Shown: positions 1-64,000 of the stretch, one piece after another
Position numbering within the stretch: position 1 is the first letter of the stretch
Layout: every line of letters begins with the position of its first letter
Assembly: GCF_030177935.1 (NCBI RefSeq)
Contig: NZ_CP089974.1
Location: 372,001-436,000 of the forward strand
Length of the DNA: 64,000 bases
Source of the DNA: Moraxella haemolytica
GTDB lineage: Bacteria > Pseudomonadota > Gammaproteobacteria > Pseudomonadales > Moraxellaceae
Reading direction: 5' to 3'
Notes under the pieces: generated by a model
The model's database searches: none
Told to the model about the DNA's origin: nothing
Seen by the model: the letters and a program-made list of their open reading frames with translations, nothing else
Translations under genes and position numbers: made by a program

Positions 1-217
1 TGGCGTTACAGTAAACTGTGTAGCACCAGGTTTTGTGGAGACTGACATGACCGAAGAGCTTGATGAGCGTCTGATTAACTCCATGCTTGATGCTGTGCCA
101 CTTGGTCGCATGGCTCAACCTGAAGAGATAGCAGTAGCCGTTACTTTCTTGGCAAGTGATGAAGCAAGCTACATCACAGGCGAGGTACTTGCTGTCAATG
201 GTGGTATGTATATGTAA
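1..217 (+). CDS. fabG: 3-oxoacyl-ACP reductase FabG, 3' end only
   Basis: This is the C-terminal part of a short-chain dehydrogenase whose frame is open from base 2. It contains the conserved block N-x-V-A-P-G-F-V-x-T-D-M and near the end P-E-E-I-A, F-L-A-S-D-E-A and Y-I-T-G-x-V-L-x-V-x-G-G, all typical of FabG. FabG reduces 3-oxoacyl-ACP with NADPH in the cytoplasmic type II fatty-acid elongation cycle. The start and catalytic Ser-Tyr-Lys lie outside the window. acpP follows 249 bp downstream with its own promoter, the usual fabG-acpP order. The next gene after acpP is not fabF but a pilus locus. Confidence 0.93.
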   Translation, partial: GVTVNCVAPGFVETDMTEELDERLINSMLDAVPLGRMAQPEEIAVAVTFLASDEASYITGEVLAVNGGMYM

Positions 218-345
218 GGCATGATACAGTGATAATCAAATTTGGCATTCATCATGATGGCAATGACGATGGATAAAATCATTGACAAATGACGAGCTTG
301 TGATTATCATTGAGTGCAAATTGTGAACATATGTATCCATAAAAC

Positions 346-374
346 TTGCACTATCGGCAAAAATGTTTTATGAT
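346..374 (+). promoter_or_regulatory. sigma-70 type promoter for acpP
   Basis: TTGCAC (346-351) and TATGAT (369-374) are separated by exactly 17 bases. They lie about 90 bases before the acpP start, in the AT-rich gap after fabG. Each box matches the consensus at four or five of six positions. It would let acpP be expressed independently of fabG. Confidence 0.6.
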
Positions 375-466
375 ATATACATTGAAAAAATTATTGTAAG
401 ATAAGTCGCTAAGCTCGGCATGGTGTCGATACTGGCGTTTATCCATTTCATTAAAAGGAAACTCTC

Positions 467-700
467 ATGAGCGATATCGAAGCTAAAGTAAAAGACGCAG
501 TGGCTGAGCAACTTGGTCTAAATGTTGCTGACATCAACAATGAAGCATCATTTATGGATGACTTGGGTGCTGACTCTCTAGATTTGGTTGAACTGGTGAT
601 GGCATTTGAAAGCAACTTTGGTATTACCATTCCTGATGAAGATTCTGCTGAATTGACCACCGTACAAAAAGCCATTGACTATGTAACTGCTAAGCTATAA
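467..700 (+). CDS. acpP: acyl carrier protein
   Basis: A 77-residue acidic protein of the size and sequence of AcpP. The phosphopantetheine attachment motif G-A-D-S-L-D is at residues 34-39, with Ser37 as the attachment serine. AcpP carries growing acyl chains in fatty-acid, lipid A and phospholipid synthesis. The start is fixed by an AAGGA ribosome site at about 455-459. fabG lies upstream and a terminator-like hairpin about 110 bp downstream. Nothing is unusual. Confidence 0.98.
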
Positions 701-1154
701 TTGCCAAGCATCATGGTAAAGACTGCTTGGATTGAACCATGCCCTAAATCTTAGATAATAGATGATGGGCTAGGGTGTTCTTCAGTGGTTTTACTCAAGG
801 CGAAAATGGGGACTAAGTTTCTTAATCAATAGGGCTTAGTCCTTTTAGTTTGGTTGTTAATCTTGCTTGATGGGTGTCTTTTATGAGTTAGTCTTGGGGT
901 TATTGCTTTTTTGGGTTGTTGATTCATTTAGCCCATCATTGATACATAAAATATAAAACTAGCAACAAATCAGTCATAAAATTACAAGAATATATAAATA
1001 TTTACAAAAAAAAGATTTCATTCCCCCCATGCGTATAATGGCACATAATAGGCTGGTAGAGCGTATGGGTTGTCCTAGTGTATTCTACCCACTTATATTT
1101 TATAGGCCGTGCTGACCGCAGGGCCGTTTTTTCATCGGATTATGGATCATTAAA
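701..1154. other. intergenic gap between acpP and the pilus locus
   Basis: No convincing gene is seen. The gap holds the acpP terminator hairpin (about 810-846), then an AT-rich stretch with an A8 run (1006-1013), a C6 run (1023-1028) and a perfect TATAAT (1034-1039) that may be the pilin -10 box. No good -35 lies 16-18 bases upstream. Around 1106-1132 a G/C-rich segment with GGCC repeats precedes T6, resembling a weak leader terminator. Confidence 0.5.
810..846 (+). terminator. probable terminator downstream of acpP
   Basis: The 8-base arms GGACTAAG (810-817) and CTTAGTCC (835-842) pair perfectly around a 17-base loop and are followed by TTTT. It is placed as a rho-independent terminator for acpP; the long loop makes it only moderately convincing. 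Confidence 0.45.
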
Positions 1155-1177
1155 ATGTTAAAAAAATTGCGACCGCC

Positions 1178-1756
1178 ATGGCGGTATTGGGTGCTAGTGT
1201 ATCTGTGGCAACAGCTCAAGTAAATTCTATCTCTGGTTCTATGGACTTGCAGGTGGAGCTACCTGATGTGCTCGTATTGTATCACTGGCAAACTGTAGGT
1301 ATTGAGTTTCATTCTGCCATCCGAAATGTGGCAATAGGTTGTGGCACTGGCATTGGTAATTTTGGTAGACCGGATATTGAAATTAAGGATAATGATTCAA
1401 TAAATGGTGCAGATCTAACAGATGACCAACTAGTTACTACCAGTACCCCTAATACTAAAAGTGAAAACAAAATTTCGGTTACTCTAAAAGATGCGTGGGC
1501 GGTACGCAGTATATCAGAAAATGGCGTCAAATTAAGCATTTGGAATTCAGATGACACACATAAGAGCGATTCAGATCCAACTTCTATAGTTAAAACTGAA
1601 AATGTTAAGGTTAAAGGTAATGGGGGGTCTGGACCCTCAATTGATTTGGTAGACTCTAAATGGACTCCCACCAAAGGTGATATTACTTTTGACTTAAATT
1701 TTGAACAAGTAAAAAAACAGGGCTGCATAAATCAGATGGGCAGACTTTTCTCTTGA
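1178..1756 (+). CDS. putative major pilin of a chaperone-usher fimbria, frame disrupted at both ends
   Basis: The open frame encodes an exported subunit-like protein (cleavage after A-T-A-Q), but the signal peptide lacks its charged start. An ATG at 1155 followed by T-T-A and an A7 run (1160-1166) reads out of frame. One more A gives M-L-K-K-I-A-T-A joined to M-A-V-L-G, a complete signal peptide. A second A7 run (1711-1717) has the same property: one more A replaces the tail Q-G-C-I-N-Q with a hydrophobic, strand-like ending T-F-L-L-K-L-E-A-R-Q that stops at 1774-1776. The intact gene would therefore span 1155-1776. Position before a chaperone, usher and tip gene suggests the structural pilin; CS1/alpha-type fimbriae are my best guess for class. 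As read, it is probably not exported. It could be phase-variable, decayed, or affected by base-calling errors. Confidence 0.6.
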   Translation: MAVLGASVSVATAQVNSISGSMDLQVELPDVLVLYHWQTVGIEFHSAIRNVAIGCGTGIGNFGRPDIEIKDNDSINGADLTDDQLVTTSTPNTKSENKISVTLKDAWAVRSISENGVKLSIWNSDDTHKSDSDPTSIVKTENVKVKGNGGSGPSIDLVDSKWTPTKGDITFDLNFEQVKKQGCINQMGRLFS

Positions 1757-1806
1757 AACTGGAAGCTAGACAATAACCTCGATCCTAATCTATCCTGATT
1801 AACTTA

Positions 1807-1846
1807 AATAAAAAGCATCAAACACCGGTGTTTGATGCTTTTTATT
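1807..1846 (+). terminator. 20-bp perfect palindrome, terminator between pilin and chaperone genes
   Basis: The arms 1807-1826 and 1827-1846 are exact reverse complements with no spacer. The core is GCATCAAACACC against GGTGTTTGATGC, flanked by A-rich and T-rich ends, so it would terminate transcription in either direction. A partial terminator after the pilin gene is a common way to make more pilin than assembly machinery. Confidence 0.75.
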
Positions 1847-1918
1847 CAAAGAGTTTGTTAAAATGCCAATGCTATTGTTGAGAGTTGGCACAGTTGATGA
1901 AGTAGATGAGTAACTGCT

Positions 1919-2488
1919 ATGAATACCATACAACGCATAAAGTACATCCATATCGCCATCATGACCACCATCGTGGCGACACTTGGCACGACCAGTCACG
2001 CTGCTAGCTTGCAGACTACCGTAGAGCGAGACGCACAGGGTTCAAGATTGGTCGTGATACAAAAAGACGCACATGGGCGTGAGATAGACATGCCACCACC
2101 CCAGTTGGGCATCTCGCCACCGAGTATCAGCGTGATGGCTCACGGCAGAGTTGATGAGTCGGTTACTTTTTATAACTATGGCGAAGAGCCTAAGCTGATA
2201 GAGCTGTCTTTGCTAGACGCTGACGAACAGCTGACAGTCATAGAAGATGGGGCTAAGATACAAAGTTGGACTGTGGTCGCACCGCAGTCATTCACGGTGC
2301 CATCTGGGGGCTATCAGACCATTCGTCTGTCGTTTCGCCCACCTGCTGACCTGCCCAAAACAACCCATTATGGACTATTGGTCATCAATCAAAAAATCCA
2401 AAACCCCATCGTAGAGCAGACAGAGTCGTCAGTGGTGGTAAAAATCGGCTCGCAGTATCAGTTGCCCATTCGTATCATGCACCGCTGA
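1919..2488 (+). CDS. periplasmic pilus-assembly chaperone
   Basis: A 189-residue exported protein with signal peptide 1-29 (cleavage near S-H-A-A). The mature part has the alternating beta-strand character of a pilus chaperone first domain, with I-S-P-P-S-I and a strand resembling the conserved edge strand (Y-Q-T-I-R-L-S-F-R-P-P). Such chaperones bind pilin subunits in the periplasm and deliver them to the usher. About 160 mature residues is short, since PapD-type chaperones have two domains and 200 or more, so the second domain seems absent or minimal. Only 27 bases separate it from the usher start. The family call rests mainly on context and overall pattern. Confidence 0.6.
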   Translation: MNTIQRIKYIHIAIMTTIVATLGTTSHAASLQTTVERDAQGSRLVVIQKDAHGREIDMPPPQLGISPPSISVMAHGRVDESVTFYNYGEEPKLIELSLLDADEQLTVIEDGAKIQSWTVVAPQSFTVPSGGYQTIRLSFRPPADLPKTTHYGLLVINQKIQNPIVEQTESSVVVKIGSQYQLPIRIMHR

Positions 2489-2515
2489 TGACAGATGATG
2501 GGTTGAGGCGTGGCT

Positions 2516-4991
2516 ATGATAAATAGAGTACTTCGTGGGGCGATCATTGTAGCGATGACAGGGGCTGTGGCATTGCCTGCATGGGCAGGCGAGCTACAGT
2601 TGGTCGGTCTAAAGATTAACCACCAAGACAAAGGTGGTATTGATGCACTGTGGCATGATGAGCGTTATTATGTCAGTGTGTCTGATTTGGCTGTGCTTGA
2701 CATCACCACTGACGACCAAGAAGAGAGTATGCTATTTAAGACACCGCTTGGAGAGGCGAAGATTGCTTTTGATGAGCTGGTGTATCATGATGGCTTGGCG
2801 TATATTTCGTTTGATTCACTAAAGCTACTAGGCATTACGGCAGAGTATCTGCCATCGGATTTACAGATTCATCTGATGGTAGCAACCCTACCCAAAAAAC
2901 AACCCGCCCCAAAACCACGCCCCATTGTTCGCACACGCCAAGTGTGGCAGGATTACAGGGCTTGCAGATGAACACTCAGCTATCAGGTCGTACGAACAAC
3001 GATGATAAGGTGCGTATCATCATCAGCTAGATGCTTTTGGTTATGCACTGGGCGGTACTTGGGGCGTATCAGTCAGTAAAGACAATGACGAAAAAACCAA
3101 ACTTGATAATGCCTACTGGCTAACATCAACGCCCAAGACGGCCATCAGACTTGGTAGCACCAATACCGTGTTTAATACCATCACAGGTCTGAATGTGGCT
3201 TTTAGCAGTGCCAATATCGCAAGAACATCTAACAGGTCATGTAGATGGCAAAACCAGTATGCTGATAGACGCACCTAGCCATGATTATCAGCACATCAAA
3301 GGTGTGGGTGTGGCAGGCGGTCTGGCAGAACTTCGTATCAACGGCAGGACGGTGGCTCGTGTACAAAGTTTGCTTGATGGTCGGTATGAGTTTTTAAATC
3401 TGGATATGTCAGCCATTGACCGCCACAGTCTGATTGAGGTGGCGATATTTGACAATCCGCTATCGGCTGTGCCTATGCGTGTAGAGCGTGTGTCTTTGGG
3501 CAAGCGTTATGGCTCAGTGGCGACCAATGAGCCATTGGTGCAAGCCGGTGTTGGTCGTCTGGGCGTGTTTGATGAGCATAGCGAACAGACCGCTTACGCA
3601 CACCTTGCTTATGGCTTGCATAATAAACTTAGCCTAAGAGCAGGGCTAAAGCATCAGCAAAATCAAGATAACGACTGGCAGGTGGGGCGAACATAGCACC
3701 GAACCGCTACACCAACATAGATGTGGACTATCATCGTGATGGTAATGTTCATGTAGATGCTCGCTACGAGAAAGAAGTGTGGCGAGCGAACTATCGCTAC
3801 GCTCGCTCCACTTATGATGACCGCCATCATCTAGGACTGTATTACACCCCCAATGAACGCACGCACATATCAGTTACCCAAGATGGCGATAATACCAGTT
3901 CATATGCTCGTTTTCATCTAAGCGATCGGTTAAGTCATGACTTGCAGTATCAGTCGCATAATGACTATTGGCGTTATCATGCTAGCTATCGCCATCTACA
4001 GAGCCGATTTAATAGCAATGATCAATACAGCGTTGATCCGCATAAACACCATTTGTCATCATCGCTACGCCTAACAGACAGAACCACGCTACAGTCAGGG
4101 GTGTATGTAGGGCATAGTGGTAATAGCACGCATGACAACAAGCGAGCCTTTGGTATTGAAAGTAGCTTGCAACACCGCCTATCTAACCATCAATCGCTGT
4201 CTGTGGGTGCGTCTTGGCATAACTTGACCAAAAAAGACAATGTTGCTTTGCAGTTTTATTGGCAACACCGCACAAAAAAAGGCATTGATATCGGTGCAAG
4301 CTATCGCCATGGCGGTAATGCTTGGCGTGGGTCTTATGAGAACCGCATCGGCAAGGTGGATCTTAGCGACACTAAGCGTAGTGAAGGCGAATGGTTCTTG
4401 CGTATTGGCCTAAATGCCTACAAACCCCCTGCTAGCTTGCCAAAATTGGGCAGGTATGTCGCCAGTGGCAATGCTGGTGGGCAGGCGGTGATTACCTTGT
4501 TGCATGACTATGAAGATTTTAAAATAACGCCTGATGAACCGATGTTCTTTAATGTGAATAACAAACTGACATCAGCCAATCTGCTGTCTAGCACCAACAA
4601 AAAAAGCACCTATCTGATAGACCTACCCAAAGGCGTGTATGAGATTGAGCTAGACGGACGCAACATACCGATTGAGTACGCCTTGCCAAATAAGGCGGTG
4701 GCAAAGATAGATGCACGCTTGCCTACCCATATTCAGTGGCAGATGACCCAGTCCTATGGTATTCGTGGTCGCATTTCGGTTGGTGGCGAACAGGTGCAAG
4801 CATGGAAAGATGATAAAATCATGACTCATACTAAGACCGATAAAAATGACTATTTCTTATTAGATGGACTGCCAAAGGGTAAGTATATCATTCGTGCTGA
4901 TGGTCATACCCCTAAGCAAGTGGTCGTGGTAGATGACTATGTTCTTGGCGTGGTGCTAGACGCAGCATCAACTGAAGCGAGATATCGATGA
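2516..4991 (+). pseudogene. outer-membrane fimbrial usher, broken by four frame changes
   Basis: Joined across frames, this makes about 825 residues, the normal length of a fimbrial usher, the outer-membrane pore that assembles pili. The start is ATG 2516 after GAGG, with a signal peptide ending P-A-W-A-G. The frame is mod 2 until about 2890-2944 (A6 run or C-rich linker), mod 1 until about 3009, mod 0 until about 3220, mod 1 until a G4 at 3684-3687, then mod 0 to the stop. The sequence makes sense across every junction, for example L-D-A-F-G-Y-A-L-G-G and then H-L-T-G-H-V-D-G-K. The last fragment (about 420 codons) includes barrel-like repeats and a C-terminal domain with G-K-Y-I-I-R-A-D-G. 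Three changes fit single-base losses. As read, no full usher can be made. Confidence 0.75.
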
Positions 4992-5851
4992 ACAAGCTAA
5001 CAGATTTTTTAACACTTCCTGCAACATTTTCCCCAAAAAAATCAACGATGATATGGGGTGTATTGTCTTTTTTGACGATGTCGCAGGCTTATGCAGGGGA
5101 CTGCTATAGTGATCCAGATATTGATAATGGCAGGGTAATCAGCGGATATGCCGAAGTTGGCAATCATAATGGTGTTACAATCTATGGCTGTTTTCGTGAT
5201 ATCAATTTGGCAGCACTGCAAAGAAAAATCAATGTATCTGAGAATGTGATCATCAGGGGAGATAGTCAGGCAATCGGCGTGGGGCGAACCACAAAAGTGG
5301 CAGACTTTAGCGTAAGCTCTGTGGAGGTGACCGGTCCTGATTTTCCTGACACACCGCTTTCACAGAACCATGTCTTTAAAGAGGCGAAAAGTTTGCGTGA
5401 TCCGTTACAAGAAGCGTTTCATTTTGCTACTTTTGCAAGAAACGCCACCCTTAGAGATAAGAGTAGGAACCGAGATTTTCTTAACGAATGTTGTCAAGGA
5501 TTATCAAGACCTAATCATGGTAATTATCGAGGAACCATGAGAGACTATCTGGTCCAAAATGCTCATCGGTTTACGGTCAATGGTCAGCCTGCCAGCCCTG
5601 TTATTCCGCCACAACAGATAGACTTCTTTACTCATAAAATTGCCACCAAACAGGTTGAGGTTGGTAACGGCGTAAGCATGACGGTTGATTTTGTATCCAG
5701 AGCACGAAATGGCTTTTTTTATGCCAAGGCAAGAGGAGGAGAGGGTTGGGTTTATTGTCTTCTCACCGTAGGGGTGCAGGCGAGCGTGGATCTAAACACT
5801 GCCAAGCCAGGTGTTCATACATTAAACATCGGCTATAATAGTGGTAATTAA
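4988..5851 (+). CDS. putative pilus tip protein or minor subunit
   Basis: 287 residues, with its ATG overlapping the usher stop (ATGA at 4988-4991), so it was translated with the usher. A hydrophobic segment at about residues 21-36 ends A-Y-A-G, a signal peptide with a longer than usual N-region. ATG 5048 is an alternative start. Mature cysteines at about 39 and 68, and a C-C pair near 167, could form disulfides, as in two-domain tip adhesins. The last gene of a chaperone-usher operon usually encodes the tip. The reading frame is intact, unlike its neighbours. No adhesin family is recognised directly, so the role is inferred from position, export and length. Confidence 0.55.
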   Translation: MNKLTDFLTLPATFSPKKSTMIWGVLSFLTMSQAYAGDCYSDPDIDNGRVISGYAEVGNHNGVTIYGCFRDINLAALQRKINVSENVIIRGDSQAIGVGRTTKVADFSVSSVEVTGPDFPDTPLSQNHVFKEAKSLRDPLQEAFHFATFARNATLRDKSRNRDFLNECCQGLSRPNHGNYRGTMRDYLVQNAHRFTVNGQPASPVIPPQQIDFFTHKIATKQVEVGNGVSMTVDFVSRARNGFFYAKARGGEGWVYCLLTVGVQASVDLNTAKPGVHTLNIGYNSGN

Positions 5852-5917
5852 ATCACTTAGTAATCATCTTCATCATGATGGTTGCTAAGCGGTCGGTAAA
5901 GGTTGGGTGTTTTTTGT

Positions 5918-5946
5918 TTGGCAAATATGGGCAGAACCAGTATAAT
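5918..5946 (+). promoter_or_regulatory. promoter upstream of pyrB
   Basis: TTGGCA (5918-5923), a 17-base spacer and a perfect TATAAT (5941-5946) make a strong sigma-70 promoter 68 bases before pyrB. A second TATAAT lies at 5951-5956. No leader peptide or attenuator was recognised in the short leader. Confidence 0.7.
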
Positions 5947-6013
5947 GTAGTATAATGCATCAATTTTTACTGTATTCTTGCTGTATCTAAACCATATTTA
6001 AATAGGAGACACC

Positions 6014-7030
6014 ATGAAGGACCTTGACATTTGCACTCGTCTACAGCAATCTTTGGCTCGCCCACAACTGACTGATGATTGTATTTGTCATTTTATCTGT
6101 GTGGAAGGGCTGTCTCGCCTTCAGCTAGAAAGCATCCTTGATAAGGCGATGGGATATTTTGATGGTCATGGACGACTGATTAATACCGATGAGTTGGTCG
6201 GTAAGACAGTCATGAATCTGTTTTTTGAAAATTCTACTCGCACACGCACCACATTTGAGGCAGCACAAAAAAGACTCGGCGCTAATGTACTTAATCTTGA
6301 CATTGCCAAATCAAGTGCCAACAAGGGCGAGAGCCTGCGTGATACACTATGGAACCTAGAGGCGATGAGTGCTGATATGTTCGTGGTGCGTCATTCATCT
6401 AGTGGTGCGGCTCACTTTATGGCGACTGAGGTTACACCAAATGTTGCCATCATCAATGCAGGCGATGGCTGGCACGCCCACCCCACCCAAGCCATGCTTG
6501 ATATGCTGACCATTCATCGTGAATTCTGCCTAAAACATAATAAATCGTTTGACGAGCTGTCTGTTGCCATCATTGGCGATATCAAGCACAGCCGAGTGGC
6601 ACGCTCGGACATCTCGGCACTGACCACACTTGGGGTAAAAGACATTCGAGTGGTTGCTCCGCATACGCTATTACCAAAGGGCATTGAGCGGTATGGCGTA
6701 AGCGTCTTTGATAATATGGAAGAAGGTCTGGCGGGTGTTGATGTCATCATTGGGCTTCGTATCCAAAACGAGCGTATTGGCTCGCCGTTACTGCCATCAA
6801 CTTCAGAATATTTTAAGGTATATGGCATCACTGAGGATCGTGTCAAACTTGCCAATCCAAATGCCCTTGTCATGCATCCAGGTCCGATGAATCGTGGTGT
6901 TGAGATAGCGTCAAGCGTGGCTGATGGTAAGCAATCTGTGATTTTAAAGCAGGTCAATAATGGCATCGCTGTGCGTATGGCGGTGATGGCAATGGCGATG
7001 CATGGACAGCAGTCATTAAGGGGTGTTTAG
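6014..7030 (+). CDS. pyrB: aspartate carbamoyltransferase, catalytic subunit
   Basis: 338 residues. It condenses carbamoyl phosphate with aspartate to N-carbamoyl-aspartate, the committed step of pyrimidine synthesis. The carbamoyl-phosphate loop S-T-R-T-R is at residues 74-78. H-P-T-Q-A-M-L-D follows in the middle and M-H-P-G-P-M-N-R-G near the end. The extended N-terminus and length match the Pseudomonas-type catalytic chain, which assembles with an inactive dihydroorotase. No pyrI regulatory chain is nearby. The start follows an AGGAG site at about 6004-6008. The partner pyrC' lies 87 bp downstream on the same strand. Confidence 0.97.
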
Positions 7031-7091
7031 GGGGTTTTATCTCTGATGGCATATTTATATAGAGCGTTTCGCAGGCAGGACATTTAATTTT

Positions 7092-7115
7092 TTAGGATAA
7101 AGATTAGGATAAAGA
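7092..7115 (+). repeat. 12-bp tandem duplication carrying two ribosome sites
   Basis: TTAGGATAAAGA occurs twice in perfect tandem (7092-7103 and 7104-7115), directly before the ATG at 7118. Each copy contains AGGA. The second AGGA (7106-7109) is 8 bases from the start and is the likely Shine-Dalgarno; the first is a duplicate 12 bases further away. Confidence 0.85.
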
Positions 7116-7117
7116 TA

Positions 7118-8281
7118 ATGAAAAACCTACTCCCAAATGATTGGCAATTTAATACTGAGCTTCTAAAAGATACCGATACTAGCAATGCATGGCTTATTCC
7201 ACCGATTGTCGATTTGTGTGCACGCCTGCGTGAACCAGGTCATCAGTCGCATGGCACATTGGCAAGCGAGGGTAGGGCGGCAAGAGAAAACGGCATTTTG
7301 CATATCGTATTACCACCTGATACCAATCCTGTGCTAGAAAGTGGGTCATTATTAAAGGGTCTGCGTGAAAAAGCCTTTCAAGATGGCGGTGTGTATCTGC
7401 ATATTTTGGGGGCATTGACGCAAGGGCTAGATGGCAAGCAACCAGCCAATCTGTCAGGGCTAAAGCATGGCGGTGCTATTGGTGTTACCAATACCGCCAA
7501 AGGATTTGATTCTGATTTGGTCATGCTTCGTACTTTGGAGTATGCTTCTACTTTTGATTTGAAAGTGTTTTTTTATCCTGATGAGCCAAGCCTATCTACT
7601 GGGGGTGTGGCACACGATGGCTATATCGCTTCGTTTCATGGGTTGGCAGGCATTCCGTGGCTAGCTGAGACCATCGCACTATCAAAACAACTTTTGATGG
7701 TGGAGGAGACTGGGCTTACAGCTCATTTTAGCCAGATTACTTGCCGTACTTCGGTAGAGCTGATTCGTTGGGCAAAATCTAAGGGCTTGCCGATTACCTG
7801 TGATGTCGCCATGCATCAGCTTCATCTGACCGATGACGACATAGAAGGGTATAATGCCCACGCCTATGTTCTGCCACCACTTCGCTCTAATACCGATCAG
7901 CAGGCACTCATCAAGGGACTGCAAGACGGTACGATTGATGCCATCTGTTCTCATCATGAGCCACTATCAAGCAGTGCCAAGCAAGCCCCATTTGCTGAGA
8001 GTATGCCAGGTATTAGTAATTTTGATACCTTTGTTTCGCTTGGGTGCAAACTGGTGGCGGACGGTATTTTGACCGCTGAGCAACTGGTGGATAAAATCTG
8101 TCTCAACCCTGCCAAGATTGCAGGCATTCAAGACTACCAAGCTGTTGGTGGTGCGGTACTCGTAGACCCAGCCCATGCTTGGACGGTAAATAAAGACACC
8201 ATGCTGTCAGCAGGTAAGAATACGCCATTTTTGGGGCAAAAGCTGACCGGAAAAGTGGTGCAGACTTTCTTTGATGTGTGA
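7118..8281 (+). CDS. pyrC': dihydroorotase-like PyrC' (inactive ATCase partner)
   Basis: 387 residues with the amidohydrolase fold of dihydroorotase, but the catalytic metal site is gone. The usual D-x-H-x-H-x-R near the N-terminus reads V-D-L-C-A-R-L-R-E-P-G at residues 31-41, so both histidines are lost (Cys34, Arg36). The later T-D-H-A-P-H block reads S-H-H-E-P-L, losing the catalytic aspartate. The H-x-x-L-T-D segment survives. In Pseudomonas the equivalent pyrC' (pyrX) protein has no activity but is needed to assemble the aspartate carbamoyltransferase dodecamer. Position just after pyrB supports the same role here. A functional dihydroorotase must be encoded elsewhere. Confidence 0.93.
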   Translation: MKNLLPNDWQFNTELLKDTDTSNAWLIPPIVDLCARLREPGHQSHGTLASEGRAARENGILHIVLPPDTNPVLESGSLLKGLREKAFQDGGVYLHILGALTQGLDGKQPANLSGLKHGGAIGVTNTAKGFDSDLVMLRTLEYASTFDLKVFFYPDEPSLSTGGVAHDGYIASFHGLAGIPWLAETIALSKQLLMVEETGLTAHFSQITCRTSVELIRWAKSKGLPITCDVAMHQLHLTDDDIEGYNAHAYVLPPLRSNTDQQALIKGLQDGTIDAICSHHEPLSSSAKQAPFAESMPGISNFDTFVSLGCKLVADGILTAEQLVDKICLNPAKIAGIQDYQAVGGAVLVDPAHAWTVNKDTMLSAGKNTPFLGQKLTGKVVQTFFDV

Positions 8282-8301
8282 TGTTGTTGCCATCATCATT
8301 A

Positions 8302-8331
8302 AAAAACCGCTCTGATGTTGAGCGGTTTTTG
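8302..8331. terminator. bidirectional terminator between pyrC' and yihY
   Basis: ACCGCTC and GAGCGGT pair around TGATGTT, with A-rich and T-rich flanks that extend the stem to about 11 bp. It lies between two convergent genes and would serve both. Confidence 0.8.
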
Positions 8332-8365
8332 TTTGGGTTGTTTAGACTGACAACAGGGGTGTTTG

Positions 8366-9865
8366 CTATTTTAGCCCTTGCTTGATGTCGTCTTTGGTTT
8401 TTTTACCCTTACCAAAGAAATGACGGGCTTTTTTGATTAGCCGAACAGCTTTGGTCAGACGACTTTCGGTGAATGATGCTTTGCCATTGGGGATAATCAT
8501 GGTGTCGCCATCGTTATCTATCTCACGGTGGGTACTGCTAGAAAAGCCGTCTGCATCGCTCTTGGTGTCTGCATCTTCATCAACAATGCGCACGATTTTG
8601 TCTTTTTGACGCAAAGGAGTGCTATCAAATAGATGTGACAGTCTGACATCTAGCTCGCCTTTAGCGGTGCGTTCAATTTTGGTCAAGTTTTTATAAATCT
8701 CAACAAACCAAGGGTCGTAATCCGCCGCCTTTAGCATATCTAGTTCATCTTTGATGGGTAAAGGATAGGGTAGAGTCTTATAAAATTGCCATAAACTGAT
8801 GCTACTTAAGTCTGTTTTTAGGACATATTCATCATTTTTGGTGTGGGTGATTAGATCAGCGTCAACCAACTGCTCAAGATATAAGCTCCACTTTGGCAAC
8901 TCACGGCGACCTAGCACTTCACGCAATTCATGCTCGCTGACGGTTTTGCTTTCTTTGTAGCGTTTGTAAGCTAGGTTTAGCATATCAAGCAAGCTAAGGA
9001 GTGGGTGGCGTGTAGGCACTTCTTTGGTATCAAAGATGGTCAATGTATAGCTAATCTGCACACCAAGCAAGATAATGTTCCACGAAAGATAAATCCAAAG
9101 TAGAAAAATCGGCAAAGCGGCAAATGCCCCATAAATCGCTTCATAGCTAGTGAAATTGGTCATCACAGTGCCAAATACTCTGCGTAAAATCTCAAAGAGT
9201 GCCGCAGAGATGACACCTGCGATGGCGGCATTTTTTAGGGGAACTTGAGCCTTTGGAATGAACCAATACATGCCAATAAAGCCTGCGGTGGTAATTAGCA
9301 CAGAGATGATGTATGCCCAGATTGACCAGTTAATGCCATAACCGGCAATTTGACGATTTAAAAAATCCACGCTTTGAATGGCACTAGAAGCACCAAATGC
9401 CACACCAAGCACAATCGGACCTAGTGTAATGAGTGTCCAGTAGCGAATGATGCTTGCTGTACCGCCAGTGCGTTCTTTGACACGCCAGATTTGATTAAAG
9501 GCGGTTTCTATGGTGATGAGCGTCATGATGGTGGTAATGAATAAGCCAAGTACACCCACAACGCCCAGATTGCTTGATTTTTCAGCAAAGCTATTAAAAT
9601 ACTCGCTAATTTGTGCACCTGATGATGGCAAAAGGTTGTTATAAATCATTGACTGTAGCTGTTCTCTCATGTCTGATAAGGCAGGTATGCTAGAGAACAC
9701 CACCAAAATCACGGTTAAAATCGGCACAAGCGACAGCAGTGTTGTGTAGGTTAGGCTAGCTGCTTTTTGAAGGCAGTCGTCTTCGTTAAAATGCCGAATT
9801 AGTAGACGCAAGTACATGAACCAGCCATGATGAGCAAAAGGCAGTTTGTTTAAAAAATTCGTCAT
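8366..9865 (-). CDS. YihY/BrkB family inner-membrane protein
   Basis: 499 residues. The first 290 or so hold about six hydrophobic helices and the family signature: K-A-A-S-L-T-Y-T-T-L-L-S-L-V-P near residues 34-48 and later P-I-F-L-L-W-I-Y-L-S-W near 250. The family was once misnamed ribonuclease BN and its function is unsettled; proposals include envelope integrity and transport. A cytoplasmic winged-helix-like region (about 300-400) follows, then a charged tail rich in D, S and K, giving a protein longer than many relatives. ATG 9865 is used. Convergent with pyrC'. Confidence 0.9.
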   Translation of the reverse strand: MTNFLNKLPFAHHGWFMYLRLLIRHFNEDDCLQKAASLTYTTLLSLVPILTVILVVFSSIPALSDMREQLQSMIYNNLLPSSGAQISEYFNSFAEKSSNLGVVGVLGLFITTIMTLITIETAFNQIWRVKERTGGTASIIRYWTLITLGPIVLGVAFGASSAIQSVDFLNRQIAGYGINWSIWAYIISVLITTAGFIGMYWFIPKAQVPLKNAAIAGVISAALFEILRRVFGTVMTNFTSYEAIYGAFAALPIFLLWIYLSWNIILLGVQISYTLTIFDTKEVPTRHPLLSLLDMLNLAYKRYKESKTVSEHELREVLGRRELPKWSLYLEQLVDADLITHTKNDEYVLKTDLSSISLWQFYKTLPYPLPIKDELDMLKAADYDPWFVEIYKNLTKIERTAKGELDVRLSHLFDSTPLRQKDKIVRIVDEDADTKSDADGFSSSTHREIDNDGDTMIIPNGKASFTESRLTKAVRLIKKARHFFGKGKKTKDDIKQGLK

Positions 9866-10024
9866 AAATCATTCCGTGTTCGCATTGCTGTTACAAAAAA
9901 TTATGATTGATTAGTGTAACAAATATCTGATATTTTTAAAGTATTTTTTGTAAGATGTGGTAAATTTTTGCTAGTGTTGGGTGTGATGATTGTTAAATTC
10001 TGATTGATTTGGCGTGTGGTTTTT

Positions 10025-10061
10025 AGGCTTTTTGCGTTATAATGAATGACGCAAAAAGCCT
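10025..10061. promoter_or_regulatory. 13-bp perfect inverted repeat around a TATAAT
   Basis: AGGCTTTTTGCGT (10025-10037) and ACGCAAAAAGCCT (10049-10061) are exact reverse complements. The 11-base loop contains TATAAT (10038-10043). It sits about 100 bases before the WrbA-like gene. It could be an operator over that promoter's -10 box or an RNA hairpin. No strong -35 is visible. The arms end without a T-run, so it is not an ordinary terminator for rightward transcription. Confidence 0.55.
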
Positions 10062-10160
10062 GATGGTCTGATGGTGGTCTGGTTGTTTCATCGCCTAAGA
10101 TTTTGCTTGAATGAAGGGTGGTCAGACAAGGTAAGCTGACAAAAATTGATGGAGAGAATA

Positions 10161-10757
10161 ATGAGTGAACATTATATTTTGGTGCTATATGATACCAATC
10201 AAAACCGCACAAAAGAACTCGCCTACGCCATTGCAGAGGGGATAATGAATGCAGGCGTGAGTGTCAAGACACGCCGAGTGCCAAAAGTTTCAGCACGCAC
10301 AGAACAGCTTGACCCTAGCATTCCTGATGATGGAGATTTGTACTGTACGGCAGATGAGCTGTCAGGCTGTATGGGGCTTGCGGTGGGTAGTCCGACTCAC
10401 TTTGGCAATATGTCAGCTAGCATGAAGTACTTTTGGGATAACACGGTAACCCAGTGGTTATCAGGTCGTCTGCAGGGCAAGCCTGCGTGTGTCTTTAGTA
10501 GTACAGGTACGCTACATGGAGGCAATGAGGCGACTTTATTGAGCATGATGATACCGCTTTTGCATCATGGTATGCTGATGGTGGGCTTGCCTTATGCACA
10601 CGCAGAGCTGAGTCGTACTACTCGTGGTGGAACGCCTTATGGGGTGACAAGCGTGGTTGGGTCATCGCACGAATTTGCCATGACGGCAGATGAACGAGTG
10701 CTGGCGATTCATCAAGGCGAGCGACTGGCTTGTATTGCTCAAAAGTTGATTGATTAA
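10161..10757 (+). CDS. WrbA-like flavodoxin-fold NAD(P)H:quinone oxidoreductase
   Basis: 198 residues. It has the flavodoxin fold with an FMN phosphate loop near the N-terminus (Y-D-T-N-Q-N-R-T), the motif G-S-P-T-H-F-G-N-M and F-S-S-T-G-T-L-H-G-G, all characteristic of WrbA and related two-electron quinone reductases. It probably reduces quinones to limit oxidative stress. The start is ATG 10161 because GGAGAG (10151-10156) is the ribosome site; an earlier ATG overlaps that site. A DUF2069 gene follows 77 bp later, a frequent pairing in gammaproteobacteria. The upstream palindrome suggests regulation. Confidence 0.88.
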   Translation: MSEHYILVLYDTNQNRTKELAYAIAEGIMNAGVSVKTRRVPKVSARTEQLDPSIPDDGDLYCTADELSGCMGLAVGSPTHFGNMSASMKYFWDNTVTQWLSGRLQGKPACVFSSTGTLHGGNEATLLSMMIPLLHHGMLMVGLPYAHAELSRTTRGGTPYGVTSVVGSSHEFAMTADERVLAIHQGERLACIAQKLID

Positions 10758-10834
10758 CAACACCAATTAACGCCAGTCATATATCTGTTCTACAGACAAT
10801 TAACCAATCACATTCACCAGACATCTTATTTGAC

Positions 10835-11251
10835 ATGAAAACCAACAAAACTCAAAAATCCACCAAACCCATCAAGCCTATCCACATCAAGCTCATCGCC
10901 TGCTTGTGGGCTTGGCTTGTTTTTGCCATCATTGGCTATCCTGTGTTGGTGGCGGTGGCGACAGGTGTGTCATTGGTGAGTGGTGTGCTGATACAGATGC
11001 TAATATTGCTACCTGCTTTGTTCTCTACCCCCTATGTCTTGCGTGGTAACTCGCCTTATGCGTTGATTGTGGTGAGTTTGGTACTACTTGTCTATTTGGG
11101 GATATCAGGTGTTTTGGTGTTGATTGGTTATTATGAGTCTGCTTCTGTATTGATTTGGGGTGGGCGACTGGTGGAATTTGTGCTGATTGGTGGAGTTTTG
11201 TATTATTTGTTTGTGTTATTAAGATGTCTACCACCCATGCATCGGCAGTGA
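10835..11251 (+). CDS. DUF2069 family small membrane protein
   Basis: 138 residues with a lysine-rich cytoplasmic N-terminus and about four hydrophobic helices (roughly 23-45, 50-67, 73-95, 105-130). This is the size and pattern of DUF2069 inner-membrane proteins, which often lie next to wrbA-like genes. Its function is unknown. A strong terminator ends the two-gene unit at about 11350. Confidence 0.75.
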   Translation: MKTNKTQKSTKPIKPIHIKLIACLWAWLVFAIIGYPVLVAVATGVSLVSGVLIQMLILLPALFSTPYVLRGNSPYALIVVSLVLLVYLGISGVLVLIGYYESASVLIWGGRLVEFVLIGGVLYYLFVLLRCLPPMHRQ

Positions 11252-11319
11252 GTGTATGGATTGTAGGCGTACTGTTTTTGATGCCATTGGCTTAAGTATA
11301 CTTGCTTGATGAAAGCTAA

Positions 11320-11352
11320 AAAATCAAAGCCTTTAAGGGCTTTGATTTTTTT
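11320..11352. terminator. rho-independent terminator
   Basis: AAATCAAAGCC and GGCTTTGATTT pair around a short T/A loop and run into T8. It closes the wrbA-like/DUF2069 unit. The reverse strand also ends in an A/T tract, so it may serve the convergent DUF3108 gene. Confidence 0.85.
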
Positions 11353-11396
11353 TGTTTGGCTATTTGTTTAGCCAGAGTGCATGACTTGGTAGGGTT

Positions 11397-12107
11397 TTAG
11401 TTGAATTTGGTTAGCTCCATTGAGATGGATTTGCCATCGCTTGTTTGGCTGACTTTAACAGGTAGGTAGCTTAAGCTTGGGGCGAGCCAAAAACTGGTGG
11501 TGCGACCACGACCATCATGCACACGGTCAATTCTAACGACTTCATAAGTGCCAGCAGGGACGGTGATTTTTGAAGTGCCAGATTTTTTGAATTTGGTGGT
11601 TTCTATGCCGGACTTTTTGACTAATGAATAAGAGCCTGTAAACCTACCATTGATGAGTTCGTGGCGAATTTGGGCTTCTAGGCTTAGGTCGTCATAGGCT
11701 TGCTCACCCATCTTAAAGGTACTGGTTTTGCCTTTATAGGTAGAATTGACGGTTTTTGTGCTGTTATTAAAGGTAATATTGTGCGTATTTCCCAAGCCCA
11801 AAAATTTCACCGACATGGATGAGCTTGATGGGGCAATCTTATTACCTGACAGGTTAAATTTTGCCGATTGGCTAAGTGTGGCAATGCCTGCAGCCAGTCC
11901 TTTGACGCTATAGTGATAGCCATTGCCAGATTTGGTGAGTGTGCGAGTGGCGGTGCCGTTCTTGCCATGAGCTTTGATGGCATAAGTCGCTGAAAATTCT
12001 GACAAATCAGCTGCATAAGCCGTAGCACCGCTGATTGATATACCTAGCCCTAAGATGGCGATATAGGTGTTTTTGCTTGTTGTTGTTAATTTTGTAAATA
12101 AACTCAT
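11397..12107 (-). CDS. DUF3108 domain periplasmic protein
   Basis: 236 residues. A signal peptide at about 1-32 (T-A-Y-A-A) is followed by a beta-rich domain of the DUF3108 family: a start like F-S-A-T-Y-A-I-K, a middle K-S-G-T-S-K-I-T-V-P-A-G-T-Y-E-V and an end F-W-L-A-P-S-L-S-Y-L-P-V-K-V. Such proteins are exported and of unknown function, perhaps envelope-related. The start is ATG 12107, which has AAGGA about 8 bases upstream; a longer open frame upstream lacks a ribosome site. Confidence 0.85.
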   Translation of the reverse strand: MSLFTKLTTTSKNTYIAILGLGISISGATAYAADLSEFSATYAIKAHGKNGTATRTLTKSGNGYHYSVKGLAAGIATLSQSAKFNLSGNKIAPSSSSMSVKFLGLGNTHNITFNNSTKTVNSTYKGKTSTFKMGEQAYDDLSLEAQIRHELINGRFTGSYSLVKKSGIETTKFKKSGTSKITVPAGTYEVVRIDRVHDGRGRTTSFWLAPSLSYLPVKVSQTSDGKSISMELTKFN

Positions 12108-12395
12108 GAATGATTCCTTTTTAATTTTTACAATCTGTGATGATGGTGTCATATGATAATAGACAAGAATTGTTACAATTTCAAGATAAATGTGTGAATA
12201 TTTTGTAGATTATCTTAGTGATATTTTTGTTGAGAACAGCGATCAAAGTTCAAGCCGATGGCAATCAGTGATGCTAATGATAGTGAGTTGTTATATTATT
12301 CATTATTTTTTATGAAATGATGATGTTGTCGTCATGTCATTATTTTGTTATAATATAGCTATTTTTGTTGTTTGTCTTTTGTGGTGATTTTGTTG

Positions 12396-13847
12396 ATGAT
12401 TAAATCTTTTTTTAAATATTTGGGTTTTTTGTTGTTGGGTGTGGTATTTGTTCTAGGTTGTGGTTATTTATATTTAATCTCAAAACAAGTCCAACAAGGC
12501 GATGTTACTTGGCATTCTTGCTATCGCCCCAGTTACTGGTCGTGGTTTGTGATACCGCCATCTGTCAAGTTACAATGTGCAACCGTTGTTGTGCCTGTAG
12601 ATTATGATAAACCTGATGGCAAAACTTTTGAGCTTGCACTGACTCGCCTGCCTAGCCAAACACCCAATCCGATTGGTGATTTGTTAATCCTAAATGGTGG
12701 ACCAGGAGGGCATAGCCTAGACATGAGCGATACACTCATTGCTGATGATGAATACGGTCAGCGTATCAAAGATAATTTTAATCTGATTGGCTACACTCCC
12801 AGAGGCATTGCTCCTGCCAGTCCTGTCATTAGTTGTGGTCAAGCCACAGAAGATGATGATGCCAAAACCTATCTGGATGCCTGTATTGCAGAGATGGGGA
12901 CGGATATTTTACCGTTCATCAGTTCAAGAGAGGTCATCAAAGACTTGGACAACATTCGTCAAAAGCTAGCACAAGAGACTTGGTCGATGATTGGTTATTC
13001 TTATGGCACTAAACTTGTTGCCAATTATGCCAAATACTACCCAACCCACCTAAGAGCAGGCGTTGCTGATGGTGTGGTGGATACCGCTGAATCTTTGACG
13101 ACTATTTTGATTAACCACAATAAGCAGGCACAGGCAACTTTTGAGGATTTTATGGAGGCTTGCCAAGAGGATTGTCCTTTTGCTGATAAAAGCAGTCAAG
13201 GCTTTATTCAAGCCCTAAAAACTATAGAAAATAAAAATCTAAAAGACGCCAAAGACAACCCAATTGATGCTGCAAGCCTACTTGGTGTGTTTATTGAAAA
13301 TCTAAATAATGGAGATAACTGGGCGGATTTACGCACGATGTTTGCACAATTAAATGAAAATAAAACAGATACTTATAAGACGCTGACCTTGTATAGTGAG
13401 CTTGGTAATATTGGCTTTAATGAAGATGCTTTAAGTTTGATTAACTGTGCTGACTCTGCCCCAAGGCTTAGTAGGGAGGACTATCTAGGCTTTGCCAAAC
13501 AGCTTGATGATGTCGCCACCTTTGATAATCTTGAGACCAAAAGTGATGAGGAATATCTAGATGCTTGCTATCATTGGCAATGGCAGGCAACCGATGCCCA
13601 AGATGAGCATCTGGTCAATGACCAAACGCCAAACTTGCTATTCGTCTCTTATGAACACGACCTAGCGACACCGTATGCCAATGCCAAGACGATGGCACAA
13701 CGCTTTGACGATCCGCTCGTTGTGATTTTAGGTAAGCATGGGCATACAGCCAGTCTATTTGGGGCGAATGCTTGCGTGGATCAGCATGTTAGTGATTATC
13801 TACTAAATCCTAAGATGGACTTTGGCAAAAAGCTCTTGATGTGCTAA
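12396..13847 (+). CDS. exported alpha/beta hydrolase, tripeptidyl-aminopeptidase-like
   Basis: 483 residues from ATG 12396; a TTG eight codons upstream is less likely. The hydrophobic N-terminus ends V-L-G-C, so the protein may be a lipoprotein or stay anchored. The oxyanion motif is L-N-G-G-P-G-G (about residue 100) and the nucleophile elbow is G-Y-S-Y-G. The C-terminal TAP-type region supplies Asp (H-D-L-A-T-P) and His (G-K-H-G-H-T-A-S). A complete Ser-Asp-His triad is therefore visible. Relatives are peptidases releasing N-terminal residues or tripeptides, probably in the periplasm here. Conserved cysteines (C-Q-E-D-C-P) suggest a disulfide outside the cytoplasm. The substrate is unknown. 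Confidence 0.82.
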   Translation: MIKSFFKYLGFLLLGVVFVLGCGYLYLISKQVQQGDVTWHSCYRPSYWSWFVIPPSVKLQCATVVVPVDYDKPDGKTFELALTRLPSQTPNPIGDLLILNGGPGGHSLDMSDTLIADDEYGQRIKDNFNLIGYTPRGIAPASPVISCGQATEDDDAKTYLDACIAEMGTDILPFISSREVIKDLDNIRQKLAQETWSMIGYSYGTKLVANYAKYYPTHLRAGVADGVVDTAESLTTILINHNKQAQATFEDFMEACQEDCPFADKSSQGFIQALKTIENKNLKDAKDNPIDAASLLGVFIENLNNGDNWADLRTMFAQLNENKTDTYKTLTLYSELGNIGFNEDALSLINCADSAPRLSREDYLGFAKQLDDVATFDNLETKSDEEYLDACYHWQWQATDAQDEHLVNDQTPNLLFVSYEHDLATPYANAKTMAQRFDDPLVVILGKHGHTASLFGANACVDQHVSDYLLNPKMDFGKKLLMC

Positions 13848-13983
13848 GCCCAAAACGCTTTGGTAATCAAATGTTGCGGTGCTGATTGATTGCGATAATT
13901 AAGTTGATTGCATCAAAAGCACCGCATTTCTTAAAAAGTGTGCAGTATAAAAGACTTTGGTTAAAAAAATTTTTAAATTTTCC

Positions 13984-14012
13984 CTTGAAAAACTTTGTGC
14001 ATAACACCATTT
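13984..14012 (+). promoter_or_regulatory. sigma-32 heat-shock promoter of groESL
   Basis: CTTGAAA (13984-13990), a 14-base spacer and CACCATTT (14005-14012) match the RpoH consensus (CTTGAAA, then CCCCATNT) with one mismatch. It lies about 100 bases before groES. No CIRCE inverted repeat for HrcA was found. Confidence 0.8.
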
Positions 14013-14112
14013 TTTAACCGATCCATTTTGATGGTATCGCAAGGCAAAGCTGACACTGACCATATTGCCTTGTCATCTTTATTATATCAACAAAAAAACT
14101 GGAGAAATTCTT

Positions 14113-14415
14113 ATGTCAATCCGTCCTTTATATGATCGCATCGTCGTCCGCCGTACCGAAGAAGAGCAAAAAACTGCAGGCGGTATTTTACTTCCAGGTT
14201 CTGCCCAAGAAAAACCGCAACAAGGCGAAGTCATCGCTGTGGGCAATGGTTATCATGTTGAGAATACTGGACTGTTCTCAAATGGTGTGCGCCCTTTAGA
14301 TGTCAAAGTGGGCGACAAAGTATTGTTTGGTCAATATGCAGGTCAGGTCGTTAAAGTTGATGGCGAAGAGTTGCTAATCATGAAAGAATCTGATGTGTTG
14401 GGTGTGTTGGAATAA
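14113..14415 (+). CDS. groES: co-chaperonin GroES
   Basis: 100 residues starting M-S-I-R-P-L-Y-D-R, with the mobile loop region [10 protein letters not shown] and the end [12 protein letters not shown]. GroES is the heptameric lid of the GroEL folding chamber. ATG 14113 follows GGAG at 14101-14104; an in-frame upstream extension is ignored. groEL follows after 141 bp. Confidence 0.98.
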
Positions 14416-14538
14416 TTGATTTTCCGCCACTTAAGCTGTCCACACAGTAAAAAACCGTGATTTTTCCAAGCTGATTAAAAGCGATTTGGTAGCTTAATGG
14501 TTTTTTAGTTTAAATTGTAAACAATCGCATTTCAATAA

Positions 14539-16188
<1,650 letters not shown>

Positions 16189-16210
16189 TCCTTGCCAGTC
16201 ATTCAATAAA

Positions 16211-16241
16211 ACCTTCCAAGCGTGAGCTTGGGAGGTTTTTT
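16211..16241 (+). terminator. terminator of groESL
   Basis: CCTTCCAAGC and GCTTGGGAGG pair (one G-T pair) around GTGA and are followed by T6. It lies 23 bases after the groEL stop. Confidence 0.88.
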
Positions 16242-16411
16242 AGATTGATTATCATGATTATAAAAGGCGTGTTGGCATTCGGTTTTTTAAGAGTTGTTAT
16301 TGTCTTTGGATTTTAATAAAACAATGGTTAAATCCTACAAATTTACTATGATTTTTGTTGTTAAAATTTGCTATAATAAAGCAAAATCAATAACACAAAA
16401 TAGCCAAACCT

Positions 16412-17854
16412 ATGAGCCAACTGAATCGCAAACCTGAACTTCTATGCCCTGCCGGCACCTTTAAAAATATGCAGTACGCTTTTGCTTATGGAGCAGATGC
16501 GGTATATGCAGGGCAGGCACGCTATTCTTTGCGAGTACGCAATAACGACTTTGATGAAGACAATCTAAAAAAAGGCATTGACTATGCCCACTCTTTGGGT
16601 AAAAAGTTTTATGTGGTGGTGAATATTCAAGCCCACAATGCCAAATTAAAAACTTTCATTGAGGACATTCGCCCTGTTATTGAGATGAATCCTGATGCAC
16701 TGATCATGTCGGACGCAGGCATGATTATGATGGTGCGTGAGCATTTTCCCCATCAAGACATTCATCTGTCAGTACAAGCCAACGCCGTAAACTGGGCGAC
16801 GGTCAAGTTCTGGAAACAAATGGGCGTGAGCCGTGTGATTGTTAGCCGTGAATTATCCTTGAAAGAAATTGAACAAATCATCTTTGAGGTTCCTGACATG
16901 GAGATTGAGGTGTTTGTTCATGGGGCGTTATGCATGGCATATTCTGGACGCTGTTTGTTGTCAGGATATATCAATAAACGAGATGCCAATCAAGGCACTT
17001 GCACCAATGCGTGTCGTTGGTCTTATAACACTTATAAGGCAACCGAAAATGAAACAGGCGACATTGTGCCTGTCATGCAAGACAGTAAACAAAATGCCAT
17101 CTCTAATGCCGAAGTATTTATCCCTAACCAAAGCGAAAACAGCATTGCTAATGTGAATTTAAATAGCGATGTGGTCATGGGCGATGAGTATGTGGAGAAA
17201 CCGTCTGATGAAGTGGTATTATTGGAAGAGCAGGGTCGCAAAGGCGAATTGATGGCGATGTATGAAGATGAGCATGGTACCTATATCATGAACTCTAAAG
17301 ATTTGCGTGCGGTGGAGCTTGTGCCAGAATTAACACAAATGGGCGTGCATTCATTAAAAATTGAAGGGCGTACCAAATCACATTATTATGTGGCTCGTAC
17401 CGCACAAGTCTACCGCCGTGCCATTGATGATGCCATTGCCGGCAAACCATTTGATACCAGTTTAATCACTGCCTTAGATGGGCTAGCAAATAGGGGTTAC
17501 ACTGAAGGCTTTTTAAGACGGCATGTGCATTCTGACTATCAAAATTATGAATACGGCTCATCAAAAACAGACCACCAACAATTTGTAGCAGAAGTGCTTG
17601 ATGTTACAGACGATAAACTAACTTTGACCGTCAAAAATAAACTCAGCGTGGGAGATGAGATTGAGATTATGACTCCGCAAGGCAATATCGTTTATCGCCT
17701 TGATAAACTATGGGATAAAAAAGGCAATGAAATAGATGCCGCCTTAGGTTCTGGCTGGATATGCCAAATTGATAATCCTTTTACTGAGTTGGGTTTTGAT
17801 GTGTTGCAATTTGCCCTTGTGATGAAAACAGTAGATGAGCCGGTTTTTACTTAA
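16412..17854 (+). CDS. trhP: tRNA uridine-34 hydroxylase TrhP (U32 peptidase-like, YegQ)
   Basis: 480 residues, strikingly similar to E. coli YegQ over the first 210: P-E-L-L-C-P-A-G-T, A-Y-G-A-D-A-V-Y-A-G-Q, Y-S-L-R-V-R-N-N and the U32 signature F-V-H-G-A-L-C-M-A-Y-S-G-R-C-L-L-S-G. Four cysteines, two in that signature and two in G-T-C-T-N-A-C-R, are likely Fe-S ligands. YegQ/TrhP makes 5-hydroxyuridine at the tRNA wobble position using prephenate, a precursor of cmo5U. An insertion of about 30 residues in the middle (after about 210) makes it longer than the E. coli protein. A YfhL ferredoxin gene lies 570 bp downstream. Confidence 0.93.
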   Translation: MSQLNRKPELLCPAGTFKNMQYAFAYGADAVYAGQARYSLRVRNNDFDEDNLKKGIDYAHSLGKKFYVVVNIQAHNAKLKTFIEDIRPVIEMNPDALIMSDAGMIMMVREHFPHQDIHLSVQANAVNWATVKFWKQMGVSRVIVSRELSLKEIEQIIFEVPDMEIEVFVHGALCMAYSGRCLLSGYINKRDANQGTCTNACRWSYNTYKATENETGDIVPVMQDSKQNAISNAEVFIPNQSENSIANVNLNSDVVMGDEYVEKPSDEVVLLEEQGRKGELMAMYEDEHGTYIMNSKDLRAVELVPELTQMGVHSLKIEGRTKSHYYVARTAQVYRRAIDDAIAGKPFDTSLITALDGLANRGYTEGFLRRHVHSDYQNYEYGSSKTDHQQFVAEVLDVTDDKLTLTVKNKLSVGDEIEIMTPQGNIVYRLDKLWDKKGNEIDAALGSGWICQIDNPFTELGFDVLQFALVMKTVDEPVFT

Positions 17855-17861
17855 AAACAAC

Positions 17862-17894
17862 AACGCCATGATTTTTTATTATGGCGTTTTTTAT
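17862..17894 (+). terminator. terminator after trhP
   Basis: AACGCCAT and ATGGCGTT pair around an 11-base A/T loop and run into T6, starting 7 bases after the trhP stop. Confidence 0.8.
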
Positions 17895-18025
17895 GAAAGA
17901 ACAATATGCCAATCAAGAAAAATTATGAACTCACCAACACATGAAATCACCCCATACTTAAAAGATGATCTTAAGTCGTCCTTTTATATCTTGCCAATTT
18001 TTATATCATCAAGTAGGCTTTAGAT

Positions 18026-18054
18026 TTGGTGGGTGGTGAATGATATGCTATAAT
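18026..18054 (+). promoter_or_regulatory. promoter for the DUF4298-yfhL unit
   Basis: TTGGTG (18026-18031), a 17-base spacer and a perfect TATAAT (18049-18054) lie 30 bases before the DUF4298 start. Confidence 0.55.
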
Positions 18055-18084
18055 GACCCAAAATCAAAAACTTAGGAACAACCG

Positions 18085-18405
18085 ATGACCACCCAAAACC
18101 GAATTAACGAAATCCAAGCCATCTATAAAGAGTGGCTGACTGTCTTTGAAAGACTACAGACCGCCAAACAAGACTTGGCAAAAAGTGCCGAACTGATGAG
18201 TCAGTTAGAAGATTTTTATTTTGATGGGCAATGGCGTGAGATTTATGAAGCCATTGAAAACGGCGAAAACTTTGATCTGACAACAGATGGCGAATACAGT
18301 GTGATGAGTGAAGATACATTATGGAATGCCTTTAATGATCAACAAGATCTATTGTGGGATAATTTACGCTTTGCTGTGAAGCACCTTGATAAAAAAGATG
18401 ATTAA
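18085..18405 (+). CDS. DUF4298 family protein
   Basis: 106 residues, acidic, probably cytoplasmic and helical. The N-terminal half (about 1-55) looks like a coiled coil with alternating K, Q and E, followed by F-Y-F-D-G-Q-W and a second half containing G-E-Y-S-V-M-S-E-D-T-L-W-N-A. The length and these blocks resemble DUF4298, a family of unknown function. The gene ends 21 bases before yfhL and probably shares its transcript. Confidence 0.7.
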   Translation: MTTQNRINEIQAIYKEWLTVFERLQTAKQDLAKSAELMSQLEDFYFDGQWREIYEAIENGENFDLTTDGEYSVMSEDTLWNAFNDQQDLLWDNLRFAVKHLDKKDD

Positions 18406-18417
18406 GGCAACCGATAA

Positions 18418-18684
<267 letters not shown>

Positions 18685-18760
18685 TTTGGCTTGGTTGATT
18701 TAAGTCTGACGAACTGCAGTGTGGTCATTGTCCCAAAAAAACTCTAATAGAACTCTTGTA

Positions 18761-18790
18761 TTGACAAATGTCGCACACTGATGATACAGT
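18761..18790 (+). promoter_or_regulatory. promoter for the csbD-like gene
   Basis: A perfect TTGACA (18761-18766) is followed after 18 bases by TACAGT (18785-18790, four of six). The leader to the gene is about 100 bases. Confidence 0.5.
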
Positions 18791-18893
18791 TAAATATCAA
18801 CACCAATGCCGTTTTGTATTTTAATCAAGAATGTATTAAGCACTGATTTGATAAAGGGCAAAAACTTTTAATAAATAATCTTAGGAGAATGTG

Positions 18894-19115
18894 ATGAGCA
18901 ATGACAGACTACAAGGCAAATGGCAGCAGCTAAAAGGCGAAATCAAGCAACAATGGGGCGAGCTGACTGATGATGAAGTTGTCAAGTTGGACGGCAAGAC
19001 AGACAGTCTTATTGGTGTGCTTCAAGAGCGTTATGGCAAGGCAAAAGATGCCATCGCTCAAGAAGTCAATGAATGGCTTGATAAGCTTGATAATGATGAC
19101 AAGACAACGCCTTGA
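18894..19115 (+). CDS. CsbD family stress protein
   Basis: 73 residues, hydrophilic and charged. It contains the CsbD pattern: L-Q-G-K-W-Q-Q-L-K-G-E-I-K-Q-Q-W-G-E-L-T-D-D near the N-terminus and G-x-L-Q-E-R-Y-G-K-A-K in the middle. CsbD-like proteins are abundant general-stress proteins of unknown mechanism. The start is ATG 18894, placed by AGGAG at 18883-18887; a GTG one codon earlier is too close to that site. Confidence 0.88.
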   Translation: MSNDRLQGKWQQLKGEIKQQWGELTDDEVVKLDGKTDSLIGVLQERYGKAKDAIAQEVNEWLDKLDNDDKTTP

Positions 19116-19173
19116 TGTGTCTTAACAGTCTTGCTTGGTTTTGTATACTAAGCAGTCATCAGATAAATCAATC

Positions 19174-19216
19174 AAAACCTCAGCTGTATCTACAGATGGG
19201 GTTTTGTTTTTTTGTG
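19174..19216 (+). terminator. possible terminator after csbD
   Basis: AAAACC (19174-19179) can pair with GGTTTT (about 19200-19205), with CTGT/ACAG pairing inside, followed by T-rich sequence. The stem is interrupted, so confidence is limited. Confidence 0.4.
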
Positions 19217-19270
19217 CTTAAGTGATGATTTACCCAAAAATATTGCCGATATTTTTTTGTTATAAAAACA

Positions 19271-19319
19271 TAAATGATAGCAATTTTTATTTGCAAATTT
19301 ATTTTTAGTTATGTATAAT
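19271..19319 (+). promoter_or_regulatory. promoter of the TonB receptor, with possible Fur site
   Basis: TTGCAA (19291-19296), 17 bases and TATAAT (19314-19319) form a good sigma-70 promoter 89 bases before the receptor ATG. The AT-rich segment 19271-19291, reading AAATGATAGCAATTTTTATT, partly resembles a Fur box and touches the -35. Iron control is expected for such receptors, but the Fur match is imperfect. Confidence 0.5.
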
Positions 19320-19407
19320 TGTTAATACTTACTTACCAAACGCTAAAATTTTGTAATGTATTTAGAATTTTGGCACTTTATTGTTTTTAGACATCATAAG
19401 GTATGAT

Positions 19408-21438
19408 ATGAACAAGACTCTTAAGCGTCTGCCACTTGCTGTGGCTATATTAAGTGCACTTGGCACACAGTCTGCTGTTGCTCAAGTCTCTCAAGATGAG
19501 TCGTCAGTTGTATTGGACACCATTCATGCAACGCTGGACCGTCAAGGTGCTAAGGTTAAAACAAATGTTGTAACCTTGCAAGAAAAAGATAAATCTACTG
19601 AAACAGACTTGCGTGGCTTGCTAAAAGAAGAGCCTGCCATTGATTTTGGTGGTGGTAATGGTACCTCTCAATACATCGCTATTCGTGGCATGGGTCAAAA
19701 CTCGGTAGATGTTAAGATTGACGGTGCTTATACCGACAGCCAAATCCTTTATCACCAAAGTCGTCATATGCTTGACCCATCAATGGTGAAAATTGTCAGC
19801 GTTCAAAAAGGTGCTGGTTCAGCATCAGCTGGCATCGGTGGCACCAATGGAGCGATTATTGCTAAGACTTTGAGTGCTGATGACCTATTAAAAAATGGTC
19901 AAAATATCGGCTTTAGAGTAGGAGCGGGCTATAGCTCTAATGATGAACATTCTTATAATGCGGCTGCTTATGGTAAGTTGGACAATGTTGATTTTCTATT
20001 AAGTGCAAACAAAGTTGACCAAGATGACTATACAGCAGGCAAAGATAAGAAAATTGCCTTTACTGCCCTAGATAAGACTAGCTATTTGGCAAAAGTCGGA
20101 GCAAATTTTGGTAATCATCGTTTTGAACTTAGTCATCTAAGTCAAGAAAACAAAGGTGTTCGTCCAATTCGTGAGGAATTCATCAACTTTAATACAGAGT
20201 CGCAAGATCCTCAATATCGTAAAGTGAAGACCGAGAATACCAACTTGCAATGGAATGCCAAGAATTTGGGCGTGGTTAGTGGGGTAGATGCCAATGTGTA
20301 TCACATCGTCAATTCTCGCTACACTACAGACGATAGTAAGGCAGGCTACGCAGGAAAGTTAGCGGGTTCAAGCAAGTCTAGGATTGACACTAAAGGTTTG
20401 AACATTAATCTTGATAGCCAGGTCAATGATGATGTTCTGCTAAAATATGGTGTAAACTACCGCCAACAAGAAATCACGCCAAACCGCTACAAAGCTGGCA
20501 TCGTCAATCAAGAAAAAACAGATACGGGCGTGTATGTAGAAGCAATTGCTGATATTGGTAAGTTGACCGCTACAGCAGGGCTTCGTTATGATCATTTTGA
20601 TATCAAAGATATGACAGGTGGGCGTGTTAAAGGCGATAATTTAAATCCAAGTGTTGGTTTAATTTATCAGGCAACGCCAAGTCTTAGCTTTAGTGCCAAC
20701 CACAGTTATGCCACTCGTAGCCCAAGATTGTATGATGCTTTGACAGCTCACGGATATCGTGCTGTGGTTAAAGTAACCGACAGTCTAAAAGCAGAAAAAG
20801 CTCAAAACACTGAGATTGGTTTCAACTTCAATCAAGGCAATGCTTTTGTTAATGGTAGCTATTACTGGCAGAGTATCAATAACCTGCTAAAAAGTGCAAG
20901 TAATGGTAGCAAGCATGAGAATGGCACAAGTATTGATGAAATGAAAAATGTTGGCTATGCCAAAAACAAAGGTTATGAGTTAAATGCTGGCTATAAATGG
21001 CAAGGTCTAACCGCTCGTGTGGGTATATCGGACAGTAAGCCTGAATTCTACAGTTCGCAAAACTTTAGCAACCGTGAATATGCATCACGACTCGGTCGTA
21101 CTTGGACGGCAGCTTTATCTTATCGTTTCGCCCAACCGAACCTAGAGGTAGGCGTGCGTCATCGCCGTGCTGATGATGTTATTGGTGATTCAGCTTGGAC
21201 AGGTAAAGTTGTTAGTACTGACCCAAGAAAAAATCACGACCCTAAGAAACTGCGTCCTGGCTACAATACCACAGATGTGTTCGCCAACTGGAAACCTTTA
21301 GGCAACGACAAAGTCAATGTTAATATGTCGGTTAATAATATCACTGATGAATATTACACTTCGCATATTTCTAGTTCTGGTGTGGCACTTCCTGCTGTAG
21401 GTCGTGAATACCGTATTGGCGTGAACTTCACTTACTAA
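19408..21438 (+). CDS. frpB: TonB-dependent receptor, FetA/FrpB/CopB type
   Basis: 676 residues. A signal peptide (cleavage near A-V-A-Q, residue 25) precedes an N-terminal plug domain with I-R-G-M-G-Q-N-S-V-D-V-K-I-D-G and V-Q-K-G-A-G-S-A-S-A-G-I-G-G-T-N-G-A-I-I. A 22-stranded barrel follows, ending G-R-E-Y-R-I-G-V-N-F-T-Y with terminal aromatic. Long stretches match Neisseria FetA/FrpB, for example Y-A-T-R-S-P-R-L-Y-D-A-L and D-V-F-A-N-W-K-P-L-G, and the Moraxella counterpart is CopB. It imports a ferric siderophore or iron complex across the outer membrane using TonB energy. The start is ATG 19408 after AAGG. No homopolymer switch like that of Neisseria fetA is seen in the promoter. Confidence 0.92.
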   Translation: MNKTLKRLPLAVAILSALGTQSAVAQVSQDESSVVLDTIHATLDRQGAKVKTNVVTLQEKDKSTETDLRGLLKEEPAIDFGGGNGTSQYIAIRGMGQNSVDVKIDGAYTDSQILYHQSRHMLDPSMVKIVSVQKGAGSASAGIGGTNGAIIAKTLSADDLLKNGQNIGFRVGAGYSSNDEHSYNAAAYGKLDNVDFLLSANKVDQDDYTAGKDKKIAFTALDKTSYLAKVGANFGNHRFELSHLSQENKGVRPIREEFINFNTESQDPQYRKVKTENTNLQWNAKNLGVVSGVDANVYHIVNSRYTTDDSKAGYAGKLAGSSKSRIDTKGLNINLDSQVNDDVLLKYGVNYRQQEITPNRYKAGIVNQEKTDTGVYVEAIADIGKLTATAGLRYDHFDIKDMTGGRVKGDNLNPSVGLIYQATPSLSFSANHSYATRSPRLYDALTAHGYRAVVKVTDSLKAEKAQNTEIGFNFNQGNAFVNGSYYWQSINNLLKSASNGSKHENGTSIDEMKNVGYAKNKGYELNAGYKWQGLTARVGISDSKPEFYSSQNFSNREYASRLGRTWTAALSYRFAQPNLEVGVRHRRADDVIGDSAWTGKVVSTDPRKNHDPKKLRPGYNTTDVFANWKPLGNDKVNVNMSVNNITDEYYTSHISSSGVALPAVGREYRIGVNFTY

Positions 21439-21468
21439 TCTGAATAGTTTTTTAGGTTTTTTCTCCAC

Positions 21469-21498
21469 CCACCCTGTTATTAACAGGGTGGTTTTTTA
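21469..21498 (+). terminator. terminator after the TonB receptor
   Basis: CCACCCTGTTA and TAACAGGGTGG form an 11-bp perfect stem with a one-base centre and are followed by T6. Confidence 0.9.
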
Positions 21499-21687
21499 TT
21501 TTATACTTTGATAAAAAATATAGACCGGTCAAAACCTATCTACGATTTTTGGGCGATTAAAAACTCATACCTGCCAGAGGCGGTAATAAAGATGGTGTGG
21601 TCTAAGGCGGATTTGGGATTAAGTTAGGCTAAGATAGAGCTGATTTTGTGGGTGTTTGGTCTTGGCTGATTGATGAAGTTAAACCAA

Positions 21688-22686
21688 TCAATCATCTATG
21701 CTATCTAGCACATGAGCCACTGCTCGAGGATGTGCTTTGTCATAGACACGAGTAAGTGCTCCAAAATCAACTTGGGTGTAAATCTGAGTGGTACTGATAT
21801 TGGTATGACCAAGCATCTCTTGAACTGCACGCAAATCACCGCTTGATGACAGCATATGTGAAGCAAAACAGTGCCTGAGTAAGTGCGGGTGCAGATGTTG
21901 GGCAATGCCTGCATTGGTGGCACAGACTTTTAAGCGTAATTGTATGGCTCGGTTACTAAGCCTTGTGCCATGTCGCTCACTGATGAATAAGGCGTCCGTG
22001 CCTTCTTGCCACAGAGTGCGATGCGGTAGGTAAATCTTTAGGGCATCGATGGCTTTTTGACCTACAGGAGCTAAGCGTACTTTATTACCCTTACCCAAGA
22101 TGCGTACCATGCCTGCACGCAGGTCAATATCACCAACATCAAGATTGGAAAGTTCGGACAGACGCAAACCGCTACTATACATAAGCTCAAACATTGCTCT
22201 GTCTCGTATCCATAGCCTTGCTTTGTTGGCATCGTCAGGCATGGGTTGGTCAAGCAGCTGCATCATCATGTCCACATCACCAAGTTTTGGCAATGGTCTA
22301 GGCTGTGCTTTTAAGCGGTAGCCTGTGGTGGGGTTATGTTTGATTTGACCTGATTGAATGAGATGAGCGTAGAATTTACGAATGGCGGACAGCTCTTGTT
22401 TTGCACTGGTGGATTTGATATTGTCTTTTTCTAGGCGTTGGGTGATATAGCGGGTTAAATCCTTTTGATCAAACAATAAGTAATCGCCTTGTAGTCTGAC
22501 ATCTTTTTCTATGAAGTTCATGACACGCATCAAAGTGGTGGTATAAGCGGTGATGGTGTGTGCTGAATAGTTTTGTATTGATAATACATCAAGCCATGCC
22601 TGAACGATACTCCAATTTTTGGGTAGTTGGGTATCTTGTTCGGCAGGGGGGCTGATGAGTTGGTTTAGTAGGTTGTTTAGACGCAT
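21688..22686 (-). CDS. xerC: tyrosine recombinase XerC
   Basis: 332 residues with an N-terminal SAM-like DNA-binding domain (about 25-120) and a C-terminal catalytic domain. Catalytic residues are visible: Arg in S-S-G-L-R-L-S-E-L, His-x-x-Arg in H-L-L-R-H-C-F-A-S-H, His in L-G-H-T-N-I and Tyr in T-Q-I-Y-T. The ending D-F-G-A-L-T-R-V-Y-D-K-A-H-P-R-A is the XerC form. It resolves chromosome dimers at dif with XerD. The dapF-xerC order is conserved in gammaproteobacteria and supports XerC over XerD. About 25 extra N-terminal residues are present. Confidence 0.95.
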   Translation of the reverse strand: MRLNNLLNQLISPPAEQDTQLPKNWSIVQAWLDVLSIQNYSAHTITAYTTTLMRVMNFIEKDVRLQGDYLLFDQKDLTRYITQRLEKDNIKSTSAKQELSAIRKFYAHLIQSGQIKHNPTTGYRLKAQPRPLPKLGDVDMMMQLLDQPMPDDANKARLWIRDRAMFELMYSSGLRLSELSNLDVGDIDLRAGMVRILGKGNKVRLAPVGQKAIDALKIYLPHRTLWQEGTDALFISERHGTRLSNRAIQLRLKVCATNAGIAQHLHPHLLRHCFASHMLSSSGDLRAVQEMLGHTNISTTQIYTQVDFGALTRVYDKAHPRAVAHVLDSIDD

Positions 22687-22701
22687 AAGATACCAGCGAT
22701 A

Positions 22702-22726
22702 CCAAAGGTAGAAAACCTACCTTTGG
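22702..22726. other. 10-bp perfect hairpin between dapF and xerC
   Basis: CCAAAGGTAG (22702-22711) and CTACCTTTGG (22717-22726) pair around AAAAC. No T-run follows on either strand. It could stabilise or process the dapF-xerC message. Confidence 0.5.
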
Positions 22727-22748
22727 CAGGGTTAATCAATCAAGGCTA

Positions 22749-23654
22749 TCATGATGAGTAGTCGCCTGTTGTATTGGGTGCTGTGCTGATGCCTGCTTGG
22801 GCTGATAACCCATCTGGGCTAAATACGCCCTCAAAGACAAAGGCGGTCGGACCTGTCATCATGACAGGATAGCCTTCTTGCCAGCGAATGGCAAGACTGC
22901 CACCGTACAGCTGAGCACGAATATCTACGCCTTCATCAAGCCAGCCTTCTTTGATGCCTGTTACGACTGCCGCACACGCCCCTGTGCCACAGGCTTGGGT
23001 CTCTCCCACCCCTCGTTCATAGACACGCAGGCGAATGTGTCTTTGATTGACGATTTGCATGAAGCCAACATTGACATGCTCAGGAAAAGCCTTGTGTGAC
23101 TCAATTAATTTGCCAAGTCGTTCTACATCGGCGGTAAGCACATCATCAACTTTAATGATGGCATGGGGGTTGCCCATGTTGGCGATGTAAAGTTCAATCG
23201 GTTCGCCATCAACATTTAGACGGTAGCAGTTGCCAATTTTGGTAATGGCTTGGGGGGTAAAAGGAATCTCGTGTGGTTTAAATTTTGGTTTGCCCATGCC
23301 AACTTGTACCCAGCCATAGCGGTCAGTGGTCAGAGTGATGATACCGCTGGCGGTCTCAACACGAAGTCTTTGTTTAAAAGATAGTTTGCGAGCCTGTATA
23401 AAAGATGCAAAGCAACGAGCACCATTGCCACATTGACCAACTTCTGTGCCATCGGCGTTGAAGATACGATATTTAAAATCCACATCAGGGCGACTTGGTG
23501 GCTCAACAATGAGTAGCTGGTCAAAACCGATGCCCAGATGGCGGTCTGCCAATAGACGCACCAGTTCGGTGGTGAGAGTCATGCGCTGTGTTACTAGGTC
23601 AATAACCATAAAATCATTGCCTAGACCGTGCATTTTGGTAAATTCGATTAGCAT
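22749..23654 (-). CDS. dapF: diaminopimelate epimerase
   Basis: 301 residues. It converts LL- to meso-diaminopimelate for peptidoglycan and lysine. Both active-site cysteines are visible: Q-C-G-N-G-A-R-C (about residues 76-83) and A-C-G-T-G-A-C-A (about 226-233). The start M-L-I-E-F-T-K-M-H-G-L-G-N-D-F is canonical. A C-terminal tail of about 25 residues beyond the conserved end is unusual but short. It lies between lysA and xerC on the same strand. Confidence 0.97.
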   Translation of the reverse strand: MLIEFTKMHGLGNDFMVIDLVTQRMTLTTELVRLLADRHLGIGFDQLLIVEPPSRPDVDFKYRIFNADGTEVGQCGNGARCFASFIQARKLSFKQRLRVETASGIITLTTDRYGWVQVGMGKPKFKPHEIPFTPQAITKIGNCYRLNVDGEPIELYIANMGNPHAIIKVDDVLTADVERLGKLIESHKAFPEHVNVGFMQIVNQRHIRLRVYERGVGETQACGTGACAAVVTGIKEGWLDEGVDIRAQLYGGSLAIRWQEGYPVMMTGPTAFVFEGVFSPDGLSAQAGISTAPNTTGDYSS

Positions 23655-23841
23655 TGTTATCCCTTATGTCTTTAAAGCATCAAGATGGGCATTCCTTACC
23701 TAAAATCTATCCATATATAGCATGACTATCTTATCATGATGTATCAGAATTTGCCTAGTAAATTTCACAAATTTCAATGAACTGATGAAAAACGGTAATA
23801 ATCTGGTTTTTTTATTGATTTTTGATTTGGTCATTCATCAA

Positions 23842-23869
23842 AAAAAGCACTCGCTCATGAGTGCTTTTT
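23842..23869. terminator. terminator downstream of lysA
   Basis: AAAAAGCACTC and GAGTGCTTTTT form an 11-bp perfect stem around GCTCAT. It begins 14 bases after the lysA stop on the minus strand, so lysA transcription is at least partly ended before dapF. Confidence 0.85.
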
Positions 23870-23883
23870 GGATTGATGGGTGG

Positions 23884-25215
23884 TCAGATGGATTCGCCAC
23901 GCCATAGGTCTTCAAGCGTCTCTCGCTCTCGTACGATGCGATGCGTGCCATTGTCAACCATAACCTCAGCAGGGCGTGGACGACTGTTGTAGTTACTTGA
24001 CATGGTAAAGCCATAAGCTCCTGCACCTGTTACTGCCAATAAGTCGCCCACTTCTAGGGCAAGATGACGGTCTTTGCCTAAAAAATCGCTTGACTCGCAC
24101 ACTGCACCAACAATATCCCAAGTCTGTGCCTGTTTGTTGTCATCAAGGGCGGTGTTAATGATTGCCATGACTGATTCATAAAGAGCAGGGCGAATGAGTT
24201 CACTCATGGACGCATCAACAATGGCAAAATTTTTGTGATCAGTGGGCTTTAGGGCAATGGTACTGGTCAATAACACCCCTGCATTGGCGGCGATGTTGCG
24301 TCCAGGCTCTAGGTGTAGCCCAAGATTATATTTTGCTTGTAGGCTAAGTAGCTTGGGGAGCAAAGCTTCGGCAAACTCATGCACACTAACAGGGCTTTCG
24401 TCAATATAGCGTACGCCCAAACCACCACCAAAATCAAGATGTTTTAGTTTAATGCCACGATTGGCAAGCTCATCAATCAGCTCAATCATCTTATCTAAAG
24501 CATCAACAAAAGGTTTGACCTCGGTTAGCTGTGAACCGATGTGGCAATCAATGCCGATGATGTCAAGATGGGGCAGGGTTTTGGCATATTCATAAGCACT
24601 GATGGCAATGTCATGTGAGATACCAAATTTATTATCTTTCATGCCTGTAGAGATATAAGGGTGTGTTTTGGCATCAACATCAGGATTGATGCGTAGAGCG
24701 ATGGGGGCTTTTACCCCCATGCTTTGAGCGACTTCATTGATGGTATCAAGCTCGCTCATGGCCTCAACATTAAAGCAACCAATACCAGCTTGCAGGGCTT
24801 GAGCAATGTCGCTTTTGGTTTTGCCAACACCAGAATAAACGATGCTGTCGGCTTGACCACCTGCTTTTAGCACACGAGACAACTCACCGATTGAGACGAT
24901 ATCAAAGCCAGCCCCTGCTTTAGCAAGAGTGGATAGTACTGCAAGGTTGGAATTTGCCTTGACTGCATAGCAGATATGCACATCGTTTAAAGCACTAAAA
25001 CTCTCAACATAAGCAGTATAATTGGCCAATAAAGTGTTCTTAGAATATACATAAAGCGGTGTGCCATACTGCTCTTTTAGGGCATGGGCATTCACGCCAT
25101 CAATGTGGAGTATGCCGTCTTGATAGTCAAGGGCAGGCAGGGCATCAACAAGTTGGGCGGCGTTAATATGAAGCGTGCCATCGGTGGTTTGGCTTACCGT
25201 ACTAAAAGTCATCAT
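23884..25215 (-). CDS. lysA: diaminopimelate decarboxylase
   Basis: 443 residues, PLP-dependent, making lysine from meso-diaminopimelate. It has the alanine-racemase-like barrel with the PLP lysine in C-Y-A-V-K-A-N-S-N (about residue 86), D-F-G-G-G-L-G-V-R-Y, the phosphate-binding E-P-G-R-N-I and the substrate cysteine in G-A-V-C-E-S-S-D-F-L. Two adjacent ATG codons (25215, 25212) are possible starts. The lipoprotein gene lptM lies upstream on the same strand and dapF downstream. Confidence 0.97.
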   Translation of the reverse strand: MMTFSTVSQTTDGTLHINAAQLVDALPALDYQDGILHIDGVNAHALKEQYGTPLYVYSKNTLLANYTAYVESFSALNDVHICYAVKANSNLAVLSTLAKAGAGFDIVSIGELSRVLKAGGQADSIVYSGVGKTKSDIAQALQAGIGCFNVEAMSELDTINEVAQSMGVKAPIALRINPDVDAKTHPYISTGMKDNKFGISHDIAISAYEYAKTLPHLDIIGIDCHIGSQLTEVKPFVDALDKMIELIDELANRGIKLKHLDFGGGLGVRYIDESPVSVHEFAEALLPKLLSLQAKYNLGLHLEPGRNIAANAGVLLTSTIALKPTDHKNFAIVDASMSELIRPALYESVMAIINTALDDNKQAQTWDIVGAVCESSDFLGKDRHLALEVGDLLAVTGAGAYGFTMSSNYNSRPRPAEVMVDNGTHRIVRERETLEDLWRGESI

Positions 25216-25326
25216 ACATTCTCAAAAAAAATAAAAAGTAATAAAATAATAAAAGTGATCGGAGTTGGCAGGTTATTTGTATCAAGCGTTAATATGCCGA
25301 TAACTAAGTGAGAGTATTTAAGCCGA

Positions 25327-25488
25327 TTAGTAATCGTTTGGGCTGGTGGCGGCTGATTGTTCTTGGGTTTGGGTAGTTGGGATTGTTTGGGGTTTTTCGG
25401 GTAAGTATAATGCCCCTTTTTGACCACAAGCAGTCAGGCTGATGGCAAGAAGTGTGCAGAGTAAGGTAGGGATTAAAGTGGCTTTCAT
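25327..25488 (-). CDS. lptM: LPS translocon maturation chaperone LptM (YifL), small lipoprotein
   Basis: 53 residues: a signal peptide ending with the lipobox L-T-A-C (cysteine 21), then the signature C-G-Q-K-G-A-L-Y-L-P and a Thr/Gln/Ser-rich tail. This is the pattern of LptM/YifL, an outer-membrane lipoprotein that helps the LptD-LptE translocon mature. E. coli yifL likewise sits just upstream of dapF. The gene is short and easily missed; a longer overlapping frame in the region is spurious. It ends 111 bases before the lysA start. Confidence 0.9.
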   Translation of the reverse strand: MKATLIPTLLCTLLAISLTACGQKGALYLPEKPQTIPTTQTQEQSAATSPNDY

Positions 25489-25673
25489 GGTTGATTTTTT
25501 TGTTACGAATTGAAAAATTATTTTACCTAAATTTTAACCAAATACCAATTAATTTTCAAAAAATTAGTCTAAGATGATGAATTTAAAGGAAAAAAGTTGG
25601 TGGTATCTTGATAATCACTGACAGGGTTTGGTAAGATTTGCTAAAGACTTTTGGGTGATTTATTGCTATAATG

Positions 25674-25731
25674 CCAAAGAAAGCATTTGGCTTTCTTGGG
25701 GCTTGTATTCCTAATATTTGGCGATACAAGC
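25674..25731 (+). promoter_or_regulatory. two tandem hairpins in the ackA leader
   Basis: A TATAAT (25667-25672) is followed by GAAAGC/GCTTTC with flanking CCAA/TTGG (25674-25699), then GCTTGTAT (25701-25708) pairing with ATACAAGC (25724-25731). Both lie between the likely transcription start and ackA. They could be a structured leader. No known riboswitch was recognised. Confidence 0.4.
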
Positions 25732-25776
25732 TCTAAGATTTTCTACCCATCCAAATTCAGGATAAGGAAATAAATA

Positions 25777-26964
25777 ATGTCATTAAATAATCCAACCTTA
25801 GTGCTTAACTGCGGTTCTTCATCTATTAAATATGCACTCATCAGCGAAGATGGCGAAAGCCGTATCGAAGGTTTGGCAGAAGCATTGGGCAATAGCGATG
25901 CTCGTATCAAGCACAAAGACCTAGATGGTAATAAAACCCAAATCAATATTCCAAATTCAGGTGCTCATGCCGAAGCTCTACAAATCATCTTAAATGACCT
26001 AATCAGTGAGTATAAGCCTGTAGCGGTTGGTCATCGTGTGGTACATGGTGGTGATAAGTTTAAATCAGCGACCATCATCACCCAAGAGGTGCTAGAGGCG
26101 ATTGAATCACTAGCGACGCTAGCACCACTGCACAATCCTGCTAATGCAGCAGGCATCAAGGCGATATCTGCCATCTATCCAGATTTGCCACAGGTGGCAA
26201 TTTTTGATACTGCGTTCCATCAAAGTATGCCTGAGCACGCTTATCGCTACGCCATTCCAAAGGAATTGTATACCGAGCATCAAATCCGTCGTTACGGCTT
26301 TCATGGCTCATCGCACGCCTATGTATCAAGCCGTGCTAGCGAGCTGACAGAGGCGGCAGGCGAGCATGGTTGGATTGTGGCTCACTTGGGTAATGGCTGT
26401 TCTGCTACAGCGATTTATGATGGTAAGAGCTTAGATACTTCTATGGGTATCACGCCGTTAGAGGGCTTGATGATGGGCACTAGATCGGGGGATATTGACC
26501 CAAGTATGCACATTCATTTGCATCGCACCTTAGGTCTGTCTATTGAAGAGATTGATACACTACTGAACAAAAAAAGTGGTCTGCTAGGCGTTTCTGGCAT
26601 ATCAAATGACATGCGTAACCTTGAGCAGGCTGACGCAGAGGGCAATGCCGATGCTTCATTGGCACTGGATATGTTTGCTTATCGCACCGCCAAATACCTA
26701 CTTGGTCTGACCGCTGCTTTGCCAAAACTAACAGGGATTGCCTTTACAGGTGGTGTGGGCGAGAATGGTACTGCCATGCGTGAAAAAATCATCAGTCATC
26801 TAAAACACATCGGTGCAAAAATTGACAGCGATAAAAATGCAGCCTTGAGATTGGGTGCAGAGGGTAGTTTTCATGCTGCAGATTCCACCTTTGAGTTTTG
26901 GGTAATCCCAACCGATGAAGAATTCCAAATCGCCAAAGAGACGAAAGTTGCTTTGGGTTTGTGA
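25777..26964 (+). CDS. ackA: acetate kinase
   Basis: 395 residues of the ASKHA fold. Motifs: N-C-G-S-S-S-I-K-Y-A-L at the N-terminus, H-R-V-V-H-G-G, P-L-H-N-P-A-N, G-L-M-M-G-T-R-S-G-D-I-D-P and A-F-T-G-G-V-G-E-N. It interconverts acetyl phosphate plus ADP with acetate plus ATP in the cytoplasm. pta follows 22 bases later as an operon. Confidence 0.98.
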   Translation: MSLNNPTLVLNCGSSSIKYALISEDGESRIEGLAEALGNSDARIKHKDLDGNKTQINIPNSGAHAEALQIILNDLISEYKPVAVGHRVVHGGDKFKSATIITQEVLEAIESLATLAPLHNPANAAGIKAISAIYPDLPQVAIFDTAFHQSMPEHAYRYAIPKELYTEHQIRRYGFHGSSHAYVSSRASELTEAAGEHGWIVAHLGNGCSATAIYDGKSLDTSMGITPLEGLMMGTRSGDIDPSMHIHLHRTLGLSIEEIDTLLNKKSGLLGVSGISNDMRNLEQADAEGNADASLALDMFAYRTAKYLLGLTAALPKLTGIAFTGGVGENGTAMREKIISHLKHIGAKIDSDKNAALRLGAEGSFHAADSTFEFWVIPTDEEFQIAKETKVALGL

Positions 26965-26986
26965 TTGGTATTTTTAAGGAATGATT

Positions 26987-28372
26987 ATGACGACAATTTT
27001 ATTAGTACCAGTACAAGATGTTAATCTTGACGGCTTGATTGCCAAAGCGGACAAAGTTGCCTTTGATCCATTAGCGACTTTTGGGCAGTCTGAGTTTGAA
27101 TCCGCCTTAGCAAACAAAAACTTGGACGATTTGCTTGAGCTTGTATATGCCAAAGTTCAAGAAAATGGCGATGACATTCAGCTAGTGAAAGGCATCAGCC
27201 TTCAGCATTCGTACGCTAGCCGTGTGAATGGCGACTTGGCAAAAGCACTTGATGCTGATGTGATTTTGGTAGGTGATAATGAAGCACTGTTAAATATTGC
27301 TAAGGCAGAGTTTGCTGAGCGTGTTATTGGGCAAGTGAGCGAAGATGGTGAACTGACGGCTCTTATCAAGCCAAGCACTCGTGCAAAAAATCTATCTCCA
27401 TCAGCATTTCGCCATGAATTGGTCAAAAAAGCACAAGCCGCCAAAAAACGCATTGTCCTACCAGAAGGCGATGAACCACGCACCATCGAAGCTGCAGCGA
27501 TTTGCCAGTCTCGTGGCATTGCTCAATGTGTGCTACTTGGCAATCCTGACAAGATTCGTGCGGTGGCGGACGAGCATGGCGTAACTTTGCCTGACGACAT
27601 AGAAATCATTGACCCCACAACCATTCTTGATAAATATGTTGCTCCGATGGTAGAGCGCCGTAAGGGTAAGATTGATGAAGCAGGTGCAAAATCTGCTTTG
27701 GAGGACTCTGTTTATCTAGGCACAATGATGCTACAAGTTGGCGATGTAGATGGTCTGGTTTCAGGTGCGGTACATACGACCGCAGATACCATTCGCCCAG
27801 CATTCCAGCTGATTAAGACCGCTCCTGAGTACAGCTTAGTATCGAGTGTGTTTTTTATGCTACTGCCTGATTCTGTAGTGGTATACGGCGACTGTGCGGT
27901 CAATCCAAATCCGACTGCCGAGCAGTTGGCTGAAATTGCCATTCAATCAGCAGAATCCGCCAAAGCCTTTGGCATTGACCCAAAAGTTGCACTCATCAGC
28001 TATTCAACCATGAACTCTGGTGCAGGCGAGGATGTGGATTTGGTTAAAAACGCTCTGACCATCGTGCGTGAAAAAGCACCAGATTTAAAAGTAGATGGCC
28101 CTTTGCAGTTTGATGCAGCTTGTGTGCCATCTGTGGGCAAACAAAAAGCTCCTAATTCTGTAGTAGCAGGCGAGGCAAATGTCTTTATCTTCCCAGATCT
28201 AAATACAGGCAATACCACCTATAAGGCGGTACAGCGTACAGGTAATGTAATCAGTGTAGGTCCAATGCTTCAGGGTCTTAATAAGCCTGTCAATGACTTG
28301 TCTCGTGGCTGTTTGGTAGATGATATTGTTTATACCATCGCCTTGACCGCCATTCAGGCCATCGATGCTTAA
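26987..28372 (+). CDS. pta: phosphate acetyltransferase, with reduced N-terminal region
   Basis: 461 residues from ATG 26987 (AAGGA at 26976-26980; an ATG two codons earlier is too close). The C-terminal catalytic domain (about 135-461) matches E. coli Pta closely: [31 protein letters not shown] and [12 protein letters not shown]. It converts acetyl-CoA and phosphate to acetyl phosphate. E. coli Pta has 714 residues. Here the P-loop-containing start of the N-terminal domain and the whole DRTGG domain are missing, leaving about 130 residues of it. The frame is intact, so this looks like a stable shorter form. Confidence 0.95.
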
Positions 28373-28397
28373 TCGGCTTTGATGTGAATCTGATAAA

Positions 28398-28425
28398 AAT
28401 CCCTGCTACATGGCAGGGATTTTTT
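28398..28425 (+). terminator. terminator of ackA-pta
   Basis: ATCCCTGC and GCAGGGAT pair around a short loop and run into T6, 25 bases after the pta stop. The reverse orientation may also serve the convergent yaaA. Confidence 0.88.
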
Positions 28426-28459
28426 GTTTTGTGATGATGTTGATTGGTTGAATGATGGA

Positions 28460-29242
28460 TTATGTCCGTTCAGCTCTTTTAAATACCCATTCGTCATCAC
28501 TGCTTGCGTTTTCATCAAAATAATAGCCGTCTGTATCAAAGTTTTTGAGTTCATTGGGGTCTGTGATATTGTGTGTACAGGCATAGTTTACCATCATGCC
28601 ACGAGCTTTTTTGGCATAGAAACTGATGATTTTATATTGCCCATTTTTTTGATCTAAAAATTTTGGTGTGATGATGGTGGCGTCTATTTTATTGGGCTTG
28701 ACTGCTCCATAGTATTCGGTGGAAGCAAGATTGATGAGTACATTAGAACCACTTTGTTGGATACGCTCATTGATTAGGTCGGTGATGGTATCACCCCAGT
28801 ATTGATAAAGGTTGTCAGCGTTTGGCGTTTTTAATTTTGTGCCCATCTCCAAGCGGTAGGCGAGCATATTGTCAAGTGGTTTTAGCAGTCCGTACAGCCC
28901 TGATAAGATGCCTAAGTGCTTATTTAGGTATAAGATTTCATCTTTATTTAGTGAATAAGCGTCCAAACCTGTATAGACATCGCCATCAAACAGATAGACG
29001 GCTGGTTTAGCCAAGTTATTAAAAGGGTATGCCCAATCGGCATTTCTTGCGACATTAAGCTCGGCAATCTTAGCAGAGATGTGCATTAATTCTTGTAAGT
29101 CTAAGACATCTTTGGTTTTGAGTGTCTTCATTAAATCAATGGCGTGCTCAATCAAAGAAGGCTGGCTAAGATGGTCGCTAACATCAATGGGCAGGGCAGT
29201 TTTTTCATCTAGGTTTTTGGCAGGAGATAATAAAAAATACAT
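28460..29242 (-). CDS. yaaA: peroxide stress protein YaaA (DUF328)
   Basis: 260 residues. It starts M-Y-F-L-L-S-P-A-K-N-L-D and contains P-A-V-Y-L-F-D-G-D-V-Y-T-G-L-D-A and I-L-S-G-L-Y-G-L-L-K-P-L-D, all YaaA features, with Y-A-K-K-A-R-G near the C-terminus. YaaA binds DNA and limits Fenton damage by lowering free iron during peroxide stress in E. coli. ATG 29242 is chosen over a TTG two codons upstream. Confidence 0.95.
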   Translation of the reverse strand: MYFLLSPAKNLDEKTALPIDVSDHLSQPSLIEHAIDLMKTLKTKDVLDLQELMHISAKIAELNVARNADWAYPFNNLAKPAVYLFDGDVYTGLDAYSLNKDEILYLNKHLGILSGLYGLLKPLDNMLAYRLEMGTKLKTPNADNLYQYWGDTITDLINERIQQSGSNVLINLASTEYYGAVKPNKIDATIITPKFLDQKNGQYKIISFYAKKARGMMVNYACTHNITDPNELKNFDTDGYYFDENASSDDEWVFKRAERT

Positions 29243-29439
29243 GGGCAATCCTATGGGGTGCTTGTTGTGTTACTTGCTTTATGTTCTTGCTTTATATTAT
29301 AGGTAAAAACCATCAAAATACAAAGTTAAAATTGCCAATTCATGTATTTGGGTGCCTTATCATTGATTGCCCCCATAAAATCTGTTATGCTAAATTGGCA
29401 CTGATGAATAAGATTGATATGAATGAATAAGGAGCGGTT

Positions 29440-30516
29440 ATGACGGATTTTGTTTTATTTCGCTTGATGCCTACTACGCAAGGCAAGGCGGTTGCTGTGA
29501 TTACATTGAACAACCCAAAAGCTCTAAACGCCCAGAACCTAGCGATGGTCAAGCGTACCCATGAGCTGTTAAATATGTGGCGAGATGATGAGTCGGTGGC
29601 GATGATTGTGCTACATGGAGCTGGCGAGAAGGGGCTGTGTGCAGGAGGTGATATCAAGGCACTGTATGGCGATACGGACGGTACAACTGCTCACGAATTT
29701 TTTACGCATGAATATGGGCTGATGTACGCCATGCACATTTATCCTAAGCCAATTTTGGTATGGGGGCATGGCATCACGATGGGTGGCGGTATGGGGCTGT
29801 TTACTGCATCTAGCCATAAAGTTGTTACCCAAAATACGCTGATGGCAATGCCTGAGGTGTCTATTGGATTGTTTCCTGATGCAGGAGCGTCTTATTTTTT
29901 AAACCATTTGGCAGGCAAGGTTGGGTTGTTTTTGGGCTTGACAGGTGCAAGGTTTACAGGGGCGGATGCTTATGCTTTTGGTGTGGCGGATTTTGCGGTT
30001 AGTCATGAGCGATTTGACGATGTATTAACCCATCTTTGCCAAATTGACTTTCAGGATAATGCAACCAATCACCATTTGTTATCAGCTTGTTTGAATGAAT
30101 TTCACGACATCTCTATCCTAGCAGACAGCGGATTGTTAAATGCGTTTGATGACATCAATACACTGATGAATGCAGGAAGTTTGGCGGATATTGATAAGGC
30201 TTTAAAGGATTATCAAGGTGATGATGAGTTCATTAAATCTGCCATAGCACTGTATAATCATGGTTCGGATACAACTAAGGCGATTACCTTTAAAATTTAT
30301 CATGACCTAAAAACTGGTAAAAAAGACCATTCATTACGCCAAATCTTTGACCTAGAGACCATCATCGGTACTGCCTGCGTAGAAAAGGGCGACTTTAAAG
30401 AGGGTGTGCGAGCCTTGCTGATTGATAAAGATAAAAACCCAAATTGGCGATATACTCTATCTGATATGCCGACTGGCTATATTGATGAGTTTTTTGGGGA
30501 GGCTTCATGCAATTAG
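29440..30516 (+). CDS. enoyl-CoA hydratase/isomerase family, 3-hydroxyisobutyryl-CoA hydrolase-like
   Basis: 358 residues with a crotonase domain in the first 200: N-N-P-K-A-L-N-A-Q-N, the oxyanion segment C-A-G-G-D-I-K-A-L-Y, G-I-T-M-G-G-G-M-G-L and M-P-E-V-S-I-G-L-F-P-D-A-G-A-S. The last motif and a helical C-terminal region of about 150 residues are typical of the 3-hydroxyisobutyryl-CoA hydrolase branch (valine breakdown). Its stop overlaps the start of the CitE-like gene by 10 bases, so the two are translationally coupled. The exact acyl-CoA substrate cannot be read from sequence. Confidence 0.85.
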   Translation: MTDFVLFRLMPTTQGKAVAVITLNNPKALNAQNLAMVKRTHELLNMWRDDESVAMIVLHGAGEKGLCAGGDIKALYGDTDGTTAHEFFTHEYGLMYAMHIYPKPILVWGHGITMGGGMGLFTASSHKVVTQNTLMAMPEVSIGLFPDAGASYFLNHLAGKVGLFLGLTGARFTGADAYAFGVADFAVSHERFDDVLTHLCQIDFQDNATNHHLLSACLNEFHDISILADSGLLNAFDDINTLMNAGSLADIDKALKDYQGDDEFIKSAIALYNHGSDTTKAITFKIYHDLKTGKKDHSLRQIFDLETIIGTACVEKGDFKEGVRALLIDKDKNPNWRYTLSDMPTGYIDEFFGEASCN

Positions 30517-31343
30517 CCTGCTTTTCAACTTATCTGTTCGTCCCTGCCACTCGCTTAGATAGAGTGGCTAAGGCTATGGATAGTGGTGCGACCCACATCA
30601 TCATTGATTTAGAGGATGCTGTAGAGTCAAGCCATAAAGCAAAGGTGCGTGCCAACCTAAAGGATTTTGATCGCCAAAGTAATCGGCCGTATTGGTTGCG
30701 TATCAATGCGGCACATACTTATGATTATGCTCATGATATTGAGCTATTAAATGATCTAAATCATGTGCAGGGCGTGCTACTACCAAAGGCGGAATCTGCC
30801 TTGTCTGTTACCGCTGTGCATCAGGCGACATCGTTGCCTATCATTGCTGTGATTGAGACGGCTAAGGGCGTATTAAACATTCCGCAGATTGCTACCGCTA
30901 CAGGGCTATTTGCCATGACTTATGGCTGTTTGGATTTGAGCAAGTCGTTAGGCTTACTACCAAAAACGCCATCAGCGAAAGTGGTGTTTGATAAAATCCG
31001 CACAGAACTGCTACTGCATTCGGTTGCCAATCAGTTATCCGCACCGATTGAGACGATTTTTGCAGATTTTCATGATGGGCAGGGTGTGGAGAGATTTGCT
31101 CGATATGCCAAAGAGTTCGGTTTTGGCGGACAGTTGCTCATACACCCAAATCAAGTTATCCCTGTACAGCGTGCCACCGCCCCTAGCGATGAGGTGATGA
31201 ATTTTGCCAAAAAAGTATTGGCGACACATAAAGAAACAGGGCGGGCGGTGTTCTCAGTTCAGGGTGAGATGGTGGACTTGCCTGTCATTGATTGGGCGAA
31301 AAAACTGCTAGGGCTACCACCAGATAAGGCATCAGTTGATTAA
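30507..31343 (+). CDS. HpcH/HpaI-type lyase, CitE-like
   Basis: 278 residues with the CitE-like barrel: R-S/T-x-L-F-V-P-A-type start (Y-L-F-V-P-A-T-R), I-I-D-L-E-D-A-V for metal binding, L-P-K-A-E-S, V-I-E-T-A-K-G-V and I-H-P-N-Q-V. Such stand-alone proteins cleave or hydrolyse acyl-CoA thioesters such as malyl-CoA or citramalyl-CoA; no citrate lyase alpha or gamma subunits are nearby. The coupled upstream gene acts on an acyl-CoA too, suggesting a shared CoA-ester pathway. Confidence 0.85.
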   Translation: MQLACFSTYLFVPATRLDRVAKAMDSGATHIIIDLEDAVESSHKAKVRANLKDFDRQSNRPYWLRINAAHTYDYAHDIELLNDLNHVQGVLLPKAESALSVTAVHQATSLPIIAVIETAKGVLNIPQIATATGLFAMTYGCLDLSKSLGLLPKTPSAKVVFDKIRTELLLHSVANQLSAPIETIFADFHDGQGVERFARYAKEFGFGGQLLIHPNQVIPVQRATAPSDEVMNFAKKVLATHKETGRAVFSVQGEMVDLPVIDWAKKLLGLPPDKASVD

Positions 31344-31362
31344 AATAAACCACCTATTTGTA

Positions 31363-32319
31363 TCAAGCACGCTCAGTAGTTAAGGCGATGGCTTGTGTGA
31401 TATCAGATAGATTGGCACTCACCATCAGCAGTCTGTCCACACCCAAGGCGATACCACTGCATGGCAGCAAATCATCGCAGGCACGCACCATGTTCATGTC
31501 AATCGGCATGATGGGGCGACCTAATCTCTCTCGCTCAGCGTTGTCTGCATAAAAGCGTGCCAGCAGTTCATCGCTTGATGCTAGCTCATCGTAGGCGTTG
31601 GCGATTTCTATGCCGTTGATATACAATTCAAATCTTTTGGCGACTAGAAAGCCCTCATCATCATGGGCGGTTTTGGCAAGAGCGGCGGTAGCAGGCGGGT
31701 AGTTTGTTACCAAAGTTGGTGCATCTTTGCCCAAATGTGGCTCAACCAAATGACTAAATAATAAATCAAGCCAACCTTGTCTGTCATCACCCATGTCTAG
31801 TGTGATGTTGTGTGCTTTGGCACAATCGCGCATCTTATCAATACTGCTTAAAAAAGGGTGGATGCCTAGTGATTCAAAACTTTGGCGGTAACTTATTTTT
31901 TTGAGTGCGATGGGTTGATTAAATACCAAGCTGATGAGCTCCCCAAGCTCGCAGGCAAGCTCATCAAGCCCAAAGTGTGGGCGATACCATTCTAGCATGG
32001 TAAACTCAATGTTATGTTTATGACCACTCTCATTATCTCGAAAGACAGGGCATATCTGATAAATCGGTACTTGCCAAGTGGCAAGTAGGCGTTTCATCGC
32101 AAACTCTGGTGAAGTGTGTAGATAGCCTGTTGTTGCCTTACCTGCTTGATGAAAATTGACGGATACAGAATCAATGAATACATCGGTGTTGCCTGCATGA
32201 GACAGTAATGGGGTGCTAACTTCAAGGACGCCTTTATCGGAAAAAAACTGGCGAATCTTGGCAAGCAGGACGGCACGCTTTTGGGCGTGGACTAGGCTTT
32301 GGGTGGGTTGATATGTCAT
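31363..32319 (-). CDS. epmA: EF-P lysine lysyltransferase EpmA (GenX/PoxA)
   Basis: 318 residues resembling the class II lysyl-tRNA synthetase catalytic core without the anticodon domain: V-S-T-P-L-L-S-H-A-G-N-T-D, H-T-S-P-E-F-A-M-K-R-L-L (motif 2 region), F-R-D-N-E-S-G, E-F-T-M-L-E-W-Y and G-I-A-L-G-V-D-R-L-L (motif 3). It attaches beta-lysine to elongation factor P, relieving ribosome stalling at polyproline. epmB and efp are not in the window. Confidence 0.95.
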   Translation of the reverse strand: MTYQPTQSLVHAQKRAVLLAKIRQFFSDKGVLEVSTPLLSHAGNTDVFIDSVSVNFHQAGKATTGYLHTSPEFAMKRLLATWQVPIYQICPVFRDNESGHKHNIEFTMLEWYRPHFGLDELACELGELISLVFNQPIALKKISYRQSFESLGIHPFLSSIDKMRDCAKAHNITLDMGDDRQGWLDLLFSHLVEPHLGKDAPTLVTNYPPATAALAKTAHDDEGFLVAKRFELYINGIEIANAYDELASSDELLARFYADNAERERLGRPIMPIDMNMVRACDDLLPCSGIALGVDRLLMVSANLSDITQAIALTTERA

Positions 32320-32347
32320 GATGAAAATATTGATTTAAAAATATGAT

Positions 32348-33409
32348 TTAGTATTGCCATTCGTGGCGTAGAGCATAGTGCTTGCGTAGGGCATCAAAAT
32401 CTTGGGCGGATACACCGTCCTTATTGACCGCTCTTAGACTTTGGTCATCTTTGTATATATCATAAAAATATCTTAGCGTGCTTTGACTGTCTTGTGTGAC
32501 ACTTTTTTTAAAGTTTGCCCAATGATAACAATTAGGTGGTAGCAAGGCTTCAAGGTTTTGTATGATTGGTAAATCAAATGCTTTGCAAAAATCTTGATAA
32601 ATCATGTCTGTACCACGCATTTTACCTTCAATCGTATAGCCTGCGATGTGTGGTGTAGCAAGGCTAATCTGATTAAGTAATACCGCATCAATGCTAGGCT
32701 CGTATGGAAAGACATCTAAGGCTGTGCGTAGCTTTTTGTCGGCAATGGTAAGCAGTAAATCCGCCTGATTGATAATCTCGCCACGAGCGGTATTAATCAG
32801 TATGGCGTGGCTTTTTAGGTGAGATAAGACGGTTTTATCAAATAATTGATGCGTTGGATAATCGCCTGTGTGGGTGAGTGGTGTGTGTATGGAGACGATG
32901 TCGCTTTGTGCCAACAGTTCGTACAATTCGCTGTTATTTAACTGTGATTTTGGTAGATAAGGGTCATATCCTAATACCTGCCAGCCCAAATCCTGTGCGT
33001 ATTTGGCAAGGGTGCTACCAATATTGCCAAGCCCGATAATGCCAAGAGTGGTGGGTGTGTCAATCGAGTGTGAGCGTAGGTGCAAGATGGCACAGATGAC
33101 ATATTGAGCGACCGAGTGCTTGCTTGATCCTTGAGCATTGGCAAAGCAGATACCCTTACGGTGTAGATAATCAATATCAATGTGGTCAGTGCCGATGGTT
33201 GCTGAACCGATAAAGCGAATCTTACCAAAATCGCTGATGGTTTGTGGGTTGATGGGGGTTACCGACCTAACAAATAAAGCGTCAGGCTGGTGTTCATCAA
33301 GAGCGACTTGATTAATGCAACGCCCTTTCATTTTGATGAGACGAATGTCATGATGAACAAGATAGTTATCTAGATTGGCAATATTTTCATCAGCGATGAT
33401 GGTAATCAT
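32348..33409 (-). CDS. pdxB: erythronate-4-phosphate dehydrogenase
   Basis: 353 residues from ATG 33409. A D-2-hydroxyacid dehydrogenase with NAD site G-I-I-G-L-G-N-I-G-S, catalytic Arg in N-T-A-R-G-E-I-I-N and His in T-P-H-I-A-G-Y-T-I-E-G-K. The last motif and the short C-terminal domain mark PdxB, which oxidises 4-phosphoerythronate in pyridoxal phosphate synthesis. The frame is open 30 codons further upstream, but M-I-T-I-I-A-D-E-N is the family start. It lies 28 bases after the AI-2E family gene. Confidence 0.93.
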   Translation of the reverse strand: MITIIADENIANLDNYLVHHDIRLIKMKGRCINQVALDEHQPDALFVRSVTPINPQTISDFGKIRFIGSATIGTDHIDIDYLHRKGICFANAQGSSKHSVAQYVICAILHLRSHSIDTPTTLGIIGLGNIGSTLAKYAQDLGWQVLGYDPYLPKSQLNNSELYELLAQSDIVSIHTPLTHTGDYPTHQLFDKTVLSHLKSHAILINTARGEIINQADLLLTIADKKLRTALDVFPYEPSIDAVLLNQISLATPHIAGYTIEGKMRGTDMIYQDFCKAFDLPIIQNLEALLPPNCYHWANFKKSVTQDSQSTLRYFYDIYKDDQSLRAVNKDGVSAQDFDALRKHYALRHEWQY

Positions 33410-33437
33410 GGTGTCAATACTCTTATCTGGTTGCTGG

Positions 33438-34592
33438 CTAATGACCATCATCTGGTGTGTGCTTAGGATTGGTATCAACCAAAAGTCCTGCACCATCACC
33501 TACAACGAGTTCGCCATCTTTTTTGGCGAAGATTTCATTTTTGTGCTGACTTACCCATTCACGCCATACGGCAAGTCCAATGGCAAGCACCACAGGACCG
33601 ATGAATAACCCCACAAATCCGAACGCTGTCAATCCACCAAGCACCCCAATAAAGATGATGATAAAAGGAATCTTGGTTGCACCACTAATTACGATAGGGC
33701 GAATCAGATTATCCACCCAGCTAATCACCAATATTCCCCATAAGCCAAGTCCGATGCCTTCGGTGGTATGACCCTGCGACAGTAGCCATAAAGCGACACC
33801 ACCCCAAGCAAATGGCGTACCAAAAGGAATGAGTGCCACCACAAAGGTAATGACGGTAAGTAAGATGGGGTTTGGTGCTCCTGCTATCGCATAGCCCACT
33901 CCTGCTAGTAGGGCTTGTACCACTGCTGTAAGACCGATACCATAAATGACAGCCTGTGTTGTTGCTCCTACAGAGTCAATGTAGTTATCAATGCGGTCGC
34001 CGATGATGTTTCGCATGGCTTGGCGAATTTGCTTCATTAGAATATGACCGTCTCGATAAAAGAAAAATAAAGTCATTAAAGCCATGCCAAGTTTGGCAAG
34101 ATTTTTTAGTATGGCATCAAATGCCATCTTGCCATAGTATAGATGCGACTGCACCCATGTACGCACTGCTGTCATTGATGCTTCTGGGTCTTTATTGATT
34201 TCCCATAGGATATTTTTAATCTGCTGACCGATGACAGGTAGGTTTTTGATGTTGTTGGGTAAATCAATGTAGCCTGCCTGCAAGCGATGAATTGCCATGC
34301 TATAAAAACTGATGACTTCTTGCTGTAAGAAAAAAACACCTGCCACCAGTGGTACGCCGATTGCCAAAGAGATGCCAACCGTCATAATGAGTGCACTTAG
34401 CGTTGGGCTAAGATGAACCTTTTTGTGAAAAAATCGGTACAAGGGAAAGGTGATATACGCCAAAATCGCCCCCCAAATGGCAGGCGAAATAAAAAACTTG
34501 ACTATCTGAAAACATAAGAGGATTAAGATGGTAAGCAAGGTTAGGGCGAGTAGGCGTTGTAGTGCGACTTCTTTGGTCCAAGTTTCTAGCAT
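33438..34592 (-). CDS. AI-2E family transporter-like membrane protein (YdiK/PerM type)
   Basis: 384 residues from ATG 34592; a TTG seven codons upstream is an alternative. About eight hydrophobic helices are visible. A soluble segment (about 70-160) follows the first pairs, then the family pattern P-N-P-I-L-L-T-V-I-T-F-V, P-F-G-T-P-F-A-W-G and V-D-N-L-I-R-P-I-V-I-S-G. The family includes exporters and antiporters and YdiK of E. coli; the substrate is unknown. It probably forms an operon with pdxB. Confidence 0.88.
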   Translation of the reverse strand: MLETWTKEVALQRLLALTLLTILILLCFQIVKFFISPAIWGAILAYITFPLYRFFHKKVHLSPTLSALIMTVGISLAIGVPLVAGVFFLQQEVISFYSMAIHRLQAGYIDLPNNIKNLPVIGQQIKNILWEINKDPEASMTAVRTWVQSHLYYGKMAFDAILKNLAKLGMALMTLFFFYRDGHILMKQIRQAMRNIIGDRIDNYIDSVGATTQAVIYGIGLTAVVQALLAGVGYAIAGAPNPILLTVITFVVALIPFGTPFAWGGVALWLLSQGHTTEGIGLGLWGILVISWVDNLIRPIVISGATKIPFIIIFIGVLGGLTAFGFVGLFIGPVVLAIGLAVWREWVSQHKNEIFAKKDGELVVGDGAGLLVDTNPKHTPDDGH

Positions 34593-34717
34593 GAGAGTGT
34601 GTTTAGGTGGCAAAATATGAGTTTTATTATGCCAAATTTTTTGTCATTGTGCTTGAGGTTTTTGTGGTTTTTTGCATATTTGTGTTGCTAAAATTTAAGT
34701 GGTATCTTGAAGCTGAA

Positions 34718-35185
34718 TCAACCTTTACCACCACTGCTGATTACCAGTCTATTTAGTCCATTAGCGAAGGCCTGTTTGTCTTTATCGCCATAAGGCTTTT
34801 GACCGCCCATCTGTTTTGGGTCTAGTACGCCTGTTCCACGCAAGGTTTCCATGAAATCTCTTGCGTTTAGTTTGGGCTTGATGTTGTCTAAAGTGAATTC
34901 TTCGCCACGACTGGTTAAAACCTTTGCTTTTTTGCCCAGTACATCGTTAGCAAGTGGAATGTCGCTTGTGATGACCAAATCGCCTTGATTGGCATTGCTG
35001 ACGATATATTCATCGGCTTTATCAAAACCTTGATTAACCACAATCATGTGCAACCGGGGAGATGGGGGTAATTTAATAAAGCGATTTGCCACAAAAATGG
35101 CTTCTACACCTGTGCGATTGGCAGCCTTAATGATGAGTTCTTTGGCGATGATGGGGAGTGCGTCTGCGTCTATGTAGATTTTCAT
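34718..35185 (-). CDS. yaiI: YaiI/YqxD family DUF188 protein
   Basis: 155 residues starting M-K-I-Y-I-D-A-D-A-L-P, with D-L-V-I-T-S-D-I-P-L-A, T-S-R-G-E-E-F-T and a C-terminal G-G-Q-K-P-Y-G-D-K-D-K-Q-A-F-A-N. The acidic residues suggest a PIN-like nuclease fold, but no activity is established. The gene stands alone. Confidence 0.92.
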   Translation of the reverse strand: MKIYIDADALPIIAKELIIKAANRTGVEAIFVANRFIKLPPSPRLHMIVVNQGFDKADEYIVSNANQGDLVITSDIPLANDVLGKKAKVLTSRGEEFTLDNIKPKLNARDFMETLRGTGVLDPKQMGGQKPYGDKDKQAFANGLNRLVISSGGKG

Positions 35186-35394
35186 GGTGCGGTGCTTGGT
35201 ATGATGTCTGGTACTAGCTTGGTAATGTATGCTGTGGCGTTTGATGACTTGATGGGGTTGTCAGCCTGTTTTATTGGCTCATGACTACAGATAAAGTATG
35301 AAATAAGCCTTTGTCGTCTGATACAACATACAAATGACTATAAACAGGCAATGACAACACGCCAAAAGCAAGGCTAATTATCGTTAGTTGGGTC

Positions 35395-36516
35395 TTAGTT
35401 ATCCAGACCTAGCTTATTTGGTAGCAATGACACAACCTTTGCTACTGTCTCGTCTAGTTGGTCGCTGTCGGTTGGCATGATGGTGATGTGGGCGATTTTA
35501 CGACCTTCTCTTTCATCTTTGTGATAGTGATGAAAGTACACGCCATCAATAGCAAGGATTTCTTGTAAATTTGGATAGCTGCCAATCACATTGAGCATCA
35601 CAGATGGCTTAATCATGCTGGTATCGCCAAGCGGTAAGCCTGCCACTGCACGCATGTGATTTTCAAACTGGCTACACACCGCCCCTTCAATGCTGTAATG
35701 CCCAGAATTATGTACTCGTGGGGCGATTTCATTGGCAATCAGTCCGTGTTCTGTTACAAAGAGTTCTAAGGTTAAAATACCGACATAGTTGAGATGTTCA
35801 AGCAATTTTTTGATGTTTTCTTGGGCTTGACTGGTTAGGTGTTGGGCGTCTGGGGCAGGAGCGATGGTTTTGGCAAGAATGCCATCTTTATGGATATTTT
35901 CTACAAGAGGATAGTAGCGAATCTCACCACTTTGTGAACGCACAGCGATGATGGAGACTTCTCGACTAAAGTTGATGAAGCCTTCAGCGATGAGTGGGGC
36001 AGTCGCACACGCCTGACCAAGCTCGCCCCAAGCGGTGTTGATGTCGTCAGCTGTCTTGATGACAAATTGTCCTTTGCCATCATAGCCACCCCGAGAGGTT
36101 TTTAGTACTAAGGGTAGTCCTAGTTCATCACAGGCTTGTTGTAATTCGTCTTGGGAGTTGACCGCCAAAAATGGCACGGTAGTGATGCCCAGTTTATTGA
36201 ACAGATTTTTTTCGTTTAGGCGGTCTTGGGCGATGAATAATGCTTGTGATGGTGGATAAAGTGTCTGCTGTTCTAGGCGTTGGGCGACATCTAAAGGCGT
36301 GTTCTCAAACTCTAGGGTAACAAGGTCGCACGCTTTGGCGAAGTTATCAAATTGGGCGGTTGTGTAGACTTGCCCTGCCAGTGATGCAGGCGGATTGGGT
36401 GCGTCTTCTAAAAATACCGTCTTGATGCCTAAGGGGCGAGCAGCATTACCTAGCATAAGACCAAGCTGACCACCACCGAAGATGCCGATGGTGCGAATGG
36501 GGGCGAGTGTTGTCAT
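35395..36516 (-). CDS. purK: N5-carboxyaminoimidazole ribonucleotide synthase
   Basis: 373 residues, ATP-grasp enzyme. G-I-F-G-G-G-Q-L-G-L-M-L at the N-terminus, the ATP-grasp loop K-T-S-R-G-G-Y-D-G-K-G-Q, E-x-F-I-N-F-S-R-E-V-S and N-E-I-A-P-R-V-H-N-S-G-H-Y are all PurK. It carboxylates AIR with bicarbonate and ATP; PurE then rearranges the product. purE lies 120 bases upstream on the same strand. Confidence 0.97.
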   Translation of the reverse strand: MTTLAPIRTIGIFGGGQLGLMLGNAARPLGIKTVFLEDAPNPPASLAGQVYTTAQFDNFAKACDLVTLEFENTPLDVAQRLEQQTLYPPSQALFIAQDRLNEKNLFNKLGITTVPFLAVNSQDELQQACDELGLPLVLKTSRGGYDGKGQFVIKTADDINTAWGELGQACATAPLIAEGFINFSREVSIIAVRSQSGEIRYYPLVENIHKDGILAKTIAPAPDAQHLTSQAQENIKKLLEHLNYVGILTLELFVTEHGLIANEIAPRVHNSGHYSIEGAVCSQFENHMRAVAGLPLGDTSMIKPSVMLNVIGSYPNLQEILAIDGVYFHHYHKDEREGRKIAHITIMPTDSDQLDETVAKVVSLLPNKLGLDN

Positions 36517-36636
36517 AGTAAACCTTTTAACCTTGTGCGTAACTTGTTTGTGGTGTTGATGATTGCTTGATTGTTTAACGGATAAGTGACTAAATATTAA
36601 GCAAAATCGCCCCTAGGTGGGACGATTATTTGTGTT

Positions 36637-37173
36637 TTAATTGATAATGCCAGGCGTTGGGTTATCTAGGATAGATTGGGTCTGCTTGGTGCGAAATTCA
36701 CTTAACTTTTTGCCCAATGCTTCATCAGTGATGGCAAGCATTTGCACAGCGAGCAATCCTGCATTATATGCACCTGCCCCACCGATGGCAAGCGTACCGA
36801 CCGAGACACCACGAGGCATCTGAACGATAGAAAGCAAGCTATCCCAACCTGAAAGTGTGCTTGATTTGACAGGTACGCCAAGCACAGGCAAATCTGTTTG
36901 GCTAGCACACATACCTGGCAGATGTGCTGCACCGCCTGCCCCTGCGATGATGATGGACAGCCCACGAGTTTTGGCTGATTTGGCATAGTCAAAAAGCTTG
37001 TCAGGGGTGCGATGTGCTGAGACGACCTGACACTCAAAAGGCACGCCAAAGTCGGCAAGTACTTGAGCGGCTTCAATCATGGTTGCCCAGTCTGACTGAC
37101 TGCCCATGATGATGCCAACTTTAGGTATGCCATCTGGCGAGGCGATGGGTGCAGGTTGTGCTTGGCTAGACAT
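36637..37173 (-). CDS. purE: N5-CAIR mutase
   Basis: 178 residues. Motifs: [19 protein letters not shown] and [11 protein letters not shown], class I PurE. It converts N5-CAIR to CAIR in purine synthesis. ATG 37173 is preceded by AAGGA. It is first in a purE-purK operon. Confidence 0.97.
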
Positions 37174-37310
37174 ATTTTTTTCCTTAAAAATGGTGCTATG
37201 AAGCGATTTATTATATCAAAGTTTTACACAAAGTTAGCGAAAAATTGATGTCATTCATGCCAAAGGGGATAAATCGCTGTTTTTGGTGAACGACTTGGCA
37301 GTGTGTTGTA

Positions 37311-38222
37311 TTAACCAATAAACTGTACAAAATTATTTAAGCTAATGGTAGGGTTGTCTGTGTCAAATTGATAAGCGGTTAAATACCCATCTTTACCTGC
37401 CGAATAGTCAGTGCAGACAACTTGAGAAGATAAAGGCAGGGGTTCGCCTGTCAGCCAATAATGTCCGATGATAATGGGTTTGGTTGTGCTTAGATAAAAA
37501 TCAATCGGACAGACCAAATCATCAGGTAGGTCGGATATGTCGCAGTTACTGGCAGCAGATAACTTAACGATGGGCTGTTTTAGGTCGTTCTCCCACCAGC
37601 GAATGCGGATATCTTGTCTAAGATGACCCATGCTATCTTTGATGTAGATGTCATTAGGTAGTGTTGTCTGCAAGCCTGCCAACAGTTTTAAGATGTGGTG
37701 GTGAGTCTCTTTGGGCAGTTTTTCAAAGTTATTTTGGCTTAGTCGCCCATTATACAGATGGGGAGTAAGTGCTTGAATAGCACGGGCATCATAGCAGGCG
37801 TGAACGACAATGAATGCATCAAATTCAAGCCAAAGCGGTAACTCAAAAAAGCGAGACAGCCAATACCGATGGCGTGGCGAACCTTCGCCAACAGCGTCCA
37901 AAAAAGCCCGATGTACTTCATTTTGGCGTGGGGTGGGTGTATAGATTTGCTTGCCTGCTTGATCGGTTGAGGCATAACCGATGGCATTATATTCATGATT
38001 ACCCATGACGGCTAAGGCTTGATGATTATCTAGCATATCAAAAACAATGCTTAGCGTCTCAAGCTGTAATTGCCCACGGTCAATCAAATCGCCAACAAAT
38101 ATCGCCATGTGATTGGGCGGGGCGATGTGGCTTGTGCCATCATGCTGGTAGCCAAGCTGACTTAACAGCCCTTGTAGCTTGTCTGCTTGACCATGTATGT
38201 CGCCAATAATGTCGTAAATCAT
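37311..38222 (-). CDS. PPP-type metallophosphoesterase
   Basis: 303 residues. The PPP-family metal motifs G-D-I-H-G (about 7-11), G-D-L-I-D-R-G (about 44-50) and G-N-H-E (about 74-77) are intact, and later V-V-H-A-C and I-I-G-H-Y-W supply further histidines. It is a protein phosphatase or dinucleotide-hydrolase-like enzyme; length and the H-A-C block do not match ApaH closely. The substrate is unknown. Confidence 0.87.
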   Translation of the reverse strand: MIYDIIGDIHGQADKLQGLLSQLGYQHDGTSHIAPPNHMAIFVGDLIDRGQLQLETLSIVFDMLDNHQALAVMGNHEYNAIGYASTDQAGKQIYTPTPRQNEVHRAFLDAVGEGSPRHRYWLSRFFELPLWLEFDAFIVVHACYDARAIQALTPHLYNGRLSQNNFEKLPKETHHHILKLLAGLQTTLPNDIYIKDSMGHLRQDIRIRWWENDLKQPIVKLSAASNCDISDLPDDLVCPIDFYLSTTKPIIIGHYWLTGEPLPLSSQVVCTDYSAGKDGYLTAYQFDTDNPTISLNNFVQFIG

Positions 38223-38342
38223 ATCAAAATATATCAGCCAAATTGTTTTTTAAAGATTTATTGTTCAATACCAATGCAAAAAATCACGCTTTAAGCATTA
38301 TTATCAACACTGCTATAAACAGTATTCTATCTGATCACACCG

Positions 38343-38951
38343 TTAAAAGTTTGGTCTTAATAGGGCATTTATAAAGTGCAGTAACAACGCAGGTTCTATA
38401 GCGATGGTGGCGATGACACCAAAGGCAGCACCGAATAGATGTGCTGAATGGTTGGTGTTACCCATGCCACGGCGGTCAGCATAGAGACTATAAGCGGTAT
38501 ATAGTACAGCAAAAATAATGGCAGGGATTGGTAAAACACCAAAGAAATACAAAGTCTCCCACGGTGCAAACAAAACAAAACTAAACAGTACCGCTGATAC
38601 TGCCCCTGATGCACCAAGGCTTAGGTAGCGAGTGTTATGTTTGTTTTTTAGATAAGTGGGTATGATGGCAACGATGACGGATAGCACATAAAATGCCACA
38701 AAACCTAAAGAGCCAAACTTGGCGATATAAAAACGCTCAATCACACGACCAAAGAAGTACAGCGTAAACATATTAAATAATAAGTGCATGCCATCGGCAT
38801 GAATAAAGCCATGCGTGATAAAACGGTCATATTGTTTAAAACGACTGACCGAAATGGGGTCAAAAATCAGCCGTCCCATGATGTTTCTGTTTTGCCATGC
38901 AAGCAGGCTAATGATGACGGTAATGGCGATGATAGCGGTGGTATGGTTCAT
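38343..38951 (-). CDS. rhomboid family intramembrane serine protease
   Basis: 202 residues with about six transmembrane helices. Conserved features: the early H-G-F-I-H-A-D-G-M-H-L-L-F-N-M block, the catalytic serine in G-A-S-G-A-V-S-A and the catalytic His in N-H-S-A-H-L-F-G-A-A-F-G. It cleaves membrane proteins within the inner membrane. It is a minimal six-helix form without extra domains. Substrates are unknown. Confidence 0.9.
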   Translation of the reverse strand: MNHTTAIIAITVIISLLAWQNRNIMGRLIFDPISVSRFKQYDRFITHGFIHADGMHLLFNMFTLYFFGRVIERFYIAKFGSLGFVAFYVLSVIVAIIPTYLKNKHNTRYLSLGASGAVSAVLFSFVLFAPWETLYFFGVLPIPAIIFAVLYTAYSLYADRRGMGNTNHSAHLFGAAFGVIATIAIEPALLLHFINALLRPNF

Positions 38952-39364
38952 GTGGTGTTACTGGTACTGGAAAATAAATTGGCTAAATATTGGCATAATG
39001 ATAAAAAGACTGCCAAGTAGAAAGAGCATAAGTAAATAGTATAAGTATAACAGGTTAAATCAATTTGGCAAATTGCAAACTTGCAATACCAAAAAACAAG
39101 CCAGATAAGCTGATGTAGCCAAAAGATATTTAGATAACCAATGGAGTGCGGTACAGCTTTTGTGTAAAAAAAGCGACTTTATATTGAGATTGATGATAGT
39201 TTTGTTTGAGTATTGTTGCCAGCCCTTTATTATTGGCGAAAGTTAAGTCACAATAGCGATATTAAAAAATTTGTTCCTGCACAGTGTATTTTTAGCGGTG
39301 TGTGGAATTGTTTGTTAAATACACTAATAATATGAATACGCCAAATCAATCCACTGGAGTTTTT
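38952..39364. other. intergenic region between rhomboid and DUF937-OmpA genes
   Basis: A divergent gap of about 410 bases holding the promoters of both neighbours. AT-rich boxes are present but no promoter pair of clear quality, no RNA gene and no repeat were recognised. A TGGAG just before ATG 39365 is the ribosome site of the right-hand gene. Confidence 0.4.
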
Positions 39365-40981
39365 ATGAGTCTTATCAATACCCTTTCCCAATCGGTTACT
39401 CCGCATGTTTTAGCAGCGACTGCAACTCACGCAGGCGATAATACCACCAAATCAAAACTACTTTCTGCATTCTACGCCATCTTTGTCTCACGCCTAGCAG
39501 ATGAAGCTGTATATAATCGCCTATTGGCACTAAGTCCTGTGGATTTAGATAATGGTCGTACTGTTTTTGATGTGGTGTTTAATGACAACGATGTCAATCA
39601 CGCCACCAGTCTCAATGACAAACTAGCAACCGAGTTTAACCTACCTGCAACAACCGCCAGTACCTTAACCGCTGTATCAGCACCACTTATCCTACAAAAG
39701 CTAAAAGAGCTGTCGGGCGCTGCTGTTTTGCCAGTGTTTTTAAAAGACAATTCATCTGCGTTTAGCTCACTTGTTCCATCATGGGCGTATGCCTTATTGC
39801 CTGTTGGTTTATTTGGTGGAAAGAGCGTTGCAAGCCAGTTGGACGCCAAGCCTGTTGAGCCACAAAAAGTCGCTCCTGAAACCATTGCAGCCAAACCTGT
39901 AACAACCACGCACATGGGGCATGATGAGCAAGAAAAGGGCGGTTTCTTAAAGAGCTTATTACCAATCATTGGACTAATCATTTTGGCAGGTCTGGCATGG
40001 TTGCTACTACGCAGCTGCCAAGACAGACCAGTGCCTGTAGCTGCCCCTGCTGAAAAACCAGTCGAGTCAGCTCCTACAACCACTGTGGCAACAGATGCTA
40101 CGCCTGCCACTTTAAATATTGCTGTTGATGAGACTGGCGATGCCATCTATTCATGTCATGGTCAGGCAGGTACAGAAAGTGTTCTTGGTAGTATCCGCAT
40201 CGCCATTGCAGGTGTGTTTGGTGTTGATAAATGCAAGTTACAAACAGCAACTGGCTATTCTGATACCATGCCAACAGCAGAGCATCTGCCTGCCATCTTG
40301 GGTTTAATGAAAGGTGTGCCAAGCTCAAGCGTGAGCATCGCTGATAAGGTCATTCGCTTTAATGCAGCTAATGAAGCCGATATTCAAAAGTTAATTGATG
40401 GTGCTAAGGGTATTTTGCCGACTGACTTTACTGTAGAAGTAGAGCCAAAACTTGATATTGCGGCGGCTGTGGCAGAAAGTATCAATTCAGCTAAAGAGAT
40501 TATCTCTCGACTTGGCGATAAAACAGCGACTGATGATATTATTCGTGCTTTAAACCTACAAATCATCAACTTTGAGGTTGATTCAGACGAAATCCCCGCC
40601 GAGAACAAAGAAATCCTTGATTTGGCAGCCATGAAAATGGCAGACCTGCCAGAGCTGACCCTAAAAATTATCGGTCATACTGACAATCAAGCATCGCATG
40701 AATATAACAAAACACTATCAGAACAGCGCGCTGCCGCTGTCCGTGATTATCTGGTATCAAAAGGTGTGCCTGCTGAGCGTCTTAGCATTGAAGGTGCCAG
40801 TTATGACCACCCAGTAGCCTCAAATGCTACCGAACAAGGTCGCTTCCAGAACCGCCGTATTGAGTTTACTTTATCTCAAGCAGGCGAGCAAATTGCAGCA
40901 GTGGGTAACGCACCCACCAGTAAAGCAACCAAAAAAGCACAAGCCAATCAAGCATCAGAGGCTAAGACTGACAAAAAATAA
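39365..40981 (+). CDS. DUF937-like / OmpA C-terminal domain envelope protein
   Basis: 538 residues from ATG 39365 (TGGAG ribosome site). The domains in order are: a DUF937-like helical region (about 1-150); a proline-rich linker; one hydrophobic helix (about 198-216, L-L-P-I-I-G-L-I-I-L-A-G); a second linker; BON-like repeats with two cysteines (about 260-400); and an OmpA/MotB peptidoglycan-binding domain (about 410-515) with I-G-H-T-D-N-Q and the ending N-R-R-I-E-F-T. It probably sits in the inner membrane with the OmpA domain holding peptidoglycan. A lysine-rich tail ends the protein. Confidence 0.85.
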   Translation: MSLINTLSQSVTPHVLAATATHAGDNTTKSKLLSAFYAIFVSRLADEAVYNRLLALSPVDLDNGRTVFDVVFNDNDVNHATSLNDKLATEFNLPATTASTLTAVSAPLILQKLKELSGAAVLPVFLKDNSSAFSSLVPSWAYALLPVGLFGGKSVASQLDAKPVEPQKVAPETIAAKPVTTTHMGHDEQEKGGFLKSLLPIIGLIILAGLAWLLLRSCQDRPVPVAAPAEKPVESAPTTTVATDATPATLNIAVDETGDAIYSCHGQAGTESVLGSIRIAIAGVFGVDKCKLQTATGYSDTMPTAEHLPAILGLMKGVPSSSVSIADKVIRFNAANEADIQKLIDGAKGILPTDFTVEVEPKLDIAAAVAESINSAKEIISRLGDKTATDDIIRALNLQIINFEVDSDEIPAENKEILDLAAMKMADLPELTLKIIGHTDNQASHEYNKTLSEQRAAAVRDYLVSKGVPAERLSIEGASYDHPVASNATEQGRFQNRRIEFTLSQAGEQIAAVGNAPTSKATKKAQANQASEAKTDKK

Positions 40982-41075
40982 TTGATGGATTTGTCCATGA
41001 CTTGTTAGGCTTAAGGGCTGAATTTAGAAAATTAAGTTTGGAAAATTCAGTTTGGGTGATTTGTCCAAGCAATCA

Positions 41076-41110
41076 AAACCAGATGATGTTAAACTATCAT
41101 CTGGTTTTTT
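41076..41110 (+). terminator. terminator after the OmpA-domain gene
   Basis: AAAACCAGATGAT and ATCATCTGGTTTT pair perfectly around GTTAAACT and run into T6. Confidence 0.88.
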
Positions 41111-41143
41111 ATTGATTTTATAAGCGTGTTGGTTTAATTGGTG

Positions 41144-41896
41144 ATGGAAAAGTTGGTTTTGTTTAATAAGCCGTATGGGGTGCATAGTCAATTTCGTAAA
41201 GAGCATGACCAGATGCAGACTTTGGCGGATTTTTTTGATGATAAGAGTTTGCGTGTCGCAGGGAGATTGGATAAAGATAGTGAAGGTCTGCTTATCTTAA
41301 CCAACAGCGGTGGTATTAATCATGCCATCACCACGCCAATGCACAAAGGCGGCGAAAAAAAGTTTGGTAAGACTTATTTGGTGCAGGTAGAGAATAATCC
41401 GACTGCTGAGCAGATAGCACAGTTAGAACAAGGGGTTGTGCTAAAAGATGGTAGGACGCTACCTTGTCAGGTGCGACTGCTAGATGAGTTGCCCATTAAC
41501 CTATGGGAGCGAAACCCACCCATTCGTGAACGAAAAGCAATACCAACGGCATGGCTTTCCATTACCATTTATGAAGGTAAAAACCGCCAAGTTCGCCGCA
41601 TGGTTGCTCATGTGGGTCTGCCGTGTCTTAGGCTTATTCGTTACCAGATTGGCGTGTGGTCGCTGGCTTGGGGTGGCTGTCAGCTCGGTGTGGGCGAATC
41701 TTATGAAATTACCATGGATAAACAAACAATGGCTTGCTTAGGTCTTAGCACCCTTGATAATGGCTCATCAAATCCCAAAAATAAGCCAAGCGGTCGCATA
41801 AAACACAACAAAAGAGTTACCGCTTCTCACAAAAGGCACAAGACAAATAAAGGTGCTTATTCATCAAAACCTTTAAAACCGTCCGCTTTATCGTAA
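41144..41896 (+). CDS. rluE: 23S rRNA pseudouridine synthase RluE-like
   Basis: 250 residues from ATG 41144. RluE/RsuA-class catalytic motif G-R-L-D-K-D-S-E-G-L-L-I-L-T-N (aspartate about residue 44), then K-T-Y-L-V-Q-V and the substrate-binding G-K-N-R-Q-V-R-R-M. No S4 domain precedes it, as in RluE, which modifies U2457 of E. coli 23S rRNA. A basic tail of about 45 residues (many K, R and H) is probably for RNA binding. The 3' end overlaps a hairpin terminator belonging to the opposite strand. Confidence 0.9.
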   Translation: MEKLVLFNKPYGVHSQFRKEHDQMQTLADFFDDKSLRVAGRLDKDSEGLLILTNSGGINHAITTPMHKGGEKKFGKTYLVQVENNPTAEQIAQLEQGVVLKDGRTLPCQVRLLDELPINLWERNPPIRERKAIPTAWLSITIYEGKNRQVRRMVAHVGLPCLRLIRYQIGVWSLAWGGCQLGVGESYEITMDKQTMACLGLSTLDNGSSNPKNKPSGRIKHNKRVTASHKRHKTNKGAYSSKPLKPSALS

Positions 41897-41906
41897 AGTG
41901 GACGGC
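41875..41906 (-). terminator. terminator of the M61 peptidase gene, inside rluE 3' end
   Basis: CCGTCCGCTTTA and TAAAGTGGACGG form a 12-bp stem (one G-T pair) around TCG. On the minus strand it runs into TTTT, 14 bases after the peptidase stop. The rluE stop codon lies within the hairpin. Confidence 0.7.
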
Positions 41907-41919
41907 TTGAAAATCAAGT

Positions 41920-43680
41920 TTAACCAAGCCATTGGTTTGGACGGTTTTCTTGTAATGTAAATTGACGATATTCATAGGTGTCGAAGCCTACTTCAAATAT
42001 CATCAACTCATCACGGCGAAAGGCGTGTATGCTGACACTTTGGTGGTGACAAGATTGATGTTTGCTTGCGGTTTGTAGCTGTTTTTGGTTGGCTTTGATA
42101 CCATCTATGGCGATGATGACATCGCCTGTAGATATACCTGCCAAACTTGCTGCACCGTGACGCACCAAATGCTTGACGGTCAATCCTACACCAGATTCAT
42201 CACAAGTCATACCCCAAGGCTTTTGGGTGGTTTGAGCTTGAATGGTGATGCCAATGTCGCTTAACATCTCTTCAATTGGCAAGGCGACACGACCAACCAC
42301 ATAATCATCAAAGAATGATTGCCATACCGCATAAGGAATAAAGCCTGTGATGACCTCGCCTAAGTTTTCATGTGTCATGCCAAATCGCTTGTTATCTTGG
42401 GCAAGGGCTTTTTGATAGAAGGCTTTAATGACATCGAACAAGCGATACTTTCCATTTGAGTGCTTAATAAGGGTTAAATCAAGCAACAAGGCAATCAGTG
42501 TCCCTTTATTATAATAACTGACGCCCTGATTGGTGTAGTTTTCATCAGCACGATATAGCTTAATCCACGCATCGAAGCTAGATTCTGCAACGCTTTGCAA
42601 ATCCCTACCTTCAGTCTGATAGTAGCGATTGATTGCTGCTGTTAAGCGGTTTAAATAAGAGATTTTGTCAATCACGCCAGAGCGTAGCAACATAAGGTCA
42701 TCAATATAACTGGTAAAGCCTTCAAACACCCATAATAATGGCGTAGGAGCTTCTGTTTGCAGGGTTGTTGTCATCATGACATCAGGTCGCACAGTCTTAA
42801 CCCACCATGCGTGAAAATATTCATGGCTACACAGACCCAAATACCGCTGATAATCATCGCTTGGTATGGCAGGTTCAAAGGCGGTGGGCAGGTCGGTGCG
42901 TGGGCTGACTAGGGCGGTTGAATTGATGTGTTCTAATCCACCATAATCACTGCCTGTAATCATTGTCATGAAGGTATAGTCATTAAAAGGGGCTGTACCC
43001 AGTTCATCTAGGTAGGTTTGGCAGATTTTGGCGACATCTGTTTTTAGACGCTCAAGATTGCCACGATGCTTGCCTGCAATAAAGAAGCGGTGTGATAAAG
43101 CTGTGCCATGCTCATCATGCACCACAAAATCAAACTCATCTTGACTGGCAATCTCAAAAGGATAATCATAGCATTCAAAGGCGGTTATGGGAGAAAGCTG
43201 GTAAGATACCAAATCATCATCACTATGCTTGGTATGACCAAGACCGCAAGCAAGCGTTGCGTTGGGGTTTTTGGCATAAAAAGCATTTGGCACTTGCAAG
43301 GTGATATTGGCAAGATTGTTTTCCTGCCCTTGCACCATGAGTAAGAGTGAGCTAAAGTTACCAAACAAGCGAGTATTATCAACAAAAGCTGCACGCACTG
43401 ACAAATCATGACAGTAAACCTCGTAATGCACCTTGACCTCATCGCCTGCCTTGATGTGGCTCAGCTGATAGCTGTTTTTGGATAACTTGAGAGAGTCGCA
43501 CAGTTTGCCGTTATGTTCATACTGCACCAAAGTGATGTTTTTACTAAACTCACGAATCATGTAGCTACCTGCTATCCAAGTGGGTAGCCACAGTATCGGT
43601 GCATCCTCGCCCGCCACAAAACTTAGTGATACATCCACCAAATGGGCGTAAAAACGGCGAAAATTAACTAAATAGTTCAT
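41920..43680 (-). CDS. M61 family glycyl-aminopeptidase-like metallopeptidase with PDZ domain
   Basis: 586 residues from ATG 43680. An N-terminal beta domain (W-L-P-T-W-I-A-G-S-Y-M-I-R-E-F) is followed by the zinc motif in C-S-H-E-Y-F-H-A-W-W-V-K near the middle (HExxH), the M61 block L-W-V-F-E-G-F-T-S-Y and a C-terminal PDZ domain (about 480-570) with S-L-A-G-I-S-T-G-D-V-I-I-A-I-D-G. No signal peptide is evident, so it is probably cytoplasmic. A longer upstream frame lacks family similarity. Confidence 0.92.
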   Translation of the reverse strand: MNYLVNFRRFYAHLVDVSLSFVAGEDAPILWLPTWIAGSYMIREFSKNITLVQYEHNGKLCDSLKLSKNSYQLSHIKAGDEVKVHYEVYCHDLSVRAAFVDNTRLFGNFSSLLLMVQGQENNLANITLQVPNAFYAKNPNATLACGLGHTKHSDDDLVSYQLSPITAFECYDYPFEIASQDEFDFVVHDEHGTALSHRFFIAGKHRGNLERLKTDVAKICQTYLDELGTAPFNDYTFMTMITGSDYGGLEHINSTALVSPRTDLPTAFEPAIPSDDYQRYLGLCSHEYFHAWWVKTVRPDVMMTTTLQTEAPTPLLWVFEGFTSYIDDLMLLRSGVIDKISYLNRLTAAINRYYQTEGRDLQSVAESSFDAWIKLYRADENYTNQGVSYYNKGTLIALLLDLTLIKHSNGKYRLFDVIKAFYQKALAQDNKRFGMTHENLGEVITGFIPYAVWQSFFDDYVVGRVALPIEEMLSDIGITIQAQTTQKPWGMTCDESGVGLTVKHLVRHGAASLAGISTGDVIIAIDGIKANQKQLQTASKHQSCHHQSVSIHAFRRDELMIFEVGFDTYEYRQFTLQENRPNQWLG

Positions 43681-43868
43681 CTTTATTTTCTCATGATGGT
43701 TGGTTTGGTATATCATAGCATTTTTGGTGTGAGCTTAAAAGTGATAAGCACAAAAGCAGGTTTTTGCAATTTTACCAAACAATTTGCCAAAAGTCTGTTA
43801 TAATGGGTGGGAATATGTTTGTGGTAGTGATGCCACTATCCAATGAATCTTTTTAAAGGAAAACTTTT

Positions 43869-44354
43869 ATGACAGCAATCAGCAAAGACACCATTGTTCA
43901 GTTTAACTATACCCTCACCAATGAACAAGGCGAAACTCTTGACCAGTCTCGTGGCGAGCCATTGGCTTATTTACATGGTCATCATAACATCATTGCAGGC
44001 TTAGAAGCTCAAATGGAAGGTAAAGTTGCTGGCGATAAATTCGTTGTTACTGTTGCTCCAGCCGATGCTTATGGTGAATACTTGGCAGAAGCGGTGCAAT
44101 CTGTACCTCGTGCTAACTTTCAAGGTGTGGATAATATTGAAGTGGGCATGCAATTTCAATCGCAGACTGATGATGGTCATGTGATGCTTGTTACCGTTAA
44201 AGAAGTCACGGACGAAGAAGTGGTGGTTGATGGTAACCATCCGCTAGCGGGTCAGACGCTAACCTTTGATGTAGAGATTGTAGAAGTGCGTGCTGCTACC
44301 GCAGATGAAATTGCTCACGGTCATGCACATGGTGTGGGCGGACATCATCATTAA
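43869..44354 (+). CDS. slyD: FKBP-type peptidyl-prolyl isomerase SlyD
   Basis: 161 residues with an FKBP fold interrupted by the insert-in-flap domain (about 70-125), as in SlyD. The start has V-Q-F-N-Y-T-L-T-N and G-E-T-L-D-Q-S. The tail is a short metal-binding H-G-H-A-H-G-V-G-G-H-H-H, much shorter than in E. coli. SlyD catalyses proline isomerisation and supplies nickel for metalloenzymes in E. coli. A TATAAT (43799-43804) and AAAGGA ribosome site precede it. Confidence 0.95.
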   Translation: MTAISKDTIVQFNYTLTNEQGETLDQSRGEPLAYLHGHHNIIAGLEAQMEGKVAGDKFVVTVAPADAYGEYLAEAVQSVPRANFQGVDNIEVGMQFQSQTDDGHVMLVTVKEVTDEEVVVDGNHPLAGQTLTFDVEIVEVRAATADEIAHGHAHGVGGHHH

Positions 44355-44373
44355 TAAACTGACTGATTAGCAA

Positions 44374-44412
44374 AACACCCCAAACACTAATGGCTGTTGG
44401 GGTGTTTTTTTA
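44374..44412 (+). terminator. terminator of slyD
   Basis: AACACCCCAA and TTGGGGTGTT pair perfectly around a 13-base loop and run into T7, 20 bases after the stop. The stretch from here to the nqr terminator (44413-44650) holds no gene that I can support. Confidence 0.88.
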
Positions 44413-44651
44413 TTTAATGGCTGTCTATGTTGTTCGTGGCAAATGGTTTGTTTGATTGTCGTAAGTCAATGGGTGGTTTAAGCTGATATTGGTGCACTGG
44501 TTCTCTTAAAATAATAAAAGCTCTTTAGAGACGAAGTTTACTTTGCTCATACACCCATGGACTAAGTGGTATCCAAGGCCCATCAAGTACGCCAAGCAAA
44601 TAAGATTGCTTATTTGGATTGAAAAGTGGATTTGATGATTTTGATTGAAAT

Positions 44652-44682
44652 AAAAAACCCGTCCAAATAGGACAGGTTTTTT
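44652..44682. terminator. terminator of the nqr operon
   Basis: AAAAAACC-C-GTCC and GGAC-A-GGTTTTTT pair with one mismatch around AAATA. It lies 11 bases past the nqrF stop on the minus strand and is A/T-flanked on both sides. Confidence 0.82.
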
Positions 44683-44692
44683 GAGCTGATTA

Positions 44693-45928
44693 TTAGCCCC
44701 CAAAGTCATCAAGCAAGATATTTTCATCTTCTACGCCCAAGTCTTTGAGCATTTTGATGACAGCGGCATTCATGACCGGTGGCCCACACATATAGAACTC
44801 ACAGTCTTCTGGAGCCGGGTGGTCTTTTAGGTAGTTTTCATACAGAACATTGTGAATAAAGCCTGTATAACCTTCCCAGTTGTCTTCTGGCATTGGGTCG
44901 GACAGGGCGACATTCCAAGTAAAGTTTGGAAATTCTGCCGCTAGACCATCATAATCCTCAACATAGAACATCTCACGCTTGGAGCGAGCCCCATACCAAA
45001 AGCTAATCTTGCGGTCAGATTTTAGGCGTTTTAGTTGGTCAAAGATGTGCGAACGCATCGGTGCCATACCTGCACCACCACCGATAAAGACCATCTCTGC
45101 CTTAGTGTCTTTGGCGAAGAATTCACCATAAGGACCTGATACGGTAATCTTATCGCCTGGCTTTAGGCTAAATACATAAGATGACATCTTACCAGGCGGA
45201 ATGCCTTCGCCACCACGAGGTGGGGGACTGGCGATTCGGATATTAAATTTGATGATGCCTTTTTCTTCTGGGTAGTTTGCCATAGAGTAGGCACGAATCA
45301 CAGGTTCATCAACTTTTGAGGTGTATTGCCATAGGTTGAATTTATCCCAGTCTTCATGATACTCTGGGTCAATGTCAAAATCTTTGTAATGCACGGTATG
45401 TGGTGGTGCTTCTAGTTGCACATAGCCACCTGCACGAAATGGGACAACCTCGCCCTCTGGGATTTTAAGGGTAAGCTCTTTAATAAAGGTTGCCACATTG
45501 TCGTTTGAGATGACCTCACATTCCCATTTTTTAACATCAAAGAATTCAGGGTCAATCTCAATCGCCATGTCTTGCTTGACCGCCACTTGGCACGCCAGAC
45601 GCATGCCATCACGAATCTCGCCTTGGGTAAAATGACCTTCTTCGGTAGGCAAAATATCACCACCGCCAGAGATGACCTTACAGCGACACTGACCACAAGT
45701 GCCACCACCACCACAAGCTGATGATAGGAATATGCCTTGATTGGCAAGGGTCTGTAGAAGTTTACCGCCTGCTTCGACCGAGATGTTATTATCAGGGTTT
45801 TCGTTAATATTAATGTTGACATTGCCTGTACTGACAAGCCGACTGCGTGCGATGAGAATCACCACCGCAAGGCCCATAATAATGGCGGTAAACATTATTA
45901 CGCCAAATATTGCTGTTCCAAATTCCAT
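44693..45928 (-). CDS. nqrF: Na+-translocating NADH:quinone reductase subunit F
   Basis: 411 residues from ATG 45928 (AAGGGG upstream). An N-terminal membrane helix is followed by a [2Fe-2S] ferredoxin domain with [12 protein letters not shown] (about residues 70-81), then a ferredoxin-reductase domain with R-A-Y-S-M-A-N-Y (FAD), [11 protein letters not shown] (NADH) and the ending D-D-F-G-G. It is the NADH-oxidising entry point of Na+-NQR. Last gene of nqrABCDEF; 10 bases separate it from nqrE. Confidence 0.98.
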
Positions 45929-45938
45929 TCTTTTCCCC

Positions 45939-46547
45939 TTATAACGACATACCGCCAAAAGACATAAAGCCTAGCGACATCAGTCCTACGGTAATAAAGG
46001 TAATGCCAAGACCACGCAAAGGTGCTGGCACATCAGAGTACTTGAGCTTCTCACGAATACCTGCCAGTGCTGCAATCGCAAGTGCCCAGCCAGTACCTGC
46101 ACCCACACCATAGACGATGGACTCGCCAAAGTTATAGTCTCGCTCCACCATAAACAGTACGCCACCCATGATGGCACAGTTTACGGTAATCAGCGGTAGA
46201 TATACACCCAGTGCGTTATATAGGCTTGGCATGAATTTATCCAAGAACATCTCCATGATTTGTACTACCGCTGCAATCAAGGCGATATAAGAGAGTAGTC
46301 CTAGGAACGATAAATCCATGTCAGGATAACCTGCCCACGCAAGTGCTCCATCTTTTAGTAGGAATTGATACAACAGGTTGTTCAGTGGTACGGTGATTGC
46401 CATGACCACGATGACTGCAATGCCAAGACTGATCGCTGTCGAGACTTTCTTGGAGATGGCGATGAATGTACACATGCCCAAAAAGTAGGCAAGTGCCATA
46501 TTCTCAATAAACACCGAAGTGATAAATAAATTTAGATAGTGTCCCAT
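45939..46547 (-). CDS. nqrE: Na+-NQR subunit E
   Basis: 202 residues with six hydrophobic helices. [25 protein letters not shown] and N-C-A-I-M-G-G are the NqrE blocks; the cysteines in the latter two sit at half-helices around the intramembrane Fe site shared with NqrD. Its first base overlaps the nqrD stop. Confidence 0.97.
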
Positions 46548-47206
46548 TAGTGTGCTCCTCCCTTAGAATTTGGCTTGATGACAAATTCGGCAGGCTCAAC
46601 TTGATTTGGTTTCCCAAGACGAATGATGGCAATAAACAGAGCGATGATAAAGAATGCTGATGGTGGTAGAAGGAGTAAGCCATTTGGCACATACCAACCG
46701 CCATCAGTAACTTTGCTTAAAATCTCAATGCCAAAGAGCGAACCATTGCCCAGTAGCTCACGAATCACTGCCACAAAAATCAGCACTGCTGAGTAGCCAA
46801 GACCATTACCGATACCATCTAGGAAGCTAGGAATTGGTGGATTACTCATGGCAAAGGCTTCGGCACGACCCATGACGATACAGTTGGTGATAATCAGACC
46901 AACGAATACCGATAGAGCCTTGCTGGTGTCATAAGCGACTGCCTTTAGGATCTGATCAACCACAATCACCAACGAGGCAATGACAACCATCTGTACAATG
47001 ATACGGATAGATGATGGGATATTGTTGCGAATGATTGAGATAAAAAAGCTAGAAAATGCCGTTACCAAAGTCAAGGCAATACTCATAATCAATGCGTTTT
47101 TAATACTGGTCGTAACCGCCAGTGCCGAACAAATGCCCAAAATTTGTAGTGCGATGGGGTTGTTATTAAATATCGGCTTGGTTAAGATTTCTTTGGTGTT
47201 AGCCAT
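46547..47206 (-). CDS. nqrD: Na+-NQR subunit D
   Basis: 219 residues with six hydrophobic helices. [18 protein letters not shown] and [16 protein letters not shown] carry the conserved cysteines that pair with those of NqrE. A membrane subunit of the sodium-pumping complex. Confidence 0.97.
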
Positions 47207-47207
47207 T

Positions 47208-48194
47208 TTATGCCCCTCCTTTTTTCAGATTGTCCAAAAATGGCTTATAGCCTTGTTCGCCAAGCCAAAATTGTAGCAAGTTATGCACACCACGACTGGT
47301 CAAAGTCGCACCACTCACACCATCTACATAGTTTGGATTTGGCTTGGGTGTGCCTGCTTTGACAACGCCTGTAGCCACTTGACCGTTCTCATTGTAGGCT
47401 TGCTTGCCTACCAGCTGATTACGCCATTTTGGCTCAGCCACAAGTGCACCTAGACCTGGGGTTTCTTTATGCTCATAAAAGCTAATGCCCTTAATGGTGT
47501 TCAAATCACCCTCTAAGGTCAAAAAAGCGTACATCGTGCCCCAAAGACCGTAGCCGTGCACAGGCAGTACCACAAGCTCTGGCTTGCCTTCTGTATCAGG
47601 CTTGACATAGATCTCGGCAAATTTTGGAGTTGCCTTGATGCCTGCTGGATCTTCTGTTAACGGATTGTTAAGTTTTGGGTCTTTAGAGGCTGCATTGGCA
47701 TCATAAGCACTAACATCGCCAATCCCCATAGATGATAATTCCTCACTGGTGGCGTATTTGCCTGTGGCAAGGTTGACTAACTTAACCTCAAAGTCTTTAA
47801 ACTTATCATCAACTTCACTGCTTGTGGCAGTTACTTCTGCCAAACCACCTGCAATCAAGATGTTCTTGTTGCGGTCAAGGGCTTGGTTGGCTTGTTGTTT
47901 TGGTTTTAAACCAACAGCGACTGCCGATACCAAAATCGAGCAGACCAAACACAAGATTAAGGCAACCATTAGAGTCTGACCATTACCGCCTTTTTTTGGG
48001 GTCGGAGCATCTGCTTGGTTGTCTTGCACATCTTCGCTTTGAGCAATACTAGATTCTTGGTTGTTCGTCTTTAACACTGCTTCGTCATTGGCATTTTCGT
48101 CTGCTTTTACCTCATCTGGTAGAGAGTCGTTGGTTTGACCACTTGGTGTGATAAGGTCGTTCGCCCTTACTTTATCAATATCATTTTGAGACAT
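47208..48194 (-). CDS. nqrC: Na+-NQR subunit C, with long N-terminal extension
   Basis: 328 residues, about 70 longer than typical NqrC. The extra part is an acidic, Asn/Asp/Gln-rich cytoplasmic stretch (1-72) before the single membrane helix (about 75-97). The periplasmic FMN domain follows with the covalent flavin threonine in [10 protein letters not shown] (about residue 290). It overlaps the nqrB end by 14 bases, so the extension is at least partly fixed by the overlap; an internal start is not favoured by a visible ribosome site. Confidence 0.95.
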
Positions 48195-49407
48195 AATGCA
48201 TTCTCCGTGCTGTTTGGCGTTTGATGTTGGCTTGGGTTACAAAGTAATCAAACAAAGGTGCAAACAAGTTAGCGAATAAAATCGCCAGCATGATACCCTC
48301 TGGGAACGCAGGGTTAATCACACGAATGACCACTGTCATAAAGCCGATAAGTAGTCCATACGCCCAGCGTCCTGTGTTGGTGTGTGCGGCGGATACGGGG
48401 TCAGTTGCCATAAATACTGAACCAAACATAAATCCACCAACAACCAAATGCCAATGAGGTGCAAGACCCATCATTGGATTCTCACCGCCAATCATATTAA
48501 AGATAAAGGCAGTAACCACAAGACCGATGATAGAACCTAAAATCACTCGCCAACTGGCGATTTTCATATAGCAAAGTACGATACCGCCAATAATGATCGC
48601 AAGGGTTGAAACCTCGCCAATAGAACCTTGCATTTGCCCTAAGAATGCTTGACTCCAAGATAGGGTATTGCCATAAGCATCAACAAATTTGTCCGCTGTG
48701 ATACCTACTGCTGCTTGCCCTAGTGGGGTTGCACCAGAAAAGCCGTCCACAGCTGTCCATACCGTATCGCCTGACATAGATGCAGGGTAAGCAAAATACA
48801 AGAACGCACGCCCAGCCAATGCAGGGTTTAGGAAGTTTTTACCTGTACCGCCAAAGACTTCTTTAGCAACGACCACACCAAAGCTAATGCCAAGTGCAAC
48901 CTGCCATAGTGGCGTGTCTGGTGGTAGCGATAGGGCAAAGAGTACTGAAGTTACAAAGAAACCTTCGTTCACTTCATGCCCACGCACGACTGCAAAAATA
49001 ATCTCCCACAAAATACCCACCACAAAGGTTACGGCATAAATTGGCAAAAACTGCATCGCTCCATAAGCAAAAGACGCCAAAATGCTATTTGGGTCATAGC
49101 CAAAAAGCCCTGTAATAATGGTACGCCAGCCATCAGGAGTAATGCCAGCGTGAGCCATGTAGGTCAATGCTTGAAAGCCGACATTGTACATACCCCAAAA
49201 CATCGCAGGGAAAGTACATAGCCACACGGTAATCATAATGCGTTTTAAGTCAATGCCATCACGGACATGAGAGGCACTATAAGTTTGAGAGCTTGGTTGA
49301 CGAAAGAAAGTGTCAAACATCTCAAAAATGGCATAGTATTTTTCGTATTTTCCGCCTTTGGTAAAGGACGGTTCCATACGGTCAAAGATATTGTGAATAA
49401 ATTTCAT
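48181..49407 (-). CDS. nqrB: Na+-NQR subunit B
   Basis: 408 residues with about ten hydrophobic helices. The covalent FMN threonine is in G-F-S-G-A-T-P-L (about residue 225). H-N-I-F-D-R-M-E-P near the start and [16 protein letters not shown] are NqrB hallmarks. It binds quinone and riboflavin and forms part of the sodium channel. Confidence 0.98.
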
Positions 49408-49433
49408 CGCTTCTTTTTCCTTGTTGTTATGTC

Positions 49434-50780
49434 CTAGCCTTCAGCTTCAATACGAGTTAAGTTATCACGCAAAATGTCGCCAAACTCATATTTTCCAGGC
49501 GATACAAAAGTGCATAACGCCAAATCTTCTTCATCAAGCTCCAACGCTCCAAGCTCCACTGCTTTTACAATATCTTCTGTGATTAATGCACGCAGTAGCT
49601 GGGTGGGTAGATAATCTTGAGGCATTACTTTTTCATAAGAGCCAATCGGCACCATTGCACGAGGTGAGCCGTTGGTGGTGGTAGTAAACTTGTATTTCTT
49701 GCCTTTGAAAAATTGCGATAAGTAGATTGGCAAGAATGAGAAGCGGTTTGTTCCCAAAGTAAAAAAGTGCATGGTAGGGCGTTCAAAACCTTCCGCTAAG
49801 ACGGATACTTGATTGTGAAAGCGACCTAAATGAGCAACAGTAGAGCTGTACTTACGACCTGATAACACCGAACCTGAGATGATGCGATTTACCTCATCTG
49901 TCAGCTCGCCACGAGTCAATTCTGCCAAATCTGCTCCCCGAGTAGTGCGAATTAGGCGTGGGTTTTTGACTGCAGGGCCTGCCAAACTGATGATGCGGTC
50001 GGTATAAATTTTACCTGTGGTAAATAGCTTACCAATAGCAATCACATCTTGATAACCAATCGTCCAGACTTGTACGCCACGAGCCAGTGGATGTAAAAAG
50101 TGAATATGCGTACCTGCATTACCCGCTGGGTGTTTGCCTGTAAAGCTGTGATATTCGGTGCTGTTAGCGACATTGGTTGCTTTGGCTGGGGCTGTCTGAC
50201 CATGGCAGACAAATGTCTTTGGTGATAAGGTTGAGATGATTGCTAAGCCGTCATTGAATGCCTCAATATCAGCATTGATGATGTCGCTGGCATCGGCACA
50301 TAATGGGTTGGTGTCGGTGGCGGTAACAAAAATCGCTGACGGTGTGCTGTCAATTTCTGGTGTGCGACTAAATGGGCGAGTACGAAATGCTGTCCACTCG
50401 CCTGATGCAACCAATTGTTCTTTAACAACTTCTGTATCAATAGATGCCAAATCTTTAGAAGAATAGGCGTTAAAAGTGATTTCTGGTGCCGCCGCTTCAT
50501 CAACAGCGATGACGATGCTTTCAAAGACACGACGCTCGCCACGATTGATGGCCACCACATGACCACTGGTTGGGGCGGTGTATTTGACACCTGCACGCTT
50601 TTTATCTTCAAACAGCACTTGTCCTTTGGCAACAATATCGCCTTCCTTGACACTCATGGTCGGACGCATACCGATGTAATCATAACCGATAAGGGCGACT
50701 TGAGTTGGCGTGTGCTCACTAATCTCTTTGGCGGGTTCGCCCATGATGGGCAGGTCCAAGCCTTTTTTGATGGTAATCAT
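49434..50780 (-). CDS. nqrA: Na+-NQR subunit A
   Basis: 448 residues, starting [16 protein letters not shown], with [20 protein letters not shown] and the ending that includes V-S-P-G-K-Y-E-F-G. It is the large peripheral subunit and first gene of the operon. No obvious Shine-Dalgarno precedes ATG 50780. Confidence 0.98.
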
Positions 50781-51234
50781 AAGCGCATACTTAAATTAAG
50801 ACCAAAACACACCAGCACAGGCAAATCCAACATCAAGTATTGTTGTGGCTGCCCAAAGGCTGGCTACCAAAATCCTAAAAACATCCAAAACTTACTGGCG
50901 TGGTCATGCCAGCTGGTAAGTTGATTTTGTCTGAAGGTGTGTATGTGTGGGTAAAAGTGGGTATGTGCTTTATTGCTAAAACTTTACCAAATTGCCCCAA
51001 TTCATACAATAATCCTATCAATTATACGCTAAATTATCAAAAATTTACAGAGTTTTTAGTGATTTGGCTGTCAAAAAGTTCATCAAATCCATGATATTTA
51101 ATGATTTTTCAGTTAATCTAAAATTTTTGTATAAAAAATTAAAAATATTGCCTAAATTTATTATTATTTGTTACAATCGCAGGGCTAATCATTTTGGTTG
51201 TTTTTTGTTATTTGAAAAGAAAAAAGAGTGTCTT
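50781..51234. other. divergent promoter region between nqrA and hisA
   Basis: About 450 bases, strongly AT-rich towards hisA. A minus-strand TATAAT at 51026-51021 could serve nqr, but the -35 is poor. No RNA gene, repeat or plausible small coding gene was recognised. The long in-frame extension upstream of hisA has no ribosome site or family similarity. Confidence 0.4.
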
Positions 51235-51966
51235 ATGTCTATGTTAATTATTCCTGCAATCGATCTTAAAGATGGTAAATGTGTCCGTCTCAAACAAGGA
51301 CGCATGGAGGATGATACGGTATTTAGTGATGACCCTGTTGCCATGGCGACACAGTGGGTGGCACAAGGGGCAAGACGCTTGCATTTGGTGGATCTAAACG
51401 GGGCGTTTGATGGCGTGCCTGTACATAAAGAGGTGGTTGCCGCCATCGCTAAAGCTCATCCACAATTGCCCATTCAGTTGGGTGGCGGTGTACGCAGTCT
51501 TGAGACCATTCGCCATTATCTAGAGGTGGGGCTAAACTATATCATTATTGGCACCAAAGCTCTTGAAAATCCTGAATTTGTTGATGAAGCTTGCCGTGGG
51601 TTTGCAGGGCATATCATTGTTGGTATTGATGCTAAAGATGGCTATGTGGCGACACATGGCTGGGCAAATGTTACCGATACTCGTGCCACCGACCTTGCCA
51701 AGCGATTTGCTGATGCCGGTGTGTCGTCCATCGTTTATACCGATATCGCCAAAGATGGCATGATGCAGGGTGTTAATATTGATGAAACAGTCAAGCTTGC
51801 TAAATCTTGTGGTTTGCCCATCATTGCATCTGGTGGGGTAACTAATATGTCAGACATTGAGCAACTAAAGCCTCACAGTGAGTATTTGCTTGGGGCGATT
51901 ACAGGGCGTGCCATCTATGAAGGGACGCTGGATTTATCAGAAGCACAGACCTTTTTGGATAAATAA
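51235..51966 (+). CDS. hisA: HisA isomerase (ProFAR isomerase)
   Basis: 243 residues from ATG 51235; ATG 51241 is also possible. TIM barrel with the catalytic aspartate in [31 protein letters not shown] (second catalytic aspartate) and I-A-S-G-G-V. It carries out the fourth step of histidine synthesis. hisF is not adjacent; instead a terminator and the left edge of an accessory island follow. Confidence 0.96.
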
Positions 51967-51973
51967 GCACAAT

Positions 51974-52003
51974 AAAAAAGAGCGAGATGATTCGCTCTTT
52001 TTT
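51974..52003. terminator. terminator of hisA
   Basis: AAAAAAGAGCGA and TCGCTCTTTTTT pair perfectly around a short loop, starting 8 bases past the stop. Symmetric A/T flanks allow action from both sides. Confidence 0.9.
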
Positions 52004-52016
52004 ATTGGACGGCATT

Positions 52017-52075
52017 TAGTTGTTTTGATGAGCATTCAACACCCAAATTGTGCCATTGCTAAGTAGTGGATAAGC
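52017..52075 (-). pseudogene. orphan 3' end of the lipoprotein gene found at 59990-61228
   Basis: On the minus strand 52075-52017 reads A-Y-P-L-L-S-N-G-T-I-W-V-L-N-A-H-Q-N-N and stop. The intact lipoprotein ends A-Y-L-L-L-S-N-G-T-I-W-V-L-N-A-Q-N-Q. No upstream coding sequence precedes the fragment. Bases 52029-52067 are identical to 60000-60038, and identity over 46 bases is 44. It is best read as the original 3' end left next to hisA when the island entered. Confidence 0.8.
52029..52067. repeat. left 39-bp direct repeat of the island
   Basis: Identical to 60000-60038. The next 8 bases match at 6 positions. It starts 26 bases after the hisA terminator. Candidate attachment site or recombination junction. 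Confidence 0.9.
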
Positions 52076-52294
52076 AATGCCTTGTGTCAACAATTCTACT
52101 CTACTGGTAATGGTTTAATAACTGTATTAAAAGTTAATAGATCAACTTGACTTTGAAATCAGGTGATGAGCAATATAATCATCCCCGCTTATCCTGCAAA
52201 TGCCAAAATGATGCAATGGCTCGTGTTAATCATAGTACGGCTTTTTCAATTTTGTGATATAAAAGCAATGTATGGCAAAGTGCTATAAGTACAG

Positions 52295-53089
52295 CTAAAT
52301 CATCCTTTTGCGAAAATCACTGGGTGACAAACCTGTAAGCTGCTTAAACTGTCTACTAAATGCACTGTGGTCTGTATATCCGCACTGAATGGCAATCTCA
52401 ATCACCGATTCATTGGGGTTTTGTAGTAATTTGACAGCTTTTTCTAGACGAATTTTTTGCAACATTTGCTGTGGTGATAGATTTAATACTGAACGAAATA
52501 GTCTCTCCAGTCCAGAAATACTAAGTCCTGCTATGGTTGCAAGTTTATTGATGGTAATTTTGTGCTCAGCATTGTCTTGCATATAATTAATGATTACTGC
52601 AAGCTTTTCATGGGCTTTTAATTTGTAGCTATTATCCTTGTCAATATCAATGGAAACACCGACCATTGCTATGATTTCATTTGTTTTATTATAAATTGGG
52701 ATTTTGTGTGTAATACACCAACCTAGCTTGCCAGATGGATAAGTATGTAGTTCTAACCTGTCTACGATGGGAGAGCCTTCCAAAACTTTTAGGTCTTGTA
52801 TCATATACTCCCTCCCTTGTTTGTCGCCAAACATCTCAGTAGGAGTTCTGCCAATAATTTGTGCATCATTATTGACATCTAGCCTAGTTTTTAACGTTTG
52901 ATTCACCGCCATGTATTGTGCTTGAGTGTTTTTTATAAAAAACACTGTTGAGCTTAGCAGATCAAGAAGGGGAATGATGGCTTGGATACTGGTGATGAAG
53001 CTATCAAAATCATTAACCAGATATTGGATATCGGCACTATTTTTATTAAACCCTAGTATTTGTAATTGGGGTAAGGCGTATGTGTGCAT
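52295..53089 (-). CDS. AraC-family regulator with PAS-like sensor
   Basis: 264 residues. A PAS-like domain (about 30-150) contains F-F-I-K-N-T-Q-A-Q-Y-M-A-V-N and I-I-G-R-T-P-T-E-M-F. The C-terminal AraC double helix-turn-helix (about 165-262) includes I-A-G-L-S-I-S-G-L-E-R-L-F and the second-helix signature I-A-I-Q-C-G-Y-T-D-H-S-A-F-S-R-Q-F-K. It is transcribed divergently from the catabolic genes with 168 bases between, so it probably controls them, with hydroxyproline or a related compound as possible signal. Confidence 0.9.
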   Translation of the reverse strand: MHTYALPQLQILGFNKNSADIQYLVNDFDSFITSIQAIIPLLDLLSSTVFFIKNTQAQYMAVNQTLKTRLDVNNDAQIIGRTPTEMFGDKQGREYMIQDLKVLEGSPIVDRLELHTYPSGKLGWCITHKIPIYNKTNEIIAMVGVSIDIDKDNSYKLKAHEKLAVIINYMQDNAEHKITINKLATIAGLSISGLERLFRSVLNLSPQQMLQKIRLEKAVKLLQNPNESVIEIAIQCGYTDHSAFSRQFKQLTGLSPSDFRKRMI

Positions 53090-53257
53090 GCTTTTTGCTC
53101 CAAAGTATGGTGCATTGTATCAAATCTGAATGATTGATTGTATGCAAATTGTGCTAAATTCGGCGTTTTTTTAAAGAAATATATCAAGCTTGGTTTTTAA
53201 AAAATCACTAACATAAACTCAAGGATTAATTGAGGCATTAAAACAGGAATAAGATTT

Positions 53258-54220
53258 ATGAGTCATCAAAATTTTTCTCTACACCTAATTGACTCGCACA
53301 CAGGAGGTGAGCCTACACGCATGATTTATAAGGGATTCCCTGAATTGATTGGACGGAGTGTTGCTGAGAAGTTGAAGGATTTTAAACAAAATTATGACCA
53401 TCTTCGCCGATCTATTATCTTGGAACCTCGTGGTAGCGAAGTGATGGTTGGTGCCTTGCTTGTGCCGCCAAGTGATGATTCTGCTGTGGCAGGTGTTATC
53501 TTCTTTAATAATGAAGGATATCTTGGCATGTGTGGACATGGCAGTATTGGCGTGATTACTTCTTTGGCCTATCAAGGGAAAATTGGTGTTGGCGATCATC
53601 GATTAGAAACTCCAGTTGGGATTGTTACAGCAACACTGCATGAAGATGGTAGTTGTAGCATTCGTAATGTGCCATCTTATCGTTACCGCAAACAAGTGGC
53701 GGTAAATGTACCTGACCTAGGCATTATCCATGGTGATATCGCATGGGGTGGTAATTGGTTCTTCTTAATCAATGATCATGGGCAAGATTTGCAACCTTCA
53801 AATATCAAGCAATTAACGCAAGTGAGTCTAAAAATTAAATCAGCACTTAAAAATCAGGGTATTACAGGTGATGATGGTGGCGAGATTGATCATATTGAAC
53901 TGTTTGGCAAATCTAATATCGCTGATAGCAAAAGTTTCGTTCTTTGTCCAGGTGGGGCGTACGATCGTTCACCCTGTGGGACAGGCACTAGTGCCAAAGT
54001 TGCTTGTTTGGCTGCTGATAATAAACTTAAGCCAACCACCATTTGGCGGCAGGAAAGTATCATTGGTAGCGTATTTTTGGCAAGCTATGAGCTTGGTGAT
54101 GATGGCTATAATCAATCTGAAAGCGTAACAATTATCCCAACAATCAGAGGAAGTGCGTATATTAGTGCTGAAACCAAACTTGTAATGCAGGCGGATGATC
54201 CATTTCGTTGGGGGTTTTAA
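53258..54220 (+). CDS. proline racemase family, 4-hydroxyproline 2-epimerase
   Basis: 320 residues. Both catalytic cysteines are present: G-M-C-G-H-G (about residue 90) and [10 protein letters not shown] (about 239). The N-terminal [10 protein letters not shown] is typical. Two cysteines indicate a racemase or epimerase rather than trans-3-hydroxyproline dehydratase, which has threonine at the second site. With the downstream genes this points to trans-4-hydroxy-L-proline being converted to cis-4-hydroxy-D-proline. The next gene starts one base after its stop. Confidence 0.9.
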
Positions 54221-54221
54221 A

Positions 54222-55505
54222 ATGAGTGAAATTAAGACTGATGCTGATTTTTATATCATTGGTGGCGGTGTGATTGGATTGTGTACGGCAATGCGATTGC
54301 AGTCTCAAGGTCAGTCTGTGGTAATTTTGGAGGCTGGTACGGTAGGTACTGGTGCTTCTTTGGGCAATGCAGGACATATTGCAACGGAGCAGGTTTTTCC
54401 CATTGCAGATCCAAGCGTTATTAAGCAACTACCCTCAATGCTCTTTGATCCGCTTGGTCCGTTGAGATTGGATTGGGCTTATTTGCCAAAACTGTTTCCG
54501 TGGGCAATCAAGCTGTTGTTATCTATGAGAGATGAGTCATTTCAAAGAACTCATGAGGCGTTAAAGCAGATAAATGGTGTTAGCCTATCTGCTTGGCAGA
54601 ATTTTGCAGACAAGTGGGGCTTGGATAAGTGGGTTCATACTCACGGCTCTCTGCTGACAGCTGAATCCCAATCTTCTTTATTGCAACTAAAGCAACATGG
54701 TGAGAAATTAGCTGCTCTTGGTGTGGCAAATGACTTTGTTTCTCAAGATGAGCTGGCAGAACGAGAGCCTGCATTGGCAAGCAATCAATTAGGTGCGTTA
54801 TTTTTCCCTAATACCGGTCATATCAGTAATTTAGAGGGGGTATACAAAGTATTGATTGCTCACTTTGTTGGGATGGGTGGTGTCATTTGCGAGAATTGTA
54901 AGGTCAATAAAATTGACGCCACAGAACAGACTGTGCGTTTGATAACTACTAAGGGTGAGATTCTTGCTCCGCACATTATAATTAGTGCAGGAGCATTCTC
55001 AAAACCCTTGGTAATGCAAGCGACAGGCGTTGAAGTTGCACTGGATACAGAGCGGGGCTATCATTTGATGCTACCCAATGAATCAAGCCGTCTTTGCGTG
55101 CCCGTAACAAGCATGGACCGTCGTTTTATTATGACGCCGATGTATGCAGGACTTAGATTGGCGGGTACGGTTGAATTTGCAGGGCTTAAAAAGCCGGCCA
55201 ATATGCAGCGTGCTTATAACCTGCTTAAGCTTGCCAACCCCATGTTTAAGCAAAATTTAGATGATTCACAATCTGAACCTTGGATGGGATTTAGACCTTC
55301 TACAGCAGATTCATTACCTGTTATTGATAAGCTTGGAAGGGTCTATCTGAATTTTGGACATCAGCATTTGGGGCTAACACAAGCAGTGATCAGTGCACAA
55401 CTAATTAGTGATTTGTACTTTAATCAACCATCAGCTATTGATCGCAATCCGTATAAGCTAGAGCGATTTGGTCGCTCTAATATAGGTGATTTGATTGACA
55501 GTTAA
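54222..55505 (+). CDS. FAD-dependent D-amino-acid (D-hydroxyproline) dehydrogenase
   Basis: 427 residues from ATG 54222. The N-terminal FAD motif is I-I-G-G-G-V-I-G-L-C-T-A (about 12-23), followed by L-E-A-G-T-V-G-T-G-A-S-L-G-N-A-G-H, a DadA-like block. The C-terminus has P-S-T-A-D-S-L-P-V-I and F-G-H-Q-H-L-G-L-T. It probably oxidises cis-4-hydroxy-D-proline to 1-pyrroline-4-hydroxy-2-carboxylate at the inner face of the membrane, passing electrons to quinones. It is a single-subunit enzyme, unlike the three-subunit LhpBEF type. Confidence 0.87.
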   Translation: MSEIKTDADFYIIGGGVIGLCTAMRLQSQGQSVVILEAGTVGTGASLGNAGHIATEQVFPIADPSVIKQLPSMLFDPLGPLRLDWAYLPKLFPWAIKLLLSMRDESFQRTHEALKQINGVSLSAWQNFADKWGLDKWVHTHGSLLTAESQSSLLQLKQHGEKLAALGVANDFVSQDELAEREPALASNQLGALFFPNTGHISNLEGVYKVLIAHFVGMGGVICENCKVNKIDATEQTVRLITTKGEILAPHIIISAGAFSKPLVMQATGVEVALDTERGYHLMLPNESSRLCVPVTSMDRRFIMTPMYAGLRLAGTVEFAGLKKPANMQRAYNLLKLANPMFKQNLDDSQSEPWMGFRPSTADSLPVIDKLGRVYLNFGHQHLGLTQAVISAQLISDLYFNQPSAIDRNPYKLERFGRSNIGDLIDS

Positions 55506-55540
55506 TTTAATTAAACATAGCTAAATTAAGGAGAAGCTAT

Positions 55541-56407
55541 ATGAATATCCATGGTATTTTGGTGCCAATTGTTACTCCATTTGACAAAAATGGTGCAGTG
55601 GATGTGCCAACATTGCAAAAGTTGGTTACTTCTTTTATTGACAAAGGTGTGGCTGGTATCGTTGCTTGCGGTACAACTGGTGAATACTACACCCTATCAC
55701 AAAAAGAGCGTGAAGTGGTAATGACAACCATCGCCAAGCATGCCAAAGGCAGAGTCAGTCTGATTGCTGGGGTGAATAGCTTGTCAACTGACCACACCAT
55801 TGAGCTTGCTCATCAAGCCAAGGAGATGGGTTGTGAGGGGTTAATGCTATCAGCAAACCCATATAGTCTGCCGGAACAAGCAGGCATTATTGCTCATTTT
55901 GAAAAAGTGGCCGATGCGGTAAAACTGCCAATCATTATGTATAATTTTCCTGCTCGAGTGGGTGTGAATATTGAATTTGAAACTGTTGAGCGTTTATCTA
56001 AGCATCCTTACATTGTGGGCATCAAAGAAAGTAGTGGTAATTTTAGCCACGCACTTCGTATGCTACAAGCTAAGTTTGAAAATTTTGAGATTGTTTGTGG
56101 CTGTGATGATCAGCCTGTTGACTTCTTCTTTTGGGGGGCAAGAAGTTGGATTGCGGGGGCTGCTAATGTCTTTCCAGAAGAGCAAGTTGCGATTTATCAA
56201 GCTGCTTGCAATGGCGATTGGGATGAGGCACGCCGTATTATGACAGAGATTTATCCCGCCATTCATTCAATGGAATCTGGCGATTATAATCAAAAAGCCA
56301 AAATTGGTTGCTTGAAAGGTACAATTGATGTTGGTGGCGTACGCTTGCCATTGGTTGATGTTCGTGATGAAGATAAACAAGCGTTTTTATCATTGTTAAA
56401 TGGTTAA
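55541..56407 (+). CDS. DapA-family 1-pyrroline-4-hydroxy-2-carboxylate deaminase
   Basis: 288 residues, TIM barrel of the dihydrodipicolinate synthase superfamily. G-T-T-G-E-Y-Y-T-L (substrate loop), I-I-M-Y-N-F-P-A-R (tyrosine about 133) and V-G-I-K-E-S-S-G-N (Schiff-base lysine about 162) are visible. Y-T-L-S instead of the T-L-S-x-x-E pattern of true DapA and the operon context favour the hydroxyproline-pathway deaminase, giving 2-oxoglutarate semialdehyde and ammonia. AAGGAGAA precedes ATG 55541. Confidence 0.85.
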   Translation: MNIHGILVPIVTPFDKNGAVDVPTLQKLVTSFIDKGVAGIVACGTTGEYYTLSQKEREVVMTTIAKHAKGRVSLIAGVNSLSTDHTIELAHQAKEMGCEGLMLSANPYSLPEQAGIIAHFEKVADAVKLPIIMYNFPARVGVNIEFETVERLSKHPYIVGIKESSGNFSHALRMLQAKFENFEIVCGCDDQPVDFFFWGARSWIAGAANVFPEEQVAIYQAACNGDWDEARRIMTEIYPAIHSMESGDYNQKAKIGCLKGTIDVGGVRLPLVDVRDEDKQAFLSLLNG

Positions 56408-56418
56408 GGTTGTGTATT

Positions 56419-57906
56419 ATGATGGCAAAAAATAAAGAAGCTGTTTTTGAGGCAGCAAAGCAGGGTGCATTGTATGCAGGCAATTTAATTGTTGATGCCA
56501 GTCCGTGTCAAGCCACAATGCCAAACACTACTCCAATTGACAACAGTGTCATTGGTAAAATTGACGATGCCACCGAAGAGCATGTCAATCAAGCGGTGGC
56601 ATCGGCTCGTAATTGCTTTAATAAAGGTACTTGGAGGGATAAGCATCCTGCTGAACGAAAGAAGATTATGCAAGCATGGTCGGCCCTACTAAAAGAACAT
56701 GTCGAAGAATTGGCGGCATTGGACTGTATTGATGCAGGCAAGCCAATTAGTGAGTGCATCAATACCGATATGCCAGCAACGCTAGATACTTTTGATTGGT
56801 ATGCTGAGGCGATTGATAAGGTTTTTGGCAAAGTTGCACCAACGGATAATGGTGTTGTTTCATGGATTGTTAAAGAGCCGATTGGTGTGGTGGGTGCTGT
56901 ACTACCATGGAACTTTCCAGCTCAAATGTTTGCATGGAAAGTAGCACCTGCACTCATCATGGGTAACAGCGTTATTGTAAAGCCTGCTGAGCTTACCAGT
57001 CTTTCAGCGTACCGCATGATTGAATTGGCTTATGAGGCAGGTGTACCAAAAGATGCCCTGCAGATGATCTGTGGTCGAGGTGAAGTGGTGGGTGCTGCTA
57101 TTGGCAAGCATATGGATATTGATATGGTATCCTTTACTGGTTCAACCGAAGTTGGGCGTTTATTCTTGCAGTATTCGGCACAAAGTAATCTTAAAGAGAT
57201 TGTTTTGGAGTGTGGGGGTAAAAGTCCGCAGATTATCTTTGAGGATGCTATCATTGATGAAAATATGATTAACAATGTACTATCTGCAGCATTTTGGAAT
57301 ATGGGTGAAAACTGTAGCTGTGGCTCTAGATTGTTGGTGCATAGCAGTAAAAAGCAGCTTCTACTTGAAAAGTTGATTGAAGGCTTGTCTGCTTGGAAAA
57401 TTGGCGACCCACGCCATGACGATGTTGTCTTAGGACCCATGATTGAACAAGCACACTTGGACAAGGTGGTTCATTACCTAGAAACCGCCAAATCAGAGGG
57501 GGCGTCACTGGTAACGGGTGGCAATTTGCTTTCAGACTTGGGTAGTGGATGGTATATCGAGCCGACGATTTTTGATAATGTGACTGCTGACATGACTTTG
57601 TTTAAAGAGGAGGTATTTGGTCCTATTTTGGCTGTGACGACATTTGAGAGTAAGGAAGAAGCTATCAATTTGGCGAATGATAGCAGTTACGGTCTAGCTG
57701 CATCGTTCTATACCCAAAGTCTTAAGTGTGCATTGACGGTTGCCAGAAAAATACAAGCAGGCACAATATCTATTAATGGATTTTCAGAGGGTGACATCAC
57801 AACCCCATTTGGTGGCTATAAGCAATCAGGATTTGGTGGTCGAGATAATGGGATTGAGGCGTTGGAGCAATACTGTCAAACCAAGACCATTTGGGCGATT
57901 TGCTAA
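56419..57906 (+). CDS. aldehyde dehydrogenase, probable 2-oxoglutarate semialdehyde dehydrogenase
   Basis: 495 residues from ATG 56419 (AAGG at 56406-56409). The catalytic glutamate lies in L-E-C-G-G-K-S-P-Q and the nucleophilic cysteine in N-M-G-E-N-C-S-C-G-S-R (about residue 298-300). W-N-F-P-A-Q-M-F-A-W-K and F-T-G-S-T-E-V-G are the NAD(P) fold blocks. The sequence is close to the gamma-glutamyl-aminobutyraldehyde/betaine aldehyde branch, so substrate assignment rests on the operon: oxidation of 2-oxoglutarate semialdehyde to 2-oxoglutarate, completing the route. Confidence 0.85.
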   Translation: MMAKNKEAVFEAAKQGALYAGNLIVDASPCQATMPNTTPIDNSVIGKIDDATEEHVNQAVASARNCFNKGTWRDKHPAERKKIMQAWSALLKEHVEELAALDCIDAGKPISECINTDMPATLDTFDWYAEAIDKVFGKVAPTDNGVVSWIVKEPIGVVGAVLPWNFPAQMFAWKVAPALIMGNSVIVKPAELTSLSAYRMIELAYEAGVPKDALQMICGRGEVVGAAIGKHMDIDMVSFTGSTEVGRLFLQYSAQSNLKEIVLECGGKSPQIIFEDAIIDENMINNVLSAAFWNMGENCSCGSRLLVHSSKKQLLLEKLIEGLSAWKIGDPRHDDVVLGPMIEQAHLDKVVHYLETAKSEGASLVTGGNLLSDLGSGWYIEPTIFDNVTADMTLFKEEVFGPILAVTTFESKEEAINLANDSSYGLAASFYTQSLKCALTVARKIQAGTISINGFSEGDITTPFGGYKQSGFGGRDNGIEALEQYCQTKTIWAIC

Positions 57907-58002
57907 GTAATAAGGACATTCAAGACCCTACCATGCATTAAATGCAAAACCTTTGGGATGTATATTCCATTGGTGGGGTTTATACAACTCAAGGAAATGA
58001 AT

Positions 58003-59445
58003 ATGGAAGATTTCATCAATACCGTAGTAGGTTATATTTGGAGTGATGCTCTGGTGTATCTGGCTTTGGCTGTAGGCATCTACTTCACCATCGCTACAAA
58101 AGGTGTGCAATTTCGCTATCTAAAAGAAATGATTCGTCTATTGTTTGATAAGAATAATTCAGATCAAGGTGTTACTTCATTTCAGGCGTTTTGTATGGCG
58201 TTATCTGGTCGTATTGGCGTGGGTAATATTGCTGGCGTAGCTACTGCGATTGCAACTGGTGGTCCAGGGGCGGTTTTTTGGATGATTGTCATGGGACTGT
58301 TGGGCGGTGCCAGTGCTTTTATTGAATCTACTTTAGCACAAGTCTATAAAGAAAGCTCGGATAAGCAGTATCGTGGTGGCTCGCCTTATTATATTGAAAA
58401 AGGCTTAAAAATGAAGTCTTTTGCGATATTTGTCGCCGCTGTAGTTTGCCTATCGTACGGTGTACTTGTACCAGGCGTGCAGGCAAACACCATCAGTGAT
58501 TCATTCAAAACCGCTTTTGGATTATCGCCCATAGTGACAGGATTGATGGTCATTGTGCCTTTGGCTTTTATCATTTTTGGTGGCATTAAGCGTATTGCTA
58601 GATTTGCCGACAAAGTCATTCCTTTTATGGCAATCTTCTACATTCTTATGATGTTGGTGATTTTAACCTTTAATGCCGTTGCCATTCCTAGTATGATTGC
58701 TTTGATTGTAAAAAGTGCGTTTGGTATGGATGCTGTGTTTGGTGGCATCGTTGGTATGGCAATTTCTTGGGGTGTTCGCCGTGCAGTCTTCTCTAATGTT
58801 GCTGGTGCAGGCGAGGCGACATTCAGTTCTGCTGCTGCAGAAGTTTCACATCCTGCTAAGCAGGGTCTCGTACAGGGATTTTCTGTCTATGTGGACACAG
58901 TGCTTGTATGCACCGCTACAGCATTGATGATTTTGTCAACAGGCATGTATAATGTTCAAGGTCCAGATGGCACTATGTTGGTTGAAAATATGCCTGGTGT
59001 TGCCGCTGGTACAGCATTTACCCAAGCGGCGGTTTCAACGATTTTTGCTGACTTTGGACCAGCATTTGTTGCATTGGCTATATTCTTGTTTGCCTGGACC
59101 TGCTTGCTTGCCTATTATTATATTGCCGAGACAGCCTTGGTATACTTGGATAATCAATTGCGTTATCCTTATTTAAAAACTGTACTTAAGGTCGTATTTT
59201 TGATAATCTGTTTCTTTGGTAGCGTGCAATCAGCAGGTATGATGTGGGCATTGGGCGATATTGGTTTTGGTGTTATGTGTTATTTAAATTTCATCGCCAT
59301 TCTGCTGCTAAGCAGAGTAGCTTTCAAGGTTCTAAAAGACTATGATAATCAGATGAAGCAAGGCTTAGATCCAGTATTTGATCCCAGAAAGGTGGGTATT
59401 GAAAATGCAGATTTTTGGGTGGAGTATAGCGATAAACACCGCTGA
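58003..59445 (+). CDS. AGCS family sodium:amino-acid symporter
   Basis: 480 residues from ATG 58003, placed by AAGGA at 57991-57995; two upstream in-frame ATGs are ruled out by spacing. About eleven membrane helices. The alanine:cation symporter signature is visible: F-C-M-A-L-S-G-R-I-G-V-G-N-I-A-G-V-A, G-G-P-G-A-V-F-W-M and G-V-R-R-A-V-F-S-N-V-A-G-A-G-E-A-T. It is last in the island's operon, so it probably imports hydroxyproline, although family members usually carry alanine or glycine. Confidence 0.88.
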   Translation: MEDFINTVVGYIWSDALVYLALAVGIYFTIATKGVQFRYLKEMIRLLFDKNNSDQGVTSFQAFCMALSGRIGVGNIAGVATAIATGGPGAVFWMIVMGLLGGASAFIESTLAQVYKESSDKQYRGGSPYYIEKGLKMKSFAIFVAAVVCLSYGVLVPGVQANTISDSFKTAFGLSPIVTGLMVIVPLAFIIFGGIKRIARFADKVIPFMAIFYILMMLVILTFNAVAIPSMIALIVKSAFGMDAVFGGIVGMAISWGVRRAVFSNVAGAGEATFSSAAAEVSHPAKQGLVQGFSVYVDTVLVCTATALMILSTGMYNVQGPDGTMLVENMPGVAAGTAFTQAAVSTIFADFGPAFVALAIFLFAWTCLLAYYYIAETALVYLDNQLRYPYLKTVLKVVFLIICFFGSVQSAGMMWALGDIGFGVMCYLNFIAILLLSRVAFKVLKDYDNQMKQGLDPVFDPRKVGIENADFWVEYSDKHR

Positions 59446-59568
59446 TGAATACCTAAGATATGTATCATTGAATGGGGTGTTATTAAAAACAGCACAATAA
59501 ATACCTTCTCACTACAATCCCCACCCTATTCTTTAATGGATATTTTCCTGTTTGCAGAAAAGGGAATA

Positions 59569-59930
59569 TCAAGTGGGGGTGGGTTGAGTATAACCCTGCA
59601 AGAAACTCCCAATAAACTTCTGTATTTTGTGTTTGATTGGTCTTTGATAATAGTGTAAGGACTGTTTAACATGACTAAACAGTCCTTCTGATACCTTATC
59701 AAGTCGTTTTTGCATGGTGGTTCTGACTGATAGGTTGTGCCTCTTAGCAAGCTGTTTATAAGTTTATTTTCCTTGTGTGTATTCTTGCCAAATTTGATCA
59801 TTGCTGATGTCAGCTCTCTCAACAAAATACCAAAAAACATTCCTACGCCGTCTTTCTTGCTTACCTTGTTTTTTACCATTGCTCTTGGTATTTGTAGAGT
59901 CATGGTTATGGCATGTTTTTTAATTTCCAT
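59569..59930 (-). pseudogene. decayed insertion-sequence transposase fragment
   Basis: On the minus strand, after one frame change at an A6 run near 59914, the reading is C-H-N-H-D-S-T-N-T-K-S-N-G-K-K-Q-G-K-Q (zinc-ribbon-like), then I-W-Q-E-Y-T-Q-G-K, stop, T-Y-K-Q-L-A-K-R-H-N-L-S-V-R-T and L-D-K-V (helix-turn-helix). This is the N-terminal layout of a zinc-ribbon/HTH IS transposase; the catalytic domain is missing and about 35 unassigned residues follow to TGA at 59569. The IS family is not certain. The competing 134-codon open frame here (59526-59930) has no protein-like features. A perfect 12-bp hairpin (59657-59668 with 59676-59687) lies inside. Confidence 0.6.
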
Positions 59931-59989
59931 AAAACCTATTTAAAACCATATGGCATCAGACTTTGAGTGGGACAGAGCAGAGATTTTGT

Positions 59990-61228
59990 CTATTGATTCT
60001 GAGCATTCAACACCCAAATTGTGCCATTGCTAAGTAGTAGATAGGCTTGATTATCATTGGAGAGAATTTTGATGATTGGTGCTGGTAAGTTATCAGATAA
60101 AGATACAATATCGCCCTCGGTGGTCAAAATACTGATTTGACGATAGCCTTTATGGGGAATGAGAGCAAAATTGTTACGACCTGCCACCAAATTGGTATCA
60201 AATTCACCAATCGCATGATTAGAGTAACCTTCGCCCAAGACTTTTTCATTCAGTTGATCGCCAGATTGTGTGTATTTGACCAACCGTCCGACCAAATGGG
60301 GCATTTGTATGGCATAAAGATTATCACCAAACACAAAAGGTGACTGCCAGCGATTGTTTGATAAAGGCGTGCTTTGGGCAATGATTTGTAGTTGGTTATC
60401 TACATTGCCAATAACAACCGTGCTTGCTCCATACCCACCACCTGCAATGGTTGTTACCAAATGATTGCCCTTGCTGTGAGGTAAAATCTCAAAGATATTT
60501 GCCTCAAAAACCAAGCCTCTAACCGTTAAGGGCTTGCTAAGCGGTGTAAGACTATGCCGTTCTAAAAATTGCACCTGCCTTGCCTCAATATCATCGCCTA
60601 GTACGCCATGCCGATAAGTTCTGCTGTCTGGGTGGGATAGGACGGCAATGTGTCCGTTGGTATTATCGCCTGTAAAATTGATTTGTACAGGGCGAGCGTC
60701 TGGCATGACAGAACCAAAGCGAGCAACTGCTTGTACACGATTTCCTACCACTTCAAGGCGAACAAGGCTTGCCGTACCGTCATCATGAGCCTCCACAGCA
60801 ATGGTTGCCAAAGGTAGCATGAGCATGGCGGAGTGGGGCGATAGGCGAATGGATGAGTGGTAACGCTGTCCATTTTGGATTAGGTTAAAGTAACCATCTT
60901 TGTCGGCAAAAGCCACTTTATCAAACTTTGCCACAGCGGAGACGCTTGATGATACGCCCTTAGCAAGTTTGATTGGTTTGTCTGGGTGTGGCACTTGCCA
61001 AAGCTCGGCTTTGTCATTGATGATGAGTGGACTGGTGTCATCAACAAGGGTGATTTGTTTGGCAACTCCCACTTCAGATAAATCAAGCTCGCTGAACGCA
61101 TAAAACCGCTCACGCATGGACTGACTGGTTGAGCTTGTGTGTTCGGTGCTGGGTTTGGCACAGGCGGATAAGTTTGCCCCAAGTAGGGTAAGACTTAAGG
61201 TTAGGGCGAGTTTGCGAAAATGATTCAT
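59990..61228 (-). CDS. putative lipoprotein, beta-propeller-like
   Basis: 412 residues from ATG 61228. A signal peptide ends in the lipobox L-S-A-C (cysteine about 23). The rest is beta-strand-rich with repeated blocks such as A-E-L-W-Q-V-P, V-S-S-S-V-S-A-V-A-K-F, H-I-A-V-L-S-H-P-D-S-R-T and Y-L-L-L-S-N-G-T-I-W-V, suggesting a propeller. No known family was recognised. It is exported to the envelope. Its final codons coincide with the island's right repeat, so the present C-terminus (N-A-Q-N-Q) may have come with the island. An ATG four codons upstream is an alternative start. Confidence 0.75.
   Translation of the reverse strand: MNHFRKLALTLSLTLLGANLSACAKPSTEHTSSTSQSMRERFYAFSELDLSEVGVAKQITLVDDTSPLIINDKAELWQVPHPDKPIKLAKGVSSSVSAVAKFDKVAFADKDGYFNLIQNGQRYHSSIRLSPHSAMLMLPLATIAVEAHDDGTASLVRLEVVGNRVQAVARFGSVMPDARPVQINFTGDNTNGHIAVLSHPDSRTYRHGVLGDDIEARQVQFLERHSLTPLSKPLTVRGLVFEANIFEILPHSKGNHLVTTIAGGGYGASTVVIGNVDNQLQIIAQSTPLSNNRWQSPFVFGDNLYAIQMPHLVGRLVKYTQSGDQLNEKVLGEGYSNHAIGEFDTNLVAGRNNFALIPHKGYRQISILTTEGDIVSLSDNLPAPIIKILSNDNQAYLLLSNGTIWVLNAQNQ
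60000..60038. repeat. right 39-bp direct repeat of the island
   Basis: Identical to 52029-52067. It covers codons for the C-terminal L-L-S-N-G-T-I-W-V-L-N-A of the lipoprotein gene, whose stop lies 10 bases to the left. It would regenerate the target gene's end after insertion. Confidence 0.9.
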
Positions 61229-61229
61229 T

Positions 61230-61322
61230 TTACTGCACATCCAAAGTTTTAATGAGTTTTCCTGTATGGTCGTAGCGTTCAGCTTTGGTGATTTTGCCGT
61301 ATTGATAAAGTATTCGACTCAT
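61230..61322 (-). CDS. possible 30-residue peptide coupled to the lipoprotein gene
   Basis: ATG 61322 opens a 30-codon frame that ends TAA one base before the lipoprotein ATG (TAAAATG). The product is Y-G-K-I-T-K-A-E-R-Y-D-H-T-G-K-L-I-K-T-L-like, resembling a single YD/MORN-type strand repeat. The frame is open back to the rnr stop. No good ribosome site is seen, so it may be translated weakly, act as a coupling leader, or be a remnant. Confidence 0.3.
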   Translation of the reverse strand: MSRILYQYGKITKAERYDHTGKLIKTLDVQ

Positions 61323-61379
61323 CGTTGTGCCTGTTTCATGATGAATACTCCAATGACTTTTACGGTTAGGTTGAGTGGT

Positions 61380-63626
61380 TTAGGATTTTTTCTTTTTACC
61401 TTTACTGGTTTTGGTTTTTTTGGGTGTTTTGTCCGTCTTTTCTACCAATACAAAGTCCACCTGCAACAAATCCATATTCACGCCAGCAACCTTAATCAAA
61501 AGCTGTTCGCCCAGTTTAAAGATGCTACCACGCTCGCCAATGAGTGCTTGCTCTCGCTCATTGTATTCATAATACTCAGCTGATAGATTTGAGATGTGAA
61601 TTAGCCCATCGATAAATAGATCATTGAGTGTGATGAATAGCCCAAAATTTGTTACGGTGGTGATTGTTCCCATAAATTCATCACCCAAGTGCTTTTGCAT
61701 ATAATGGCACTTCAACCATGCCTCTACATGGCGGCTTGCCTCTTCAGCACGGCGTTCGGTGATGGAAGTTTGTTCACCTGCTTCATCTAAGGTTTTATAA
61801 ATCGTGTTTTTAGATTTTTTTCCTGTTGTTTTATCCTTAATGGCTCGATGGAGCATAAGGTCGGGATAACGGCGAATTGGACTGGTAAAATGGCTGTATT
61901 CATCATATGCCAAACCAAAATGACCGATATTATCAGGGCTATAATTTGCCTGCATCATAGAACGCAGTAGCATAGAGTGAATGCTTTGGGTATCAGCTCG
62001 TCCTTCGGTCGCCTTGATGACTCGTTGATAGTCAGCATGACTGGGCGATTCATCAGGGAAGGATAAGCCAAAGGATTTAAGATATTCAGAAAGTTTGGCG
62101 GATTTTTCATCGGATGGCTTGTCATGGTTGCGATACAAGGCAGGTAAATCGTGTTTAAGAGCAAAATTTGCCCCACAAGTATTAGCAAGTAGCATCATCT
62201 CTTCAATGAGTTTGTGAGCATCGCCACGAGTGCGTTTTTTGATGTCTTTAATGTCGCCATCTTTGCCAAAGACGATGTAACTTTCCGCTGTTTCAAACGC
62301 CATTGCACCACGCTCGGTACGCTTTTTATCCAAAATTTGATAAAGTTGATACAGGGTATCTACCGATTTACACACAGCAGGGTTCTTGACCAAATCATCA
62401 GGCAAGGTCTCATTGGTGGGGTCGTCAAAATAAGCATTTACTTGATTATAAGTCAAGCGAGCTTGCGAATGCATGACAGCAGGATAAAACTCATAGCCTG
62501 TTACCTTGCCTGCTTTAGATAGCTTAATATCCGCCACCATACAAAGGCGATCTACTTTGGGGTTGAGTGAGCATAGACCGTTAGACAGTACCTCTGGGAG
62601 CATGGGAATTACACGGTGGGGAAAATACACGCTTGTGCCACGCTCATAAGCATCTATATCAAGAGGCGACTGGGGGGTCACATAGTGGCTGACATCAGCG
62701 ATGGCAACCACCACACGGTAGTTGCCTCCTGCCCGTTTGCACGCATAGACCGCATCATCAAAGTCTCTTGCATCCTCGCCATCAATCGTGATGAGTGGCA
62801 AATCTCGCAAATCCACTCGCCCTGCACAATCTGCTATAGTTGGCTCACCATAGCTGTCTGCTTGTTCTAGTGTAGCTTTACTAAACTCAAACGGTATGCC
62901 GTGATTTAGTAAGGTGGTCTCAATGATTAATTCACGGTCGTTTAGGTGGGTTAGAACCTCACTGATTTTGCCTGTGGCGTATTCTTGATAAGTGGGCATA
63001 TCAATAATTGCCACTTTGACGCTATCGCCCACACCCACGCCAAAGCGTGCCACCTCATCATCGGTCAGTGTGATGGGTTGATGACTATTTGCTCCTGATA
63101 ACTGAACAAAGTAGCCGTCATCATCACGCTGTATGACACCAACAAACTCAGTACTGGCTCGGCTGATGATGTTTGTAATGCGAGCCTCTGGGTTGCCACG
63201 AAATTCGCTTGCCACAGCCTCTACCACATCACCATCAAAGACCACACGCATTTGTTTTTCATGGACAAATAAGTCAGGCATGTCATCTAGTGTGATAAAA
63301 CCAAAGCCTTTAGGATTGGCGATGATTCTACCCGTTACGGTGGTAGGCAAGGGTGCAATGCTAAAATGAATGCCATCAGTGCGTTCTAATTGCTTGTCTC
63401 TTAGCATTGCTTTTAAGCGGTTGGTTAGGGCAAAAAATCTCTCTTCGTCGCCCAAAATTTCAAAATGTAGTCCCAAACTTTCCATTGTGGCAGGTTTGCT
63501 GTCGTTATTTAATTGGGCAATGGTTTGTAGGATAAGCAGGCGTGAAGGAATGGGGTTTTGGTATTTATTTGCCTCATCGTGGGCATTGGGGTCGTTCCAG
63601 ATAGGTGTTGTTTGATTTTTTTTCAT
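61380..63626 (-). CDS. rnr: ribonuclease R
   Basis: 748 residues. The domains are: N-terminal helix-turn-helix and cold-shock domains (F-G-F-I-T-L-D-D near 110), the RNB catalytic core with D-G-E-D-A-R-D-F-D-D-A-V (about 282-293) and P-I-R-R-Y-P-D-L-M-L-H, an S1 domain (about 630-720) and a lysine-rich tail. RNase R is a processive 3'-5' exonuclease that degrades structured RNA. ATG 63626 is used. It is divergent from rimI. Confidence 0.97.
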   Translation of the reverse strand: MKKNQTTPIWNDPNAHDEANKYQNPIPSRLLILQTIAQLNNDSKPATMESLGLHFEILGDEERFFALTNRLKAMLRDKQLERTDGIHFSIAPLPTTVTGRIIANPKGFGFITLDDMPDLFVHEKQMRVVFDGDVVEAVASEFRGNPEARITNIISRASTEFVGVIQRDDDGYFVQLSGANSHQPITLTDDEVARFGVGVGDSVKVAIIDMPTYQEYATGKISEVLTHLNDRELIIETTLLNHGIPFEFSKATLEQADSYGEPTIADCAGRVDLRDLPLITIDGEDARDFDDAVYACKRAGGNYRVVVAIADVSHYVTPQSPLDIDAYERGTSVYFPHRVIPMLPEVLSNGLCSLNPKVDRLCMVADIKLSKAGKVTGYEFYPAVMHSQARLTYNQVNAYFDDPTNETLPDDLVKNPAVCKSVDTLYQLYQILDKKRTERGAMAFETAESYIVFGKDGDIKDIKKRTRGDAHKLIEEMMLLANTCGANFALKHDLPALYRNHDKPSDEKSAKLSEYLKSFGLSFPDESPSHADYQRVIKATEGRADTQSIHSMLLRSMMQANYSPDNIGHFGLAYDEYSHFTSPIRRYPDLMLHRAIKDKTTGKKSKNTIYKTLDEAGEQTSITERRAEEASRHVEAWLKCHYMQKHLGDEFMGTITTVTNFGLFITLNDLFIDGLIHISNLSAEYYEYNEREQALIGERGSIFKLGEQLLIKVAGVNMDLLQVDFVLVEKTDKTPKKTKTSKGKKKKS

Positions 63627-63718
63627 AAACTTCTCATCAAAATTTTTACAATTTTACTAAAAATAAAATAGATTTTCGTTTATCATATCACACTTTTAAG
63701 GGAAATTTTTAGTTAAAT

Positions 63719-64000
63719 ATGATGGCTACAGTATTTCAAATTGATGACGCACGCCGTGCTGAGCAGGGTGGTTATGTCAGTCAAATAGCTCGCATTGAGC
63801 GTGAGCTGTTTTTTGATGCTTGGGACAGTTTGTCGGTCTGTTCAATGCTGTCGCAGTTTGGGGTTGGGCTTTTGATCGCATTGAATGATGAAGATGAAGT
63901 GGTGGGTTATTTGATTTATCAGATTGTCTTTGAGGTGGCGGAGGTCTTACGCATTGCGACAGATATTGGTTTTCAAAAACAAGGCATGGGCAAGATGCTT
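63719..64000 (+). CDS. rimI: RimI-like ribosomal-protein alanine acetyltransferase, 5' part
   Basis: 94 codons before the window ends. GNAT fold: an early I-A-R-I-E-R-E-L-F-F-D-A-W block, then V-V-G-Y-L-I-Y-Q-I and the acetyl-CoA loop beginning I-G-F-Q-K-Q-G-M-G-K-M-L. RimI-type proteins have this arrangement (the family E-x-x-x-F-x-x-x-W). Two tandem ATGs (63719, 63722) can start it. The specific substrate remains inferred. Confidence 0.75.
   Translation, partial: MMATVFQIDDARRAEQGGYVSQIARIERELFFDAWDSLSVCSMLSQFGVGLLIALNDEDEVVGYLIYQIVFEVAEVLRIATDIGFQKQGMGKML

Follow-up and report, generated by a model that had tools for sequence, protein, structure and literature searches.

Gene content of the island

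The window analysed here is a 64,000-nucleotide stretch of contig NZ_CP089974.1 of Moraxella haemolytica, a genome we call G000. Near its right end, a set of six catabolic, transport and regulatory genes lies between hisA on one side and a lipoprotein-like gene and rnr on the other, and is bracketed by a perfect direct repeat (Table 1).

Table 1. Features of the hisA-rnr region, with positions in the window.
Feature	Position	Strand	Remarks
hisA, left flank	51235..51966	+	Pfam His_biosynth; TIGR00007 above cut-off
G000/G005 exchanged block	51942..61448	.	99.23% identical, 73 mismatches/9,503 aligned bases
Terminator-like hairpin	51970..52007	.	16-bp perfect arms, 6-nt loop, T-rich run at end
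Orphan native lipoprotein-gene 3' end, own stop	52015..52075	-	reads IWVLNAHQNN-stop; adjoins hisA
Direct repeat, left copy	52029..52067		39 bp, perfect
Gene-tail fragment inside left copy	52168..52254	-	resembles 3' tail of a ~180-aa gene found elsewhere in Moraxella
AraC-type regulator with PAS domain, oriented away from operon	52295..53089	-	PF12833, PF08448
Proline-racemase-family protein, likely 4-hydroxyproline 2-epimerase (Cys-Cys type)	53258..54220	+	PF05544
FAD-dependent amino-acid dehydrogenase, likely cis-4-hydroxy-D-proline dehydrogenase	54222..55505	+	PF01266; role from context
DapA-family protein, putative deaminase	55541..56407	+	PF00701; deaminase role from context
Aldehyde dehydrogenase, likely alpha-ketoglutarate semialdehyde dehydrogenase	56419..57906	+	PF00171; role from context
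AgcS-family sodium:amino acid carrier	57958..59445	+	PF01235; TIGR00835 above cut-off
Degraded transposase remnant, in-frame stop	59572..59874	-	weak IS256-variant similarity (E 0.0046); right piece by eye
Lipoprotein-like gene, right flank of island, part of exchanged block	59990..61240	-	lipobox by eye
Direct repeat, right copy	60000..60038		39 bp, perfect; last codons of intact lipoprotein gene
rnr (ribonuclease R), right flank	61380..63626	-	PF00773

By its gene content, the cargo is a predicted hydroxyproline operon of the ordinary Moraxellaceae kind. The gene order is the same in a Psychrobacter hydroxyproline operon and is shared with that of Moraxella cuniculi, where the operon is located elsewhere in the genome. 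The bacterial trans-4-hydroxyproline pathway, as outlined in PMC4364671, comprises an epimerase, a D-hydroxyproline dehydrogenase, a deaminase and a semialdehyde dehydrogenase, and the island resembles the operons described there in that the gene set is complete and forms a single divergent cluster, and in its Cys-Cys epimerase motifs (MCGH and DRSPCGTG in ORF 53258-54220, found by eye against the motifs given in that paper). The epimerase-like protein scored 432.4 bits against NF010577, slightly below the cut-off of 442, and its PDB relatives include 4j9w/4j9x. The DapA-family protein is above the cut-off of the NCBIfam dapA model (TIGR00674), so its assignment as a deaminase rests on context. 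Starts of the two dehydrogenase genes were picked by eye (54222 and 56419; the listed ORFs begin at 54195 and 56410). Compared with known trans-4-hydroxyproline operons, the island is unusual only in its chromosomal placement. Among the listed titles of papers on Moraxella and hydroxyproline, none concerns this island, which may nevertheless have been published before.

Repeats and insertion site

The two repeat copies start 7,971 bp apart, and the match can be widened to 47 bp with 2 mismatches (96%). Both borders are sharp, with 1-7 matching positions per 15-base step outside the repeat on either side. A chance origin is ruled out: about 3e-11 such pairs are expected in the 2.12-Mb genome at the base composition of the window. 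A conserved regulatory sequence is likewise ruled out, since a 30-nt core of the repeat, with up to 3 mismatches allowed, occurs in the genome only at the two island borders, and is in frame there as the lipoprotein C-terminus.

At the right border, the repeat forms the end of ORF 59990-61240, whose product ends in NAQNQ. We found no Pfam or NCBIfam family for this lipoprotein-like gene, which is present in 8/22 genomes of the genus. In the six lipoprotein-gene genomes other than G000 and the second island carrier described below, its 3' neighbour is either hisA (n=3) or an ordinary gene (n=3), as judged by eye from ORF lists. The left copy is where the lipoprotein gene natively ended, now orphaned beside hisA. 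Its stop is 48 bp from the hisA stop, and the true lipoprotein stop is at 42 and 44 bp in two island-free species (G016 and G020), whose lipoproteins end in GHQHDL, similar to the orphan HQNN. The lipoprotein gene of a third island-free genome, G007, stops 160 bp from hisA, and its product ends in SLLK, unlike HQNN. The original prediction thus held for the perfect repeat around a complete catabolic cassette, for the right copy completing a lipoprotein gene and for the left copy being an orphan 3' end next to hisA. It made no mention of the transposase remnant inside the right copy, of the gene-tail fragment inside the left one or of the block exchange described below.

That prediction would gain support from island-free versions of the hisA-rnr interval in some strains. 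These exist in G007, G016 and G020, which have hisA, the lipoprotein gene and rnr without the island, and G009 has hisA and rnr ~120 bp apart with neither lipoprotein gene nor island. Each empty site was seen in a single genome of another species, the comparison being across species, not strains. From the native gene end in the left copy and the existence of island-free sites, we conclude that there was a real insertion with tail duplication, and that the cassette entered the lipoprotein gene at its 3' end as first proposed.

Exchange of the island between species

A second Moraxella species (G005) carries the same island at the same site, with the same lipoprotein allele and 47-bp repeats at 96%. 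Identity between G000 and G005 is high throughout the exchanged block, non-coding parts included, and is 98.9% for the lipoprotein gene. In the flanks, there are 546 mismatches in 2,253 positions on the left (75.8% identity) and 421 in 2,164 on the right (80.6%), and the steps in identity at both block borders can be placed to within ~130 bp. The mismatch map puts the final ~25 bp of hisA and the final ~70 bp of rnr within the block. Among 71 alignable half-kb segments over 100 kb, those with >92% identity between the two genomes fall either in the block (19) or in the rRNA operon region (10). Judged from pairwise identities only, the flanks and the island have different relationships, with hisA of G005 closer to that of G016 (88.5%) than to that of G000 (79.8%). 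Given a block at 99.2% between flanks at 76% and 81%, we conclude that it moved between species by homologous replacement. On this alignment evidence, a 9.5-kb block was exchanged between two Moraxella species, with one end close to the hisA terminator and the other close to the 3' tail of rnr. The swap took place by DNA recombination, and explaining it therefore takes no dedicated mobility enzyme.

Other features of the interval are also shared. The core of the terminator-like hairpin is common to G000, G005, G007, G016 and G020 (5 of the 12 aligned hisA ends), and a second pair, G016/G020, has a stretch of 96.8-99.6% identity over the lipoprotein gene but 73-83% at the start of hisA. All seven genomes tested encode a ComEC-type Competence domain; the E. 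coli control was also positive, so this domain is no proof of competence. DNA-uptake-sequence enrichment was rejected, as none of the 9- and 10-mers in 90 kb was strongly over-represented. In a paper on M. catarrhalis, it is stated that some mechanism seemingly limits horizontal acquisition in that species.

Alternative explanations

Genomic islands that bear an integrase insert at gene 3' ends, regenerate the end and are flanked by direct repeats. The original prediction drew this analogy, while pointing out that the island has no integrase and that its target is a protein gene rather than a tRNA. Both of the latter points stood. The family search, which covered the six long ORFs between the repeats and, of the shorter overlapping ones, ORF 59526-59930, found no site-specific recombinase, and a tRNA target is ruled out by the lack of any tRNA in 48000-64000. 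The analogy itself did not gain support. An integrase-driven island, now stranded, would have entered the lipoprotein 3' end as a circular element, leaving 39-47 bp attL/attR sites and a recombinase that was lost or acted in trans. In favour of this reading, the target is a gene 3' end regenerated by incoming DNA, direct repeats derive from the target, relatives (other species) have empty sites, the repeat is sharply delimited on both sides and a remnant of mobile DNA adjoins the inner edge of the right copy. Besides the missing recombinase, however, there is no second site in the genome, no inverted repeat of at least 6 bases in the 39-bp core and a target gene confined to 8/22 genus genomes, and the movement that can be demonstrated is the 9.5-kb homologous replacement, with its sharp step in identity and differing flank and island relationships. 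Phage or plasmid origin was rejected on megablast, which gave no match at the sensitivity used; for viral contigs, one exact 34-nt pattern was absent. We regard an integrase-driven origin as unlikely.

A second alternative is that two tandem lipoprotein genes were ancestral, the operon having replaced the body of the left one and left only its tail. A tail fragment of another gene is likewise present in the left flank (74-82% nt identity to the ~180-aa gene, for which we found no Pfam family), so gene bodies have disappeared from this place. The left copy slightly resembles the G003 protein beyond the repeat, but not significantly, its score being equalled by 18% of random frames, and we therefore did not use the resemblance; the other 7 lipoproteins score -14 to -17 against its upstream peptide. 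A 47-bp match at 96% with abrupt loss of similarity on both sides fits duplication better than diverged paralogues, and none of 57 genomes has two lipoprotein-gene matches. Tandem genes are very improbable in our estimation.

Transposition with a long target-site duplication, the degraded insertion sequence being the former vehicle, would explain both the transposase remnant beside the right repeat and the direct repeat at both ends. To our knowledge, however, target duplications of known insertion sequences are far shorter than 39-47 bp. No Pfam family was found for the pieces or for ORF 59526-59930. The IS256-variant similarity is weak, the 22 genus genomes hold no relative apart from the G005 copy of the remnant and 72,556 plasmid records gave one 45% match, on which grounds the remnant was rejected as the vehicle and transposition appears most improbable. 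Vertical inheritance of an old insertion by G000 and G005, which could account for the same site and repeats in both, is hardly credible, as it conflicts with the abrupt change in identity at either end of a block that is 99.2% identical, non-coding parts included, and with the affinity of G005 hisA to that of G016.

Proposed origin

We return to a single integrase-free insertion with tail duplication, followed by an interspecies block swap, which we consider the probable explanation of the whole. The hydroxyproline operon would have inserted once, between hisA and rnr, into the final ~20 codons of the lipoprotein gene, leaving the native end orphaned beside hisA and a second copy ending the intact gene. 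As far as can be seen, this first insertion would have proceeded without a site-specific recombinase; most likely, the incoming DNA already bore part of the lipoprotein tail and was joined by RecA-type recombination. A circularised fragment could have entered by a single crossover, an event that gives direct repeats with sharp ends. Alternatively, homology-facilitated illegitimate recombination could have been anchored in the lipoprotein-rnr region with an illegitimate join in the recipient's lipoprotein tail; the island structure would fit a recipient in which one junction is homologous and the other illegitimate. Later, the 9.5-kb stretch with island, both repeats and lipoprotein gene moved between species by homologous double crossover, close to the hisA end or terminator that they share and to the end of rnr; natural transformation is a plausible vehicle. 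The insertion, the tail duplication, the empty sites and the block exchange are shown by the data, and the route of first insertion, the substrate and transformation as the vehicle are what we infer. Among the possibilities raised earlier (a stranded element, a cassette mobilised in trans or a recombination product), we favour the last, with integrase-free recombination as the source of the duplication.

Such integrase-free insertion of foreign DNA beside homology is described in PMC3240628 and PMC2884548, and its single-crossover form duplicates; in PMC3240628, single crossovers of re-circularised fragments in E. coli gave direct duplications of 109-950 bp. Those systems, as presented there, are experiments in E. 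coli or other laboratory hosts or involve small variable segments. At 47 bp, the repeat seen here is shorter than those duplications, and the same footprint could also stem from an integrase that was later lost. The High-Pathogenicity Island of E. coli, according to PMC2606025, spread by recombination of flanking backbone DNA, and is similar in being fixed at one chromosomal site and moving with its flanks by homologous recombination. In contrast to that account, two species with flanks at 76% and 81% are involved here, no integrase or tRNA site was found and the cargo is small and catabolic.

More tentatively, and with considerable doubt, the hisA-rnr interval may be a recurrent site of integrase-free exchange, in which conserved ends, the hisA terminator and rnr tail, would serve as anchors, cargoes (nothing, the lipoprotein gene, the lipoprotein gene plus hydroxyproline operon, or a TonB-dependent receptor) would be swapped between species via DNA uptake and new cargo would be captured by tail-duplicating recombination.

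An integrase-like footprint, with a 3'-end target and direct repeats, can thus stand without an integrase, which calls for caution in island-finding. Here, a complete metabolic island in which no mobility gene was found has crossed a species border with flanks of only 76% and 81% identity. The predicted cargo would permit use of a collagen breakdown product, and may be kept for that reason.

Direct repeat and the native end of the lipoprotein gene

In the M. haemolytica genome, a single 2,123,211-bp contig, the hydroxyproline island lies between two copies of a direct repeat, one beside hisA and one in the 3' end of a lipoprotein-like gene (lipo). Both repeat borders are sharp, with 1 to 7 matches per 15-base step outside the repeat on either side, and about 3e-11 such repeat pairs are expected in the genome from base composition, confirming the original prediction that a direct repeat brackets the cassette. 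Allowing up to 3 mismatches, the 30-nt core of the repeat occurs twice genome-wide, only at these two copies.

Features of the hisA-rnr region of M. haemolytica; identities of flanks and block are to the second island-bearing species (G005)
Feature	Position	Remarks
Left flank	49675-51941	75.8% identity (546 mismatches/2,253)
hisA	51235..51966 (+)	
Exchanged block	51942-61448	99.23% identity (73 mismatches/9,503; 5 gap columns)
Hairpin	51970-52007	Between hisA and left repeat copy
Left repeat copy	52029-52067	39 bp, perfect; extends to 47 bp with 2 mismatches
Gene-tail fragment	52168-52254	Island side of left copy; 74-82% identity to tail of a gene whole in G004 (M. cuniculi) and G006; tail matches also G008
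Six island genes		AraC + PAS, proline racemase family, FAD dehydrogenase, DapA family, aldehyde dehydrogenase, AgcS carrier (Pfam, NCBIfam)
lipo	59990..61240 (-)	
Right repeat copy	60000-60038	As left copy
rnr	61380..63626 (-)	
Right flank	61449-63613	80.6% identity (421 mismatches/2,164)

The left copy is the native end of the lipo gene. M. haemolytica and G005 share its minus-strand reading, IWVLNAHQNN-stop, and in M. haemolytica its stop is 48 bp from that of hisA. Of the genomes without the island, G016 and G020 have 42 and 44 bp between the lipo and hisA stops and a protein ending in GHQHDL, and G007 has a distance of 160 bp to hisA and a protein ending in SLLK. The intact right-hand lipo gene ends NAQNQ, so its last codons are unlike the native end. 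The hairpin next to hisA has the same core in these five genomes (5/12 hisA ends aligned). It is a repeated terminator-like element, with its sequence recurring elsewhere in several Moraxella genomes (e.g. in G005 near 1168883 and 1567614).

The hisA-rnr interval across Moraxella

The lipo gene is present in 8 of the 57 relatives searched, all 8 within the genus. A hisA with at least 85% protein identity was found in 13/22 genus genomes, and hisA and rnr are near each other in seven of these; the comparisons are between species, each represented by one genome, and several of the genomes are drafts. Lipo and island both lie between the two genes in M. haemolytica and G005, lipo without the island in G007, G016 and G020, and neither in G009, where the spacing is about 120 bp. 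In G013 the gap is about 5.5 kb and holds a TonB-receptor-like gene and a transposase-like piece (contig C10; L165 2141-5998). In the remaining six, hisA and rnr are on separate contigs (G008, G011, G014, G015, G021) or far apart (G006), and rnr was not found in the 14-16 kb around hisA. In G021, methyltransferase, GtrA-like and glycosyltransferase genes separate rnr from lipo, together with a gene that has no family (L016 2923-6532); in G017 the two are separated by an Eco57I-type methylase gene and another gene with no family (L015 296-2510). The other side of lipo is therefore variable too.

Exchange between two species

The same island and the same repeats are found in G005, and the block that holds them together with lipo is a recent homologous replacement between the species. 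On the left, the final flank mismatch is at 51941 and the following one at 52031; on the right, identity is complete over 61324-61448 and mismatches become more frequent beyond it. In a 100-kb scan, 71 half-kb windows were alignable over more than half their length, with a median identity of 81.2%, and 29 of these exceed 92%: 19 belong to the block and 10 to a stretch made up almost wholly of rRNA operon (Rfam). The lipo genes of the two species are 98.9% identical, and the hisA of G005 is 88.5% identical to that of G016 vs 79.8% to that of M. haemolytica. The G005 assembly is listed with 2% contamination, yet the block lies within a 2.27-Mb contig carrying G005's own flanks. The island is a clear case of interspecies exchange.

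Cargo and ends of the island

The hydroxyproline cargo is ordinary. The epimerase carries the Cys-Cys type motifs MCGH and DRSPCGTG and, counted by eye, a Cys six residues ahead of DRSPCG, a position at which hydroxyproline epimerases have Cys or Tyr and proline racemases have Phe (PMC4364671). Its NCBIfam epimerase scores are slightly below the cut-offs (432.4 vs 442 and 407 vs 450 bits), and its relatives with structures include 4j9w/4j9x, of which 4J9X is a hydroxyproline epimerase (PMC4364671). The roles of the other enzymes we infer from the hydroxyproline pathway context; the DapA-family gene alone scores over the NCBIfam cut-off for dapA proper. The G005 copy of the DapA-family gene is divided between two reading frames in the present assembly (L011 about 5864-6726), so the operon there may be non-functional, or this may be an assembly error.

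The epimerase was found in 3/22 genus genomes and 35/199 family genomes, 4 of these 35 being only distant matches (31-35%). M. cuniculi has all six genes too, at 78% nucleotide identity, and there they lie beside a different gene resembling radA (by eye). Of 80 retained Psychrobacter loci we examined six, and five have all six genes in the same order, the sixth being cut by a contig end after the third gene.

The island ends look like accumulated fragments rather than a tidy element. The gene-tail fragment resembles the end of a gene for a ~180-aa protein with no Pfam family, which may be a roaming gene. Among the stretches compared (L121, L123, L125), L121 and L125 contain this gene in full, and its neighbours vary; those in L125 are, by eye, a Fic-like protein and a LysR-like regulator. 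A degraded transposase, interrupted by an in-frame stop, lies on the island side of the right copy. It has weak similarity to IS256 variants (E 0.0046) and shares 45% identity with one ORF of a Klebsiella plasmid; among 22 genus genomes it is present only in M. haemolytica and G005.

Proposed route of insertion and possible repeated exchange

The island was inserted at the lipo 3' end with a 47-bp duplication, and recombination in the flanks later carried the whole stretch from one species to another. It shares the footprint of integrase islands, but their defining recombinase was not found among its family-searched ORFs and it is therefore not classed among them; the likeness to an integrase-driven element originally proposed is not supported. 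We infer that the first insertion took an integrase-free route. In one such route, a circularised fragment that bears the operon together with a copy of the lipo tail would undergo a single crossover with the lipo tail. In the other, homology-facilitated illegitimate recombination, incoming DNA would pair at lipo-rnr and its other end would be joined within the recipient's lipo tail. Either would give the structure as observed. In E. coli experiments, a PCR product diagnostic of duplication was reported in 56/60 clones, the 14 sequenced duplications being 109-950 bp, and 4/60 seemed to be of the illegitimate type (PMC3240628). Among small variable segments, 10-18% are reported to be flanked by direct repeats, most of them <30 bp (PMC2884548).

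Natural transformation is a plausible vehicle. A ComEC-type domain is present in 7/7 genomes tested, although E. coli has one too, and no uptake-sequence enrichment was found within 90 kb. Flank-mediated spread is also described for the E. coli High-Pathogenicity Island (PMC2606025), except that the Moraxella case crosses species.

The lipo gene was probably exchanged in a second species pair as well. G016 and G020 are 96.8-99.6% identical from about the hisA end across lipo into rnr (L013 4501-6500), vs 68-88% in the 3.5 kb ahead of hisA and 73-83% at the hisA start, and identity to the right is patchy (72-98%). The left border would again lie in the 3' part of hisA, and this second high-identity stretch suggests repeated exchange of the hisA-rnr interval.
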